A DNA stretch of 64,000 bases from Ceratodon purpureus (taxonomy: Eukaryota > Streptophyta > Bryopsida > Pseudoditrichales > Ditrichaceae): positions 19,614,902 to 19,678,901 of the forward strand of contig CM026425.1 in assembly GCA_014871385.1 (NCBI GenBank). The letters run 5' to 3'. The position numbers and the translations under genes are program-made. Below the pieces are notes generated by a model. That model did not search any database, was not told the DNA's origin, and saw only the letters and a program-made list of their open reading frames with translations. Positions 1 to 64,000 of this stretch are shown here, piece after piece; the stretch's first letter is position 1; each line of letters opens with the position of its first letter.

Positions 1-3000
1 TAGGCATGTACACTGGCGAGGTAGGCATGTACTGTGGAGAGTGGACCTCGAGAGGTCCACTTTCCACACCTACAGGGTTGGCTACATCACAGGCACAGTA
101 GTACTGATCAAATGAATCCGAAAGATCGGAAACATTGATCACAGAAATGGGGGAGGTGGCTGACATCTCAGGAGCATCGGATGATACCTAGAGTAGGAGA
201 AATGAAGAGAGGATTAACTTCCATTATTCAAAGAGTAGGAAACAAAGAAGGGAAGAGGGCGAATAGAACTCAAAATCATGAACATAAAAAAATAATATAA
301 GTTGTAGATTGAATGAAATACCTCAGTTTCTGCTGGCGTCGGGTCTTGACGTTCGCTCCCAAGTTGATCTTTATCAGAGTCCTTAATCGCAAACAATGTT
401 ACAATTATTAGGATAAATCATCAACTATGAAGAAACAAACCAGAACCTCAAGAAGCCTTTCAGAAAAAACTAAAAAACTCATCAAAGTATCAAGACATCT
501 CATGAAGACTTTGTGAGCATAATTAGGCTTGCGGATTTTTAATTTTTGAAAATGAAAAAACAAAACAAAGTAAATCCTTAAAAAACCGCACTCAAGTTCC
601 CATATTTATTAATATTATGTGAGCAGAAGTGCATTCTCATTTAACAAAATGGCAGCAAAGAAAAGGAAAAAAAAAACAATTGCAAAATCCCCAAATTTAA
701 TACCCCTCCCCCGGCCTACTGTCGTCAACGACAGTAGGCTTGCGGATTCTTTATTTTTGAAAAAAAAATAAAAATACCAAAAAAATCCATAAAAAAACTC
801 AATAAAGTTCACATTTTAATTCATATAATATGAGCAACCATGCATTCACATTACTCGAAATGGAAGCAAATAAAATAAAAATTAAAACCATTGCAGAATC
901 CCAAATTCAATACCCCTCCCCCGGCCTACTGTCGTCAACGACAGTAGGCTTGCGGTTTTTTTATTTTTGAAAATTTTAAAAAAATACCAAAACAAATCCC
1001 CGAAAATCTCAATGAATTTCACATTTTAATTCATATTATGTGAGCAACCATGCAATCACATTCCACAAAATGTCATCAAATATAATTTAAAAAAATAACC
1101 ATTGCAATATCCCCAAATTCAATATTCCTCCCCCGGCCTACTGTCGTCAACAATAGTAGGCTTGCGGATTTTTTTTTTTTGAAAATTAAAAAAAAATACC
1201 AAAAAAATCCATAAAAAAACTCAATAAAGTTCATATTTTAATTCACATAATGTGAGCAACCATGCGTTCACATTACTCCAAATGGAAGCAAATAAAAAAA
1301 TAATTAAAACCATTGCAGAATCCCAAATTCAATGCCCCTCCCACGGCCTACTGTCGTCAACGACAGTAGGCTTGCGGATTTTTTATTTTTGAAAATTTTT
1401 AAAAAATACCAAAACAAATCCCCGAAAATCTCAATGAATTTCACATTTTAATTCATATTATGTGAGCAACCATGCAATCACATTCCACAAAATGTCATCA
1501 AATATAATTTAAAAAAATAACCATTGCAATATCCCCAAATTCAATATTCCTCCCCCGGCCTACTGTCGTCAACGACAGTAGGCTTGCGGATTTTTTGTTT
1601 TTGAAAATTAAAAAAAAATACCAAAAAAATCCATAAAAAAACTCAATAAAGTTCACAGTTTAATTCACATAATGTGAGCAACCATGCGTTCACATTACTC
1701 CAAATGGAAGCAAATAAAATAAAAATTAAAACTATTGCAGAATCCCAAATTCAATACCCCTCCCCCGGCCTACTGTCGTCAACGACAGTAGGCTTGCGGA
1801 TTTTTTATTTTTGAAAATTTTTAAAAAATACCAAAACAAATCCCCGAAAATCTCAATGAATTTCACATTTTAATTCATATTATGTGAGCAACCATGCAAT
1901 CACATTCCACAAAATGTCATCAAATATAGTTTAAAAAAATAACCATTGCAATATCCCCAAATTCAATATTCCTCCCCCGGCCTACTGTCGTCAACGACAG
2001 TAGGCTTGCGGATTTTTTATTTTTGAAAATTAAAAAAACAACCAAAAAGAATCCCAAAAAAACTCAATAAAGTTCACATTGTAAATGATATTATGTGAGC
2101 AACCATGCATTCACATTCCACAGAATGAATTCAAATAAAATTAAAAAAAAAACCTTTGCAAAATCCCCAAATTCAATACCCCTCCCCCGGCCTACTGTCG
2201 TTGACGACAGTAGGCTTGCGGATTTTTAATTTTCTGAAAATAGTAAAATAAATACCTTAAAATCCCAGAAAGACCTAAAAATACCTAAAAACTCCATAAA
2301 GATCACATTTACTTGATAATATGTGGACAAAAGTGCATTCCCATGAAACAAAATGTCATGAAATATAATAATAAAGATAAACATTGCAAAATCCCCAAAT
2401 TCAATATTCCTCCCCCGGCCTACTGTCGTCAACGACAGTAGGCTTGCGGATTTTTTATTTTTGAAAATTAAAAAAATAACCAAAACGAATCCCCGAAAAT
2501 CTCAATAAAGTTCACATTCTAATTGATACTATGTGAGCATTCATGCATTCACATTCTTGAAAATAAATTCAAATAAAATAAAAAAAAAAAACATTGCAAA
2601 ATCCCCAAATTCAATACTCCTCCCCCGGCCTACTGTCGTCAACGACAGTAGGCTTGCGGATTTTTAATTTTCGAGAATTAAAAAGAAATACCAAAAAAAA
2701 TACCAAAAAAAGTCCATAAAGTTCACATTCTAATTGATACTATGTGAGCATTCATGCATTCACATTCCAGAAAATAAATTCAAATAAAATAAAAAAAAAA
2801 AACATTGCAAAATCCCCAAATTCAATATTCCTCCCCCGGCCTACTGTCGTCAACGACAGTAGGCTTGCGGATTTTTTATTTTTGAAAATTAAAAAAATAA
2901 CCAAAACGAATCCCCGAAAATCTCAATAAAGTTCACATTCTAATTGATACTATGTGAGCATTCATGCATTCACATTCTTGAAAATAAATTCAAATAAAAT

Positions 3001-5925
3001 AAAAAAAAAAAACATTGCAAAATCCCCAAATTCAATACTCCTCCCCCGGCCTACTGTCGTCAACGACAGTAGGCTTGCGGATTTTTAATTTTCGAGAATT
3101 AAAAAGAAATACCAAAAAAAATACCAAAAAAAGTCCATAAAGTTCACATTCTAATTGATACTATGTGAGCATTCATGCATTCACATTCCAGAAAATAAAT
3201 TCAAATAAAATAAAAAAAAAAACATTGCAAAATCCCCAAATTCAATATTCCTCCCCCGGCCTACTGTCGTCAACGACAGTAGGCTTGCGGATTTTTTATT
3301 TTTGAAAATTAAAAAAATAACCAAAACGAATCCCCGAAAATCTCAATAAAGTTCACATTCTAATTGATACTATGTGAGCATTCATGCATTCACATTCTTG
3401 AAAATAAATTCAAATAAAATAAAAAAAAAAAACATTGCAAAATCCCCAAATTCAATACTCCTCCCCCGGCCTACTGTCGTCAACGACAGTAGGCTTGCGG
3501 ATTTTTAATTTTCGAGAATTAAAAAGAAATACCAAAAAAAATACCAAAAAAAGTCCATAAAGTTCACATTCTAATTGATACTATGTGAGCATTCATGCAT
3601 TCACATTCCAGAAAATAAATTCAAATAAAATAAAAAAAAAAAACATTGCAAAATCCCCAAATTCAATATTCCTCCCCCGGCCTACTGTCGTCAACGACAG
3701 TAGGCTTGCGGATTTTTAATTTTTGAAAATTAAAAAAAAATACCAAAAAAAAATCCATAAAAAAACTCAATAACGTTCACATTTTAATTCATATAATGTG
3801 AGCAACCATGCAATCACATTCCACAAAATGTCATTCAATATAATAAAAAAGATAACCATTGCAAAATCCCCAAATTCAATATTCCACCCCCGGCCTACTG
3901 TCGTCAACGACAGTAGGCTTGCGGATTTTTTATTTTTGAAAATTAAAAAAAAATACCAAGACAATTTTATAACAAAAACTCAATAAAGTTCACATTTTAA
4001 TTCATATAATGTGAGTAACCATGCAATCACATTCCACAAAATTCATCAAATATAATAAAAAAATAAACAATTGCAAAATCCCCAAATTGAATAGCGGCTT
4101 GCGGATTTTTTATATATGAAAAAAAATATACCAAACTAATCCCTGCGGAAAAGCTTCTGCGGCAAAACCCAACCCAGGACTTGTAATCGGAAGCAGAAGC
4201 AACTCTATCCTAGTACGAGTTTTATGAATTTCTGCAGAGCCAAACACTTCTTTGAATTTCCGCACAGTAGTCCCAAACAGTTGCATTTCGAATACAATTG
4301 CAAATGGTTAGCAGCAGCATATCTTTTCGAAATCCATAAATAAAAACCGGTCAAAATTCAAAGGATTTTCAGTCCAAGAGCAATCTCAAGCAGTCTCAAG
4401 CAGCAGATGAGAGAACCCGAAACCAAATTACCGAATTCTGATTATCCAACTAGAGCCAAATCAACACCCACCCGTCCTCTCTACCCCAAATTCCGAAACC
4501 AAGTGTTTGCGAGCAGTCACATATGCATTCAGGCAGAGCAAGCGAGCAAGCAGATAAGTCCAAAACATTTCTACAGAAATCCCCAACCAATAGCCTTCAG
4601 ACCGCATTCCCCAATGAACCCATCAATCATGAAACCATCAACCCCCATCACAACCCGAATCCAACAAGCAGAGAATCCCAACAACCACGAGCATTCCCCA
4701 TCACAACCCGAATCCAACAAGCAGAGAATCCCAACACCCACGAGCATTCCCCATCACAACCCGAATCCAACAAGCAGAGAATCCCAACACCCACGAGCAT
4801 TCCCCATCACAACCCGAATCCAACAAGCAGAGAATCCCAACAACCACGAGCATTCCCCATCAAATCCCAGCATTCAGCAAGCAGTGAATTCGACAAGCAC
4901 CCAACAAATCCGAGAACCCAAGAAGGTATATCTACATACCTCCTGGTCGTCGTCGTCGTCGTCCCCTTCGTTGTCGTTCTCGACCTGCTCCTGATCCTGC
5001 TCCTCGTGCTGCTCGAGCTGGTGCTCCTCGACTTGGTGCTCCTCGATCTGCTCGACTTGCTGCTCCTCGAGCTGCTCCACCTCGGCTTGGACAGCATTGA
5101 GCTGCGCATCCTCCACTTGGCCAAGCCCTGCCATCCCAAGCTCTCTCTCCGCCATAGCAATTCCACCTTCACCTGCCTGGAGTATGCCTTGCCTCGCCCG
5201 CCTCCCTTCGACTCTCAAGTGCTCTAATTCGATACAATCTCCATCAACAGGAACCCCAGGCATATCCCCGACCCCTCTTATCCACTTCCTCTTCTACACA
5301 AATATAGCAAACATTTGAATCTCGCCCAAGTCAAGGGCCGCGGCCACTCTCACTAAGGCTTACAGTGAACATAAAAATGCACTGTTCTTTTTATTATTCG
5401 ATTCCTCTTTAATTCAAGATACTAGGGATAAACATATAATTAACGATACCTGGTTCAAGACGGTTGAGGCACCCTTACCTCATCGGAATTAAAATATGGA
5501 TCTGTTTGAGAGTGTGGCCCGCTTCCAGAAGAGTCATTAAATCTGATTGACGGCTGCGGGGACTCTACTCTTTGACTACAATTAAACTCTAATTCATCAG
5601 TCATCTCCTCACGTGCAACCCCACTTAAGAGTACGTCTTGATCCTGCACTCGATTCTCAACAACGCTGTCTTCAACAAACTCCTCCTTTACCTCCACTAT
5701 AGACTCTAGAATGAGTTTACGAATGCTACAGAACTTTAAAGCTACGGGCAACCCTGATCCTCTCGTTTTCACAGGAGCACTCACATGGTCTGGTGGAAAT
5801 TCTACCTTCTTACGTGACTCTCTCCTCTTCCTCGCTCTTCTATCCGTAAAATCTGTAACACCTCGTTTTCGTCTAGGTTTAGGAGTGACATAAGTGGAGG
5901 GGGATGGCCCTCCACTCTGCTTCAT
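1..5925 (-). CDS. MTF copy A: CTD-like/ParB/methyltransferase fusion gene, 5' exons only
   Basis: Only the first four exons are in the window. Exon 1 is 5925-5479, starting at the ATG of the conserved MKQSGG motif and containing the basic TDFTDRRARKRR block, followed by a GTAAGG donor. Exon 2 ends at 4940 and is very acidic (runs of E, Q and D ending in DDDDDDQE); its acceptor near 5223 is uncertain. Exon 3 is 381-322, 60 nt as in the other copies. Exon 4 starts at 187 and runs off the edge with heptads of the type YMPTSPV. The intron between exons 2 and 3 holds the 211-bp satellite. The ParB and methyltransferase exons lie outside the window. No lesion is seen in the visible exons. Confidence 0.7.
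528..4130. repeat. AT-rich satellite, about 16 units of ~211 bp, in MTF intron 2 (copy A)
   Basis: Each unit carries a GC-rich palindrome near positions 719, 926, 1138, 1349 and so on to 3895, with an 11-bp stem GCCTACTGTCG and loop TCAA, followed by GCTTGCGGATTTTT and an AT-rich spacer with ATGTGAGCAACCATGC. Units alternate between subtypes, and 2480-3690 shows a higher-order repeat of two-unit blocks (about 420 bp), so recent expansion occurred in blocks. Short reading frames in it come from the repeat and are not genes. It lies wholly between the exon 2 donor and exon 3 of MTF copy A. Confidence 0.9.
4645..4862. repeat. 54-bp minisatellite, about 4 units
   Basis: The unit contains CAACCCGAATCCAACAAGC, then AGAGAATCCCAAC, and ends in CGAGCATTCCCCATCA; starts are near 4646, 4699, 4752 and 4805. 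It lies in the same MTF intron as the AT-rich satellite, next to exon 2. The 195-aa and 234-aa plus-strand frames through it have no recognisable domain and are by-products of the repeat. Confidence 0.8.
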
Positions 5926-6554
5926 GTGTCTTACCAAAGGACTGACTCTCTCACAAAAAGACTCTTTGAAGAACTCCTACCCGCTTAAATACCTATAAGG
6001 AACAACTATTTGGATACAACCCTAAATTCATATGGCCCCTTAACACTATACACATTTAATACACTCTTTTTAAATTAAGAGTATCCATAACAGTTCTATT
6101 CTGAAGTGTAGTTTAAAATATTAACCTTCAAATATATAGTCGAAATCCAAGCACACTATAAATTAAAAGATTAGAATCAAGCACTTGAAAGCATGCTCCT
6201 TTTTATATTCACTGATTTAAATGTAGAATTTTAAAGACGGCTCAATCCAATCTTACCAAACTTCATTACTAATAGAATCTGCGCCACGATTGAAATTATT
6301 AAAGTAGAGTTATTAATATCTTACCTGCTATACTTCGGCCAGCAAAAAGTCACATTCCAAATAGTTAGAGCCGTCCCTCTTAAATCGTACATTCGTTACG
6401 CAACAGAATGAATCATTCTCCACCTGTTCACATGGACATTCCGACCTGAATATAATGATCAACAGCGATGCATTATTCCTCTCACTTTGCTCTCGAAATA
6501 TTGCTTCGCCGGTACAGTCACACTTCTCCCTTCTTGCCTCAGTTACCTTCGATC
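5926..6554. promoter_or_regulatory. Divergent promoter between MTF copy A and transposase copy 1
   Basis: The two genes are head to head with about 630 bp between ATGs. On the minus strand a TATTTAAG box at 5991-5984 lies about 60 bp before the MTF ATG. The same box, as TATATAAG or TATTTAAG at the same distance, is found in copies B, C and D, so it is probably the core promoter. The transposase side shares the string GCGATGCAT near 6466 and a nearby CTCTCACTTTGCTCTCG with the other copies but has no clear TATA box. Confidence 0.6.
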
Positions 6555-9500
6555 ATGGAGATGGTCTGTCTGTACGCCCAAGGCATGGGCATCCCTCTTA
6601 GGTTTCGTGTAGATGACGATGGTCTAGCTACAGTTTCCTCTCTTCGCCTCAGTCTCAGATTCCATTTCCGTGAGGATTCGATCAGTATAGAGGAGGAAAT
6701 CTTTGATGACGTTACTATGGAGGTTACCCACACCCTTGGGCAACCTTCAGTGAGAGATGAAAACAATATGTTGCAGTGGAGACTCCTCCCTGGATCCTAT
6801 AGAGTCTATGGTCTTACTGATTCTCTGATGGCTGCATCCACTGAGATCCTCACCCCCCGTCGCTCTTCTACTTGCACAATTCAGACTCCCTTACCTCGTG
6901 ATGTCAAAGTCAAAGTCGAGCCTGGTATCGAGACTTCGGATGTAGAGAAACCTCCTCCTCCGACAGTCATTTCTCTCTCTTCTGATGACAAAGTCAGTCC
7001 CGTGAAGTTGGTGCCTAAGCTCCACGCTGATGCTCCTCCTTCCAATGTCTCTCCTCCATTGTCCCAGGTCACAGTTAGCATTGTCCCCCTCCTTAAACAG
7101 CTTGCTAAGACACGTGGGTCAAAAAACATTTTGAAAAAGATAGACTATTCCACTATTAGACACGAGAGAGTTGAGTACTTGCCTGCGAAGTTTGATGGTC
7201 CGGTTCTTTTTGAGTTGCCCCCAGCTGCTGCAGGATCCTCTAAGCTCGCGGCCAAGTCTATGCAGGGAATGGACAAACGATACGACGGACACTTGTGGAC
7301 CAAGACCATCACAACAAACATCAAAAACGACTTCGCCCTCTCTTTTCGAAGTTCCACCTGCGTCGGATGGCTCCGCTGCAGCAACAAGGAGTGTGACTTC
7401 CTAAAGCGTGTTCCCAAGATCTTCGAGGTTAACGAGACTGAATTCGAAGGCTGTACCCTGCAAGCTTTTGTGATGGACCAGCCTCCTCCGTCTGACTCCA
7501 CGCTAGTGTGCAAGGTATGTAAAGAACCTCCATCATGTGTAGCTACATGCGAGGCTAAGATTTATTATGTTGTGGGCAAACCGAATCAGACTAGAGCTTG
7601 TATTCACATAGGAACACATCATCATCCAGTCAAAGTTGGAGACTACAGAGACTCTAAAGCAGAGATTAGTAGCTTAATAGAAGAGCAGGTAGAGATGAAC
7701 AACAAAGCAACAAAGAGCGCCGTTGTCTTGGAGGCGAGCAAACTCCTCATCGGGAGCTACCTTCTACAGCCCGAGGATGCACCACCGAGGAAACTGACGA
7801 TGGAGGAGCTGGTTCCTGTTCTGGATCGATGCAAAGACATGGCGTCGCCCAACATCCGCAACAAAGTCGCCACCTTCAAAAAATTCGTAAGGTACGGAAT
7901 CATGGACGGTATCACCTAGCTCCGTGGTAACAGTCTCTGGGCGTATGTCCAGGAGAATAGGTTTCCTGGTCAGGGATCCATGCGTGACAAAGTCTTTGTC
8001 TTCAAGATGTCGGAGGTCGGGCCGGGCAGTGGTGTCGACTTGGTCAGCCGTATGCAAGCTGGTGGTGATTTTGAGAACGCATGGATCATGTTCGACCATG
8101 TAAAACGCGTCAAAGATTGGTCGACCATGGCGTGCCATGTATACGACGCCACCTACTGCCGCGTGATGACAATCGATACTTGCGACATGCAATCCGAGGA
8201 CACGGACGCCCAGCTCGTCTTCTGGAAAAACCTGAACCTGGTCATGGAGATCAATGGCGTTGCAGCGCCAAACTTCAAGGGGTTCATGGCGGATAACGCA
8301 CAGGCGAATTGGAATGCAGTGCGAATCCTTTACGGCAATGGCAACAAAGAGGACCCAATGGAGGACCGGGAGAGGTCGTGCTTGTTCCACTGGACTCAGA
8401 ACATGGTGGCGTATACGCAGAAGCACTTTCCCGAAGAACTCAGGGAACAGCACAAGAAGATGTGCACTCAGTACAAGAATGCGACCAGCATGGCAGAGGC
8501 GGAAACTCTGTACCACGCGTTGCGAGCATGGTGGGCATCCACCGGGGTCGTTGGAGAGAGCGGGCTCATCAAACTCGATCAGTGGCTGTCATTCTGGCAC
8601 CACCGCTTCCGCCAGTGGGGGGGATTCATGACCGAGGTATTCTCTATGCACTCTGTTTTGATGTTTTTCATACTGGTTTCCTAGCCCTAACCTACAAAAC
8701 TGTAATCGGTGATTCTAACGGCACCTACTGTCAAACCTGCAGAAATTCACGAAAGAAGAACTCACAGAGATGCCCACCTGTAACCTCGCCGAAACAGTTC
8801 ACAACAAGTGGCTCCAAGCTTCAGGAAACAACGGGAACGACCTCTACGTTGCTACGGTGGACGATTTCGTTCGGGCATTTCTACAGGTTGTCAACTACTA
8901 CCAGTTCCTCAAAGGTGACGTCGGCGGAACAGGACCATCCAAGAAGGAACTCAGGCTTCGGATGGCGGAACGCAACGCGAAGAAATGGGGAAATCCTACA
9001 CTACTCGACAAGCCCATGCTCGATATGCCAGGCGCGGATGAGTTCTGCACCCGTCAGCCTATCATGCCTGGAGCGGAAGTCTTCGGTTCACAGAAGCGAA
9101 AAGCCGACGTCCTTATCGGAGCTGACGAAGAGTCTCATCGCCCGGATAAGACAAACTTCTCACGCCCAAGAGGCCCAAGACGTGCCGTCAGGGCTCGCCC
9201 TATGCAGATGCCCGTCATTGTGGAAGACGACTCCGAACACGACACCGAGGTACAATGTACCCAACCTCCTGCCCAGGAAGTTGATTCCCCTTTACCTTCA
9301 CCTGTGAACAAGGGCGGCATTCGCCATGTCAACGCGGTTGAAGAAACCAAGGTGGACGTGAAGCAGTGGCACATTTCGAGACTTCACAAACTTTCTGCGA
9401 AGTGCTGCTGGGCCCAAAGAGCTGAAACGAAGAAGAAGTGCACTGAGAGAATCGTCAGGGGGCCCCATTGCACAGCTGCACCGACCTACACTGGGCTCTG

Positions 9501-10236
9501 GACTAACTATCGCAGGAACCTAGTGGAGAAGACTGAGTTCTTCTTCTGCTCCGACGATATCGAGCGTTGCGTGAAAGGCTCTAAGCGCAAGTGGGTAGCA
9601 CACTACTCAAAGGACCAGGAATTCCCCTCCATTCCAGAGGTGTGGCCAGTGAAACTAGGTACTAACCTAAAACTTACTGAGATTCTTGCCCTCGAAGCAG
9701 CGGGCTTTCAACTTCCGCCGAAGAAACCGGTCTCCCCAAGACGCCTGTTCTCGTCTGCCCCGCCCCCTGCAAATCTCAGCTCGGTGCCAGTCCCTGCAGA
9801 CGCTGACCGCTACCCAGGCAAGAGAGACGGCAAGATGGTGAAGCGCACTGCCACCCGTCCCAATCAAGCGCAGCAACTCTCCATGGGCTCCTCCGAGTCT
9901 CTTAAAGCGCGCCTCCGTTCCGTCACCATGATACCTGAGCCGGGCCACGGTTGCATCATTGGGCTGGATTCGGGCGTCACTCCACACATCACCCGGTACC
10001 AGATTACCATTAGTTCTTACCCTGGTTGCACTTGCCCAGCATTCAAGAAGACGATGACTACGTTCCGTGGCAAGACTCAGTTCACGTATTGTAAGCACCT
10101 ATACTACATACTCTTGAAGGTCTGCAACCGTGATCCCGAATCCGAGCTTTTCATCCATGCGCCTACGTTCAGCTTCAACGAGGTCAAGCTACTCTTAGAG
10201 AGTGGAATCTTGCGTCACCCCTTGGCGAAGAAGTAG
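6555..10236 (+). pseudogene. MULE transposase with SWIM finger, copy 1 (one in-frame stop)
   Basis: Exons are 6555-8636 and 8743-10236 (GTATTC donor, CTGCAG acceptor), about 1,190 codons. The start is the ATG of MEMVCLYAQGMG; in the other copies the equivalent start is MGMVCLY. A cysteine/histidine-rich zinc-binding region of WRKY/GCM or FLYWCH type covers residues about 269-360. The MULE DDE core follows: D531 in VYDATY, D580 in FMADNAQANW, the family C609/H612 in CLFHW, and a candidate glutamate at 648 or 650. The SWIM finger is C1123-x-C1125-x18-C1144-x-H1146. A TAG at 7917-7919 replaces the AAG found in copy D; I see no other lesion. It should bind the element ends and cut and join DNA in the nucleus. 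It is expressed divergently from MTF. Confidence 0.85.
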
Positions 10237-10490
10237 GTAGCCCTCCTACTTTAGAACTGCCATTTCCACATTGGCCATTTGTCACGTAGTGAATGATTTT
10301 AGTAATATACCATGTACTAAGTCAGCTATTCAGAAGCTGTATTGACTCTTTCATTATATTAAAGGCTTTGTCGTTCGCATTGATTGCACTCTATTTCAAT
10401 ACATTCTATCTTGAAGAAGTGTAATATATACCTCGTATCCCCTGACATGTACCATTTATTACGGCAAACATATACTTGTTATTAGATGTC
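10237..10490. other. Transposase 3' region
   Basis: This spacer lies between convergent transposase and gene R and is conserved in E1 and E2 (36943-37196 and 54772-55025). It is AT-rich with TATATTAAAGG-type signals that may serve as polyadenylation elements for the transposase. No open frame or other structure is seen. Confidence 0.4.
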
Positions 10491-10943
10491 CTAATCTTCG
10501 AACCTAACTCGTTTAGGGTTGCCCACTACACTATCAGCAGGACTGCCACCCACTGACTGTACTACAGGACAAACTACATTCGCGTTCACTTTCAGTCCTA
10601 CACTTGGCAAGTGTCCTTGGTATGAACGTTTCAGCAATGGCCCACCTCCCCGCCTCCGATTAACTGATTCCCTGGAATAGGTTCCCCTTGGGATCTTTCC
10701 AACCTTCGAGTATGCATGTGGTTGCAAAGGCACATCTGCGTCCTTCTCCAGCATTCTGATATCATCCGAATTTTCTGAACGTGGGGGGTCAGCTCTTACA
10801 TCCGGTTGTACGTCAACATCCGTTGTCGAAGGACGCCCTTGGCTGTTGGCCATCACCTCTTCTTCGTCTTCCACCTCAACATATGGTTGAAATGGACAAA
10901 CATCGTCAGCAAGTGAAACAACAATATCTCTGACGTCTTCCAT
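10491..10943 (-). CDS. Gene R, copy 1: orphan acidic/basic protein, 150 aa
   Basis: A single-exon frame begins at ATG with MEDVRDIVVSLADDVCPF and ends with NPKRVRFED. It is conserved in three elements at the same place, between the transposase and the right TIR, and is open in all three. The N-terminal half is acidic (VEVEDEEEV); the C-terminal half is basic (SVNRRRGGG, NPKRVRFED). I recognise no domain. Its length and predicted disorder suggest a small nuclear accessory or DNA-binding protein, but that is inference. It is convergent with the transposase. Confidence 0.65.
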   Translation of the reverse strand: MEDVRDIVVSLADDVCPFQPYVEVEDEEEVMANSQGRPSTTDVDVQPDVRADPPRSENSDDIRMLEKDADVPLQPHAYSKVGKIPRGTYSRESVNRRRGGGPLLKRSYQGHLPSVGLKVNANVVCPVVQSVGGSPADSVVGNPKRVRFED

Positions 10944-11179
10944 AGCTGCTGTCCCGCACTACGGAAAAGAGCTTTACAAAACACCAACACAAAAGAGGCA
11001 GAGACATTCTCTACTCTTATCTTAAATATCCCTGAAGAAGATGCTTGGCGCCCTTGAAAATCGGCTATTCATTCATTTGAAAGTTGTCATCCTCCTAAAC
11101 CGAATGGAAAAAGATGAAGGTTTAGCAGAGGTCATTTAGCATTTAAATTTTTTTCTAGAAATTAAAGAATGAAGAAAAG

Positions 11180-11225
<46 letters not shown>

Positions 11226-11755
11226 ATTTATATTTATTGAAATTAAAAAGATTAAAGAAAAGAATAGCAATATTTAAAATTAAGGTTGAAAATAATATAA
11301 AGGAGATCAACAAATTGAATGTGAAAATAAAATGATTGTGAAAATAAAATGATTGTGAAAATAAAATGAAGGAGAAAATTAAATGAAAGGAGGCTTTTGA
11401 CCCCTCTAACAAGATAGATAGAATAAAGAAAATTTTATAAAAAATACAAGACAAATATCAAAATAATTAAAAAGAAATAAAAAAAAGGAGAAAGGGATGT
11501 AGACTATGGTGGATGAATTCTAGCAATGTTAAGAAAATATTACGAAATTAAATGTTACTTGATCCCTGTTCAGAGGTTCAATACCAATACATTTTAAGTA
11601 GTAATTTGCATATAAATTTAAGGAGATAAGGGGAATTACTGTACGCCTGAACTAGTTAGAAGGAGCTAGAGCATAGTAACTGGTGCACGTTAAAAAATTA
11701 ATCACCAAGAAAAGAGAATATCAACTACAAATTCAATGAAAATACTGTAATTAGT
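10944..11755. other. AT-rich right-flank spacer with poly(A) run
   Basis: This stretch has no gene. It contains a run of 45 A at 11180-11224 after GAAGAAAAG, then AT-rich DNA with a short direct repeat (GTGAAAATAAAATGATT, near 11320-11360). The same spacer, with A runs of different length, is in E1 and E2. The minus-strand frame across it is only poly-F. Confidence 0.7.
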
Positions 11756-11962
11756 CCACGGTTATAGGGTAAATTAAATTACTAAAATTAGTATATTTCC
11801 AAAAATACACTCAGAATATTCGAATCTTCTAATTTTATAATTTATTTTTAGTAAAAAAAGTGCTATTTTAAGGTTTTGTCCCCCATTCTGTGCTCTCCGC
11901 TCTCCAAATCTGCGCTCACCGCTCTCCGCTCTGCGCTCTCCGCTCACGTACAAGCTTCCCTC
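11756..11962 (+). repeat. Right TIR of E0
   Basis: The inner box CCACGGTTATAGGGT is at 11756-11770. The outer 80 bp, from about 11883, consist of short GCTCTCC, GCTCACC and GCTCTGC units ending in CTCACGTACAAGCTTCCCTC. The reverse complement resembles the left TIR start GGGGAAAGTTCGTATGTGAG with a few substitutions. It joins directly to transposase coding sequence of Em. Confidence 0.85.
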
Positions 11963-12888
11963 GGCTGGTCCATGACAAAAGCTTGCAGGGTACAGCCTTC
12001 GAACTCAGTCTCGTTAACCTCGAAGATCTTGGGAACACGCTTCAGGAAGTCACAGTCCTTGTTGTTGCAACGCAGCCATCCGACGCAGGTGGAACTTCGA
12101 AAAGAGAGTCCGAAGTCGTTTTTGATGTTTGTTGTGATGGTCTTGGTCCACAAGTGTCCGTCGTATCGTTTGTCCATTCCCTGCATTGACTTGGCGGCGA
12201 GCTTAGAGGATCCTGCAGCAGCTGGGGGCAACTCAAAAAGAACCGGACCATCAAACTTTGCAGGCAAGTACTCTACTCTCTCGTGTCTAATAGTGGAATA
12301 GTCTATCTTCTTCAAAATGTTTTTGGACCCACGCGTCTTAGCAATCTCTTTAAGAAGCGGAACAATGCTAACTGTGACCTGGGACAATGGAGGAGACACA
12401 TTGGAAGGAGGAGCATCTGCGTGGACCTTGCGCACCAACTTGACGGGACTGACTTCGTCATCAGAAGAGAGAGATATGACGGTCGGAGGAGGTTTCTCTA
12501 CATCTGAAGTCTCGGTACCAGGCTCGACTTTGACTTTGACATCACGAGGTAAGGGAGTCTGAATTGTGCAAGTAGAAGAGCGACGGGGGGTGAGGATCTC
12601 AGTGGATGCAGCCATAAGAGAATCAGTAAGACCATAGACTCTATAGGATCCAGGGAGGAGTCTCCACTGCAACATGTTGTTCTCATCTCTCACTGAAGGT
12701 TGCCCGAGGGTGTGGGTAACCTCGGCAGTAACGTCATCAAAGATCTCCTCCTCTATACTGATGGAGTCCTCACGAAAATGGAATCTGAGACTGAGGCAAA
12801 GAGAGGACACCGTAGCTAGACCATCGTCGTCTACGCGAAACCTAAGAGGGATGCCCATGCCTTGGGCGTACAGACAGACCATCCCCAT
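11963..12888 (-). pseudogene. MULE transposase fragment, copy 2 (5' 309 codons)
   Basis: This is the N-terminal part of the Em transposase, from MGMVCLYAQGMG to FVMDQP, nearly identical to copies 1 and D. It includes the first half of the zinc-binding region but not the DDE core or SWIM finger. The frame is open until it meets the right end of E0 at 11962, so the insertion is what breaks it. The two genes were head to head with MTF copy B. Confidence 0.85.
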
Positions 12889-13684
12889 ATTCGCAGGCAA
12901 CTCAAATATACTAGAGGAAGAAGGAAGAAGAGTGAGTGTACTAGCAGAGCAGTATCGCGAGAGCGAAGTGAGAGGAATGATGCATCGCTGTTGATCATTT
13001 TATTCAAATTGGAATGTCCATGTGGACGACTAGGTAATGATTCATTCTGCTACGTAACGAATGTATGATTAAAGACAGACGGCGCTAACTAATTATGATG
13101 TTGCTTTTTGCAGGCCCATAAATATGTAGTAAGATTTTTAGAATATTGCTTCGCGTATTTGAATGGTGGAGCAGATTCTAATTTTTATGGGGTGTGATTG
13201 GATTAAAAAGAGCCGTCTTTTCCTTCTGCATTTAAAACAATAAATATATAGAATTTGAATTAATCAAATTCATGCATTAGTTATATATTTATAAGACTAA
13301 TGCAAGCATATGATTTATTCAAATTCTATATTTTATTCAGTGATAGAGTTCCTCAATTTTCATAATAAATTGCTGGACAGACAGACTGTGAGTGAGATTA
13401 GAGTGAGCCGTCACTTGCATCCATATTTAATACAAGTATTCCTGTGCTTAATTCAAATCTTTTAATATTATGTGGGCTTGGTTTATTCTCTTCAAATATA
13501 GATTGATCTCATCAGCTTCAATTCATAATGCATTTATTTATAGTTTTCATTAATTTAAGTAGGTTCATAATAAGCTAAGTATTTAGGGTTGAGTCAGAAG
13601 GGTTGAAGGTCAGGGATATATAAGAAGAAGGGAAGGAAGGAGGAGAGCTATATAGTGTGGAGGGTTCTCTCCTTAGATAGACAC
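12889..13684. promoter_or_regulatory. Divergent promoter of Em with foldback
   Basis: TATATAAG at 13617-13624 lies about 60 bp before the MTF copy B ATG. An imperfect inverted repeat of about 90 bp (13244-13335, arms with ATAGAATTTGAAT and GCATTAGT) lies in the middle. The same arrangement is in E1 (34752-35691) but the foldback is not obvious in E0 or E2. Confidence 0.55.
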
Positions 13685-16600
13685 ATGAAGCAGAGTGGGG
13701 GGTCAACTCCCTCCACTTTTGTCACTCCAAAACCTAGAAGAAAAGCATATAGTACAGATTTTACGAATAGGAGAGCGAGGAAGAGGAGAGAATCACGTAG
13801 GAAGTCGAAGTCGGAAGGCAACCTCTTGAGTGCACCTCTGAAAGTTCGAGGAGCTGGGCTGCCTTTAGCAATTAAATTTTGTAGCATCCGTAATCTCATT
13901 CTAGAGTCTTTAGTGGAAATAAAAGAGGAGGTTTTAGATGTCACCGATCAGGACCATGGTGGAGTAAACATGGACGATAAAAGTAATCAGATGACGGAAG
14001 ATTTAGGGTTTAATTCTTTAGAGACACCACAGTCTCCGCAGCCTTCGTTTGGCTTAAATGAGTCACTTCCAGAAAAGAGAGCTCTAGGATCCACAGAGGA
14101 TCAACTCTCTACTGAAGTAAGTTACTGACCTTCGTTTTATTCTTGAATGTTTATTGTTCAATTTTTAAGGTGATGGCTTTAATTCTCTTGTTATTTATTG
14201 CTTTGATACTTATAGTTGCTACTGATGACCTTTACAGTGTTTTATGAGTTGCGAATTCTTAGACATTTTTTAACGTACTTCTCTTACAGTAAAATTCGGA
14301 ATTTTTCTTGGTAGTTAAGCTAACTTGGTTCTTCTGAGGAAGTGGACCGAGGGAGGGGGTTCTAGGTTTGCCAAACAAAGTGGAGGATTGAGAGAAGAAT
14401 TAAGTGGAGAAGAAGCAGAAAAAGGATCGGGAGAGTGGCGAGGAGGAGCTGCGAGAGCTAGGCGAGCAATTATGGAAGAAGGGGAGGCCGTGGATCGAGC
14501 TCTTGCGGCCCGTGGAGGTCGTATTAAAAGTGTCAAAAGAGGAGGGGGGCGTAATGCAGGTGGTGCTGGGCGCGGAACAGGGCGGAGGAGGAAATTTCAA
14601 GTCGAGGGTTTGGAGATGGAGGGTGTAAGGGGAGGGCGTGGAGGTTCGGGCCGAAGAGGGCGTGGGCGTGGGAGGGATCTACAGAGTGGTAGCTCTGCCT
14701 CCGAGATGGCCATCGAGATGGAGGAGGATCCGCGCTTGGTGAACGCCGCTGGCGGGGGCGAATCGGAGGTGCCAGCAAGCGAAGAGGAGGTCGAGCGAGA
14801 GGAGCATGAGGATCAAGACGGATATGGCGAGGATGACGACGAGGACGGCCAAGGCGAGGAGGAGGATCAGGACGGGCAAGGCGAGGAGGAGGATCAGGTA
14901 GGCCAAGGCGAGCACGAGGATGAGGACGGCCAAGAAGAGGAAGACAACCAGGAAGGCCAAGGCCAGGACGACGACGATGAGGTTTGTATAGAGGATTAGG
15001 TTGTTTGCTGCTTTGGACTCGGCAGTTGGGGGCGTTGGGTTCACTTATTGGGTAGAGGGTTCTCGGGTTTGTGGCTTGTGATTGTGGGTTCTTGCGTTCT
15101 CTTTACTTGAGTCGGTGAGTATTATGGGGGCTTGCGGAGGCCCTGCTGCTCATCGCCGGGCCAAGGAAGCAAGCCGGTTGCAATTTTTTTTTAATGTTTG
15201 AATCCAAATGTTGGAGCAACCCGGACCTACTGTCGGCACAGACAGTAGGCCGGGAGCCTCCTTACGATGCTCACATGCGGAGGCTCACCCCTTGGGGTGG
15301 GCCGAGGATGCTCATTATTTTTTTTTTGAATCCAAATGTTGGAGCAACCCGGACCTACTGTCGGCACAGACAGTAGGCCGGGAGCCTCCTTACGATGCTC
15401 AGATGCGGAGGCTCACCCCTTGGGGTGGGCCGAGGATGCTCATTATTTTTTTTTTGAATCCAATTGTTGGAGCAACCCGGACCTACTGTCGGCACAGACA
15501 GTAGGCCGGGAGCCTCCTTACGATGCTCACATGCGGAGGCTCACCCCTTGGGGTGGGCCGAGGATGCTCATTATTTTTTTTTTGAATCCAAATGTTGGAG
15601 CAACCCGGACCTACTGTCGGCACAGACAGTAGGCCGGGAGCCTCCTTACGATGCTCACATGCGGAGGCTCACCCCTTGGGGAGGGCCGAGGATGCTCACT
15701 AATTTTTTTTTGAATCCAAATGTTGGAGCAACCCGGACCTACTGTCGGCACAGACAGTAGGCCGGGAGCCTCCTTACGATGCTCACATGCGGAGGCTCAC
15801 CCCTTGGGGTGGGCCGAGGATGCTCATTATTTTTTTTTTGAATCCAAATGTTGGAGCAACCCGGACCTACTGTCGGCACAGACAGTGGGCCGGGAGCCTC
15901 CTTACGATGCTCACATGCGGAGGCTCACCCCTTGGGGTGGGCCGAGGATGCTCATTATTTTTTTTAATGTTTGAATCCAAATGTTGGAGCAACCCGGACC
16001 TACTGTCGGCACAGACAGTAGGCCGGGAGCCTCCTTACTATGCTCACATGCGGAGGCTCACCCCTTAGGGTGGGCCGAGGATGCTCACTAATTTTTTTTT
16101 TAATCCAAATGTTGGAGCAACCCGGACCTACTGTCGGCACAGACAGTAGGCCGGGAGCCTCCTTACGATGCTCACATGCGGAGGCTCACCCCTTGGGGTG
16201 GGCCGAGGATGCTCATTATTTTTTTTTTGAATCCAAATGTTGGAGCAACCTGGACCTACTCTCGGCACAGACAGTAGGCCGGGAGCCTCCTTACGATGCT
16301 CACATGCGGAGGCTCACCCCTTGGGGTGGGCCGAGGATGCTCATTATTTTTTTTAATGTTTGAATCCAAATGTTGGAGCAACCCGGACCTACTGTCGGCA
16401 CAGACAGTAGGCCGGGAGCCTCCTTACGATGCTCACATGCGGAGGCTCACCCCTTGGGGTGGGCCGAGGATGCTCATTATTTTTTTTTTGAATCCAAATG
16501 TTGGAGCAACCCGGACCTACTGTCGGCACAGACAGTAGGCCGGGAGCCTCCTTACGATGCTCACATGCGGAGGCTCACCCCTTAGGGTGGGCCGAGGATG

Positions 16601-19600
16601 CTCATTATTTTTTTTTTGAATCCAAATGTTGGAGCAACCCGGACCTACTGTCGGCACAGACAGTAGGCTGGGAGCCTCCTTACGATGCTCACATGCGGAG
16701 GCTCACCCCTTGGGGTGGGCCGAGGATGCTCACTAATTTTTTTTTGAATCCAAATGTTGGAGCAACCCGGACCTACTGTCGGCACAGACAGTAGGCCGGG
16801 AGCCTCCTTACGGTATTTCGAACGTCCAAATTATATGTAATTGTTCAAGGTCCAAGTTATATTCTCGGCTGTTGTTGTTTGGGGCTCCATGAGAGTGAAT
16901 GCGACATGGTTTTTTATTTGTTTAATTTTACATTTCAATATTTTTTTAACTTAACAGTTACAAGAATGTTCTTCCATGTTTGATGTAACATCATAAACGT
17001 TCCTTGTGACTTAGGAATCCTCTGAGGACAACATGGAGAGCCAAGGTCAAGATCCGACTCCAGCAGAAACCGAGGTACTTTTTTATCTTCTACTGAAAAC
17101 CTATGATTCTTTTGATCCTAATAGTTTGTCCTCGACCTCTGCGTTGTTGTTTCTCTCATTTTTGGATCTGCAATTTAACCTTAAATTATTTTATGTACCC
17201 CAGGTATATTCAGATGCTCCTGAGATGTCCGCCACATCCCCCATTTCAGTCATCAATGTTTCCGATCTCTCGGATTCATTTGATCAGCCTTATTGTACGT
17301 GTGATGTAGCCAGCCCTGTATTTGGAGATACTGGACCTTTCGAGGTCCACTCTCCCCAGTACATGCCTACTTCTCCCGTGTACATGCCTACCTCCCCAGT
17401 GTATGAGCCTACCTCCCCAGGCTACATGCCCACCTCCCCTCCACAGGGCTCACCGCCGATGTCTCCACCCTCGCCTTCCTCGCCTATTAGAGTAAGAAGG
17501 CCAGCACATGTGGTCTTCGCGCTTCCGGCAATTCTGCCGTGCCCGGTTCAGCAGACCAGGCGGTTTTGGAGGAGGCGCCGTCACTGGAACTGTAGACAGT
17601 CCAAGGAGTACTATAGTCGAGCATCACGTAGATAGTTCCCCTAAGCGCAGATGACGATTCACTTGTTACAAAAGAAATGACAGTATGAAGATATATTGTT
17701 ACTTTCTTTTACATACTTGTCTTCTTTGCATGACTTCCTTTGATTGTGATTCCTCTCTTAATTCGAACACCTCTTCGCAGGTTACGCTAACACAAGATGT
17801 GTTGGCAAAACCATCTTGCCCGATCGACTTGAAGACTGCTATGGAAGGGGAATTGCAGCATCGAATAAAATACAAGTTGGACTCCAACGCCGTCATCAAC
17901 AACTGCAGGATCAAACCGTTGCACAAGTCTCGAATGCTGGTGCCCTTATGCAGGATGATTCCAATGGCCAAGGTTAGACCAGTGGGTGAAATGGGTGTAC
18001 AACACTTGGAGCGGGAGTTTGTTAAGAGATATAGAGATGGGGACCGCGTCATGTACATCTCCATGTACAACACTGAAGAGCAAACGAAGAATGTGACGGC
18101 GGAGATCATGGCCACTTGGAGCCCTTTATGGAGGGCCGCAAGTGATCGCTTTGATGATGAGGTCTCTGGGGACGAGGAGTTGATGCAGTTCAAACTCAAG
18201 ATGTTTTATGTCTGGGAGGGAAATCATCGCCTCTCCGCTTGGCTCCGGCACATCAACAAGCATCATGCGGACGACCCATCCTGGCACATCACTGTGCATT
18301 GCATTGTACTTGACCCTCGTGGCCATGTGGGTATTCTCCTGCACGCTATGCACGACATCAACTGGTACGTTCAAAAAACTTGAGTATTTGTTATCCACCT
18401 GGAGTCATTTTCTATAATATTTCTTCTACTTACTTACTAATTTGATATTTAGGTCGACCGAGAATGACCACGTGAAGAGTAATCTCCCAGCAAAATTGTT
18501 TCGAATCCGCTCATTCGGAATGATGAAGCTGGAGGAGTTCAAGGACCTCCTGAACCCTCAAGAATACGATGCTTGTTTGAAAAACAAGCCCCCAAACCCG
18601 TCATGGTTTCCCTTGACTACTCGAGTTTTCATCGCATTTCTCTACCGAGTAAGTTTGACCTCCTCTCCGTCTTCGCTCGTTCTATCTTCTCTCATACTTT
18701 TAATGTTTAATTTCGTTCATTTATGAATTCTCTAAAAATTGGTTACCCTTCTACAGCGGGAAATTGCTGTGGCCTCGGATGAAGCAGCTAATGCCTACAT
18801 GGAGAAGACACCGGCGGATGAACAGACTGCGTCTGCGGTTTGGGAAATCATGAATGACGCGTCTGAGAAAATGGTGGAATCCATAAAGAATAAGGACTTC
18901 ACCAAGTACTTGGCAATTGCAAACCCCAAAAACGGAGACGACTTCCTGACCGAGGTAACAACTTCATTCAATATCATTTAAGAATTTGGAATTGATTCAA
19001 AGTTCTGAATACTATTTTCTAATACTTCTCTGCTCCTGGCAGATCAATCGGCATTACAGTCTAAACTCCAAACCTGAAATGTCCCTGGATAAGCTCCAAA
19101 AGATCTGTCCGGCGGCCGTTGAGCCCAAATACAAGGTTCGGTGGCTGCGGTGGTGGAACTCATCTCTGAGTTCCAGACTATCTTACAGATTTCCACCGCC
19201 AGGATTCAAGGATACTGATTTTGACCCTTGGTTGAACAGGGCTTCATTCTGGGCTGGGGTATGGTTTCGAAATATGCCTTACCTATTACAACATGCTTTA
19301 TGAATTCTTTTCTCATTGGTACTTATTTCAATTCTGTATTTCAGTTGGAGGAGGCCGTCGTCAACGAGGTCGAGGACATATTGAAGTCGGAGAACCTCGA
19401 TATCGACTGGAGGGCATTTCCTGATGTCCAACAGCCGGGCGATTATGTTGAGAGTTCACGTATTATGTTGTGGGACAAGGCCTTCCCTACGTTCATTGGA
19501 AAGAGAACTAAGAAGCCCTTCGAGAAGAAGTCCGACTTCGCTAAATTCCCTGGAACCGCTGATGTTGTCAAGCGGGTTATTTACCGGTATATTGCGTTAC

Positions 19601-21747
19601 TTTTTCGCATTTGCATATTCTAATTCGCTTGAGCTTTCTATGCTACTAACCTTCTAAATCTCTTCTCTTAGGTACTTCAAGCGAGAGCTTGTTTTGAAGG
19701 GGGTCATCACAGTCCAGCAGCTACCCAACTACTTCCGTTCTTGGATGCAGACAACCTCGGACCAGTGTATCTATTCTCCCCAGCAGCTGCAAAGGTACAA
19801 AGCTCCTTACTTGCTTGAGGGATGCTGGTACCTTGATTGCTCTCGTGGTTTCACGATTGATTCAGAGGTCGAAGTCAAGACTCTACACGATGGGGGTGCG
19901 GTGGTGGTCGAGGACACAGAGGATGGTGCAGACGATTTTGGAGGCCCTGAAGATCAATCCTCTGCTCCTCCACCGAAGAAAGGGAGAGGAAGGCGATTGA
20001 AATCTCTACGTTCTCAGTCAGAGGCATCACAGCAAACTGGTGCGGAGTCTTCCGCGCCAGCTGACAAGGCACCAGATCCGTCTCCAGGTGTTGTCGTTAC
20101 CAAACCTTCTCCAGCTTCTTCGCCGGCTCCTTCATCGATCAGTGCTTCGGAGATCACCAGAGGTCTCCTTCACCAGAGGAAGGCCAAACTATATCCTCAA
20201 ACAACTTCTTCCGCTGGAGCTTCGATTTCCACACATGTTTCCGTCTTCAACTCATCTGTGGATTCCCTGTTGCGGCGAAATAGGAGACAGGAGAGAAAAG
20301 GTGGCGACCCGGATTGGATCAAGACTCAAGACTTCATTCGCAAGGTTTGTTCCTATATTATGACATTTAATGGATTCTGGCACCTCTACTCGCTATGTAG
20401 TTACTAACTCTCCTTTCTTGTTTCCTCAAGTTTGGAGCAGGCCGCGAAAACGAAGTTCCGGACCGGTGCAAACAAGAGGACCATCTGGGAGTCGACTTGA
20501 TCATTGCCGACATCCCTGAGAATCTTCCCGTCCCTTCAATTTCTGTTCCCCCCACGAGTATTCCGCCTTGGAACTCTCGCTACAAGGATTATTTGTACGA
20601 CATCTTCCATTTTGCAGATGAATTCCTGCAGAAAGATGGTGCCATCTGCCTCATCTACAACACTGATCAGAAGCTGGCTAAGGATATCGACGAAGAAGCT
20701 GCTGGTGGTGGATACGTGCTGTTCAAGGACTGGTGGGGTGTCAATGTACTCGGCCTCACTTCTCCTACGAACCCCGGGAACTTGGTACTTTTCCTGAACA
20801 TGCCCTTCTCTTCGCTTACTGATAACCCTTCCGCTTCATTTTACTCACTAGTTTTGCTTGACTGCAGACTATGCGATTCTGGATTCGCGTCTACGTTCGT
20901 AGTGGCAGTACTTTCTCCTTCCAGACGAAGAAATCCCAGTTGATACATGGGCTCCTCAACATTACCGAGAGTGATGCCATTTTCAACTTGACCGATGTGG
21001 ATTCGCAGCTCATGAATGGGGAGGTGCCGTGGAGAGGCCCAAGGGAGAAATCCATCGAGATGATGCAGGGCATACTTGAGGAGCTGTCGAAGCCCGGCGA
21101 CATAGTTGTCGATTGGAATGCTGGGACAGGTAACTATTCATGCATATCTTTGCTGAATTATTCTTCTCGTTTTTACCACAGTTTCTCATTTCTTTGTATC
21201 TCTCCGAGTTTCAGGAGCCTCCATCAAGGCTGCCCAGGCTATTGGTCGCCACATTCTCGCTTTTGAGGAGGACGAAGCCATATTCAACGCCCTTCTCAAA
21301 CCATCCGCCATGGGTCCTCCTAAACATCCAAGGCCGGCAGCAGCAGGCGAAGCGCCTGCAAAGAGAGCAAGACCTGACAAGTGGTGTAAGTCTTCTATTC
21401 TTAGTTTATATTATCCAATCATTACTTCTCTTTCTAGCTCTACGTACTCGATGTAACCACAGTCCGTTCTCTATTGCAGAGTAGTTTCAGCAACACCGCC
21501 ACGTGGGCCAAGAGCAGTGTCCACTCCATCGTGGCGTCTTCATTCCAGCCCGATTCAGCCTTTCATACTTCCGGACTACGCAGAGGACCTAGCACAGGCG
21601 TTTCAATCTGGAGCCCTTACATATGTTCCTAGTCGGCCAACTACTTTTGATCCCAGAGCCCTTCTATTCGTCGATGACGAGGTTGTAGAAGGAGATTCAG
21701 AGTCATCTAGTTCTGAGAGTGAAAGTAGCGACAGTAGCATGTTATGA
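13685..21747 (+). CDS. MTF copy B: CTD-like/ParB/DNA-methyltransferase-like fusion, apparently intact
   Basis: Proposed exons: 13685-14116, about 14352-14981, 17015-17074, 17204-17491, 17781-18364, 18453-18648, 18757-18954, 19043-19258, 19345-19586, 19672-20344, 20431-20784, 20868-21129, 21215-21385 and 21482-21747. They close in frame to about 1,520 aa with no stop. Order of parts: basic MKQSGG/RRARKRR block; acidic G/E/D region; heptads such as YMPTSPVYEPTSPGY; ParB-like region with GEMGVQHLEREF and VWEGNHRLSAW; helical region; a beta-order methyltransferase-like domain with ADIPENLP at the motif IV position and DWNAGTGASIKAA, then GRHILAFEED, as motif I; acidic serine-rich tail ending SDSSML. 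The exon 2 acceptor and the last acceptor (GCAGAG) are weak calls. Catalysis is uncertain because the usual DPPY/NPPF is replaced. A role in marking DNA or countering silencing is inference. Confidence 0.75.
15184..16813. repeat. 128-bp satellite, about 12.5 units, in MTF intron 2 (copy B)
   Basis: Each unit contains three potential hairpins: CCTACTGTC-GGCACA-GACAGTAGG; GAGCCTCC paired with GGAGGCTC across 17 nt; and ACCCCTTGGGGT. Units are very similar to each other, with occasional AATGTT insertions in the T run, which indicates recent homogenisation. The array lies between MTF exon 2 (ends 14981) and exon 3 (17015). The 98-aa frames in it recur because of the repeat and are not genes. Confidence 0.92.
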
Positions 21748-22261
21748 GTTTGAAGTAGGCTTCGGTCTATTGTTGTTTTCATTTGATTTGATTTGATTGA
21801 ATGGGAGTTCATTGGGTAATCCTTCGTCTACTCTACTACCCTAAACCTGAACTTGTTATGATTCTCATATCCAATTTGTCTCCGTGTTTGTAAAGGATGA
21901 AATGTCACAACTGTAATGCTCAAAATATAATATGAAGAATGAAATGTTACAAAAGAAAGGCTCAAATATAATATTGTGCTCTTATTTATATTTTACTCAT
22001 TCAAAATCCCACATTTGCATAGCCATGTTACCTATTCTTGACTTGGTGTACATCTTGGTTTCTGCTACTCCATTACTGTACACGAACTCTGAAATTATCC
22101 ACGAACTTTTAAGACCATTTGTTTTAGTTGGTTTCGAGTTCTCTTATTTCTAGAATCATCTATATTATCTAAAACCATCATGCTGGAATACTCGTATCTA
22201 GATCCAATAAATGACCAGATCTTAAGGATTGTATTCGAACACCTCGCTAGACTTCACAGTA
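21748..22261. other. Spacer between MTF copy B and gene L
   Basis: The 3' sides of the convergent MTF and gene L meet here. The stretch is AT-rich and is partly conserved in E2 (42113-42622), including GGAATACTCGTATCTAGATCC near 22188. No gene is seen. Confidence 0.4.
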
Positions 22262-22861
22262 CTAATCCTTTGGAGGATATACAGTCCAACTCTTGTCCAT
22301 ATCGAACCAGCAAGTTTCGCCATCCGATATGATCACTTCGGGCAGCTGAACAACTGGATTCTTATCGACGTTCGAAAGCAAGGGATACGGGATTAGGGAC
22401 AACTCCATAATACGGAGATGCTCATTGGTACAAAGCACTGTCCAACGCCATTCACCTTCACCAACATGGAGGCTTCCGATGTGCCTAAACGGTGGCAGGT
22501 CCATGCCTCGTTCCCTGGCGCGCTCCACCTCCAGCAGCCACGGCCGCAGCTCCTCATAACTCGCCGGTGCCTTTGGGGGCAAACCTACAGCCGCTCTCGT
22601 CCTCCTGGATCTCGCATTACACACCTTCGGCATCGCGCAACACACTGAATTCTTGTAGTCTTCAAACGTTACACTCAAGCTTGTAGATTGACATCCCCGA
22701 ACTCCTACGCTACCTTCGCATACAGCACAGCAGGCCAAGGACTGTGTCACTATCCAAATACGCAACCTAGAGACAAGCTCAATAAACCAAGAATGACCTC
22801 CTTCTCTGGAACCCAGCTTACCAAGTGTTGTTTCATGATGAAAATCTCCTACTTGTATCAC
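22262..22861 (-). CDS. Gene L, copy in Em: orphan protein
   Basis: The frame is open for 600 nt and conserved with the copy in E2 (41513-42112). The first in-frame ATG is at 22633-22631 (MPKVCNARSRRTRAAVG), giving about 123 aa; the conserved open frame upstream may be another exon or a longer start I cannot see. The C-terminal part is W- and P-rich (ELRPWLLEVERARERGMDLP, WTVYPPKD). I recognise no family. It lies at the left end of the element, convergent with MTF. It is missing from E1, so it is not needed for that copy's persistence. Confidence 0.55.
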   Translation of the reverse strand: MIQVGDFHHETTLGKLGSREGGHSWFIELVSRLRIWIVTQSLACCAVCEGSVGVRGCQSTSLSVTFEDYKNSVCCAMPKVCNARSRRTRAAVGLPPKAPASYEELRPWLLEVERARERGMDLPPFRHIGSLHVGEGEWRWTVLCTNEHLRIMELSLIPYPLLSNVDKNPVVQLPEVIISDGETCWFDMDKSWTVYPPKD

Positions 22862-23286
22862 TCAAATGAAGATGCTTTGCTGCCTAGGAAGAGAGAGTAA
22901 TTTTCGATGAAGACAAGGACTCTAACAAGGTATATCTTGGTTTCAGCAGTTAAGATATTATACACGAATTTTGAAATATTCCAGGAAGTTTTCAAACCTT
23001 GCCTCCTTCACGTTCTTTCAAATTTGTTTTTTCCCTTGTGCATTTACAGAATCTTATGAAAGAATTATTTGTTTGATCTTAAACTTAACGCCTGATCATT
23101 GTATCTTGCCTAAACCCATAACAAATCTTAAGGAATGTACGCATGACGTCATCATGACATCAGCCCTAATTTGTATCTTTGAGAATAAACGTAATAAATT
23201 CTTACCAGAGATAATCTCTAATTTCCACGGTAATATACTCTTTTTCTAAAAAAAGTGTTAAAATTAAGCCTTAATTTAGTAATTTT
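22862..23286. promoter_or_regulatory. Subterminal region of Em with TGACGTCA box
   Basis: TGACGTCATCATGACATCA at 23144-23162 has two TGAYRTCA-like half palindromes. It recurs in all four left ends, 220-260 bp from the terminus (26267-26285, 41212-41230 and 59210-59228), and resembles bZIP (CRE or as-1-like) sites. It sits between the terminus and gene L, and so may drive gene L. The rest of the stretch is AT-rich without genes. Confidence 0.5.
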
Positions 23287-23404
23287 CCACGGTTATAGGG
23301 TCTACTTTGCTTTTGAAAATTTTCCTTAAACTCAATTCTGCGCTCTCCATTCTGCGCTCACCGCTCTCCGCTCTACGCTCTCCGCTCACGTACGAACTTT
23401 CCCC
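23287..23404 (-). repeat. Left TIR of Em
   Basis: The box CCACGGTTATAGGGT at 23287-23301 is followed by short GCTCTCC/GCTCACC/GCTCTACG units and the end CTCACGTACGAACTTTCCCC. It is the same terminus as E1 (26026) and E2 (40971) in opposite orientation. Confidence 0.85.
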
Positions 23405-26015
23405 AAGTCAAAGGCTGCAACCATGAATCATCAGGACTTTCTAGCTCCTCAGCGTTTAGGTAATCCTGGAACGATCGTTGCTTTGGGTGCTACTAGCAGT
23501 GCTCAACAAGAGCCAAGTAGTGGACAAGTAGAACCTAGTACAGGAGGGACACCGTCTTCAGATTTGGGTGACCGAGTTGTACAGAGTGGATCTTTTACAG
23601 CACGTACAGATGCTTCTTCGGAAGAGATTATGGAATCTGGTGTTCCCCTCAATCAATCTATTCGGAAACGTCCACATGGAGGGGATTCTGATGACTTTGT
23701 ACCCAACGAAAACGACTTCATGTCTCCAATGAGTCACGGGAGTTCTCCTACGTTCAACCAGTCTGGTGGTCCCTCTGATCAGCGTGAGACTAGGACGCAG
23801 TTTACTAAAAAACCCCGTGATAGCGCTGTTGAAGATGATCCCGACATTCAACTCTTGCAGAAGTTGATAAAGAAGGCAGAGTTAGAAGTGAAGCTCAAAG
23901 AGCTACAGGATAAGCTACAGCCAGCTGCCCCACTTGGACTTCCGCGTGGTGGATTCGGGCAGCCCTTGTATGCGTCTTACAACTACCCCTATCGCACAGG
24001 TCCTTACAGGGAAAGCAGTGATACTCAGATGGTTGATGATTTTGGTTATGATGAGTGCGGGACAATGAATCCACCAGAGTATATACGTGGAAATTCTAAC
24101 CAGTTTGATGGAAGAAGAGATGCTATCCGTTTTCAGACGCACTCTCGAAACCACAATCAACTTGCGCTTACGAACACGTCGGTGGTTCCTCTGAGACAAG
24201 GAACTCCAATCATTGTCGAACCTATGGATACTGAGCATCAAGTAGGGTCAGAGGAAGATAGAGATCAACACCAGGATCATCCGATGGACTATACGGTCAC
24301 CAATGCGGAGCAGGTGCTGGAGAATCAGCATGTCAATACGTGCATTGTTGTGGAGGAAAATACGAACATCGTGATGGAGCAGCAGGTTGCGACATCTATG
24401 GAGCCATCACTAAACAAGCCAGACCAGATTAAGGAGGTCTCCTTAATTCCTCCTAGTCCAACAGTCGTAGAACATGAATCTGCGACCGTCCTAACCGAAG
24501 GTCTCGGAAATCTAGAAATGAGTGCGATTCCCTCTGCAGACACTGAGATGAACGACGACATGATTGAGGGGTCGATCTTAATCCTATCAGGTGCAGATTC
24601 CGTAGATCGAACTGCAAAGACTTCTCAGATATCAGTGCCAACTCCAGATCCAAACTCGGTATCACCCGCTTGCACACAGACTGAGTCTGAGCAGATTAAG
24701 AAGACAAGCTTAATTCCAGAAGTAGTCCATAACGAAGGGTTGGATGATGTGAGGGATCATCAAGTTGCTTCCATAGATGAAGCGTTGTGTGGAGAATCTG
24801 GGAGTCCTTCGAATTCTCCCATTGAACCTGATGTTAAGACGAGCGAGAACTCTAGTGACATTTTGTTACATCCTTCAGAAAATGTCGCTGAGGAAGCTAT
24901 ACCGGTTGTGGATGATGATGATGATAGAGAAGAGGGTATAGGAAAGGATGCAGCGGATATTACTAGACCCCGGGATATAGAAATGATAGGTGGAGAACAA
25001 ACAGACACGAAATTTGGGGGTCAGGAGCCGAAGGTGAATAGTGTTGACGAGAAGGAGACAGTCAGCAGTGACACTAGCGGGGGAAAGAAGCCCTCCGAGA
25101 AGACATTGGAGACGGATATTGAGTCATCGCAGAGTGATGGTAGCTTGTCAAAGAAGAGAACATCGCTCCGACTTGGCAAACGACAAGAGGATGCCGGGAA
25201 TGTTGTGGTTGCAAGCCAGTCTCCATCAACAAAGAAGACTCCGGAGAATAAGAAAACCGGAGCAGCGTTGTGGAGTGGGAAGGGGAAGGTACGTGAATTA
25301 AAAGATCTTTGATGATCGCAATATGTAATGCTAGGATGCTTGGTCATTGTCTACGTGATGATATCCGGATTTTCCTAATAGGTTTAAGGTGTCATCCTTA
25401 ATCCTCGCTTAAGATTAGGTGACGTAGATACCCTGTTTGCACAGGATTGCGCTATACCAAGTAGGATCGAAGCAGCAACGTCGGTGCCCAACATTGAAGC
25501 GCCTTTAAGAGCACCTGTCCCTATGAAAGCATATTTCATTATCTTTGAAATTCAGAGAGTGTTGGCAGCGATCCAATATTTAGGGGATTCTGAAGTCTCA
25601 GGTCTTGTTCACACGCCGCTAGATTGTTGTTACGATGAAGTCTCGCTCACTTTAGTTGGAAAATGTGATTTAATTCGTGTGCGTTCCAACTTCCTGGAGT
25701 TCTGGGAGAAACTCTCTGCACTTGAGAATGTTTTTCCATTAGTCTGGAGTGATCTCCAATATGATCGTGTACGAGACATCAGTTCTTTCTTATTTCAGGA
25801 GTGTAGAGTGAAACCGGGTAGGATATTTTCTCGGTATGACATGAAGGAAATGAAAGATAAGAGTGGCTATAAGCATAGGAAATCCCTCGCTGTAGATTCT
25901 CTTAAGAAACATGGCGATGTGTATTATTTGAAAGACTTGAGGGAAACTCTTTGGACAAGACCATACCAATGGAAGTTCAATCCTAAGCCCCTAGAAGGAG
26001 TTTATCCAGAAGTTA

Positions 26016-26026
26016 CTAATACCCTG
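26016..26026 (+). repeat. Left target-site duplication of E1
   Basis: CTAATACCCTG stands here and again at 38646-38656, directly outside the two TIRs. The first 10 bases are the TSD; the final G may belong to either the TSD or the TIR. A duplication of this size fits Mutator-like transposition. Confidence 0.9.
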
Positions 26027-26143
26027 GGGAAAGTTCGTATGTGAGCGGAGAGCGTAGAGCGGAGAGCGGAGAGCACAGAAGGGAGAGCACAGAATTGACA
26101 ATTAGGAAAAATTTTAAAAGCAAAGTAGACCCTATAACCGTGG
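26026..26143 (+). repeat. Left TIR of E1
   Basis: It starts GGGGAAAGTTCGTATGTGAG, continues with GAGCGGAGAGC-type units and reaches the inner box ACCCTATAACCGTGG at 26129-26143. Confidence 0.9.
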
Positions 26144-29100
26144 AAAATTACTAAATTAAGGCTTGATTTTGACACTTTTTTTAGGAAAAGAGTATATTAC
26201 CGTGGAAATCAGGATTATCTCTGGTAAGAATTTATTACGTTTGTTCTCTAAGATACAAATTAGGGCTGATGTCATGATGACGTCATGCATATATAGATGG
26301 AAATGAGAATCGTAACAAGTATAGATTCAGGGTAGTAGAGTAGACGAAGGATTACGCAATGAACTCCAATTAAATCAAATCAAATCCAATGAAAACAATG
26401 AAAGACCGAAGCCTCCTTCAAACTCAAAAAATGCTACCATCGCTACTTCCACTCTCAGAACTAGATGACTCTGAATCTCCTTCTACCGCCTCGTCATCGA
26501 CGAATAGAAGGGCCCTGGGATCAAAAGTAGTTGGCCGACTAGGAACATATGTTAGGGCTCCAGATTGAAACGCCTGTGCTAAGTCCTCTGCGTAGTCCGG
26601 AAGGATGAAAGGCTGAATCGGGCTGGAATAAAGACGCCACGATGGAGTGGACACTGCTCTTGGCCCACGTGGCGATGTTGCTGAAACTACTCTGCAATAG
26701 AGAACCGATTGTGGTTAGATAGAGTACGTAGAGCTCGAAAGAGAAGTAATGATTGGATAATTTGAACAAAGAATAGAAGACTTACACCACTTGTCAGGTC
26801 TTGCTCTCTTAGGAGGCGCTTCGCCTGTTGTTGCCGGCCTTGGATGTTTAGGAGGACCCATGGCTGATGGTTTGAAAAGGGCGTTGAATATGGCTTCGTC
26901 CTCCTCAAAAGCGAGAATGTGACGACCAACAGTCTGGGCGGCCTTGATGGAGGCCCCTGAAACTCGAAGAGAAACAAAGAAATGAGAAACTTTGGAAAAA
27001 ACGAGAGGAAAAATGAAGCAGAGATATGTAAGAAGAGTTACCTGTCCCAGCATTCCAGTCAACGACTATGTCGCCGGGCTTGGACAGCTCCTCAATGATG
27101 CTCTGCATCATCTCAGGGGATTTCTCCCTTGGGCCTCTCCACGGCACCTCCCCATTCATGAGCTGAGATTCGGCATCGGTGAAGTTGAAAATGGCATCAC
27201 TCTTGGTAATGTTGAGGAGCCCATGTATCAGGTCTTCCTTCTTCGTCTGGAAGGAGAAAGTACTGCCACTACGAACGTAGACGCGAATCCAGAACCGCAT
27301 AGTTTGCAGTCAAGCAGAACTAGTGAGTAAAATTAAGCGGAAGGGTTATCTGTAAGTAAAAAGAAGGGTATGTTTAGGAAAAGTACCAAGTTCTCGGGGT
27401 TCGTAGGAGAAGTGAGGCCGAGAACATTGACGCCCCACCAGTCCTTGAAGAGCACGTAGTCACCACCAGCAGCTTCTTCGTCGATATCCTTAGCCAGCTT
27501 CTGGTCAGTGTTGTAGATGAGGCAGATGGCACCATCTTTCTACAAAAAATCATCTGCAAAACGGAAGATATCGTACACATAATCCTTGTAGCGAGAGTTC
27601 CAAGGCGGAATACTCGTGGGGGGAACGTAAACGGATGGGACGGGAAGATTCTCAGGGATGTCGGCGATGATCAAGTCGACTCCCAGATGGTTCTCTTGTT
27701 TGCACCGGTCCGGAACTTCGTTTTCGCGGCCTGCTCCAAACTTGAGGAAACAAGAAAGGAGAGTTAGTAACTACATAGCGAGTAGAGGTGGCAGAATCCA
27801 TTAAATGTCGAAATATAGGAACAAACCTTGCGAATGAAGTCTTGAGTCTTGATCCAATCCGGGTCGCCACCTTTTCTCTCCTGTCTCCTATTTCGCCGTA
27901 ACATGGAATCCACAGATGAGTTGAAGACGGAAACATGTGTGGAAATCGAAGCTCCAGCGGAAGAAGTTGGTTGAGGATATAGTTTGGCCTTCCTCTTCTC
28001 AATGAGACTTCGTGAGATCTCAGGAGCACCAATGGATGAAGGCGCATTCGCTGTGGTCGACGTTGGCATTGGCACGTCTATAACTGGAGAAGCGTTGGGT
28101 GTCTCCTTCCCTGGTGAGGAAGACTCAGCCCCAGTATCTTGTGAGGTCTGAGACTTCGAACCCAGAGTTCGTAGTCGCCGAGCTCTCCCTCTCTTTGGTG
28201 GAGGTGCAGATGATTGACTCTGGTGTGCTTCGTCTTCTTCAGAACCGTCGTTGGAGTTTTCGACCACCGGCGCTCGGATATCAAGTAATGATTTCACATC
28301 GGTCTCAGAATCAACTGTGAAACCACGGAGGCAATCTAGATACCAACATCCTGCTTCTAAGTGGGGAGCTTTGTACCTCTTCAACTGCTGATCAGAGTAC
28401 ATACACCGGTCCGAGCCTGTATCGACCCATGAAGTAAAGTACTTTGGGAGTTCTTGGACAGTGATGGCGCCCTTTAGAAGAAGCTCCCTCTTGAAGTACC
28501 TGGTAAGAGCCAATTTTTTAATGACTTAGTACGTGGCAGAGAGGAACGACAGGATTCAAAATGCACATATGTTTGAGGAAAGAATCTTACCTGTAGGTGA
28601 CTCGCTTGACAACATTGGCCGTTCCAGGGAATTTTGTGAAAATCGTCTTCTTATCAAAAGTCTTCTTAGCCTTGGATCCAAGGAATGCCGGAAATGCTCT
28701 GTCCCAAAGGAGAATACGCCAACTCTCAACGTAATCCCCTGGTCGCTGAACATCAGGGTATGCATTCCAATTGATGTCCACCACCTCAGCCTTACAGATT
28801 CCTTCGAACTCTTGGATGACCGCTTCTTCCAACTACAGAAGACAGTCAGCTGTATTAGACAACGGTAATGAAAGTGTTAGGAAGACAACATGAATTAGTA
28901 AGTTTGAATGTGGATACCGTACCCCAGCCCAGAATGAAGCCCTGTTTAGCCAGTGGTCGAGGTCGGCTTCCTTGAACTCTGGTGGTGGGAATCTATAAGA
29001 CTCCCTGGATGTTGGAGAGGAGTTCCACCACCTCAACCAACGAGCCTTGTACTTCGGTTCCACTGCCGCCGGTACAATCTTCTGCAGCTTGTCCAATGTC

Positions 29101-31373
29101 ATCTCTGTTTTGGAGAGTTCGCTGAAGTGGCGGTTAATCTGCAATAAGATTAAGACGGTTAGAATTTTGAAAACAGGAAAAGAATGAAGTAGGATGCAAA
29201 TAACTCAAGTATTAGAGGTGAAGCTCTAACCTCAGCAAGGAAGTCGTCACCGTTCTTCGGATTTGCAATAGCCAAGTATTTGGTGAAGTCCTTTTTTTTT
29301 ACTGCGTTGACGAAGTTGTTGGCTGCAGTAGTCATCGCATCCCAAACCCCAGATCGAGATTGATCCTCAATTGGGGTGTTATCCTTGTACGCTCTTGCCG
29401 CTTGATCTGAGGCGACTGCAATCTCTCTCTTTACACGGGAACACAATATGTTCATATTAGTGTACCCTTTCCTTACAATGCATGAGATAGAGAAAGGAAC
29501 TAGGGGCGATGGTAGTAGGGGCGATGCTACTAGTTGGCGATGGTACTAGGGGCTTCATTGAATAAGAACTTACGCGGTATAAAAATGCAATGAAAACCTT
29601 CGTAGTCAAGGTAAACCATCAGTCCTTGACGCGGTTGTTCTGCATACAAATTTCATACTCTTCCTGACTGAGAAGATCTTTGAATTCTTCTAACTTCATG
29701 ACACCGAAAGAGCGGATGCGGAATAGCTTCGCAGGAAGATTACTCTTCACATGGTCATTCTCAGTTGACCTGTGTCGAAAAGTACATAATCAGAAAACAT
29801 ATGATAAAGGAAGGGAGCATCGAAATCAAATTTAAGACACTGGAGTATAAAGATTTTTACCAGTTGATATCGTGCATGGCATGTAGAAGATTGCCCACTT
29901 GCCCGCGTGGGTCCAATATGATGCAATGCACAGAGATGTGCCATGCGGGGTCGTCGGCATGGTGCTTGTTGATGTGTCGCAACCAAGCTGATAGACGATG
30001 ATTACCTTCCCAAACAAAAAACATTTTGCCACTGAATTGATTGAGGTCATCGTCTGCTTGGAGGTCGGCTTCGAAGGCTTCGTTTGCCTTGCGCCAGCAT
30101 GGGCTCCACTTTGCCTTCACTTCGTCCGTGACATCCATTGAAATCTCCTCAGTGTTGTACATGGAAATGTACATTACGCGGTCCCCATCTCTGTAACCCT
30201 TCACGAACTCCCTCTCCAGATGCTGCACGCCCATTTCGCCAACCGGCCTGACTTTTGCCATTGCAATCATTCTACACAGTGGGACAAGCAGGCGAGACTT
30301 CCTCAAAGGCTGAAAACGGGCTGCATTAATGACATTGTTAGAGTCAACTTTATGTTGAGTTCGATGAAGCAATTCCCCATGTACAGCGTCTTTCAATTCC
30401 GAGGGCTTAGACGATGTTGGCAACACATCCTCTGTTTGAGTTACCTGAGTTATCTGCAATAAGCCATAAAAATCAACAATCAATGTGAACATTACAAATT
30501 ATAAATAACAGAATTTACTAGATACTTAGAGATTTTCTCATAAATAATAGAGAATAAGAACAATGCCATTAGAGAATTTCATCTAAGGCACCATGTATCA
30601 ATGCCTTGCAACTCTACGAGGACCCCTTCCATAGTACTCCCTAGCCTCTCTACTATTCCAATGATGGCGCCTCCGCCAAAATCGTCTGGTTTGACGGCAA
30701 GCGCTGGGCAGTATAGCAGGAAGGGCAAAGACAACATGGGCGGGCCTCCTCAACACCAAAGGTGAAACAGGAGGATTTGGCGAAGACGGCGGTGTACCAA
30801 GACGTGGCGACGTCGGCATGTACACAGGAGAGGTGGGCTCATAAACAGGCGAAGTAGGCATGTACTGGGGTGACTGGACCTCGAAAGGTCCAGTCTCTAC
30901 ATCTAAAGGAATGGCTATATCACAGGTACAAAGACGCTCATCCTCTGGGTCTGACAGGTCTGAAAGGTTGATCACAGAGATTGGAGAATTGACAGACATA
31001 TCAGGAGCATCAGAGCCTACCTGCAAGTACAAGACATATGAGGAAGTTAGAGTTTTCAAATCAATTGAAAGAACTTTCTACTGCTCAATTTTAATATGTA
31101 AATTTCAACATAAAAAGGGTAATACTTTAAGAAATAAACCTCAGTTTCCTCAGGCCCCTTGCTTTCACTCTCGGTCCCCATATTCCGCTGCGGAGTACTG
31201 TGAAATTCAAAGAGAACATAATGGGCATTTCAGTAAATCAAACTAATATCATTTGAAACTTTAAAAACTGTTCTTTCAGTAAAGAGAAATTCCGAAACAT
31301 AATGCGAATTCATTCAAAGAAGCTGAAATTTAGTCAAAATTAAAAAATAAGGACAAAAATGCTGTAGGCCGAT

Positions 31374-32900
31374 AGAGCATTCACGAGGCAGTGTCTGCTC
31401 CGAATGGCCAAGGGCGAGGTCAAGCAATGAGAATTTTAAAAAAAAAACATGTTAGCCTCAGCCTCATGGGAGGCCGGAGCCCCCTCGGCCGAGGCAGTGT
31501 CTGCTCCGAATGGCCAAGGGCGAGGTCAAACAATGACAATTTCATAAAAAAAAACCTCACAGCCTCAGCCTCATGGGAGGTTGGGGCCAAGCTGGCCGAG
31601 GCAGTGTCTGCTCCGAATGGCCAAGGGCGAGGTCAAGCAATGACATTAAAAAAAAAAAACATGTTAGCCTCAGCCTCATGGGAGGCCGGAGCCCCCTCGG
31701 CCGAGGCAGTGTCTGCTCCGAATGGCCAAGGGCGAGGTCAAACAATGACAATTTCATAAAAAAAAACCTCACAGCCTCAGCCTCATGGGAGGTTGGGGCC
31801 AAGCTGGCCGAGGCAGTGTCTGCTCCGAATGGCCAAGGGCGAGGTCAAGCAATGAGATTAAAAAAAAACAAACATGTTAGCCTCAGCCTCATGGGAGGCC
31901 GGAGCCCCCTCGGCCGAGGCAGTGTCTGCTCCGAATGGCCAAGGGCGAGGTCAAGCAATGAGAATTTAAAAAAAAAAAACGTGTTAGCCTCAGCCTCATG
32001 GGAGGCCGGAGCCCCCTCGGCCGAGGCAGTGTCTGCTCCGAATGGCCAAGGGCGAGGTCAAGCAATGACATTAAAAAAAACAAACATGTTAGCCTCAGCC
32101 TCATGGGAGGCCGGAGCCCCCTCGGCCGAGGCAGTGTCTGCTCCGAATGGCCAAGGGCGAGGTCAAGCAATGAGATTAAAAAAAACAAACATGTTAGCCT
32201 CAGCCTCATGGGAGGCCGGAGCCCCCTCGGCCGAGGCAGTGTCTGCTCCGAATGGCCAAGGGCGAGGTCAAGCAATGACATTAAAAAAAAAAAACATGCA
32301 AGCCCCAGCCTCATGGGAGGCCGGAGCCCCCTCGGCCGAGGCAGTGTCTGCTCTGAATGGCCAAGGGCGAGGTCAAGCAATGACATTAAAAAAAAAAAAC
32401 ATGTTAGCCTCAGCCTCATGGGAGGCCGGAGCCCCCTCGGCCGAGGCAGTGTCTGCTCCGAATGGCCAAGGGCGAGGTCAAGCAATGACATTAAAAAAAA
32501 AAAACATGCAAGCCCCAGTCTCATGGGAGGCCGGAGCCCCCTCGGCCGAGTCAGTGTCTGCTCCGAATGGCCAAGGGCGAGGTCAAGCAATGAGAATTTA
32601 AAAAAAAAAAACATGTTAGCCTCAGCCTCATGGGAGGCCGGAGCCCCCTCGGCCGAGGCAGTGTCTGCTCCGAATGGCCAAGGGCGAGGTCAAGCAATGA
32701 GAATTTAAAAAAAAAAAACGTGTTAGCCTCAGCCTCATGGGAGGCCGGAGCCCCCTCGGCCGAGGCAGTGTCTGCTCCGAATGGCCAAGGGCGAGGTCAA
32801 GCAATGACAATTTAAAAAAAAAAACATGTTAGCCTCAGCCTCATGGGAGGCCGGAGCCCCCTCGGCCGAGGCCGTGTCTGCTCCGAATGGCGAAGGGCCG
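31374..32900. repeat. ~106-bp satellite, about 15 units, in MTF intron 2 (copy C)
   Basis: Units start near 31387, 31494, 31601 and so on to 32868. Each has GAGGCAGTGTCTGCTCCG, AATGGCCAAGGGCGAGGTC, an A run and CTCAGCCTCATGGGAGGCC with the perfect palindrome CCTCGGCCGAGG. Variation in A-run length changes the frame, and the array is open on both strands in places (up to 342 codons on plus), which is a by-product of the repeat. It is unrelated in sequence to the satellites of copies A, B and D but lies at the same position in the gene. Confidence 0.92.
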
Positions 32901-33039
32901 CGGAGGAGGCTCTAGAGCGCATGGAGAGTATGCGCAATGCATCCGCGAAGCCAACTCATCGTGCGGTACCCAGAACATCTGAATCGCACTACCCACAATA
33001 TCTCCCACAATTCCAATCCCACATTGAACCCGAATCCGT

Positions 33040-33122
33040 GACTACCCACAACCCGAATCCACAACCCACAACCCTCAACCTACAACCCACAACCCACAAC
33101 CCACAACCCACAACCCGAATCA
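33040..33122. repeat. Short ACAACCC tandem repeat
   Basis: About ten imperfect copies of a 7-8-bp unit related to ACAACCC lie next to the 106-bp satellite, within the same MTF intron. It resembles the ACAACCCGAATCC part of the copy A minisatellite. It is not a canonical plant telomere repeat. Confidence 0.65.
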
Positions 33123-34751
33123 ACCAAATTGCATTAACACCCGAATCTTAGTACATTGTACGGCCTCATGACCCCTGCCAGTGTCGTACCACATCATTAC
33201 CCTACTCATTTCCGTACGAAGGAATAAAAGCAAGATTCAAAAAACCCATCATTACGTCTTCTGGTGATCTAGCTAGAGGTGGTAGAATGTACCTGCTCTT
33301 CCTCATCCTCATCTTCGTCTTCGTCTTCGTCTTCGAGAGGATCCTCCTCGTCCTCGTCTTTGTCTTCCTCCATTTCGTCGATGCTACCACCACCATCGAT
33401 CCCGAGCTCAGGTTGGGGCGCGGGTTCGACCAACCCCACCTCCTCTTCTCCCACGAGAGGCGCCGCGCCTCCCACAGCCTCCTCCGCTCCTCGGCCTCCT
33501 GCGCCTCCCACTGCCTCCTCCTCGCCTCGGCCTCCCTCGCTTACCACTGATAGAGGGAGGATTTATCAACCAAACCCTAACTCTATAAACCCATCAAAAC
33601 CCTAGAAAACCCAACACATTCAAGTACTCCAAACACTCATAACAAGCTAGAAACATACAATACAAGTAAAGAAAACAGTCAAAACTGCAATTAATGAGTC
33701 AAAAACAGCCCATAATCATGGTACAGCAGCCTCTAATGGCTCTCAGACTCCTCTAACTCTAACTGCTCTAGTCTGGAATGATTACTGAAAACCCTAATCC
33801 TGCTTCTTAAACCTAGCAGTATTCATCCAGTCGGCTGGATAGAGTTCATCCAGTCGGCTGGACAGAGTTCATCCAAAGAACTGGATGACTGTTCTGCAAC
33901 TGCAAGGGGAAACTGCGAGAGTAAAAAGGGAAAATAACTATAAGGTAAGAGGGAAGGGGAGATGAGGAATCTCCGGTTAACAACCACACGCGCCGCCATC
34001 GCCACCCCACCTTCTCCACCCTTCAAGATTTCTTCCCTGGCTCTCCTTGCAACTCCTCTCAAACGCTCGCTTTCGCTACCCTCTCCAACTAGTGAGAATG
34101 GAGTGGAAACTCCCACCTCCCTTATCCAGTTGTTACTCTTTGTAAAATTAGAAAAAAAATAAGAAATATGAGTCGAAGATAGTGCAAAGTATTAAAATTT
34201 CTCCTTAAATAAATGAGACCGTAGTTTTGCATCACATAAACGAAATTTAAATTCAGATCCAACATGTACAAAATAAATTCGTAATAACCCTGTCTGAGTA
34301 TACTTACTTCAAGGGAATTAAAATCATGCTCAGATTGAGAATCTGGGCCCCTTATCAAAGAGTCATTGAATCTGATAGAAGGCTGTGGTGACTCTATTTG
34401 ACTACAATTAAAGACTAATTCTTCCGTCATGGCCTCCCGTGCAACTCCACTTAAGAGTACCTCCTGTTCGAGCTCGTGACTCTCGACGACAGTGTTCTCT
34501 AAATACTCTTCGTCCTCCTCCACAATAGACTCTACAATGAGTTTTCGAATGCTAGAAAACTTCAACGCTACTGGCAGACCTGCTCCTCTCCTTTTCACAG
34601 GGGCACTCAAATGGTCACCTTTAAAATCTACCTTCTTACGTAATGCTCTCCTCTTTCTAGCTCTCCTATCCGTAAAATCTGTACCACCTGGTTTTCTTCT
34701 AGGTTTAGGAGTGACATAAGTGGAGGGAGATGGCCCTCCACTCTGCTTCAT

Positions 34752-35691
34752 GTGTCTAACCACAGGAAGAACTCTCTCACAAAAAGACTCTCAGCAGAAC
34801 TTCCTCCCAGCTTAAATACCTATAACCTACAACTATTTCGATACAATCCTAAGTTCATATTGGATCTTAACAACTGACACCTTTTCTGCCTTCTTTATTT
34901 ACTCTCCTCACTATATACTTCCCCTCCTAACTCCCATTCTTCTTTTATATCCCTAACCTTCAACCCCTCTGACTCCGCCCTAAATACCTACCTTATTATT
35001 AACATACTTAAATTAATGAAAACTATAAATAAATGCATTATGAATTGAAGCTGATGAGATCAATCTATATTTGAAGAGAATAAACCAAGCCCACATAATA
35101 TTAAAAGATTTGAATTAAGCACAGGAATACTTGTATTAAATATGGATGCAAGTGACGGCTCACTCTAATCTCACTCACAGTCTGTCTGTCCAGCAATTTA
35201 TTATGAAAATTGAGGAACTCTAACACTGAATAAAATATAGAATTTGAATAAATCATATGCTTGCATTAGTCTTATAAATATATAACTAATGCATGAATTT
35301 GATTAATTCAAATTCTATATATTTATTGTTTTAAATGCAGAAGGATTAGACGGCTCTTTTTAATCCAATCACACCCCATAAAAAATAAAATCTGCTCCAC
35401 CATTCAAATACGCGAAGCAATATTCTAAAAATCTTACTACATATTTATGGGCCTGCAAAAAGCAACATCATAATTAGTTAGCGCCGTCTCTCTTTAATCA
35501 TACAGTCGTTACGTAGCAGAATGAATCATTACCTAGTCGTTCATATGGACATTCCAATTTGAATAAAATGATCAACAGCGATGCATCATTCCTCTCACTT
35601 CGCTCTCGCGATACTGCTTTGCTACTACACTCACTCTTCTTCCTTCTTCCTCTAGTATATTTGAGTTGTTTGCGAATATGGGGATGGTCTG
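34752..35691. promoter_or_regulatory. Divergent promoter of E1
   Basis: It is closely similar to the reverse complement of 12889-13684 in Em, including the foldback (about 35235-35345) and TATA box. It drives MTF leftward and transposase rightward. Nothing else is seen. Confidence 0.55.
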
Positions 35692-36942
35692 TCTGTACGC
35701 CCAAGGCATGGGCATCCCTCTTAAATTTCGCGTAGATGACGATGGTCTAGCTACGGTGTCCTCTCTTCGCCTCAGTCTCAGATTCCATTTTCTGGAGGAT
35801 TCCATCAGTATAGAGGAGGAGATCTTTGATGACGTTACTGCCGAGGTTACCCACACTCTCGGGCAAGAGGCCCAAGAGGCCCAAGACGTGCCGTCAGGGC
35901 TCGCCCTATGCAGATGCCCGTCATTGTGGAAGACGACTCCGAACACGACACCGAGGTACAATGTACGCAACCTCCTGCCCAGGAAGTTGATTCCCCTTTA
36001 CCTTCACCTGTGAACAAGGGCGGCATTCGCCATGTCAACGCGGTTGAAGAAACCAAGGTGGACGTGAAGGAGTGGCACATTTCGAGACTTCACAAACTTT
36101 CTGCGAAGTGCTGCTGGGCCCAAAGAGCTGAAACGAAGAAGAAGTGCACTGAGAGAATCGTCAGGGGGCCCCATTGCACAGCTGCACCGACCTACACTGG
36201 GCTCTGGACTAACTATCGCAGGAACCTAGTGGAGAAGACTGAGTTCTTCTTCAGCTCCGACGATATGGAGCGTTGCGTGAAAGGCTCTAAGCGCAAGTGG
36301 GTAGCACACTACTCAAAGGACCAGGAATTCCCCTCCATTCCAGAGGTGTGGCCAGTGAAACTAGGTACTAACCTAAAACTTACTGAGATTCTTGCCCTCG
36401 AAGCAGCGGGCTTTCAACTTCCGCAGAAGAAACCGGTCTCCCCAAGACGCCTCTTCTCCTCTGCCCCGCCTCCTGCAAATCTCAGCTCAGTGCCAGTCCC
36501 TGCAGACGCTGACCGCTACCCAGGGAAGAGAGACGGCAAGATGGTGAAGCGCACTGCCACCCGTCCCAATCAAGCGCAGCGACTCTCCATGGGCTCCTCC
36601 GAGTCTCTTAAAGCGCGCCTCCGTTCCGTCACCATGATACCTGAGCCGGGCCACGGTTGCATCATTGGGCTGGATTCGGGCGTCACTCCACACATCACAC
36701 GGTACCAGATTACCATTAGTTCTTACCCTGGTTGCACTTGCCCAGCATTCAAGAAGACGATGACTACGTTCCGTGGCAAGACTCAGTTCACGTATTGTAA
36801 GCACCTATACTACATACTCTTGAAGGTCTGCAACCGTGATCCTGAAGCCGAGCTTTTCATCCATGCGCCTACCTTCAGCTTCAACGAGGTCAAGCTACTC
36901 TTAGAGAGTGGAATCTTGCGTCACCCCTTGGCGAAGAAGTAG
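35692..36942 (+). pseudogene. MULE transposase copy 3, internal deletion
   Basis: The first about 58 codons (MGMVCLYAQGMG to HTLGQ, to about 35866) are joined directly to the region corresponding to 9170 of copy 1. About 2.4 kb, including the zinc-binding region and the DDE core, is missing, and the join shifts the frame. The C-terminal part with the SWIM finger remains open (35908-36942). The join has CAAGAGGCC twice in a row, suggesting repair at a short homology. It cannot be an active transposase, though the SWIM part might be made if translation starts internally. Confidence 0.9.
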
Positions 36943-37196
36943 GTAGCCCTCCTACTTTAGAACTGCCATTTCCACAATGGCCATTTGTCACGTAGTGAAT
37001 GATTTTAGTAATATACCATGTACTAAGTCAGCTATTCAGAAGCTGTATTCACTTTTTCATTATATTCAAGGCTTTGTCGTTCTCATTGATTGCTCTCTAT
37101 TTGAAAACATTCTATCTTGAACAAGTGCACTATATACTTCGTATCCCCTGACATGTATCTTTTATTACAGCAAACATATACTTGTTATTAGATGTC

Positions 37197-37649
37197 TCAA
37201 TCTTCGAACCTAACACGTTTAGGGTTGCCCACTACACTATCAGCAGGACTGCCACCCACTGACTGTACTACAGGAGAAACTACATTCGCATTCACTTTCG
37301 TTCCCACACTTGGAGCGTGTCCTTGGTATGAACGTTTCAGCAATGGCCCACCTCCCCGCCTCCGATTAACTGATTCCCTGGAATAGGTTCCCCTTGAGAT
37401 CTTTCCAACCTTCGAGTATGCATGTGGTTGCAAAGGCACATCTGCGTCCTTCTCTAGCACTATGATTTCATCCGAATTTTCTGAACGTCGAAGGTCAGCT
37501 CTTACATCCGGTTGTACGTCAACATCCGTTGTCGAAGGACGCCCTTGGCTGTTGGCCGTCACCTCTTCTTCGTCCTCCACCTCAACATATGGTTCAAATG
37601 GACAAACATCGTCAGCAAGTGAAACAACAATATCTCTGACGTCTTCCAT
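37197..37649 (-). CDS. Gene R, copy in E1
   Basis: Same 150-aa frame as at 10491-10943, from MEDVRDIVVSLADD to NPKRVRFED, with about 15 substitutions from copy 1 and identical to the copy at 55026-55478. No domain is recognised. It stays open in an element whose transposase is deleted, which may reflect recent conversion and need not mean selection. Confidence 0.65.
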   Translation of the reverse strand: MEDVRDIVVSLADDVCPFEPYVEVEDEEEVTANSQGRPSTTDVDVQPDVRADLRRSENSDEIIVLEKDADVPLQPHAYSKVGKISRGTYSRESVNRRRGGGPLLKRSYQGHAPSVGTKVNANVVSPVVQSVGGSPADSVVGNPKRVRFED

Positions 37650-37885
37650 AGCTGCTGTCCCGCACTACGGAAAAGAGCTTCACATAACACCAACACAAAA
37701 GAGGCAGAGACATTCCCTACTCTTATCTTAAATATCCCTGAAGAAGATGCTTGGTGCCCTTGAAAATCGGCTATTCATTCATTGAGAAGTTGTCATCCTC
37801 CTAAACCGAATGGAAAAAGATGAAGGTTTAGCAGAGGTCATTTAGCATTTAAATTTTTTTCTAGAAATTAAAGAATGAAGAAAAG

Positions 37886-37923
<38 letters not shown>

Positions 37924-38437
37924 ATTTATATTAATTGAAATTAAAAAGATTAAAGAAAAGAATAGCAATATTTAAAATGAAGGTTGAAAATAATATAAAG
38001 GAGATCAATAAATTGAATGTGAAAATAAAATGATTGTGAAAATAAAATGAAGGAGAAAATTAAATGAAAGGAGGCTTTTGACCCCTCTAACAAGATAGAT
38101 AGAATAAAGAAAATTTTATAAAAAATACAAGACAAATATCAAAAAAATTAAAAAAAAAAAAAAAAAAAAGAGAAAGGCATGTAGACTATGGTGGATGAAT
38201 TCTAGCAATGTTAAGAAAATGTTATGAAATTAAATGTTACTTGATCCATGTTCAGAGGTTCAATACCAATACATTTTAAGTAGTAATTTGCATATAAATT
38301 TAAGGAGATAAGGGGAATTACTGTACGCCTGAACTAGTTAGAAGGAGCTGGAGCATAGTAATTGGTGCACGTTAAAAAATTAATCACCAAGAAAAGAGAA
38401 TATCAACTACAAATTCAATGAAAATACTGTAATTAGT
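37650..38437. other. AT-rich spacer with poly(A) run in E1
   Basis: Counterpart of 10944-11755. The A run is 37 nt at 37886-37922, with a second A-rich run at about 38150-38169. No gene is seen. Confidence 0.7.
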
Positions 38438-38645
38438 CCACGGTTATAGGGTAAATTAAATTACTAAAATTAGTATATTTCCAAAAAATACACTCAGAAT
38501 ATTCGAATCTTCTAATTTTATAATTTATTTTTAGTAAAAAAAGTGCTATTTTAAGGTTCTGTCCCCCATTCTGTGCTCTCCGCTCTCCAAATCTGCGCTC
38601 ACCGCTCTCCGCTCTGCGCTCTCCGCTCACGTACAAGCTTCCCTC
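38438..38645 (+). repeat. Right TIR of E1
   Basis: The inner box CCACGGTTATAGGGT at 38438-38452 is followed by short GC-rich units from about 38569 and the end ACGTACAAGCTTCCCTC at 38645. The TSD follows directly. Confidence 0.9.
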
Positions 38646-38656
38646 CTAATACCCTG
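38646..38656 (+). repeat. Right target-site duplication of E1
   Basis: CTAATACCCTG, identical to 26016-26026; it re-enters the H1 reading frame (NTLLID). Confidence 0.9.
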
Positions 38657-38911
38657 TTGATCGATTCAAATCGAGAGACAAATGTAACTTCTCCTGGGAA
38701 TGTACTCTATACATCTCCATGGCATTATCCAACCGATCGTCACTCCAACCTTGTGAAGAATCTCTTTCCGTTTATCCGAGAACTAGCCGGCTCTGGAGAG
38801 GATGTTAGGGAATTTATGAAGAAGAATCGGAATATGGTTCCTGGCTTGGATCCATTGGGTAGTAAGGATCATGTTGTAGTCGAACTGAGGAAATGGCAGA
38901 GAGCTAAATGA

Positions 38912-40635
38912 TCGATGTGTTGGTTCCCTGGAATAGATAATCGAGAAAGCAGAGGTTTACCTATCAAGGATTTATGTAAGAATTTCTTTTTAATAGTGTG
39001 ATAGCACTTCTTGAGTGCTGATAAGTAATATATGTTCTCGAGGACAATATTTCTGAATATACTGCTTCTTTTTATTGAATGTAAAGGTTAATTCACGGTT
39101 GATTTAGATAGTATTTGTATGGTTTGAATGTGATCATCTAAGAGTAATGTGGAGAGTGTTTATTGCAACTGTCTGGTTCCTCTGATTTCTGTAATATATA
39201 TTTCACGCATTTGAATAATTATTTTATTCCGAATGTGGTCATACGATTTGGATCTGACTCTTATGATCTCAAACAATTCGCATTAGAGTCTTAGATTGCT
39301 TTTACTACTGAGGTCAAAGTTTCGATACTGTTTAGTTTCTTTGGTCCGTTGAATACGTCTTACAGGAATTTGACTTGAAGTTCTTTCTCATTTATTGGTA
39401 CGTGTGTGCTTAATATTTCATTTCTTTCACCTATTCCTTTTTCCTATCTTGTGTTTGTACTTTGAGAATTAAGGTATTCATCTGAATTCTAGATCAATGT
39501 ACCATTTATTAAATTTTGTTTTGGTATGTTGTCTTACAACTGATATTTTACTGTCGTTCATGTCGTTCATCTGCTTATGTATTCTTCTTCAGAGATGGAC
39601 ATGTCTGTTCTATATGGGCTTCGCATTTAAGATGATCATCTTAATCCACACCTTAAACAGTGGTATAAGGTTAAGTAGTCCTCCATTCTATTCATCCCTT
39701 GGTCCTTGGTGGACCAAATTTTAAATTGTATTTGACGTCTACTAAGAATAAGGCTTTTCGATATATTCGTTGAATATATTATTCGTCTCGTGTATTGTCC
39801 TTTCCGTCATTACATCATGTTACAATTTGTGTAGATATGGTCATTTTTTTAATTTCTTTTTTGTTTTTAAAAATTCCGTGGTATTGAATCAATATGCAAA
39901 TTCGATTGAATGTACTAGATATGAAGCATAACAAGAGTTTGATAGGTATCTTTGGTATATGAGTCCTACGGTCTTGGATTAAGATGATCGTCTTAATCTG
40001 AGACCGCAGAGGTCATATACCAAGGATATGTACTGAACTCTAGTAGATACCCTCGGTATATAACATCTAAGGTTATGGATTAAGATGGTCATCTGAATCC
40101 ATGACCGCCGATGATAAATACCGAGGGTATCTACTGGCTTCAGTGCATATCCCTGGTTTATGACTTCTGCGGTCTTGAATTAAGATGATCACCTTAATCC
40201 ATCCGTCTGCAAATGGACTCTTTTCTCGGATGGATTTGTATGTTTTCACTAATCGTGAATTCGTTTTCAAGATCGTTTCAGCGTCGTTCTTGAGGCATTT
40301 TATAATTTTATGTTTATCTGTCTTCAGAGATCTTCAAGAATGTCTAAAACAGCAGTTCGTGGCGTTAAGGGAATTCGTGTTACATCAGATACATGCTTTC
40401 CAGAGGATATACATCCTTCTCCTGTCCATCGAACTCGTTCGATGGCCCGACATACTAGGGGAACTGAGTAGCTCGAAGTTGGATGAGGACAATTTTTAAG
40501 TAGATGGTAGAGTATGTGGTCTACTGTTTAAGTAGAATGGAAGATACGAATTGTTATTGTAATTGAAGTTATATCTGAACTTAAGTCGTTCTTTGATGAA
40601 GGTCTTAAATTCTGTGGTGTCGTTATGCTCCACAG
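38912..40635. other. H1-H2 intergenic or intronic DNA with long hairpins
   Basis: No convincing gene. A perfect 18-bp palindrome TTAAGATGATCATCTTAA is at 39627-39644. Two adjacent long foldbacks follow: about 39941-40032 (arms with TTGGTATATGA and TCATATACCAAGG) and 40042-40135 (perfect 18-bp arms AGTAGATACCCTCGGTAT), then a partial third to about 40215. All share the core ATTAAGATGATC. A 43-codon frame at 40342-40473 (starts MSKTAVRGVKGIRV, ends RHTRGTE) follows a CTTCAG acceptor-like site and may be an upstream H2 exon, but I see no donor. Confidence 0.6.
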
Positions 40636-40960
40636 GATACCTTGGGTGTGGCATCGACGATTCAAACGGTTCCCTCAGGCAATACTAGAACGAGATTGGT
40701 CATTCTCGACCTAAACCACGTGCTGTGCAATATTGTTTTTGTCCATACAAAGAAAAAAGAAGAGATTCCCGCGCACACTTATGTGGACTGTCGGGAGGAT
40801 ATTCAGTATGAGAAGCCGGTTCTGATTAAGGCTTCTACAAGGGAATCGTATAGGCTAGTGACTGCTCGTCCAAATGTCCGTTTATTTCTTCAGAGGCTCA
40901 TGGCGTTAGCACATGTTGGGGTTTGGACATGCATGTCGAAGGATATGGCTATCCCAATAG

Positions 40961-40970
40961 TGTCGTGGTT
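40961..40970 (+). repeat. Left target-site duplication of E2
   Basis: TGTCGTGGTT lies directly before the TIR. The candidate partner GGTTGTGGTT is at 56973-56982, 8 of 10 identical, but lies 492 bp beyond the right TIR of E2. Confidence 0.65.
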
Positions 40971-41088
40971 GGGGAAAGTTCGTACGTGAGCGGAGAGCGT
41001 AGAGCGGAGAGCGGTGAGCGTAGAATGGAGAGCACAGAATTGAGTTTAAGGAAAATTTTCAAAAGCAAAGTAGACCCTATAACCGTGG
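40971..41088 (+). repeat. Left TIR of E2
   Basis: It begins GGGGAAAGTTCGTACGTGAG, with GAGCGGAGAGC and GAGCGGTGAGC units, and reaches the box ACCCTATAACCGTGG at 41074-41088. A TGACGTCA double site is at 41212-41230. Confidence 0.9.
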
Positions 41089-41512
41089 AAAATTACTAAA
41101 TTAAGGCTTAATTTTGACACTTTTTTTAGGTAAAGAGTATATTGCCGTGGAAATTAGGATTATCTCTGGTAAGAATTTATTACGTTTGTTCTCAAAGATA
41201 CAAATTAGGGCTGATGTCATGATGACGTCATGCATACATTCCTTTAGATTTGTCATGGGTTTAGGCCAGATACAATGATCAGGCGTTGAGTTTTAGATCA
41301 AACAAATAATTCTTTCATAGGATTATGTTAATGCTCAAGGGAAAAAACAAATTTGAAAGAACGTAAAGGAGGCAAGGTTTGAAAACTTCCTGGAATATTT
41401 CAAAATTCGTGTATAATATCTTAACTGCTGAAACCAAAATATACCTTGTTAGAGTCCTTGTCTTGATCGAAGATTACTCTCTCTTCCTAGGCAGCAAAGC
41501 ATCTTCATTTGA

Positions 41513-42112
41513 GTGATACAAGTAGGAGATTTTCATCATGAAACAACACTTGGTAAGCTGGGTTCCAGAGAAGGAGGTCACTCTTGGTTTCTTGAGCTTG
41601 TATCTAGGTGGCGTATTTGGATAGTGACACAGTCCTTAGCATGCTGTGCTGTATGCGAAGGTAGCGTAGGAGTTCGGGGATGTCAATCTGCAAGCTTGAG
41701 TGTAACGTTTGAAGACTACAAGAATTCAGTGTGTTGCGCGATGCCGAAGGTGTGTAATGCGAGATCCAGGAGGACGAGAGCAGCTGTAGGTTTGCCCCCA
41801 AAGGCACCGGCGAGTTATCAAGAGCTGCGGCCCTGGCTGTTGGAGGTGGAGCGCGCCAGAGAACGAGGCATGGACCTGCCACCGTTTAGGCACATCGGAA
41901 GCCTCCATGTTGGTGAAGGTGAATGGCGTTGGACAGTGCTTTGTACCAATGAGCTTCTCCGTATTATGGAGTTGTCCCTAATCCCGTATCCCTTGCTATC
42001 GAACGTTGATGAGAATCCAGTTGTTCAGCTGCCCGAAGTGATCATATCGGATGGCGAAACTTGCTGGTTTGATATCGACAAGAGTTGGACTGTATATCCT
42101 CCGAAGGATTAG
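41513..42112 (+). CDS. Gene L, copy in E2
   Basis: The first in-frame ATG is at 41741 (MPKVCNARSRRTR); the open frame extends up to 41513. It is about 97% identical in protein to the Em copy, with no lesion. The strong conservation between otherwise diverging elements suggests it was under selection or recently shared. Function unknown; the basic N-terminus would fit a nuclear protein. Confidence 0.55.
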   Translation: MIQVGDFHHETTLGKLGSREGGHSWFLELVSRWRIWIVTQSLACCAVCEGSVGVRGCQSASLSVTFEDYKNSVCCAMPKVCNARSRRTRAAVGLPPKAPASYQELRPWLLEVERARERGMDLPPFRHIGSLHVGEGEWRWTVLCTNELLRIMELSLIPYPLLSNVDENPVVQLPEVIISDGETCWFDIDKSWTVYPPKD

Positions 42113-42622
42113 TAATGTGAAGTCTAGTGGGGTGTTCGAATACAATCCTTTAGACTTGGTCCCTTATTGGATCTAGATACGAGTATTCCAGCATGATGGC
42201 TATAGGTAATATAGACGATTCTAGGAATAAGACAACTCGAAACCAATTAAAAGAAATGGTCTTAAAAGTTCGTGGAATATTTCAGAGTTCGTGTACAGTA
42301 ATGGAGTAGCAGAAACCAAGATGTACACCAAGTCAAGAATAGGTATCATGGCTATGGAAATGTGGGATTTTGAATGATTAAAATATAAATTACAGCGCAA
42401 TATTAATTTTGAGCATTTCTTTTGTAACATTTCATTATTCATAAATCATGTCTTAGAAGACTTGCAATTTTAGACCTTTATATACACGACTATAACCCGG
42501 AAATGAGAATCATGAATATTTTAGTGGTCTGCAATAGAGTAGACGAAGCAGTATGTAATCAACTCCACTGAAATAAAAACAAATCAAATGGAAACAATGA
42601 TAGAGCGAGGCCTCTTTCAAAC
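42113..42622. other. Spacer between gene L and MTF copy D
   Basis: Counterpart of 21748-22261. AT-rich; no gene or clear repeat. Confidence 0.4.
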
Positions 42623-45600
42623 TTAGAAGATGCTACAGTCGCTACTTCCACTCTCAGAACCCGATGACTCAGACTCTCCTTCTACAGCCTCTTCATCGAC
42701 AAATAGAAGGGCCCTGGGATCAAAATTAGTGGGCCGACTAGGAACATATCTAAGTGCACCACATTGAAGCGCTTGTGCTAAGCCCTCTGCATAGTCCGGA
42801 AGAATAAAAGGCTGAACCGGGCTGGAATTAAGACGCCACGATGGAGTGAACACGGCTCTATGCCCACTTGGCGGTGTTGTCACAACTACTCTGCAATAGA
42901 AAGCCAGAAGTGGTTAGATCGAATAGGTAAATTTGCGTACAGAAATAATACTAGATGCATTGCACGAAACATACAAATTCTAGAGTAAGACTTACAATAC
43001 TTAGTGGGTCTTTGTTTCTTTGCTGGTGCTTCCTCTGCTGCTGCCGGTCTAGGATGTTTAGGGGGGCCCATGGGAGATTTTGCTGCCATATACGGTTTGA
43101 GTAGGGCGTTGAATATGGCTTCGTCATCCTCAAAAGCTATAATATGACGACCAATAGCCTGGCAAGCCTTGACAGAGGCCCCTGCAACTCAAAGCAAGGT
43201 GAAGACGTGAGAAACTGAGGAAGGAATCAGAGGAATAATTCTATAGAGACATGTAAGAACGGTTACCTGTTCCTGCCTTCCAGTCCAGGACTATGTCGCC
43301 GGGCTTCGAGATCTCTCCAATTATGCTCTCCATCATCTCACAGGACTTCTCCCTTGCCCCTCTCCATGGAACATCCCCATTCATTTGCTGAGAATCAATG
43401 TCGATAAAGTTGAAAATCGCATCACTCTCGGTAATGTTGAGGTCGCCATGTATGACATCGGATTTCTGCGTTTGAAAGGAGAACTTAGATGGCGGCTCGC
43501 CACCACGAACGAAGACTTGGATCCAGAACCGATTAGTCTGCAATCAACCAAATTATGTCAGAATGAATAAACGGAAGGGATAGTACTAAGTAAAGTGAAG
43601 GAAAGAAAAAGGATGAAATTACCAGGTTCTTGGGGTTCGTAGGAGAAGTCAGGCCGAGCACATTGAAGCCCCACCAGTCTTTGTAAAGGACGAACTTAGT
43701 GGCCCTAGCTTCTTCGAGAATCTCCGTTGCCAACGCTTGATCATTGTTGTAGATGATGCACAGAGCGCCATCATTTTGCAAGTAAAGACTTGCGAAATAG
43801 AAAATGTCGTACACATAATCCTTTTCACGGGAGTTCCAAGGAGGAATCACTGTAGGGGGGTCGGAAACGAGAGGGACATGAAGATTCTCAGGGATGTCAA
43901 CGATGATCAAGTCGACTCCCAGATGATTCTCAACCTGGCACCGCTCAGGTACTTCGTTCTGGCGGCCACGTCCAAACTGCAGAAACAAGAAAATAGGGTT
44001 AGACTATATGAAATTAATTGAAGTGTATGTAATATCGTATTATGTAAGAAGAGAATCATACCTTGCGCACGAACTCCAGAGTTTTCACCCAATCCGGATG
44101 GCCACCCTTGTCTTTGAGCTCCATGTTACGAACCAGTAACGGGGTCACGGATGAGTTGATGATGGAAACACCAGTGGAATGGGGAGTTCCTGCGGAGGAG
44201 GTGCCTGCAGGGAGAAGTCTGGCTTTCCTTTGCTCCAGAAAACCTCTCGTAATAGCGGATGCACTAACCGATGAAGGCGCAGACGGATTGGGAACGACAA
44301 TAACAGGAGAGGGCACGGCAGCCCCCTTCTCCGGTGCGGAGGACTCTGCACCAGTGTCCTGAGAGCCCTGGGACTTAGCACCCAATTTTCGCAGTCTCCG
44401 CGCTCTTCCTTTCTTCGGTGGAGGTGCAGATGATTGATCCTGGAGGCCTTCGGCCTCATCAGAACCGTCTCGAGAATCATCGACGGCCGACGATCCTCCG
44501 TCAAGCTCAGATTTCAGCTCCGCTTTGGATTCAATGACGAAACCTCGAATGAAGTCGAGGTACCAGCAACCAGCTTCAAGGTGCTGCGATTCGAACCTCT
44601 TCAACTGGTGAGGAGAATAGATACACTGGTCAGAGCCTCTCAAAATCCACGAACCGAAGTACTTTGGGAACTTGTCAACGTGGAGTGCGCCCTTTTCAAG
44701 CAGCTCCCTCTTGAAGTACCTAAGGATGTTCAGATGGCATAGATTAGAATTTCTCTGGTATAATTGAACGAGAAGGGAATTCAATGGAGTATAGAAAGGT
44801 TTATCATAACAGTCATACCGGTATGTGACACGCTTGACAGCGTCTGCAGCCCCTGGGAATTTGGAAAAATCAGACTTCTTATCGAAAGTCTTGTCTGCGC
44901 GGGTACCAAGGAATGTGGGGAATGCTTTCTCCCAGAGGAGAATACGCCAACTCTCCACATATGCGTCGGGCCGCTGCACTCCTGGAAAAAACCTCCACTT
45001 AATAACAATGTTCTCGGTCTTGCAGATGTCATCAAACTCCCGAGCAACAGCTTCCTCCAGCTGCAACACAGAAGTGAATATGTAAAGGTAAAAACGAATA
45101 TGCTACAAAGAAAGAGTAGAGGAAGTCTTCACTGAAATATTTGAAGGTACTATACCCCTGCCCAGAATGCTGCCTTGTTCAACCAGTGGTCGAGGTCTCC
45201 CTCCTTGAATTCCAAGGGTAGAAATCTGTAAGAAAGTCGGGAACTAGGTGAAGAGTTCCACCACCTCAGCCAGCGCGCTTTGAATTTGGCATCCACAGCT
45301 GCAGGAACTATCTTTTGCAGCTTGTCTAGTGTCATTTCCGGTTTGGAAAACTCACTGTAGTGCCGATTAATCTGGAAATGAAACATCACATATAGAATTA
45401 GACTATTTTCCTGGAATTACAATACTTGCGGATCAACTGAAGTAGGAATATAAACTCACTTACCTCGGCCAAGAATTCATCTCCATTTCTAGGATTGGCA
45501 ATGGCCAATAGCTTGGTGAAGTCTTTTTTCTTAATGGTGTCCACCATGGTCTTTGAGGCCGCAGTCATGGCATCCCAAACACCTGCTGCAGTTTGCTCTA

Positions 45601-48600
45601 GAATGGGTGTTTTCTCCTTATAGATCCTGGCAGCTTTGTCGGAAGCAGCCACAATTTCTCGCTGAGAAACAGAGGTATTAAGTAGTTAGTTTACAGTGAA
45701 GCCCAAATGAAGTGACAAATAAACCTTGTTAGAGGGAGGGAAGAGGACTTACTCTATAAAGAAACGCGATGAAGACTTTGGTTGGCAATGGTAACCATGA
45801 CGGAGTAGCTGGTTTGTGATTCAAAGATATTTGATACTCCTCTGGTGTTAAGAGATCCTTGAATTCCTCCAATTTCATCACACCAAAAGAGTGAATTCGA
45901 AAAAGTTTTGCTGGAAGATTACTCTTGACGTGATCATTTTCTGTGGACCTGTACGTATAGACGTTATAGATTAAGAAGTATGAATATGAAGTTAAAGCAG
46001 TTGTGAACAAAGTAGAGAGAGTAAAGGCTTACCAGTTGATGTCGTGCATGGCATTAAGAAGGTTTCCCATGTGACCGCGTGGATCAAGAACAATGCAATG
46101 GACAGAGATGTGCCACGCTGGATCCTTGCTGTGATGGCTGTTGATATGTCTGTACCATGCGGCAAGGCGATGGTTACCTTCCCAGACGTAAAACATCTTT
46201 CCAGAGAACTTCTTCCAATCTGGGTCGTTCTGAAGCTCAGCTTCAAAAGCTTCGTTCGCTTGTAGCCAACAAGGGCTCCATTCAGCCTTGATCTCTTCAG
46301 TGACATCGTCTGTCTTCTCCTCATGGTTGTACATGGATATGTACATCACCCGGTCTCCATCCCTATAGCCTTTCACAAACTCTCGCTCCAAATGTTGAAC
46401 TCCCATTTCTCCAACAGGTCTTACTTTTGCCATTGAGTGCATCCTACACAAGGGAACAAGAATACGGGACTTACTCTTGGGGAGTATTCGGAGGTTGTTG
46501 ATGACCTTGATGGAGTCCGATTTGTGCTGTATTCGATGTCCCAATTCACTGTCCACGGCATTCTTCAAATCAGTAGGACAAGATGGCGCTGGCAACATAT
46601 CCTGTAACTGAGTTACCTGCCAGAAGACATACACTTTCAAATTTAATTCATAGACAAGATTGAGAATAAGTAAAACCATTATGAAGAAGAATAAACCAAT
46701 AGCTTTATGAACTGATACATCTCTTCTGGAAAACCAACTCTAAACCCAAACAATAGAATGTAGTTCATAGGCCCCACTATGTACGTGGACCACGGCTATA
46801 ATACTCCCTAGCCTGTCTACAGTTCCAATGACGGCGCCTCCTCCAAAAACGCCTGGTCTGCTGGACAGGGCAAGGCAGTATCGCCGGTAGAGCGAAGACA
46901 ACATGGGCTGGCCTCCTCACTCTAATAGGCGATGAAGGAGAAGGTGGAGACATCGGCGGGGTACCAACTCGTGGAGAAGTGGGCATATAGCCCGGGGATG
47001 AAGGCTCATACACAGGAGATGTAGGCATGTACTGAGGAGAGTGGACCTCGAGAGGTCCACTATCTAAACCTACAGGGTTTCCTAAATCACACCTACATAA
47101 ATGGGGTTGATCAAATGAATCCGAGAGGTCGGAAACATTGATCACTGTGATCGGAGAACTGATGGACAAGGGTGCATCTGAGAATACCTAAATACAGAGG
47201 AACAAAGACAATGTGAGTTCACCAGAAAAGTAAATAATACAACATTAGATTGAAGAAAGTTTGAGGAACAATTCTATGCACGAAACTTAAAACAGAATAA
47301 TATGACATACCTCAGTTTCCGCCGGTGTAGGCCCATCACCTTCACTTGCAGTGACTTGCTCTGTAAATTCCTGCAAGACAGACAATGAAGAACTTCTAAG
47401 AATCTAGTAGTACTCACAAAGAAACAACTAGTAACTAACGATTGCAAACATATTAAACAATGCCTCCAAGTCTGCCTCGGTGGCGGCCTCTATGGCTGCG
47501 GCTGCGGGCTCCTCCCCTGCCTTCGAAATACCCGCGCCCACATTGGCACCCACCATTGGGGTGGGTGTCGGATCCGAAAGCCTCCTGGTTGCCTGCCCTC
47601 TCCTCGGCGCCACGCCTCGAGCAGGGCCCTCAAGTGCTCCTGCCGCGGCCTCAACTGTACCGGCGGCCTCCAAGGGAGGCCCATGGATGGCCATGTCTGC
47701 CTCGGTGGCGGCCTCCATGGCTGCGGCTGCGGGCTCCTCCCCTGCCTTCGAAATACCCGCGCCCACATTGGCACCCACCATTGGGGTGGGTGTCGGATCC
47801 GAAAGCCTCCTGGTTGCCTGCCCTCTCCTCGGCGCCACGCCTCGAGCAGGGCCCTCAAGTGCTCCTGCCGCGGCCTCAACTGTACCGGCGGCCTCCAAGG
47901 GAGGCCCATGGATGGCCATGTCTGCCTCGGTGGCGGCCTCCATGGCTGCGGCTGCGGGCTCCTCCCCTGCCTTCGAAATACCCGCGCCCACATTGGCACC
48001 CACCATTGGGGTGGGTGTCGGATCCGAAAGCCTCCTGGTTGCCTGCCCTCTCCTCGGCGCCACGGCTCTAGCAGGGCCCTCATCTCCTCCTGCCTTGGCC
48101 TCAATCGTCTGTGCTCCCTCCAAGGAAGGCCCATGGACGGCCATGTCTGCCTCGGTGGCGGCCTCCATGGCTGCGGCTGCGGGCTCCTCCCCTGCCTTCG
48201 AAATACCCGCGCCCACATTGGCACCCACCATTGGGGTGGGTGTCGGATCCGAAAGCCTCCTGGTTGCCTGCCCTCTCCTCGGCGCCACGACTCTAGCAGG
48301 GCCCTCAACTCCTCCTGCCGCAGCCTCTAACGTATGTGCTCCCTCCAAGGGAGGCCCATGGATGGCCATGTCTACCTCGGTGGCGGCCTCCATGGCTGCG
48401 GCTGCGGGCTCCTCCCCTGCCTTCGAAATACCCGCGCCCACATTGGCACTTACCATTGGGGTGGGTGTCGGATCCGAAAGCCTCCTGGTTGCCTGCCCTC
48501 TCCTCGGCGCCACGGCTCTAGCAGGGCCCTCAACTGCTCCTGCCGCGGCCTCTAACGTATGTGCTCCCTCCAAGGGAGGCCCATGGATGGCCATGTCTGC

Positions 48601-50334
48601 CTCGGTGGCGGCCTCCATGGCTGCGGCTGCGGGCTCCTCCCCTGCCTTCACCCGCATCGAATCCTCGTCTTCTTCCACCTTAAGTGGCACTGTGCTGGTG
48701 GTTGTCCGCGCCATGCAGTGCTTGGGGATCTCCCTGTTGCTCGCTCCTATGGCCTTCGTTCACATTGAATCCTCGTCATCATCCACCTGAAGTGGCAGCG
48801 TGTTGCTGGGTTTCGGCTCCATGCACTCCTTCGGGATCTCCCTGCTGCTCGCGGCAATTTCCTTCACCCGCATCGAATCCTCCTCTTCTTCCACCTGAAG
48901 TGGCACCGCGTCGATGGCTATCGTCACCAAGCCCTCCTTGCGAATCTCCCTGCTGCTCGCGGCCATGGCCTTCACATACATTGAATCCTCGTCATCATCC
49001 ACCTGAAGTGGCACCGCGTTGGTGGGTTTCGGCTCCACGCACTCCTTCGGGATCTCCCTGCTGCTCGCGGCCATGCCCTTCACCCGCATCGAATCCCCCA
49101 CTGCTGCTTCTATATCCCCTACATCCTTCTTCCCCTTCCCTGCCAGATACACAACCCCACCAACAAATGCACCCACATTCCCCATAACCCATAACCAAAT
49201 AAAACAAATCCTCACCTCTTCTGTGCCTCGGCCGCGGTCCGATGCGTCTCCGTCGCTCGCCATCTCCACCTCCTCACGACCCTCTGCACGCCCCAGCATT
49301 CTCTTGTCAATCCCCTCCTCCTCCGTAACCGCGGGTGTATGCTTCAATGCTGCTTCTGTAGATGCCTTCCCTCCCCCTCCCCGACCTCTAGCCCTCCCTC
49401 GCCCCCCCACCGCGGCCCCTCGACCTCTCCCTCGGGCCGATCCCTCATCCATATCTTCTTCCGCGGGGCCTACCGGAGTATCCAGAGAATCAACATCCTC
49501 CACACTAGTCTCGGGAGGACTTCCAGGTTCCCCTCTCCCCGCCCGCCTTGCAATCGCCTCCCCACCTTCGCCCGCCTCCATAATCTCTCGCCCAACTCTG
49601 CGAGACACGGCTCTTAATGTCTCTGTTTCGGAATCCTCGCCTATGTCAACTATTGCTCTCCGTCCACCTTTAACCTCTTCCTCAACGCTTTTCCAATCGT
49701 CTCTCTTTACAAAGAAATAAATGTTGACAAGAATAAGTTTTCGGGTTTCATGCACCCTAAAATGAACTACGGCTAATTCGCAAATCTTAAACCGTAAAAA
49801 CTAAATCATGCAGCATTGTTTTAAATTTATAAAATTAGTCCACAGAGTCAATCATAAATGGACTACCTCAAAACATTACAGCAAGAAACTTACTACCTCC
49901 GACTGATAATGCCCTCCCAATTGAGAATCTGTCTCTCTTGCTGACGAATTGTTAAAATCGAAAGAAGGTTGTGGAGTTTCAAGATTCTGACTGGTATTGA
50001 ATCCTTCTTCTTCCATCCTTTCCTCCTGTTTCTCACCTCCTACTATTAACTCCTGCTCCTGAGGCTCTACTATAGTGTCCTCTAGAACCTCATCTTTTAC
50101 CTCCACTATGGATTCTAGTATAAGATTTCGAATGCTTAAAAATTTCTTGGCCAAAGGCAGCCCAGCTCCTCTAGCCTTCACTGGTGCCCTGAGAACGTCC
50201 CGTTCTGTAACTAACTTCCTACTTGATGCTTTCCTCTTCCTCGCTCTCCTGTCCGTGAAATCTGTAGGAAATCGTTTCCTTCTTCGCTTCTGACTAACAT
50301 CAGTGGAGGGAGTCCGCCCTCCACTCTCCTTCAT
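42623..50334 (-). CDS. MTF copy D: distinct subfamily of CTD-like/ParB/methyltransferase fusion
   Basis: Exons supported include 50334-49897 (starts MKESGGRTPSTD), 49704-49216, 47370-47311 (60 nt), 47187-46921, 46616-46033 (584 nt, exactly as in copy B) and 45948-45753 (196 nt), then the helical, methyltransferase-like and tail exons to 42623. Heptads are fewer (YMPTSPVYEPSSPGY). The ParB-like block reads VWEGNHRLAAW, the motif IV position VDIPENLHVP, and motif I GDIVLDWKAGTG. From the heptad exon onward I see no stop. The region 49215-47440 can be read as intron or as an extra repeat-coding exon; in the latter case there is a TGA at 48762-48760. N-terminal sequence differs greatly from copies A-C. 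Confidence 0.72.
47460..48655. repeat. 225-bp GC-rich satellite, about 5.3 units, in MTF copy D
   Basis: Units recur near 47468, 47693, 47918, 48143, 48368 and 48593. The period is exactly 75 codons, so frames stay open on both strands (428 codons minus, 436 plus). In the MTF sense strand the unit begins AGEEPAAAAMEAATEAD and contains GQATRRLSDPTPTPM. It lies between exon 2 and exon 3, the same place as the unrelated satellites of the other copies. Confidence 0.92.
48655..49120. repeat. 111-bp repeat, about 4 units, beside the 225-bp satellite
   Basis: The unit encodes, on the minus strand, a 37-aa motif of the type MAASSREIPKECMEPKP followed by PLQVDDDEDSM. The period is a multiple of 3 and the frame is open except for one TGA (48762-48760). 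It forms a second, independent tandem array in the same region of MTF copy D. Confidence 0.85.
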
Positions 50335-51093
50335 GTGTCTAAATAACCTAATGACCCTCCGCACAATAAAGGACTCAATAAAACTTCAGCTCTGCTTATA
50401 TATTCCAGGAGCAAACCATTCCTCAACTACTCGTCGTGGACAGATAATACTTCCCACTTACAAGAATCATCCCCTAGATATAGTTGGTGGATCTAAAAAT
50501 AATTACATTTTGAATTAAAGTTCATGTAAATACAAATACAATTACAATCGATTGGTGCATCAATTAAATCAAGACCATAATAAAAATAAAGACCTTGGAT
50601 ACTCCATCACAATGGGCCTGGCCAATTCTAAACTGAAGTAAAGTTCACAATATCGTCCTGGACATATAAGGAAGATATCTAAGCACCCTTTAAGTTAAAC
50701 GATTGTAATCAAACGCTGTAATATATGCTTCTTTTTCTATTCACAGTATTAAATGTATAATTTAAAAGACGGCTCATTCTAATCTTATAGTACATCATAA
50801 CAAATAGAATCTGCTTCACGTTTGAAAATGATTAAAGTGCAGTTCTAAAAATCGTACCTAATATACTTAGACCTGCAAAAACTGGCACTGTAATTAGTTA
50901 GCGCCGTCTCTCTTAAATCATACATTCGTTACGTAACAGAATGAGTCATTCTTCAACTGTTCACATAGACATTCCAACCTGAATATAAAGATCAACAGCG
51001 ATGCATCATTCCTCTCACTTTGCTCTCGAGATACTGCTTTGCTAATACACTATTCTCCCTTCTTCCTCTAGTATCTCTGAGTTCCCTGCAAAT
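50335..51093. promoter_or_regulatory. Divergent promoter of E2
   Basis: TATATAAG at 50402-50395 lies about 60 bp before the MTF copy D ATG. Toward the transposase the shared GCGATGCATCATTCCTCTCAC lies near 51000. The central foldback of Em and E1 is not evident. Confidence 0.55.
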
Positions 51094-54000
51094 ATGGGGA
51101 TGGTCTGTCTGTACGCCCAGGGCATGGGCATCCCCCTTAGGTTTCGCGTAGATGACGATGGTCTAGCTACAGTTTCCTCTCTTCGCCTGAGTCTCAGATT
51201 CCTTTTCCGTGAGGATTCCATCAGTATAGAGGAGGAGATCTTTGATGACGTTACTGCCGAGGTTACAGACACTCTCGGGCAACCTTCACTGAGAGATGAA
51301 AACAATATGTTGCAGTGGAGACTCCTCCCTGGATCCTATAGAGTCTATGGTCTTACTGATTCTCTTATGGCTGCATCCACTGAGATCCTCACCCCCCGTC
51401 GCTCTTCTACTTGCACAATTCAGACTCCCTTACCTCGTGATGTCAAGGTCAAAGTCGAGCCTGGTACCGAGACTTCAGATGTAGAGAAACCTCTTCCGAC
51501 CGTCATATCTCTCTCTTCTGATGACGAAGTCAGTCCCGTCAAGTTGGTGCCTAAGGTCCACGCAGATGCTCCTCCTTCCAATGTGTCTCCTCCATTGTCT
51601 CAGGTCACAGTTAGCATTGTTCCGCTGCTTAAAGAGATTGCTAAGACGCGTGGGTCCAAAAACATTTTGAAGAAGATAGACTATTCCACTATTAGACACG
51701 AGAGAGTTGAGTACTTGCCTGCGAAGTTTGATGGTCCGGTTCTTTTTGAGTTGCCCCCAGCTGCTGCGGGATCCTCTAAGCTCGCCGCCAAGTCAATGCA
51801 GGGAATGGACAAACGATACAATGGACACTTGTGGACCAACACCATCACAACAAACATCAAAAACGACTTCGGACTCTCTTTTCGAAGTTCCACCTGCGTC
51901 GGATGGCTGCGCTGCAGCAACAAGGAGTGTGACTTCATGAAGCGTGTTCCCAAGATCTTCGAGGTTAACGAGACTGAGTTCGAAGGCTGTACCCTGCAAG
52001 CTTTTGTCATGGACCAGCCTCCTCCATCTGACTCCACGCTAGTGTGCAAGGTATGTAAAGAACCTCCATCATGTGTAGCTACATGCGAGGCTAAGATCTA
52101 TTACGTTGTGGGCAAACCGAATCAGACTAGAGCTTGTATTCACATAGGAACACATCATCATCCAGTCAAAGTTGGAGACTACAGAGACTCTAAAGCAGAG
52201 ACTAGTAGCTTAATAGAAGAGCAAGTAGAGATGAACAACAAAGCAACAAAGAGCGCCGTTGTCCTGGAGGCGAGCAAACTCCTCATCGGGAGCTACCTTC
52301 TACAGCCCGAGGATGCACCACCGAGGAAGCTGACGATCGAGGAGCTGGTTCCGGTTCTGGATCGATGCAAGGACATGGCGTCACCAAACATCCGCAACAA
52401 AGTCGCCACCTTCAAAAAATTCAAAAGGTACGGAATCATGGACGGTATCACCAAGCTCCGTGGTAACAGTCTCTGGGCGTATGTCCAGGAGAATAGGTTT
52501 CCTGGTCAGGGATCTATGCGTGACAAAGTCTTCCTCTTCAAGATGTCGGAGGTCGGGCCGGGAAGTGGTGTCGACCTGGTCAGCCGTATGCAAGCTGGTG
52601 GCGACTTGGAGAACGCATGGATCATGTTCGACCATGTCAAACGCGTCAAAGACTGGTCGACGATGGCGTGCCATGTGTACGACGCCACCTACTGCCGCGT
52701 GATGACAATCGCCACTTGCGACATGCAGTCCGAGGACACGGAGGCCCAGCTCGTCTTCTGGAAAAACCTGAACCTGGTCATGGAGATCAATGGCGTTGCA
52801 GCGCCGAACTTCAAGGGTTCATGGCAGATAACGCACAGGCGAATTGGAATGCAGTGCGAATCCTTTACGGCAATGGCAACAAAGAGGACCCAATGGAGGA
52901 CCGGGAGAGGTCGTGCTTGTTCCACTGGACTCAGAACATGGTGGCGTATACGCAGAAGCACTTCCCCGAAGAACTCTGGGAACAGCACAAGAAGATGTGC
53001 ACTCAGTACAAGAATGCGACCAGCATGGCAGAGGCGGAAACTCTGTACCACGCGTTGCGAGCATGGTGGGCATCCACCGGGGTCGTTGGAGAGAGCGGGC
53101 TCATCAAACTCGATCAGTGGCTGTCATTCTGGCACCACCGCTTCCGCCAGTGGGGGGGATTCATGACCGAGGTATTATCTCTGGACTCTGTTTTCATGTT
53201 TTTGATACTGGTTTCCTAGCCCTAACCTACAAAACTGTAATCGGTGATTCTAACGGCATCTACTGTCAAATCTGCAGAAATTCACGAAAGAAGAACTCAC
53301 AGAGATGCCGACCTGTAACCTCGCCGAAACAGTTCACAACAAGTGGCTCCAAGCTTCAGGAAACAACGGGAACGACCTGTATGTTGCTACCGTGGACGAT
53401 TTCGTTCGAGCTTTTCTACAGGTTGTTAACTACTACCAGTTCCTCAAAGGTGACGTCGGCGGAACAGGACCGTCCAAGAAGGAACTCAGGCTCCGGATGG
53501 CTGAACGCAACGCGAAGAAATGGGGAAATCCTACACTGCTCGACAAGCCCATGCTCGATATGCCAGGCGCGGATGAGTTCTGCACCCGTCAGCCTATCAT
53601 GCCTGGAGCGGAAGTCTTCGGTTCACAGAAGCGAAAAGCCGACGTCCTTATCGGAGCTGACGAGGAGTCTCATCGCCCGGACAAGACAAACTTCTCACGC
53701 CCGAGAGGCCCAAGACGTGCCGTCAGGGCTCGCCCTATGCAGATGCCCGTCATTGTGGAAGACGACTCCGAACACGACACCGAGGTACAATGTACGCAAC
53801 CTCCTGCCCAGGAAGTTGATTCCCCTTTACCTTCACCTGTGAACAAGGGCGGCATTCGCCATGTCAACGCGGTTGAAGAAACCAAGGTGGACGTGAAGCA
53901 GTGGCACATTTCGAGACTACACAAACTTTCTGCGAAGTGCTGCTGGGCCCAAAGAGCTGAAACGAAGAAGAAGTGCACTGAGAGAATCGTCAGAGGGCCC

Positions 54001-54771
54001 CATTCCAGAGCTGCACCGACCTACACTGGGCTCTGGACTAACTATCGCAGGAACCTAGTCGAGAAGACAGAGTTCTTCTTCTGCTCCGACGATATTGAGC
54101 GCTGCGTGAAAGGCTCTAAGCGCAAGTGGGTAGCACACTACTCAAAGGACCAGGAACTCCCCACCATTCCTGAGGTCTGAACAGTGAAACTAGGTACTAA
54201 CCTAAAACTTACTGAGATTCTTGCCCTCGAAGCAGCGGGCTTTCAACTTCCGCCGAAGAAACCGGTCTCCCCAAGACGCCTGTTCTCTTCTGCCCCGCCC
54301 CCTGCAAATCTCAGCTCCGTGCCAGTCCCTGCAGACGCTGACCGCTACCCAGGCAAGAGAGACGGCAAGATGGTGAAGCGCACTGCCACCCGTCCCAATC
54401 AAGCGCAGCAACTCTCCATGGGCTCCTCCGAGTCTCTTAAAGCGCGCCTCCGTTCCGTCACCATGATACCTGAGCCGGGCCACGGTTGCATCATTGGGCT
54501 GGATTCGGGCGTCACTCCACACATCACACGGTACCAGATTACCATTAGTTCTTACCCTGGTTGCACTTGCCCAGCATTCAAGAAGACGATGACTACGTTC
54601 CGTGGCAAGACTCAGTTCACGTATTGTAAGCACCTATACTACATACTCTTGAAGGTCTGCACCCGTGATCCCGAAGCCGAGCTTTTCATCCATGCGCCTA
54701 CCTTCAGCTTCAACGAGGTCAAGCTACTCTTAGAGAGTGGAATCTTGCGTCACCCCTTGGCGAAGAAGTAG
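51094..54771 (+). pseudogene. MULE transposase with SWIM finger, copy in E2 (frameshift and stop)
   Basis: Exons are 51094-53171 and 53279-54771. All domains of copy 1 are present: N-terminal zinc-binding region, VYDATY, CLFHW and the SWIM finger (CTCPAF to YCKH). A single G is missing at about 52814-52817, just before the FMADNAQANW aspartate, and TGA at 54178-54180 replaces the TGG of PEVWPV. At the place where copy 1 has its stop this copy reads ITKLRG, showing the two copies were broken independently. Confidence 0.88.
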
Positions 54772-55025
54772 GTAGCCCTCCTACTTTAGAACTGCCATTT
54801 CCACAATGGCCATTTGTCACGTAGTGAATGATTTTAGTAATATACCATGTACTAAGTCAGCTATTCAGAAGCTGTATTCACTTTTTCATTATATTCAAGG
54901 CTTTGTCGTTCTCATTGATTGCTCTCTATTTGAAAACATTCTATCTTGAACAAGTGCACTATATACTTCGTATCCCCTGACATGTATCTTTTATTACAGC
55001 AAACATATACTTGTTATTAGATGTC

Positions 55026-55478
55026 TCAATCTTCGAACCTAACACGTTTAGGGTTGCCCACTACACTATCAGCAGGACTGCCACCCACTGACTGTACTAC
55101 AGGAGAAACTACATTCGCATTTACTTTCGTTCCCACACTTGGAGCGTGTCCTTGGTATGAACGTTTCAGCAATGGCCCACCTCCCCGCCTCCGATTAACT
55201 GATTCCCTGGAATAGGTTCCCCTTGAGATCTTTCCAACCTTCGAGTATGCATGTGGTTGCAAAGGCACATCTGCGTCCTTCTCTAGCACTATGATTTCAT
55301 CCGAATTTTCTGAACGTCGAAGGTCAGCTCTTACATCCGGTTGTACGTCAACATCCGTTGTCGAAGGACGCCCTTGGCTGTTGGCCGTCACCTCTTCTTC
55401 GTCCTCCACCTCAACATATGGTTCAAATGGACAAACATCGTCAGCAAGTGAAACAACAATATCTCTGACGTCTTCCAT
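55026..55478 (-). CDS. Gene R, copy in E2
   Basis: The same 150-aa frame, identical in protein to the E1 copy. It lies within the tract that is nearly identical between E1 and E2. No recognised domain. Confidence 0.65.
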   Translation of the reverse strand: MEDVRDIVVSLADDVCPFEPYVEVEDEEEVTANSQGRPSTTDVDVQPDVRADLRRSENSDEIIVLEKDADVPLQPHAYSKVGKISRGTYSRESVNRRRGGGPLLKRSYQGHAPSVGTKVNANVVSPVVQSVGGSPADSVVGNPKRVRFED

Positions 55479-55714
55479 AGCTGCTGTCCCGCACTACGGA
55501 AAAGAGCTTCACATAACACCAACACAAAAGAGGCAGAGACATTCCCTACTCTTATCTTAAATATCCCTGAAGAAGATGCTTGGTGCCCTTGAAAATCGGC
55601 TATTCATTCATTGAGAAGTTGTCATCCTCCTAAACCGAATGGAAAAAGATGAAGGTTTAGCAGAGGTCATTTAGCATTTAAATTTTTTTCTAGAAATTAA
55701 AGAATGAAGAAAAG

Positions 55715-55759
<45 letters not shown>

Positions 55760-56272
55760 ATTTATATTAATTGAAATTAAAAAGATTAAAGAAAAGAATA
55801 GCAATATTTAAAATGAAGGTTGAAAATAATATAAAGGAGATCAATAAATTGAATGTGAAAATAAAATGATTGTGAAAATAAAATGAAGGAGAAAATTAAA
55901 TGAAAGGAGGCTTTTGACCCCTCTAACAAGATAGATAGAATAAAGAAAATTTTATAAAAAATACAAGACAAATATCAAAAAAATTAAAAAAAAAAAAAAA
56001 AAAAGAGAAAGGCATGTAGACTATGGTGGATGAATTCTAGCAATGTTAAGAAAATGTTACGAAATTAAATGTTACTTGATCCATGTTCAGAGGTTCAATA
56101 CCAATACATTTTAAGTAGTAATTTGCATATAAATTTAAGGAGATAAGGGGAATTACTGTACGCCTGAACTAGTTAGAAGGAGCTGGAGCATAGTAATTGG
56201 TGCACGTTAAAAAATTAATCACCAAGAAAAGAGAATATCAACTACAAATTCAATGAAAATACTGTAATTAGT
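55479..56272. other. AT-rich spacer with poly(A) run in E2
   Basis: Counterpart of 37650-38437. The A run is 44 nt at 55715-55758. No gene is seen. Confidence 0.7.
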
Positions 56273-56480
56273 CCACGGTTATAGGGTCAATTAAATTACT
56301 AAAATTAGTATATTTCCAAAAAATACACTCAGAATATTCGAATCTTCTAATTTTATAATTTATTTTTAGTAAAAAAAGTGCTATTTTAAGGTTCTGTCCC
56401 CCATTCTGTGCTCTCCGCTCTCCAAATCTGCGCTCACCGCTCTCCGCTCTGCGCTCTCCGCTCACGTACAAGCTTCCCTC
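56273..56480 (+). repeat. Right TIR of E2
   Basis: Inner box at 56273-56287, with short GC-rich units from about 56404 to the terminus CTTCCCTC at 56480. It is followed by a copy of H1 flank in place of H2. Confidence 0.9.
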
Positions 56481-56972
56481 CTAATACCCTGTTGATCGAT
56501 TCAAATCGAGAGACAAATGTAACTTCTCCTGGGAATGTACTCTATACATCTCCATGGCATTATCCAACCGATCGTCACTCCAACCTTGTGAAGAATCTCT
56601 TTCCGTTTATCCGAGAACTAGCCGGCTCTGGAGAGGATGTTAGGGAATTTATGAAGAAGAATCGGAATATGGTTCCTGGCTTGGATCCATTGGGTAGTAA
56701 GGATCATGTTGTAGTCGAACTGAGGAAATGGCAGAGAGCTAAATGATCGATGTGTTGGTTCCCTGGAATAGATAATCGAGAAAGCAGAGGTTTACCTATC
56801 AAGGATTTATGTAAGAATTTCTTTTTAATAGTGTGATAGCACTTCTTGAGTGCTGATAAGTAATATATGTTCTCGAGGACAATATTTCTGAATATACTGC
56901 TTCTTTTTATTGAATGTAAAGGTTAATTCACGGTTGATTTAGATAGTATTTGTATGGTTTGAATGTGATCAT
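56481..56972 (+). repeat. 492-bp copy of the H1 3' end beyond the E2 terminus
   Basis: 56481-56972 matches 38646-39137 at a constant offset of 17,835 bp, apparently without differences, starting with the E1 TSD sequence CTAATACCCT and including the H1 C-terminal frame (to 56746) and 3' flank. At 56973 the match stops and the candidate E2 TSD and H2 coding sequence begin. Confidence 0.93.
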
Positions 56973-57421
56973 GGTTGTGGTTGTTTGGAGAATCTCAACC
57001 GCTGTTTCTTCTAACCCAAGAGTATTGCACTACTCTGAAACATGGCGAGAAGAATTTAATGTATCGTTCTCAGGATGCACTTCATGAGGAATTCTTCAAA
57101 GAACTTCCTCTCTTCTGGAAGTTGGAATGGCCTATAGATTTGGGAGGCTTTGTGCCATCACCCGAGAATACGGTCATTGTTGATGATACTCCCTTGAAGT
57201 GTTACCTGAATCCAGAGGGAAATTGTATTTATCCTAAGCCTTGGCATAGCGCAAATGAATCGCACAGTGATATTCTTAAAGATATGCGCGATCTCTTCAA
57301 CTTGAGTCGTTCGGATCTGTCTGTACCACAGTATGTAGATATCTTGATGGTGGATCCTAAGGGATTTAGAGCTATGGGCAAAATCCAATTTCAAGAGATA
57401 GACAGATTGCGGATACGCTGA

Positions 57422-58172
57422 AGCCGTTCACTAGGCTAGTTAGACCCAGTATACTGTTCTTGCGAAGACGTTGAAGCCGTTCACTAGGTTAGTTAGACTC
57501 CAGTACATGGTATTAACGGAGACTATGAGATTAAGGAGACAGTCTTAATCATTTTGAACATCCTCTCGGTGGTCCGTAATCTGCCTTCATACTCTTACTA
57601 TTTTGTGGATCGATTAATTTTGAAAATCAGATTGTGTTTGGTATCGTCTTATTTGCCTTATTCATCCATTACATGTTAGTAAGGAATAAGTGTAAGCTGT
57701 GCTTTGAAGTAATCAATGTCCTTAGTGAATGTATGCATTTCGTTTCAGTATCTTGGAATAGTGCATTTACTGTGTCCTCTATTCTTCGATTCGGTGCATG
57801 TTGTTTTGGGTTCTATACATTGACGAATTGGTTACAGTGAGGGACTTGGAATCACGTATATACAATGCACATATTCCCTTGAATTTATGTTCTTCATTGA
57901 GGCCGTGTAGTCGGACAAGCTTTAATTGGAAGAGTATTCTTAATTTATCAGTCGCAAATATTTAGTGTTTTTCTGCTTTTGTATGTAGAGAGTGAGTATC
58001 CGAAATCACTTTCGATGTAGAATGTGAACATGAGGTTGTACCCTAAACGTTTGGCACTATTTGATGTCAAAGTTACATCCCGAAATCAAGTTGAAAATGT
58101 ATTTGGTTATGTATGCCTATAACTGTTCTTTACCTTGACAACTTCTGACATTTGCTAGATTATATATGACAG
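57422..58172. other. H2 3' region
   Basis: No gene recognised. A direct repeat of about 28 bp (TGAAGCCGTTCACTAGG) occurs at 57419 and 57472. GATTAAGGAGACAGTCTTAATC near 57530 is a small relative of the ATTAAGATGATC hairpin core between H1 and H2. Confidence 0.5.
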
Positions 58173-58580
58173 GTCTTCATAGACACGCGTGGTGGTCAGC
58201 CTACTCCACATATGAATGCAACCAATGCCGGGGTTCGCAAGAACATTTGTGAGCGCTATGTTTTGCCAGCAATGGACTACTCTTCACCTTCTGATATAGA
58301 CGTCGGCGTCGTCAACAGCTGGCCACATCGGCCTAAGAAAGTAATAAATCCACACAACATAGTGCATTCTTATGCAAACGTCAATGCAAGCTTCTGCGGT
58401 GGTATGTACAGTAGATTCTTTGGAAGGCGTCCTAGCAGTGGAATACCTTCAAAAGTCAGGATAGAAGGTCCAATGCCACCTGGAAGTACTAGATCGAATA
58501 GAAGTGTTCTTATGAGGATTTATGAAGAAAGAAAGGCAGTTGTAGCAGCAGGGATTATTCACTGGTCTGATGCTAGTTAG
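58173..58580 (+). CDS. Orphan exon, about 135 codons
   Basis: The frame is open from an AG acceptor-like site (GACAG before VFIDTRGGQPTPHM) to the stop after HWSDAS. The first ATG is at 58212. The composition is protein-like (CERYVLPAMDYSSP, NSWPHRPKKVINPHN, VLMRIYEERKAVVAAG). I recognise no family. It could be the last exon of H2 through alternative splicing or a separate small gene. Confidence 0.45.
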   Translation, partial: VFIDTRGGQPTPHMNATNAGVRKNICERYVLPAMDYSSPSDIDVGVVNSWPHRPKKVINPHNIVHSYANVNASFCGGMYSRFFGRRPSSGIPSKVRIEGPMPPGSTRSNRSVLMRIYEERKAVVAAGIIHWSDAS

Positions 58581-59099
58581 ATTCTTGTAATATATGATAT
58601 GTAGTGCATATGATGAGAGTAGCCTACATTGGGGAAAGTGTGTGCACTACATATTACATTAATATACATCAAAAGATGTTTTGGAGAATAAGAGGTTTTC
58701 GAAGTTGGTGAAAATTCAGTATGAAATTGAGATGTTTTAATAACCATTTGATGTATGCAATGGATCTCATTTAGAGCTCTCTGGAATATTGAGTGTTTAA
58801 GCACTTAACCAATCGTATATTATTTCTTCTACATTCTCCTTTCCAAGCAACAGTATTCTTAAAATAGGTCTTATCCTAAAATTTTTCATATAGATTAGGA
58901 ACTATAACATTATGAAACTCAATAATGAATGGGCTTATAGTATGCTAACAAATAATGAATAGGTTAGGACAGAGTTTGGAGGGAGATAGGTCTGAAATTA
59001 CAAAACGTGCGAGATATATTCAACGACGCAGTTTTGTTCCAATGTCCCAAATTCGCCCATTGTTCCCAAATTAATTAATATGGTGTTCATTTCATTTTG
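58581..59099. other. Spacer without recognised features
   Basis: AT-rich DNA between the orphan exon and the solo element end; no frame, repeat or terminus stands out. Confidence 0.4.
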
Positions 59100-59451
59100 C
59101 TTGTTTTGAGACTTTTTATTCCTAGAATTATCTACATTATCTAAAAGCATCAGGCTGGAATACTCGTATCTATATCCAATAAGGGATCAAATCTAAAGGA
59201 TTGTATGCATGACGTCATCATGACATCAGCTCTAATTTTTACCTCATAGTACAAACGTAAGATACTAAATTCCATGGTAATATACCCTTTTCCTAAAATA
59301 AGTAACAAAATCATGCCTTATTTTAGTAATTTTCTACAGTTATAGGGTCTACTTTGCTTTTGATAATTTGGCTAATTGTCATTTCTGTGCTCTCCATTCT
59401 GTGCTCTCCGCTCTCCGCTCTACGCTCTCCGCACACATACGAACTTTCCCC
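59100..59451 (-). mobile_element. Solo left end of a Mutator-like element
   Basis: From about 59115 the sequence matches 22150-22240 of Em (CTGGAATACTCGTATCTA), then skips gene L and continues with the TGACGTCA double site (59210-59228), a diverged inner box (near 59333), short GC-rich repeats and the end ACGAACTTTCCCC at 59451. No right TIR is found, so it is a deletion derivative or a broken end. Confidence 0.75.
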
Positions 59452-59901
59452 GGTAGATAGACATTGATAGAGTGTTAAAACTGAGAGCCTTTAGATCATT
59501 GTTGACGGTTTTCGGTCTATTTTTTATTAACGATAGTATAATTGACCACAATAAGATATTATTTTTAGTATCTCTAAAAAAATCACACCTTTATGCTCTA
59601 TGTTCTATGCTCTACACTCACTTTGTAACTTTGCTGATTAGCTATCATAGAGGCAAAATTGGTACATTAGGGGAAATCTCGGGTCTCGACTCTCCAAGCG
59701 GCCTTTGGGGTTCCCACATGCCTAAAAATTTGGCCCAGCCCGTGCACTTTATCCGCTGGCACTTAAGGTGCCAGCAGGTCGCCAAATCGGTGTTTGGGGG
59801 GTCTAGCCAATCGCTACCAGCGACGGCGTGTGCCACTGCTGTCACCCCAGTGGACAATAGCGGATTGTGTTGTCAGCGAACAAGATATCCACCAATGAGA
59901 T
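59452..59901. other. Spacer with a degenerate TIR-like stretch and hairpin
   Basis: GCTCTATGTTCTATGCTCTACACTCAC-like sequence near 59593-59635 resembles a decayed left TIR (given here in pieces: CTCTACACTCAC, then TTTGTAACTTTGC). GCTGGCACTTAAGGTGCCAGC at about 59756-59776 can pair with an 8-bp stem. The 151-codon frame through here has no recognisable domain. Confidence 0.4.
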
Positions 59902-60210
59902 CAGCGACGCTATCTTGTGAGCGGTGAGCGGTGAGCAGTGAGCGGTGAGCACTAAATTTTCAATTTTTTAGGGAAAAATTTGATTTTTTTTTGAAATTTT
60001 TTTGAAATTTTTTTGAGAGCAATCAAACAATGGTGAGCAATTTAGGACACTTCGTTGGAATATATGAATGCAAATAAAGTAGACCCTATAACCGTGGAAT
60101 CAATCAAATGTGAATGGTTGGATATGAAAGCTTACTGTTCCAGTCACATACAGAATGTATATCCAATTTTTTAATTTTTTTTTTTTTTTGTATTATTGTA
60201 GTCGCGGATA

Positions 60211-60304
60211 CAAGAGAAGAATATTTCCAAGGCATGAAGGAATATTCTCCTCTCGGATCCGAGAGGAGAATATTCCTTCATGCCATGGAAATATTCTTCT
60301 CTTG
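60211..60304. repeat. 94-nt near-perfect palindrome
   Basis: Arms of 47 nt pair around GGATCC (centre between 60257 and 60258) with one mismatch (60230/60285). The arms carry GAATATTC-type and CTCTCGGATCCGAGAG sequences. It lies between the E4 end and the transposase stop codon, at the 3' side of the gene. Confidence 0.95.
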
Positions 60305-60483
60305 GTTTTATTTTACGGCCAAGACATTCAACAGGTGGACAATATATACGTAAATAGTGACCTTTATTTATGTTAAGCGGATTCCAAATCCATCACAAAG
60401 CCAAAACAAATCAATTCCGCTATTCATATAATGTACTCTTGAACTGTATTGGTCACTTGATTTCACAGTCTAACCATAAGAAA

Positions 60484-63400
60484 CTACTGAAGCGGTTGAG
60501 CAACTTTGGCCATCTCCAGAACACGCATAACTTCGTTGAAGCTGAAGCTAGGGGCGTGCATAAAAGTATCAACCTTGTAATCCATCTCACATAGATAGCG
60601 GAAGATATAATAAACATGCTTGCAGTACTTCCACTGTCCTCTTTTGCCAAGTGTTTCCGAAGTCATTTTCATGAAGTCAGGGCAAGTACATCCAGGGAAG
60701 TCCGTGATGGTGATACAATATATCGTTTCACTTGGACTCTTCAAGGAGATGACGCAGCCAAATCCTGGATATGGAATCGATGTGACATTTGTAATCCAGT
60801 AGTTGTTCATGAGACCCGCACTGCTCCACTTGTTGCGGTGGTCGGAGGTAGGAGCGTCAGAACTTCTCCTGATGGCATATCCGTTTCGAGTCGTCGGGTG
60901 TGTATCCGGATCGACAGGAACCGGGAAATGACTCCTTGGAAGCGGCATATTAGCAGAAACTTGGAAGTGACGACGAGGTGATAGTACTCCACGTTGTTGG
61001 AGTTGGAACCCGGCGTCTTCAAGAGCCAAAATCTCTTTGATGGTCAGGTTCGTGCCCCGTTTCACAGGCCAAGTCTGCGGGATAGATGGCCAATCGATCA
61101 CAAACGACTTCTTTGTGCCCTTCACACATCTATTAATGTCATCGGCGCAAAACCAAAAGTCAGTAGAAATATGGCGATCGGTTCTGAACTCCTTCTTCAG
61201 CTCTACATAGGTAGGAGCAGGCGTACCATGTGTACCTCGGCGCACTCGGGTATCGCACTTCTCATTTGTATGAGCCTGCATAGCTTGGCATTTTCGGTTA
61301 GACTTGCCGGACAGTCTGGCAATGTGCCACTTAGACGGGTCGCAATCTGTCTCCTGCACTGAAGTAGTGTGTTCAACACCGGAGTCAGGTTGAGAAAGAG
61401 CCTCCTCAATGCGTGCTCTGGTGGATCTCGTGCCATCACGAGGAATTGAATAATTCACTGTATCATAGCGATGCGAGTCATGGCTAGAACCAGGTGGCAA
61501 ATCTAACTTCCGTTTCGTAGATCCAAAAATCTCTGCACCTTCCAAGCCTCCTTTCTTCGTCAGTAAATCCTCGGCTCCCGGGTAGGAATTAACTGCCTCA
61601 GCAATCAACTTGGGGTCACCAGAGCGTTGCGCGTGGCGTAAACGAAGTTCTGCTCTGTCCGGACCTTTACCGCCCTTTCCTCCCTTCAGCCAAGACCGGT
61701 AACTAGTGATCTGCATGAATGCTCGGATCATATCATCCACTGTTGCCTCGTACAAACAGGTCATTGTGTTCCCTGATTGTTGAAGCCATCTGTTATGCAC
61801 GGTTTCCGCAAGGTTGCAGGAAGGCATGTCGGCTCTCTCGTCAAGAGTAAGATCCTGGGAAATACAATAAAGGAAATCAGGTCATTTTCAGGATTATAGA
61901 TAAAAAGAAAAGTATTCTACTGCTTGATGGGAGGTCTAGAAATGAATGAACTTACAAGCTGCATCGACCCTCCCCATTGTCTATATCGATAGTGCCAGAA
62001 AACCATCCAATCATTTAGATGACGCCTTCCTTCTTCAGTTGTAGCGCCTGATGAAAGCCACCACCCGCGGATGACGTTGTATTGCGCTTCTGCTTCCTCT
62101 TGAGTCTTTGCGTCCTTCCATACTTTGCACAAAGCTTTGTGTTGGTCTTGAAAGCTTGGCAATATATTCCGAGAAGTAGCCCTCTGAAGGCACTTTGTCC
62201 AGTGGAAAAGACAAGTGCGCTCCCGTTCTTCCATGGGATCATTGGGGTCTCCGTTCCCATACACCTTCCGAACAGCGTGCCAGTTGGCTCCAGCATTGTC
62301 AGCCATGAATCCTTTGAAATTAGTATTTTCAAGGCCGTTCTTGCGCATAACTTCATTGAGCTGGAGCCAAAATAACTCTTGAGCAGCAGCATCTTCGGAT
62401 TGCATGTCACAAAGGGCAATTGTCATAACTTTACAATACTTACTGTCATAAACGTGGCATGCCATAGTGGTCCAGTCAGCTACACGCCTAACATGGTCGA
62501 ACATGATCCAGCAGTCTTGAAGATCACCTCCAGGCTGCATGCGCTTCACCAAATCCACACCGCTTCCTGGACGATCACTGGACATCTTGAACAGAAACAC
62601 CTTGCCTTCATTCTGTCCAGGGAATTGATTACGGTGGATGAAATCAAAGTTGGAGTAATCCTTCAGCTCGAGGATGCTATCTGTGACTCCTCTCCCTTGA
62701 CAGAAAAACCTCTTCGATCCAGAAACAAAATTGCGTATATTCGGTGAAGAAAGAGTCTCAAATTGGTCCATTACAGCATCCATAGATGCTCCGCGAAGAT
62801 GACTGCCCCCTGCAGTAGGTCGGATCAGAGCATCGGCAAGATACTGCTTGCTGGCCGCTAAAACGATAACAGAGTTTTTGGCGTTAGGTGTCCTCTGAAC
62901 CTCCTTAGCTATGCAGTCAAACATGATATCCATAGAATCTTGACATCTGCCTTGAGATACAGGATGTCTATGACGTCCTAAATGAATCGCCGCACGGGTC
63001 ATACCATTGTCTGAAGACGACACATGATAAATTCTAGCATCGCACAATGCTAGACAACTAGGAGGTGTCTGACATACTTTGCATGTTAAAGTAGATTTCT
63101 CTGTGGGGAAGCCTCCCACAGAGAATGGTACTAAAGCTACGCCTGACCATTTAGTGCTATTTACCATCCCATCATTCCTGCAGATGTAATCACAACTCAT
63201 GTTGGGACATTGTAAGTGTCCGGTACAGGTTGACTTACGATATGTGAGGCCATATTCGTTCTTGATGTTTGTGGTCATGGTCTTGCACCAGGTGTGGCCA
63301 TCATACTGCTTGCTCATCCCGTCCATTCCACCTCCAAATGGATTTGGAACTCCTTCTGGTATAGGGGGCAGCTCGAAAATCTTGTCTCCATCATAGACTG

Positions 63401-64000
63401 GCGGTAAATACTTCACTTGTTCATGTTCAATAGTGTCGAAATCAATCTTTGATAATTCTGATCGGGAGCCCCTTCTTGATGCTGTCATTCTGATGGAAAA
63501 CATAATGCTCTTGTTTTTTTTGGAAGCAGGGTGAATAGGTGGATGCCCTGTAGACAATGACGCAGACATACTAGAACGACTACCCTGTCGAGATGGACGA
63601 CCTGAGTCTTGGGATCCACGACTCTGAAATGGATTTGACCTAGTGTCTCCTAGCTTGATCTCACTCTGAGTGTCATCATCCGAGTCACTCAACAAATGTA
63701 CTGAGTTGTCACTGGGTTCAATTTTGACAGATGCTAGACCAGGAACTTGAACTGTTGATGTGGAAGGAGGAGGGGTCAAAAGAACAGTAGACTCAGACAT
63801 CTGTGCATGTGATAACCCATAAACCTTGAAAGTTCCAGTGCTAAGAGCCCAGACGTAACCATCGGGTGTACTATCTTTCACTTGAAATACACACTCAAGA
63901 ATCTCACCATTATCATCAAAGACCTCTTCTTCCACGTAAATAGTCCCAGCTCTAAACCCAAACCTGAGGCTAAGTAATCGCTCCTCCACAACTACCTTAT
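60484..64000 (-). CDS. MULE transposase with SWIM finger, E4 type, no lesion seen, N-terminus outside window
   Basis: Exon 1 runs from the window edge to 61956 (GTAAGT donor) and exon 2 from 61854 (CCCAG acceptor) to the stop at 60484; both joins are phase 0, and the intron is at the same place as in copies 1 and E2. The frame is open to base 64000 (VVVEERLLSLRFGFR), with about 25 N-terminal residues missing. It has the zinc-binding region (STCTGHLQCPNMSCDY, CKVCQTPPSC, HLGRHRHPVS), the DDE core (VYDSKYCKVMTI, FMADNAGANW, CLFHW, EEAEAQYN) and the SWIM finger (CTCPDF to YCKHVYY). It is clearly diverged from copies 1-3, with a shorter low-complexity region. It is the best candidate for an active transposase here and might mobilise the others through the shared inner box. 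Confidence 0.88.

Follow-up and report, generated by a model that had tools for sequence, protein, structure and literature searches.

Within a 64,000-nt stretch of Ceratodon purpureus DNA (hereafter the window), four elements, designated E0, Em, E1 and E2, were found to carry a MULE-like transposase gene together with a multi-exon accessory gene, the two being arranged head to head between the element ends. The accessory gene ends in a domain that resembles beta-class N4/N6 DNA methyltransferases and has glutamate where related enzymes have an aromatic residue in motif IV. We tentatively favor the explanation that this is a long-established accessory gene based on such a methyltransferase, whose product would be a SAM-binding, weakly catalytic or non-catalytic regulator of its MULE-like element.

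E2 extends from TIR to TIR over positions 40971–56480 and E1 over 26026–38645, within an ORF; Em, in reverse orientation, occupies 11963–23404, and E0, cut by the window start, occupies 1–11962. Matching ends recur among the elements, and both ends lie inside the window for E1 and E2 only. The two ends of each of these elements share a local match of about 61–76 bases, as TIRs do; the left TIR of E2 (41060 being its last position, 40971 its first, + strand) begins with GGGGAAAGTTCGTACGTGAGCGGAGAGCG and agrees with the right TIR (56391–56480, − strand) at 45 of its first 50 bases. E1 is flanked on both sides by a perfect 10-bp target duplication, CTAATACCCT, which falls within the 8–11 bp expected of MULEs. 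Target duplications were looked for in E1 and E2, the window containing a single end of E0 and of Em; none was found at the ends of E2. We attribute this to the fact that positions 53699–56972, comprising the right half of E2 and about 490 bp of flank, are a 98.9% copy of positions 35870–39137 of E1; E2 is a composite element.

The transposase gene of E2 (51046–54771, + strand) displays the motif order YD, MADN, CLFHW and NLAE, read from its sequence, and then a SWIM-like CTCP...CKH; we take these to represent the DDE residues, the C/H motif and the SWIM finger. None of the four copies is open throughout: compared with E0, the E2 copy lacks 1 nt at 52818, the E0 copy has a stop at 7917–7919 and falls into three open pieces (6459–7916, 7920–8681 and 8719–10233), the E1 copy has an internal deletion of 2.4 kb, and the Em copy is cut where E0 ends. 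A related transposase, E4 (60487–63998, − strand), has a catalytic part that is 55% identical and consists of two long open frames. Four pieces of the E2 transposase and two of E4 gave no Pfam MULE match at E values up to 10, the SWIM match in the C-terminus was weak (E = 0.25) and below cut-off, and Foldseek with a poor model of the transposase core (pLDDT 38.5) returned 0 matches at E 0.001. The MULE identity claimed in the earlier note thus fits the target duplication and the TIRs and lacks Pfam support, and we refer to the elements as MULE-like.

In all four elements the accessory gene and the transposase are divergent. The first exon of block B1, X1 (49876–50334 in E2, − strand, 3′ end approximate), begins MKESGGR and is conserved in E0, Em, E1 and E2; in the B1 block of E0, X1 lies within 5976–5458 and X5 at 187–2, cut by the window edge. 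Block B2 of E2 (42620–46616, − strand) encodes 1055 aa in exons X6–X10 (46616–46033, 45948–45753, 45661–45464, 45371–45156 and 45060–44819) and X11–X15 (44719–44062, 43976–43623, 43537–43267, 43181–43001 and 42890–42620). Alternatives exist for the X14/X15 join. Exons X6–X15 are open in E2 and in Em, where B2 lies on the + strand at 17781–21747, and the E1 gene is broken by an in-frame TGA in X7 and an in-frame TAG in X12; over the four elements, the gene is open in two, broken in one and cut by the window edge in one. The accessory protein is under purifying selection. Comparison of B2 between E2 and Em gave a dN/dS of 0.173 over 1047 codons at a dS of 1.18, with a value of 0.076 for codons 1–105 at the start of X6. 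For the last 102 codons dN/dS reached 0.42, which counts against the explanation we favor. The arrangement described in the earlier note, a transposase head to head with a conserved multi-exon gene in each of the four elements, was borne out by the divergent orientation and by the dN/dS of 0.17.

Pfam scans of B2 returned the methylase match only, all others being weak and at chance level, and a protein-alignment scan of viral contigs with two peptide patterns found no relatives. The methyltransferase domain (43001–43976, − strand) spans X12–X14 and contains DIPE, DWKAGTG and REKS, which we take to be motif IV-like, motif I-like and motif X-like, respectively. It matched PF01555 (N6_N4_Mtase) with E values of 6.7e-7 and 1.2e-7 (29.9 and 32.4 bits against a curated cut-off of 26.7) over profile positions 163–218 of 221 only, and both of two copies matched PHROG DNA methyltransferases, the best being PHROG 3008 at 2.9e-10. 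Searching phages with tblastn gave matches in 196 records at E values up to 0.1, with 1e-5 the best of the 20 listed. Judged by similarity, B2 does end in a prokaryotic-type N4/N6 DNA methyltransferase domain of the beta class, in which the SAM-binding part is recognizable, and the methyltransferase assignment proposed earlier is supported.

The catalytic motif IV of the N6_N4_Mtase family is (D/N/S)PP(Y/F/W). The corresponding tetrapeptide was DIPE, which does not conform to this motif, in all three readable copies (E2, Em and E1), that of E0 lying outside the window. The aromatic position held Tyr or Phe in 9/9 aligned phage enzymes, which were drawn from 11 hand-picked loci (L001–L011) after L003 and L009, which had no annotation, were left out. 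The presence of Glu in place of Tyr or Phe makes classical catalysis doubtful, and argues against assuming that the accessory protein marks DNA. A non-aromatic motif IV is no proof that activity has been lost, and some 17 residues beyond DIPE the protein has a conserved IPPW.

Upstream of B2, exon X5 (46777–47187 in E2, − strand) contains CTD-like heptads and a basic tail that is conserved; an in-frame TAG follows. Complete YxP[TS]SPx heptads number three in E2, four in Em, three in E1 and one in E0 before the window edge, in agreement with the earlier description. X5 matched RNA_pol_Rpb1_R at an E value of 0.012 (16.3 bits, below the cut-off of 20.3); Pfam, NCBIfam and PHROG matches below cut-off at E ≥ 0.01 were treated as chance, and this one was retained only in view of the repetition and conservation of the heptads. 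The dN/dS of X5 was 0.13 to 0.23 in three pairs, and that of its tail 0.02 to 0.16. No frame-keeping GT-AG join from X5 to X6 common to E2, Em and E1 was found within the ranges scanned. X6 starts at a CAG acceptor in these three copies, which share no start codon at its beginning, the coding constraint of X5 extends close to the TAG common to E2 and Em, and a donor-like GTA directly precedes this TAG in E2, Em and E1. A microexon could reconcile the junction.

A VWEGNHRL block (46164–46187, − strand) had been the main basis for reading part of the protein as ParB-like, an identification that no profile search supported. By hmmscan against Pfam, NCBIfam and PHROGs, none of the three exon copies matched ParB, and only chance-level rows were returned, such as DUF5397 (0.011) in one of the three. 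The sole match by hmmsearch against PDB was a ribosomal protein (0.031), and tblastn of the E2 exon against phages gave none at E 1. An HMM built from 11 fetched phage ParB sequences scored Em at −1.5 bits, a value equaled or exceeded by 206 of 400 shuffles, and did not report E2; hhalign gave a score of 11.06, compared with a mean of 12.55 and a best of 17.45 for 100 column shuffles. Foldseek with a poor AlphaFold model of this exon (pLDDT 41.6) found 0 matches at E 0.001, the AlphaFold inputs for this exon and the transposase core being contiguous window stretches. Of the two families against which the earlier note had suggested comparing the protein, N6/N4-methyltransferases thus gave significant matches and ParB was left without support.

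Several other explanations of these elements deserve consideration. One, already put forward for a protein of an Ectocarpus Sola1 element (PMC12477816), is that the accessory protein is catalytically active, methylating N6-adenine or N4-cytosine in DNA and so marking the element that encodes it. The good match to the domain family and to the SAM-binding motif, the constraint on the domain and the fact that a comparable protein has been interpreted in this way speak for such an enzyme, but Glu at motif IV in 3/3 readable copies, where 9/9 phage enzymes have an aromatic residue, leads us to consider it somewhat unlikely. If the substrate of the domain were instead a protein or RNA, recruitment to transcripts could be the task of the CTD-like part; the heptads in Em, E1, E2 and the cut E0, and the altered motif IV, would suit this, but the significant family matches are to DNA methyltransferases and the union of heptads and methyltransferase in one protein is a candidate join only, and we give this little credence.

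That the gene was picked up as a passenger and plays no part in the element also seems to us very improbable: MULEs frequently take up pieces of host genes (PMC6446971) and the E1 copy is broken, but place and orientation are identical in four elements, and a dS above 1 accompanies a dN/dS of 0.17. Compatible with any of these readings is the suggestion that the carrier is a similarly organized member of a different DDE superfamily. The missing Pfam MULE match and the location of the described relative in a Sola1 element (PMC12477816) point that way, but the 10-bp target duplication of E1, the weak SWIM-like C-terminus and the YD/MADN/CLFHW/NLAE order argue for a MULE, and PMC6446971 lists MULE groups that have SWIM fingers and duplications of 8–11 bp; we regard a non-MULE carrier as improbable.

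Returning to the regulator that we favor, the accessory protein would bind the DNA of its own element, and its SAM-binding, weakly catalytic or non-catalytic methyltransferase fold would regulate the element, whether by relief of silencing or by acting in cis or in trans to assist the transposase. The effect might be comparable to that of VANC, which is reported to act by another route, and the CTD-like heptads may, speculatively, attach the protein to the transcription machinery. It is conceivable, if rather unlikely, that a phage-type DNA methyltransferase has been made into a non-classical regulator which holds SAM, has Glu replacing the catalytic aromatic residue, is tied to transcription by CTD-mimicking heptads, and sets the element's expression or silencing by means other than the usual DNA mark.

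To our knowledge, the VANC, mudrB and mutB proteins contain no methyltransferase domain. VANDAL elements with VANC, maize MuDR with mudrB and Mutyl with mutB are MULEs in which the transposase gene is likewise accompanied by an additional one (PMC6446971). A close likeness is to Sola1-1_Ec32 of Ectocarpus, described in 2025, a large DNA transposon in which the transposase and a 1,104-aa ParB-like and N4/N6 DNA methyltransferase protein, similar in length to the one described here, are encoded on opposite strands; the same paper cites cases of ParB-methyltransferase gene carriage from green and red algae, and transposases in its giant families are frequently pseudogenized, as in the present elements (PMC12477816). 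The carriers, compared by description only, differ in being Sola1 and MULE-like, and the available part of PMC12477816 mentions neither a CTD-like part nor an active-site change, both of which are present here. The ParB-methyltransferase architecture is reported to be phage-enriched (PMC12704722), and phage ParB-N6/N4 methyltransferase fusions such as that of phiD12 have a methyltransferase of the same family, preceded by the ParB part; five of ten further phage ParB pieces lay inside genes annotated as methyltransferase or methylase, of 411–429 aa. The present protein differs in that it is far longer (about 1055 aa), is not recognized by the phage ParB profile, and has DIPE where the phiD12 fusion has DPPY. 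TET/JBP-carrying fungal DNA transposons, and SET-carrying Phytophthora MuDR and HarbingerS elements, also carry enzymes acting on epigenetic marks, with enzymes and substrates other than those considered here (PMC12730594).

No paper on a MULE with this gene set was found in a literature search whose scope excluded most subscription papers, and the earlier statement that none had been described may hold; the gene pair itself is not new, having already been described in a Sola1 transposon (PMC12477816). The present elements would add a variant with a MULE-like carrier and an altered active site. Carriage of bacterial-type DNA methyltransferases by eukaryotic transposons is thereby extended from Sola1 to a MULE-like family, in which several element copies make tests of selection possible. 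This raises the question of whether Glu at the motif IV aromatic position allows DNA modification and, if it does not, what conserves the gene.

A search for RNA families at gathering score and for tRNAs found none. E3 is a lone element end, and neither with E3 nor with the edge transposase E4 was the accessory gene seen within the window. ORF C of E2 (41513–42112, + strand) spans 199 aa from stop to stop and gave no Pfam match; its Em counterpart (22861–22265) is open and encodes a 96% identical protein. Minisatellites of 225 bp and 108 bp occupy 47466–49096 in E2, between X1 and X4, and ORF D (55026–55493, − strand), downstream of the E2 transposase, has a counterpart in E0 at 10958–10494.

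From a self-comparison of the window and from end sequences, we recognised a family of large elements, in four of which (E0, Em, E1 and E2) a transposase stands divergent from an accessory gene. E1 (26026-38645) carries a perfect 10-bp duplication, CTAATACCCT, on both flanks and lies inside an open reading frame that resumes across it, while E2 runs from terminal inverted repeat (TIR) to TIR at 40971-56480. E0, truncated by the window start with its other end outside, ends at 11962, exactly where the transposase of the reverse-oriented Em (11963-23404) breaks off, as if E0 had inserted into it. A lone left-type end that points left, E3 (59188-59451), was 82% identical to the E2 left end over 282 bp in the self-comparison; a motif search of the window found the right-end motif only in E0, E1 and E2. 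A related transposase, E4 (60487-63998), is 55% identical over the catalytic part, and we found no accessory gene at E3 or E4 within the window, whose edge E4 reaches. A further reading frame, ORF C, without a Pfam family match or a clear counterpart in E1, is 96% identical between E2 (41513-42112) and Em (22265-22861).

The motif order YD, MADN, CLFHW, NLAE and then a SWIM-like CTCP...CKH, which we take to be motifs of a MULE-type transposase, was legible in E0 and E2, with matching blocks in E4. Taken with terminal repeats of approximately 61-76 bases and a target duplication of 10 bp, this order fits a MULE, as the earlier note proposed. The profiles did not bear that assignment out: the Pfam MULE model had no match in any of six transposase pieces taken from E2 and E4, and SWIM scored under its cut-off (E 0.25). 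The predicted transposase structure was of too low quality for use, and we therefore call the carrier MULE-like. An uninterrupted transposase frame was found in none of the four copies (E0, Em, E1, E2). These group features come from PMC6446971, which tabulates MULE groups having 8-11 bp duplications and SWIM fingers.

Both parts of the accessory gene, B1 (exons X1-X5; 50334-46777 in E2) and B2 (X6-X15; 46616-42620 in E2 and 17781-21747 in Em), run on the opposite strand from the transposase and are likely to encode one predicted fusion protein. Nine introns, each bounded by GT and AG, interrupt B2 in E2 and Em alike, and it encodes proteins of 1055 aa (E2) and 1052 aa (Em) that are 70% identical, with dS of 1.18 and dN/dS of 0.173 over 1047 codons, which upholds the reported conserved multi-exon gene; the E1 copy is broken, with a stop codon in frame in both X7 and X12. 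Toward the 3′ end of B2, dS declines, which is what gene conversion in that region would produce, and the final 102 codons have dN/dS of 0.42. The 3′ parts of B2 in Em (20126-21873) and E1 (26298-28045) are 92% identical against 78% for the whole alignment, a pattern we read as a gene-conversion mosaic. In B1, the first exon is basic and conserved in all four elements (dN/dS 0.23 to 0.45, six pairs). The CTD-like heptads described earlier are indeed present at the end of B1 (three in E2, four in Em, three in E1, and one complete in E0 before the window cut), and the tail that follows gave dN/dS of 0.02 for Em vs E2 and 0.05 and 0.16 for the remaining two pairs. B1 also includes a minisatellite, and the four elements have four distinct ones at one shared site between X1 and X4: 524-4093 in E0 (210-bp unit), 15197-16812 in Em (128 bp), 31384-32898 in E1 (105 bp) and 47466-49096 in E2 (225/108 bp, multiples of 3 within long open frames).

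The proposed methyltransferase-like fold was recovered by PF01555, which matched both copies above its curated cut-off (profile positions 163-218 of 221), and by PHROG DNA methyltransferases (best E 2.9e-10). The NCBIfam CcrM model (E 5e-4) was far below cut-off, the PDB sequence DpnA matched at E 0.006, and tblastn with the domain as query matched places in 196 records of phages, with E no higher than 0.1. In an alignment with nine phage enzymes, taken from 11 loci fetched off the match lists, the domain retained the EKS block, GDIV.DW.AGTGAS and the motif IV strand VDLII.D. The motif IV tetrapeptide is DIPE here and DPPY (five), DLPF, DLPY, DVPY or DIPY (one each) in the phages, with Glu at the aromatic position in all three readable window copies. 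The usual role of this aromatic residue is to stack against the flipped base, and with Glu in its place ordinary catalysis by the predicted enzyme appears doubtful.

The ParB block of the earlier note found no such backing. The X6 block VWEGNHRLAAW looks similar to the GxxR motif found in proteins of the ParB type; profile searches of family libraries and PDB sequences gave no ParB match for the region, tblastn of the E2 exon gave no phage match at E 1, and neither an HMM from 11 phage ParB domains nor hhalign, each with shuffled controls, supported the similarity. The predicted strand-helix order is compatible with ParB in a model of pLDDT 41.6, to which we give little weight. Phage ParB-methyltransferase fusions are real: the phiD12 frame matches ParB_N (E 6.8e-8), followed by a methyltransferase with DPPY, and PMC12704722 describes ParB-N6/N4 methyltransferase fusions as a phage-enriched architecture. 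A ParB identity for X6 may be treated as a lead, one leaning mainly on the published account of an apparently similar protein.

The mechanism we propose would start from an accessory gene that, as observed, moves together with its element and from selection that maintains its protein. Judged by similarity, this protein has the fold of a DNA methyltransferase that uses SAM, and its motif IV is altered. It may then work on the DNA of its own element and regulate silencing or transposition, a reading we hold tentatively, at somewhat under an even chance; more speculatively, the CTD-like heptads could draw in transcription factors. The main rival, that the protein actively marks its own element's DNA, seems less likely to us: the retained fold would suit it, and the Glu in motif IV speaks against it. 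The 2025 paper on the Ectocarpus Sola1 transposon (PMC12477816) describes a ParB-like plus methyltransferase protein of 1,104 aa, encoded opposite the Sola1 transposase, and mentions green and red algal cases. It suggests that such proteins could bind to the element that carries them and modify it, and points to earlier work, including Petroll et al. 2025. In a library with most subscription papers outside its coverage, that paper alone was returned for ParB, transposase and N4-methylcytosine in eukaryotes. Published relatives are algal; the DNA analysed here is from Ceratodon purpureus. PMC6446971, a survey of MULEs, does not use the word methyltransferase in its main text; in the same library, a search joining Mutator-like, methyltransferase, ParB and transposon found nothing, and no MULE case appeared in titles or abstract openings among the matches listed from a broader search.

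E2 is a composite element. Its right half plus approximately 490 bp past the TIR (53699-56972) is 98.9% identical to E1 35870-39137, and the copied stretch begins precisely at E1's deletion joint; the flanks of E2 are mismatched because this half and its flank duplicate those of E1. Gene conversion or template switching after E2 inserted would be the simplest reading. E2 interrupts a phosphatase gene of NIF/FCP1 type (PF03031; 40609-40986 and 56969-57418), which houses its left end. FCP1 acts on the polymerase CTD, and an element with CTD-like heptads sits in an FCP1-type gene, possibly by coincidence.
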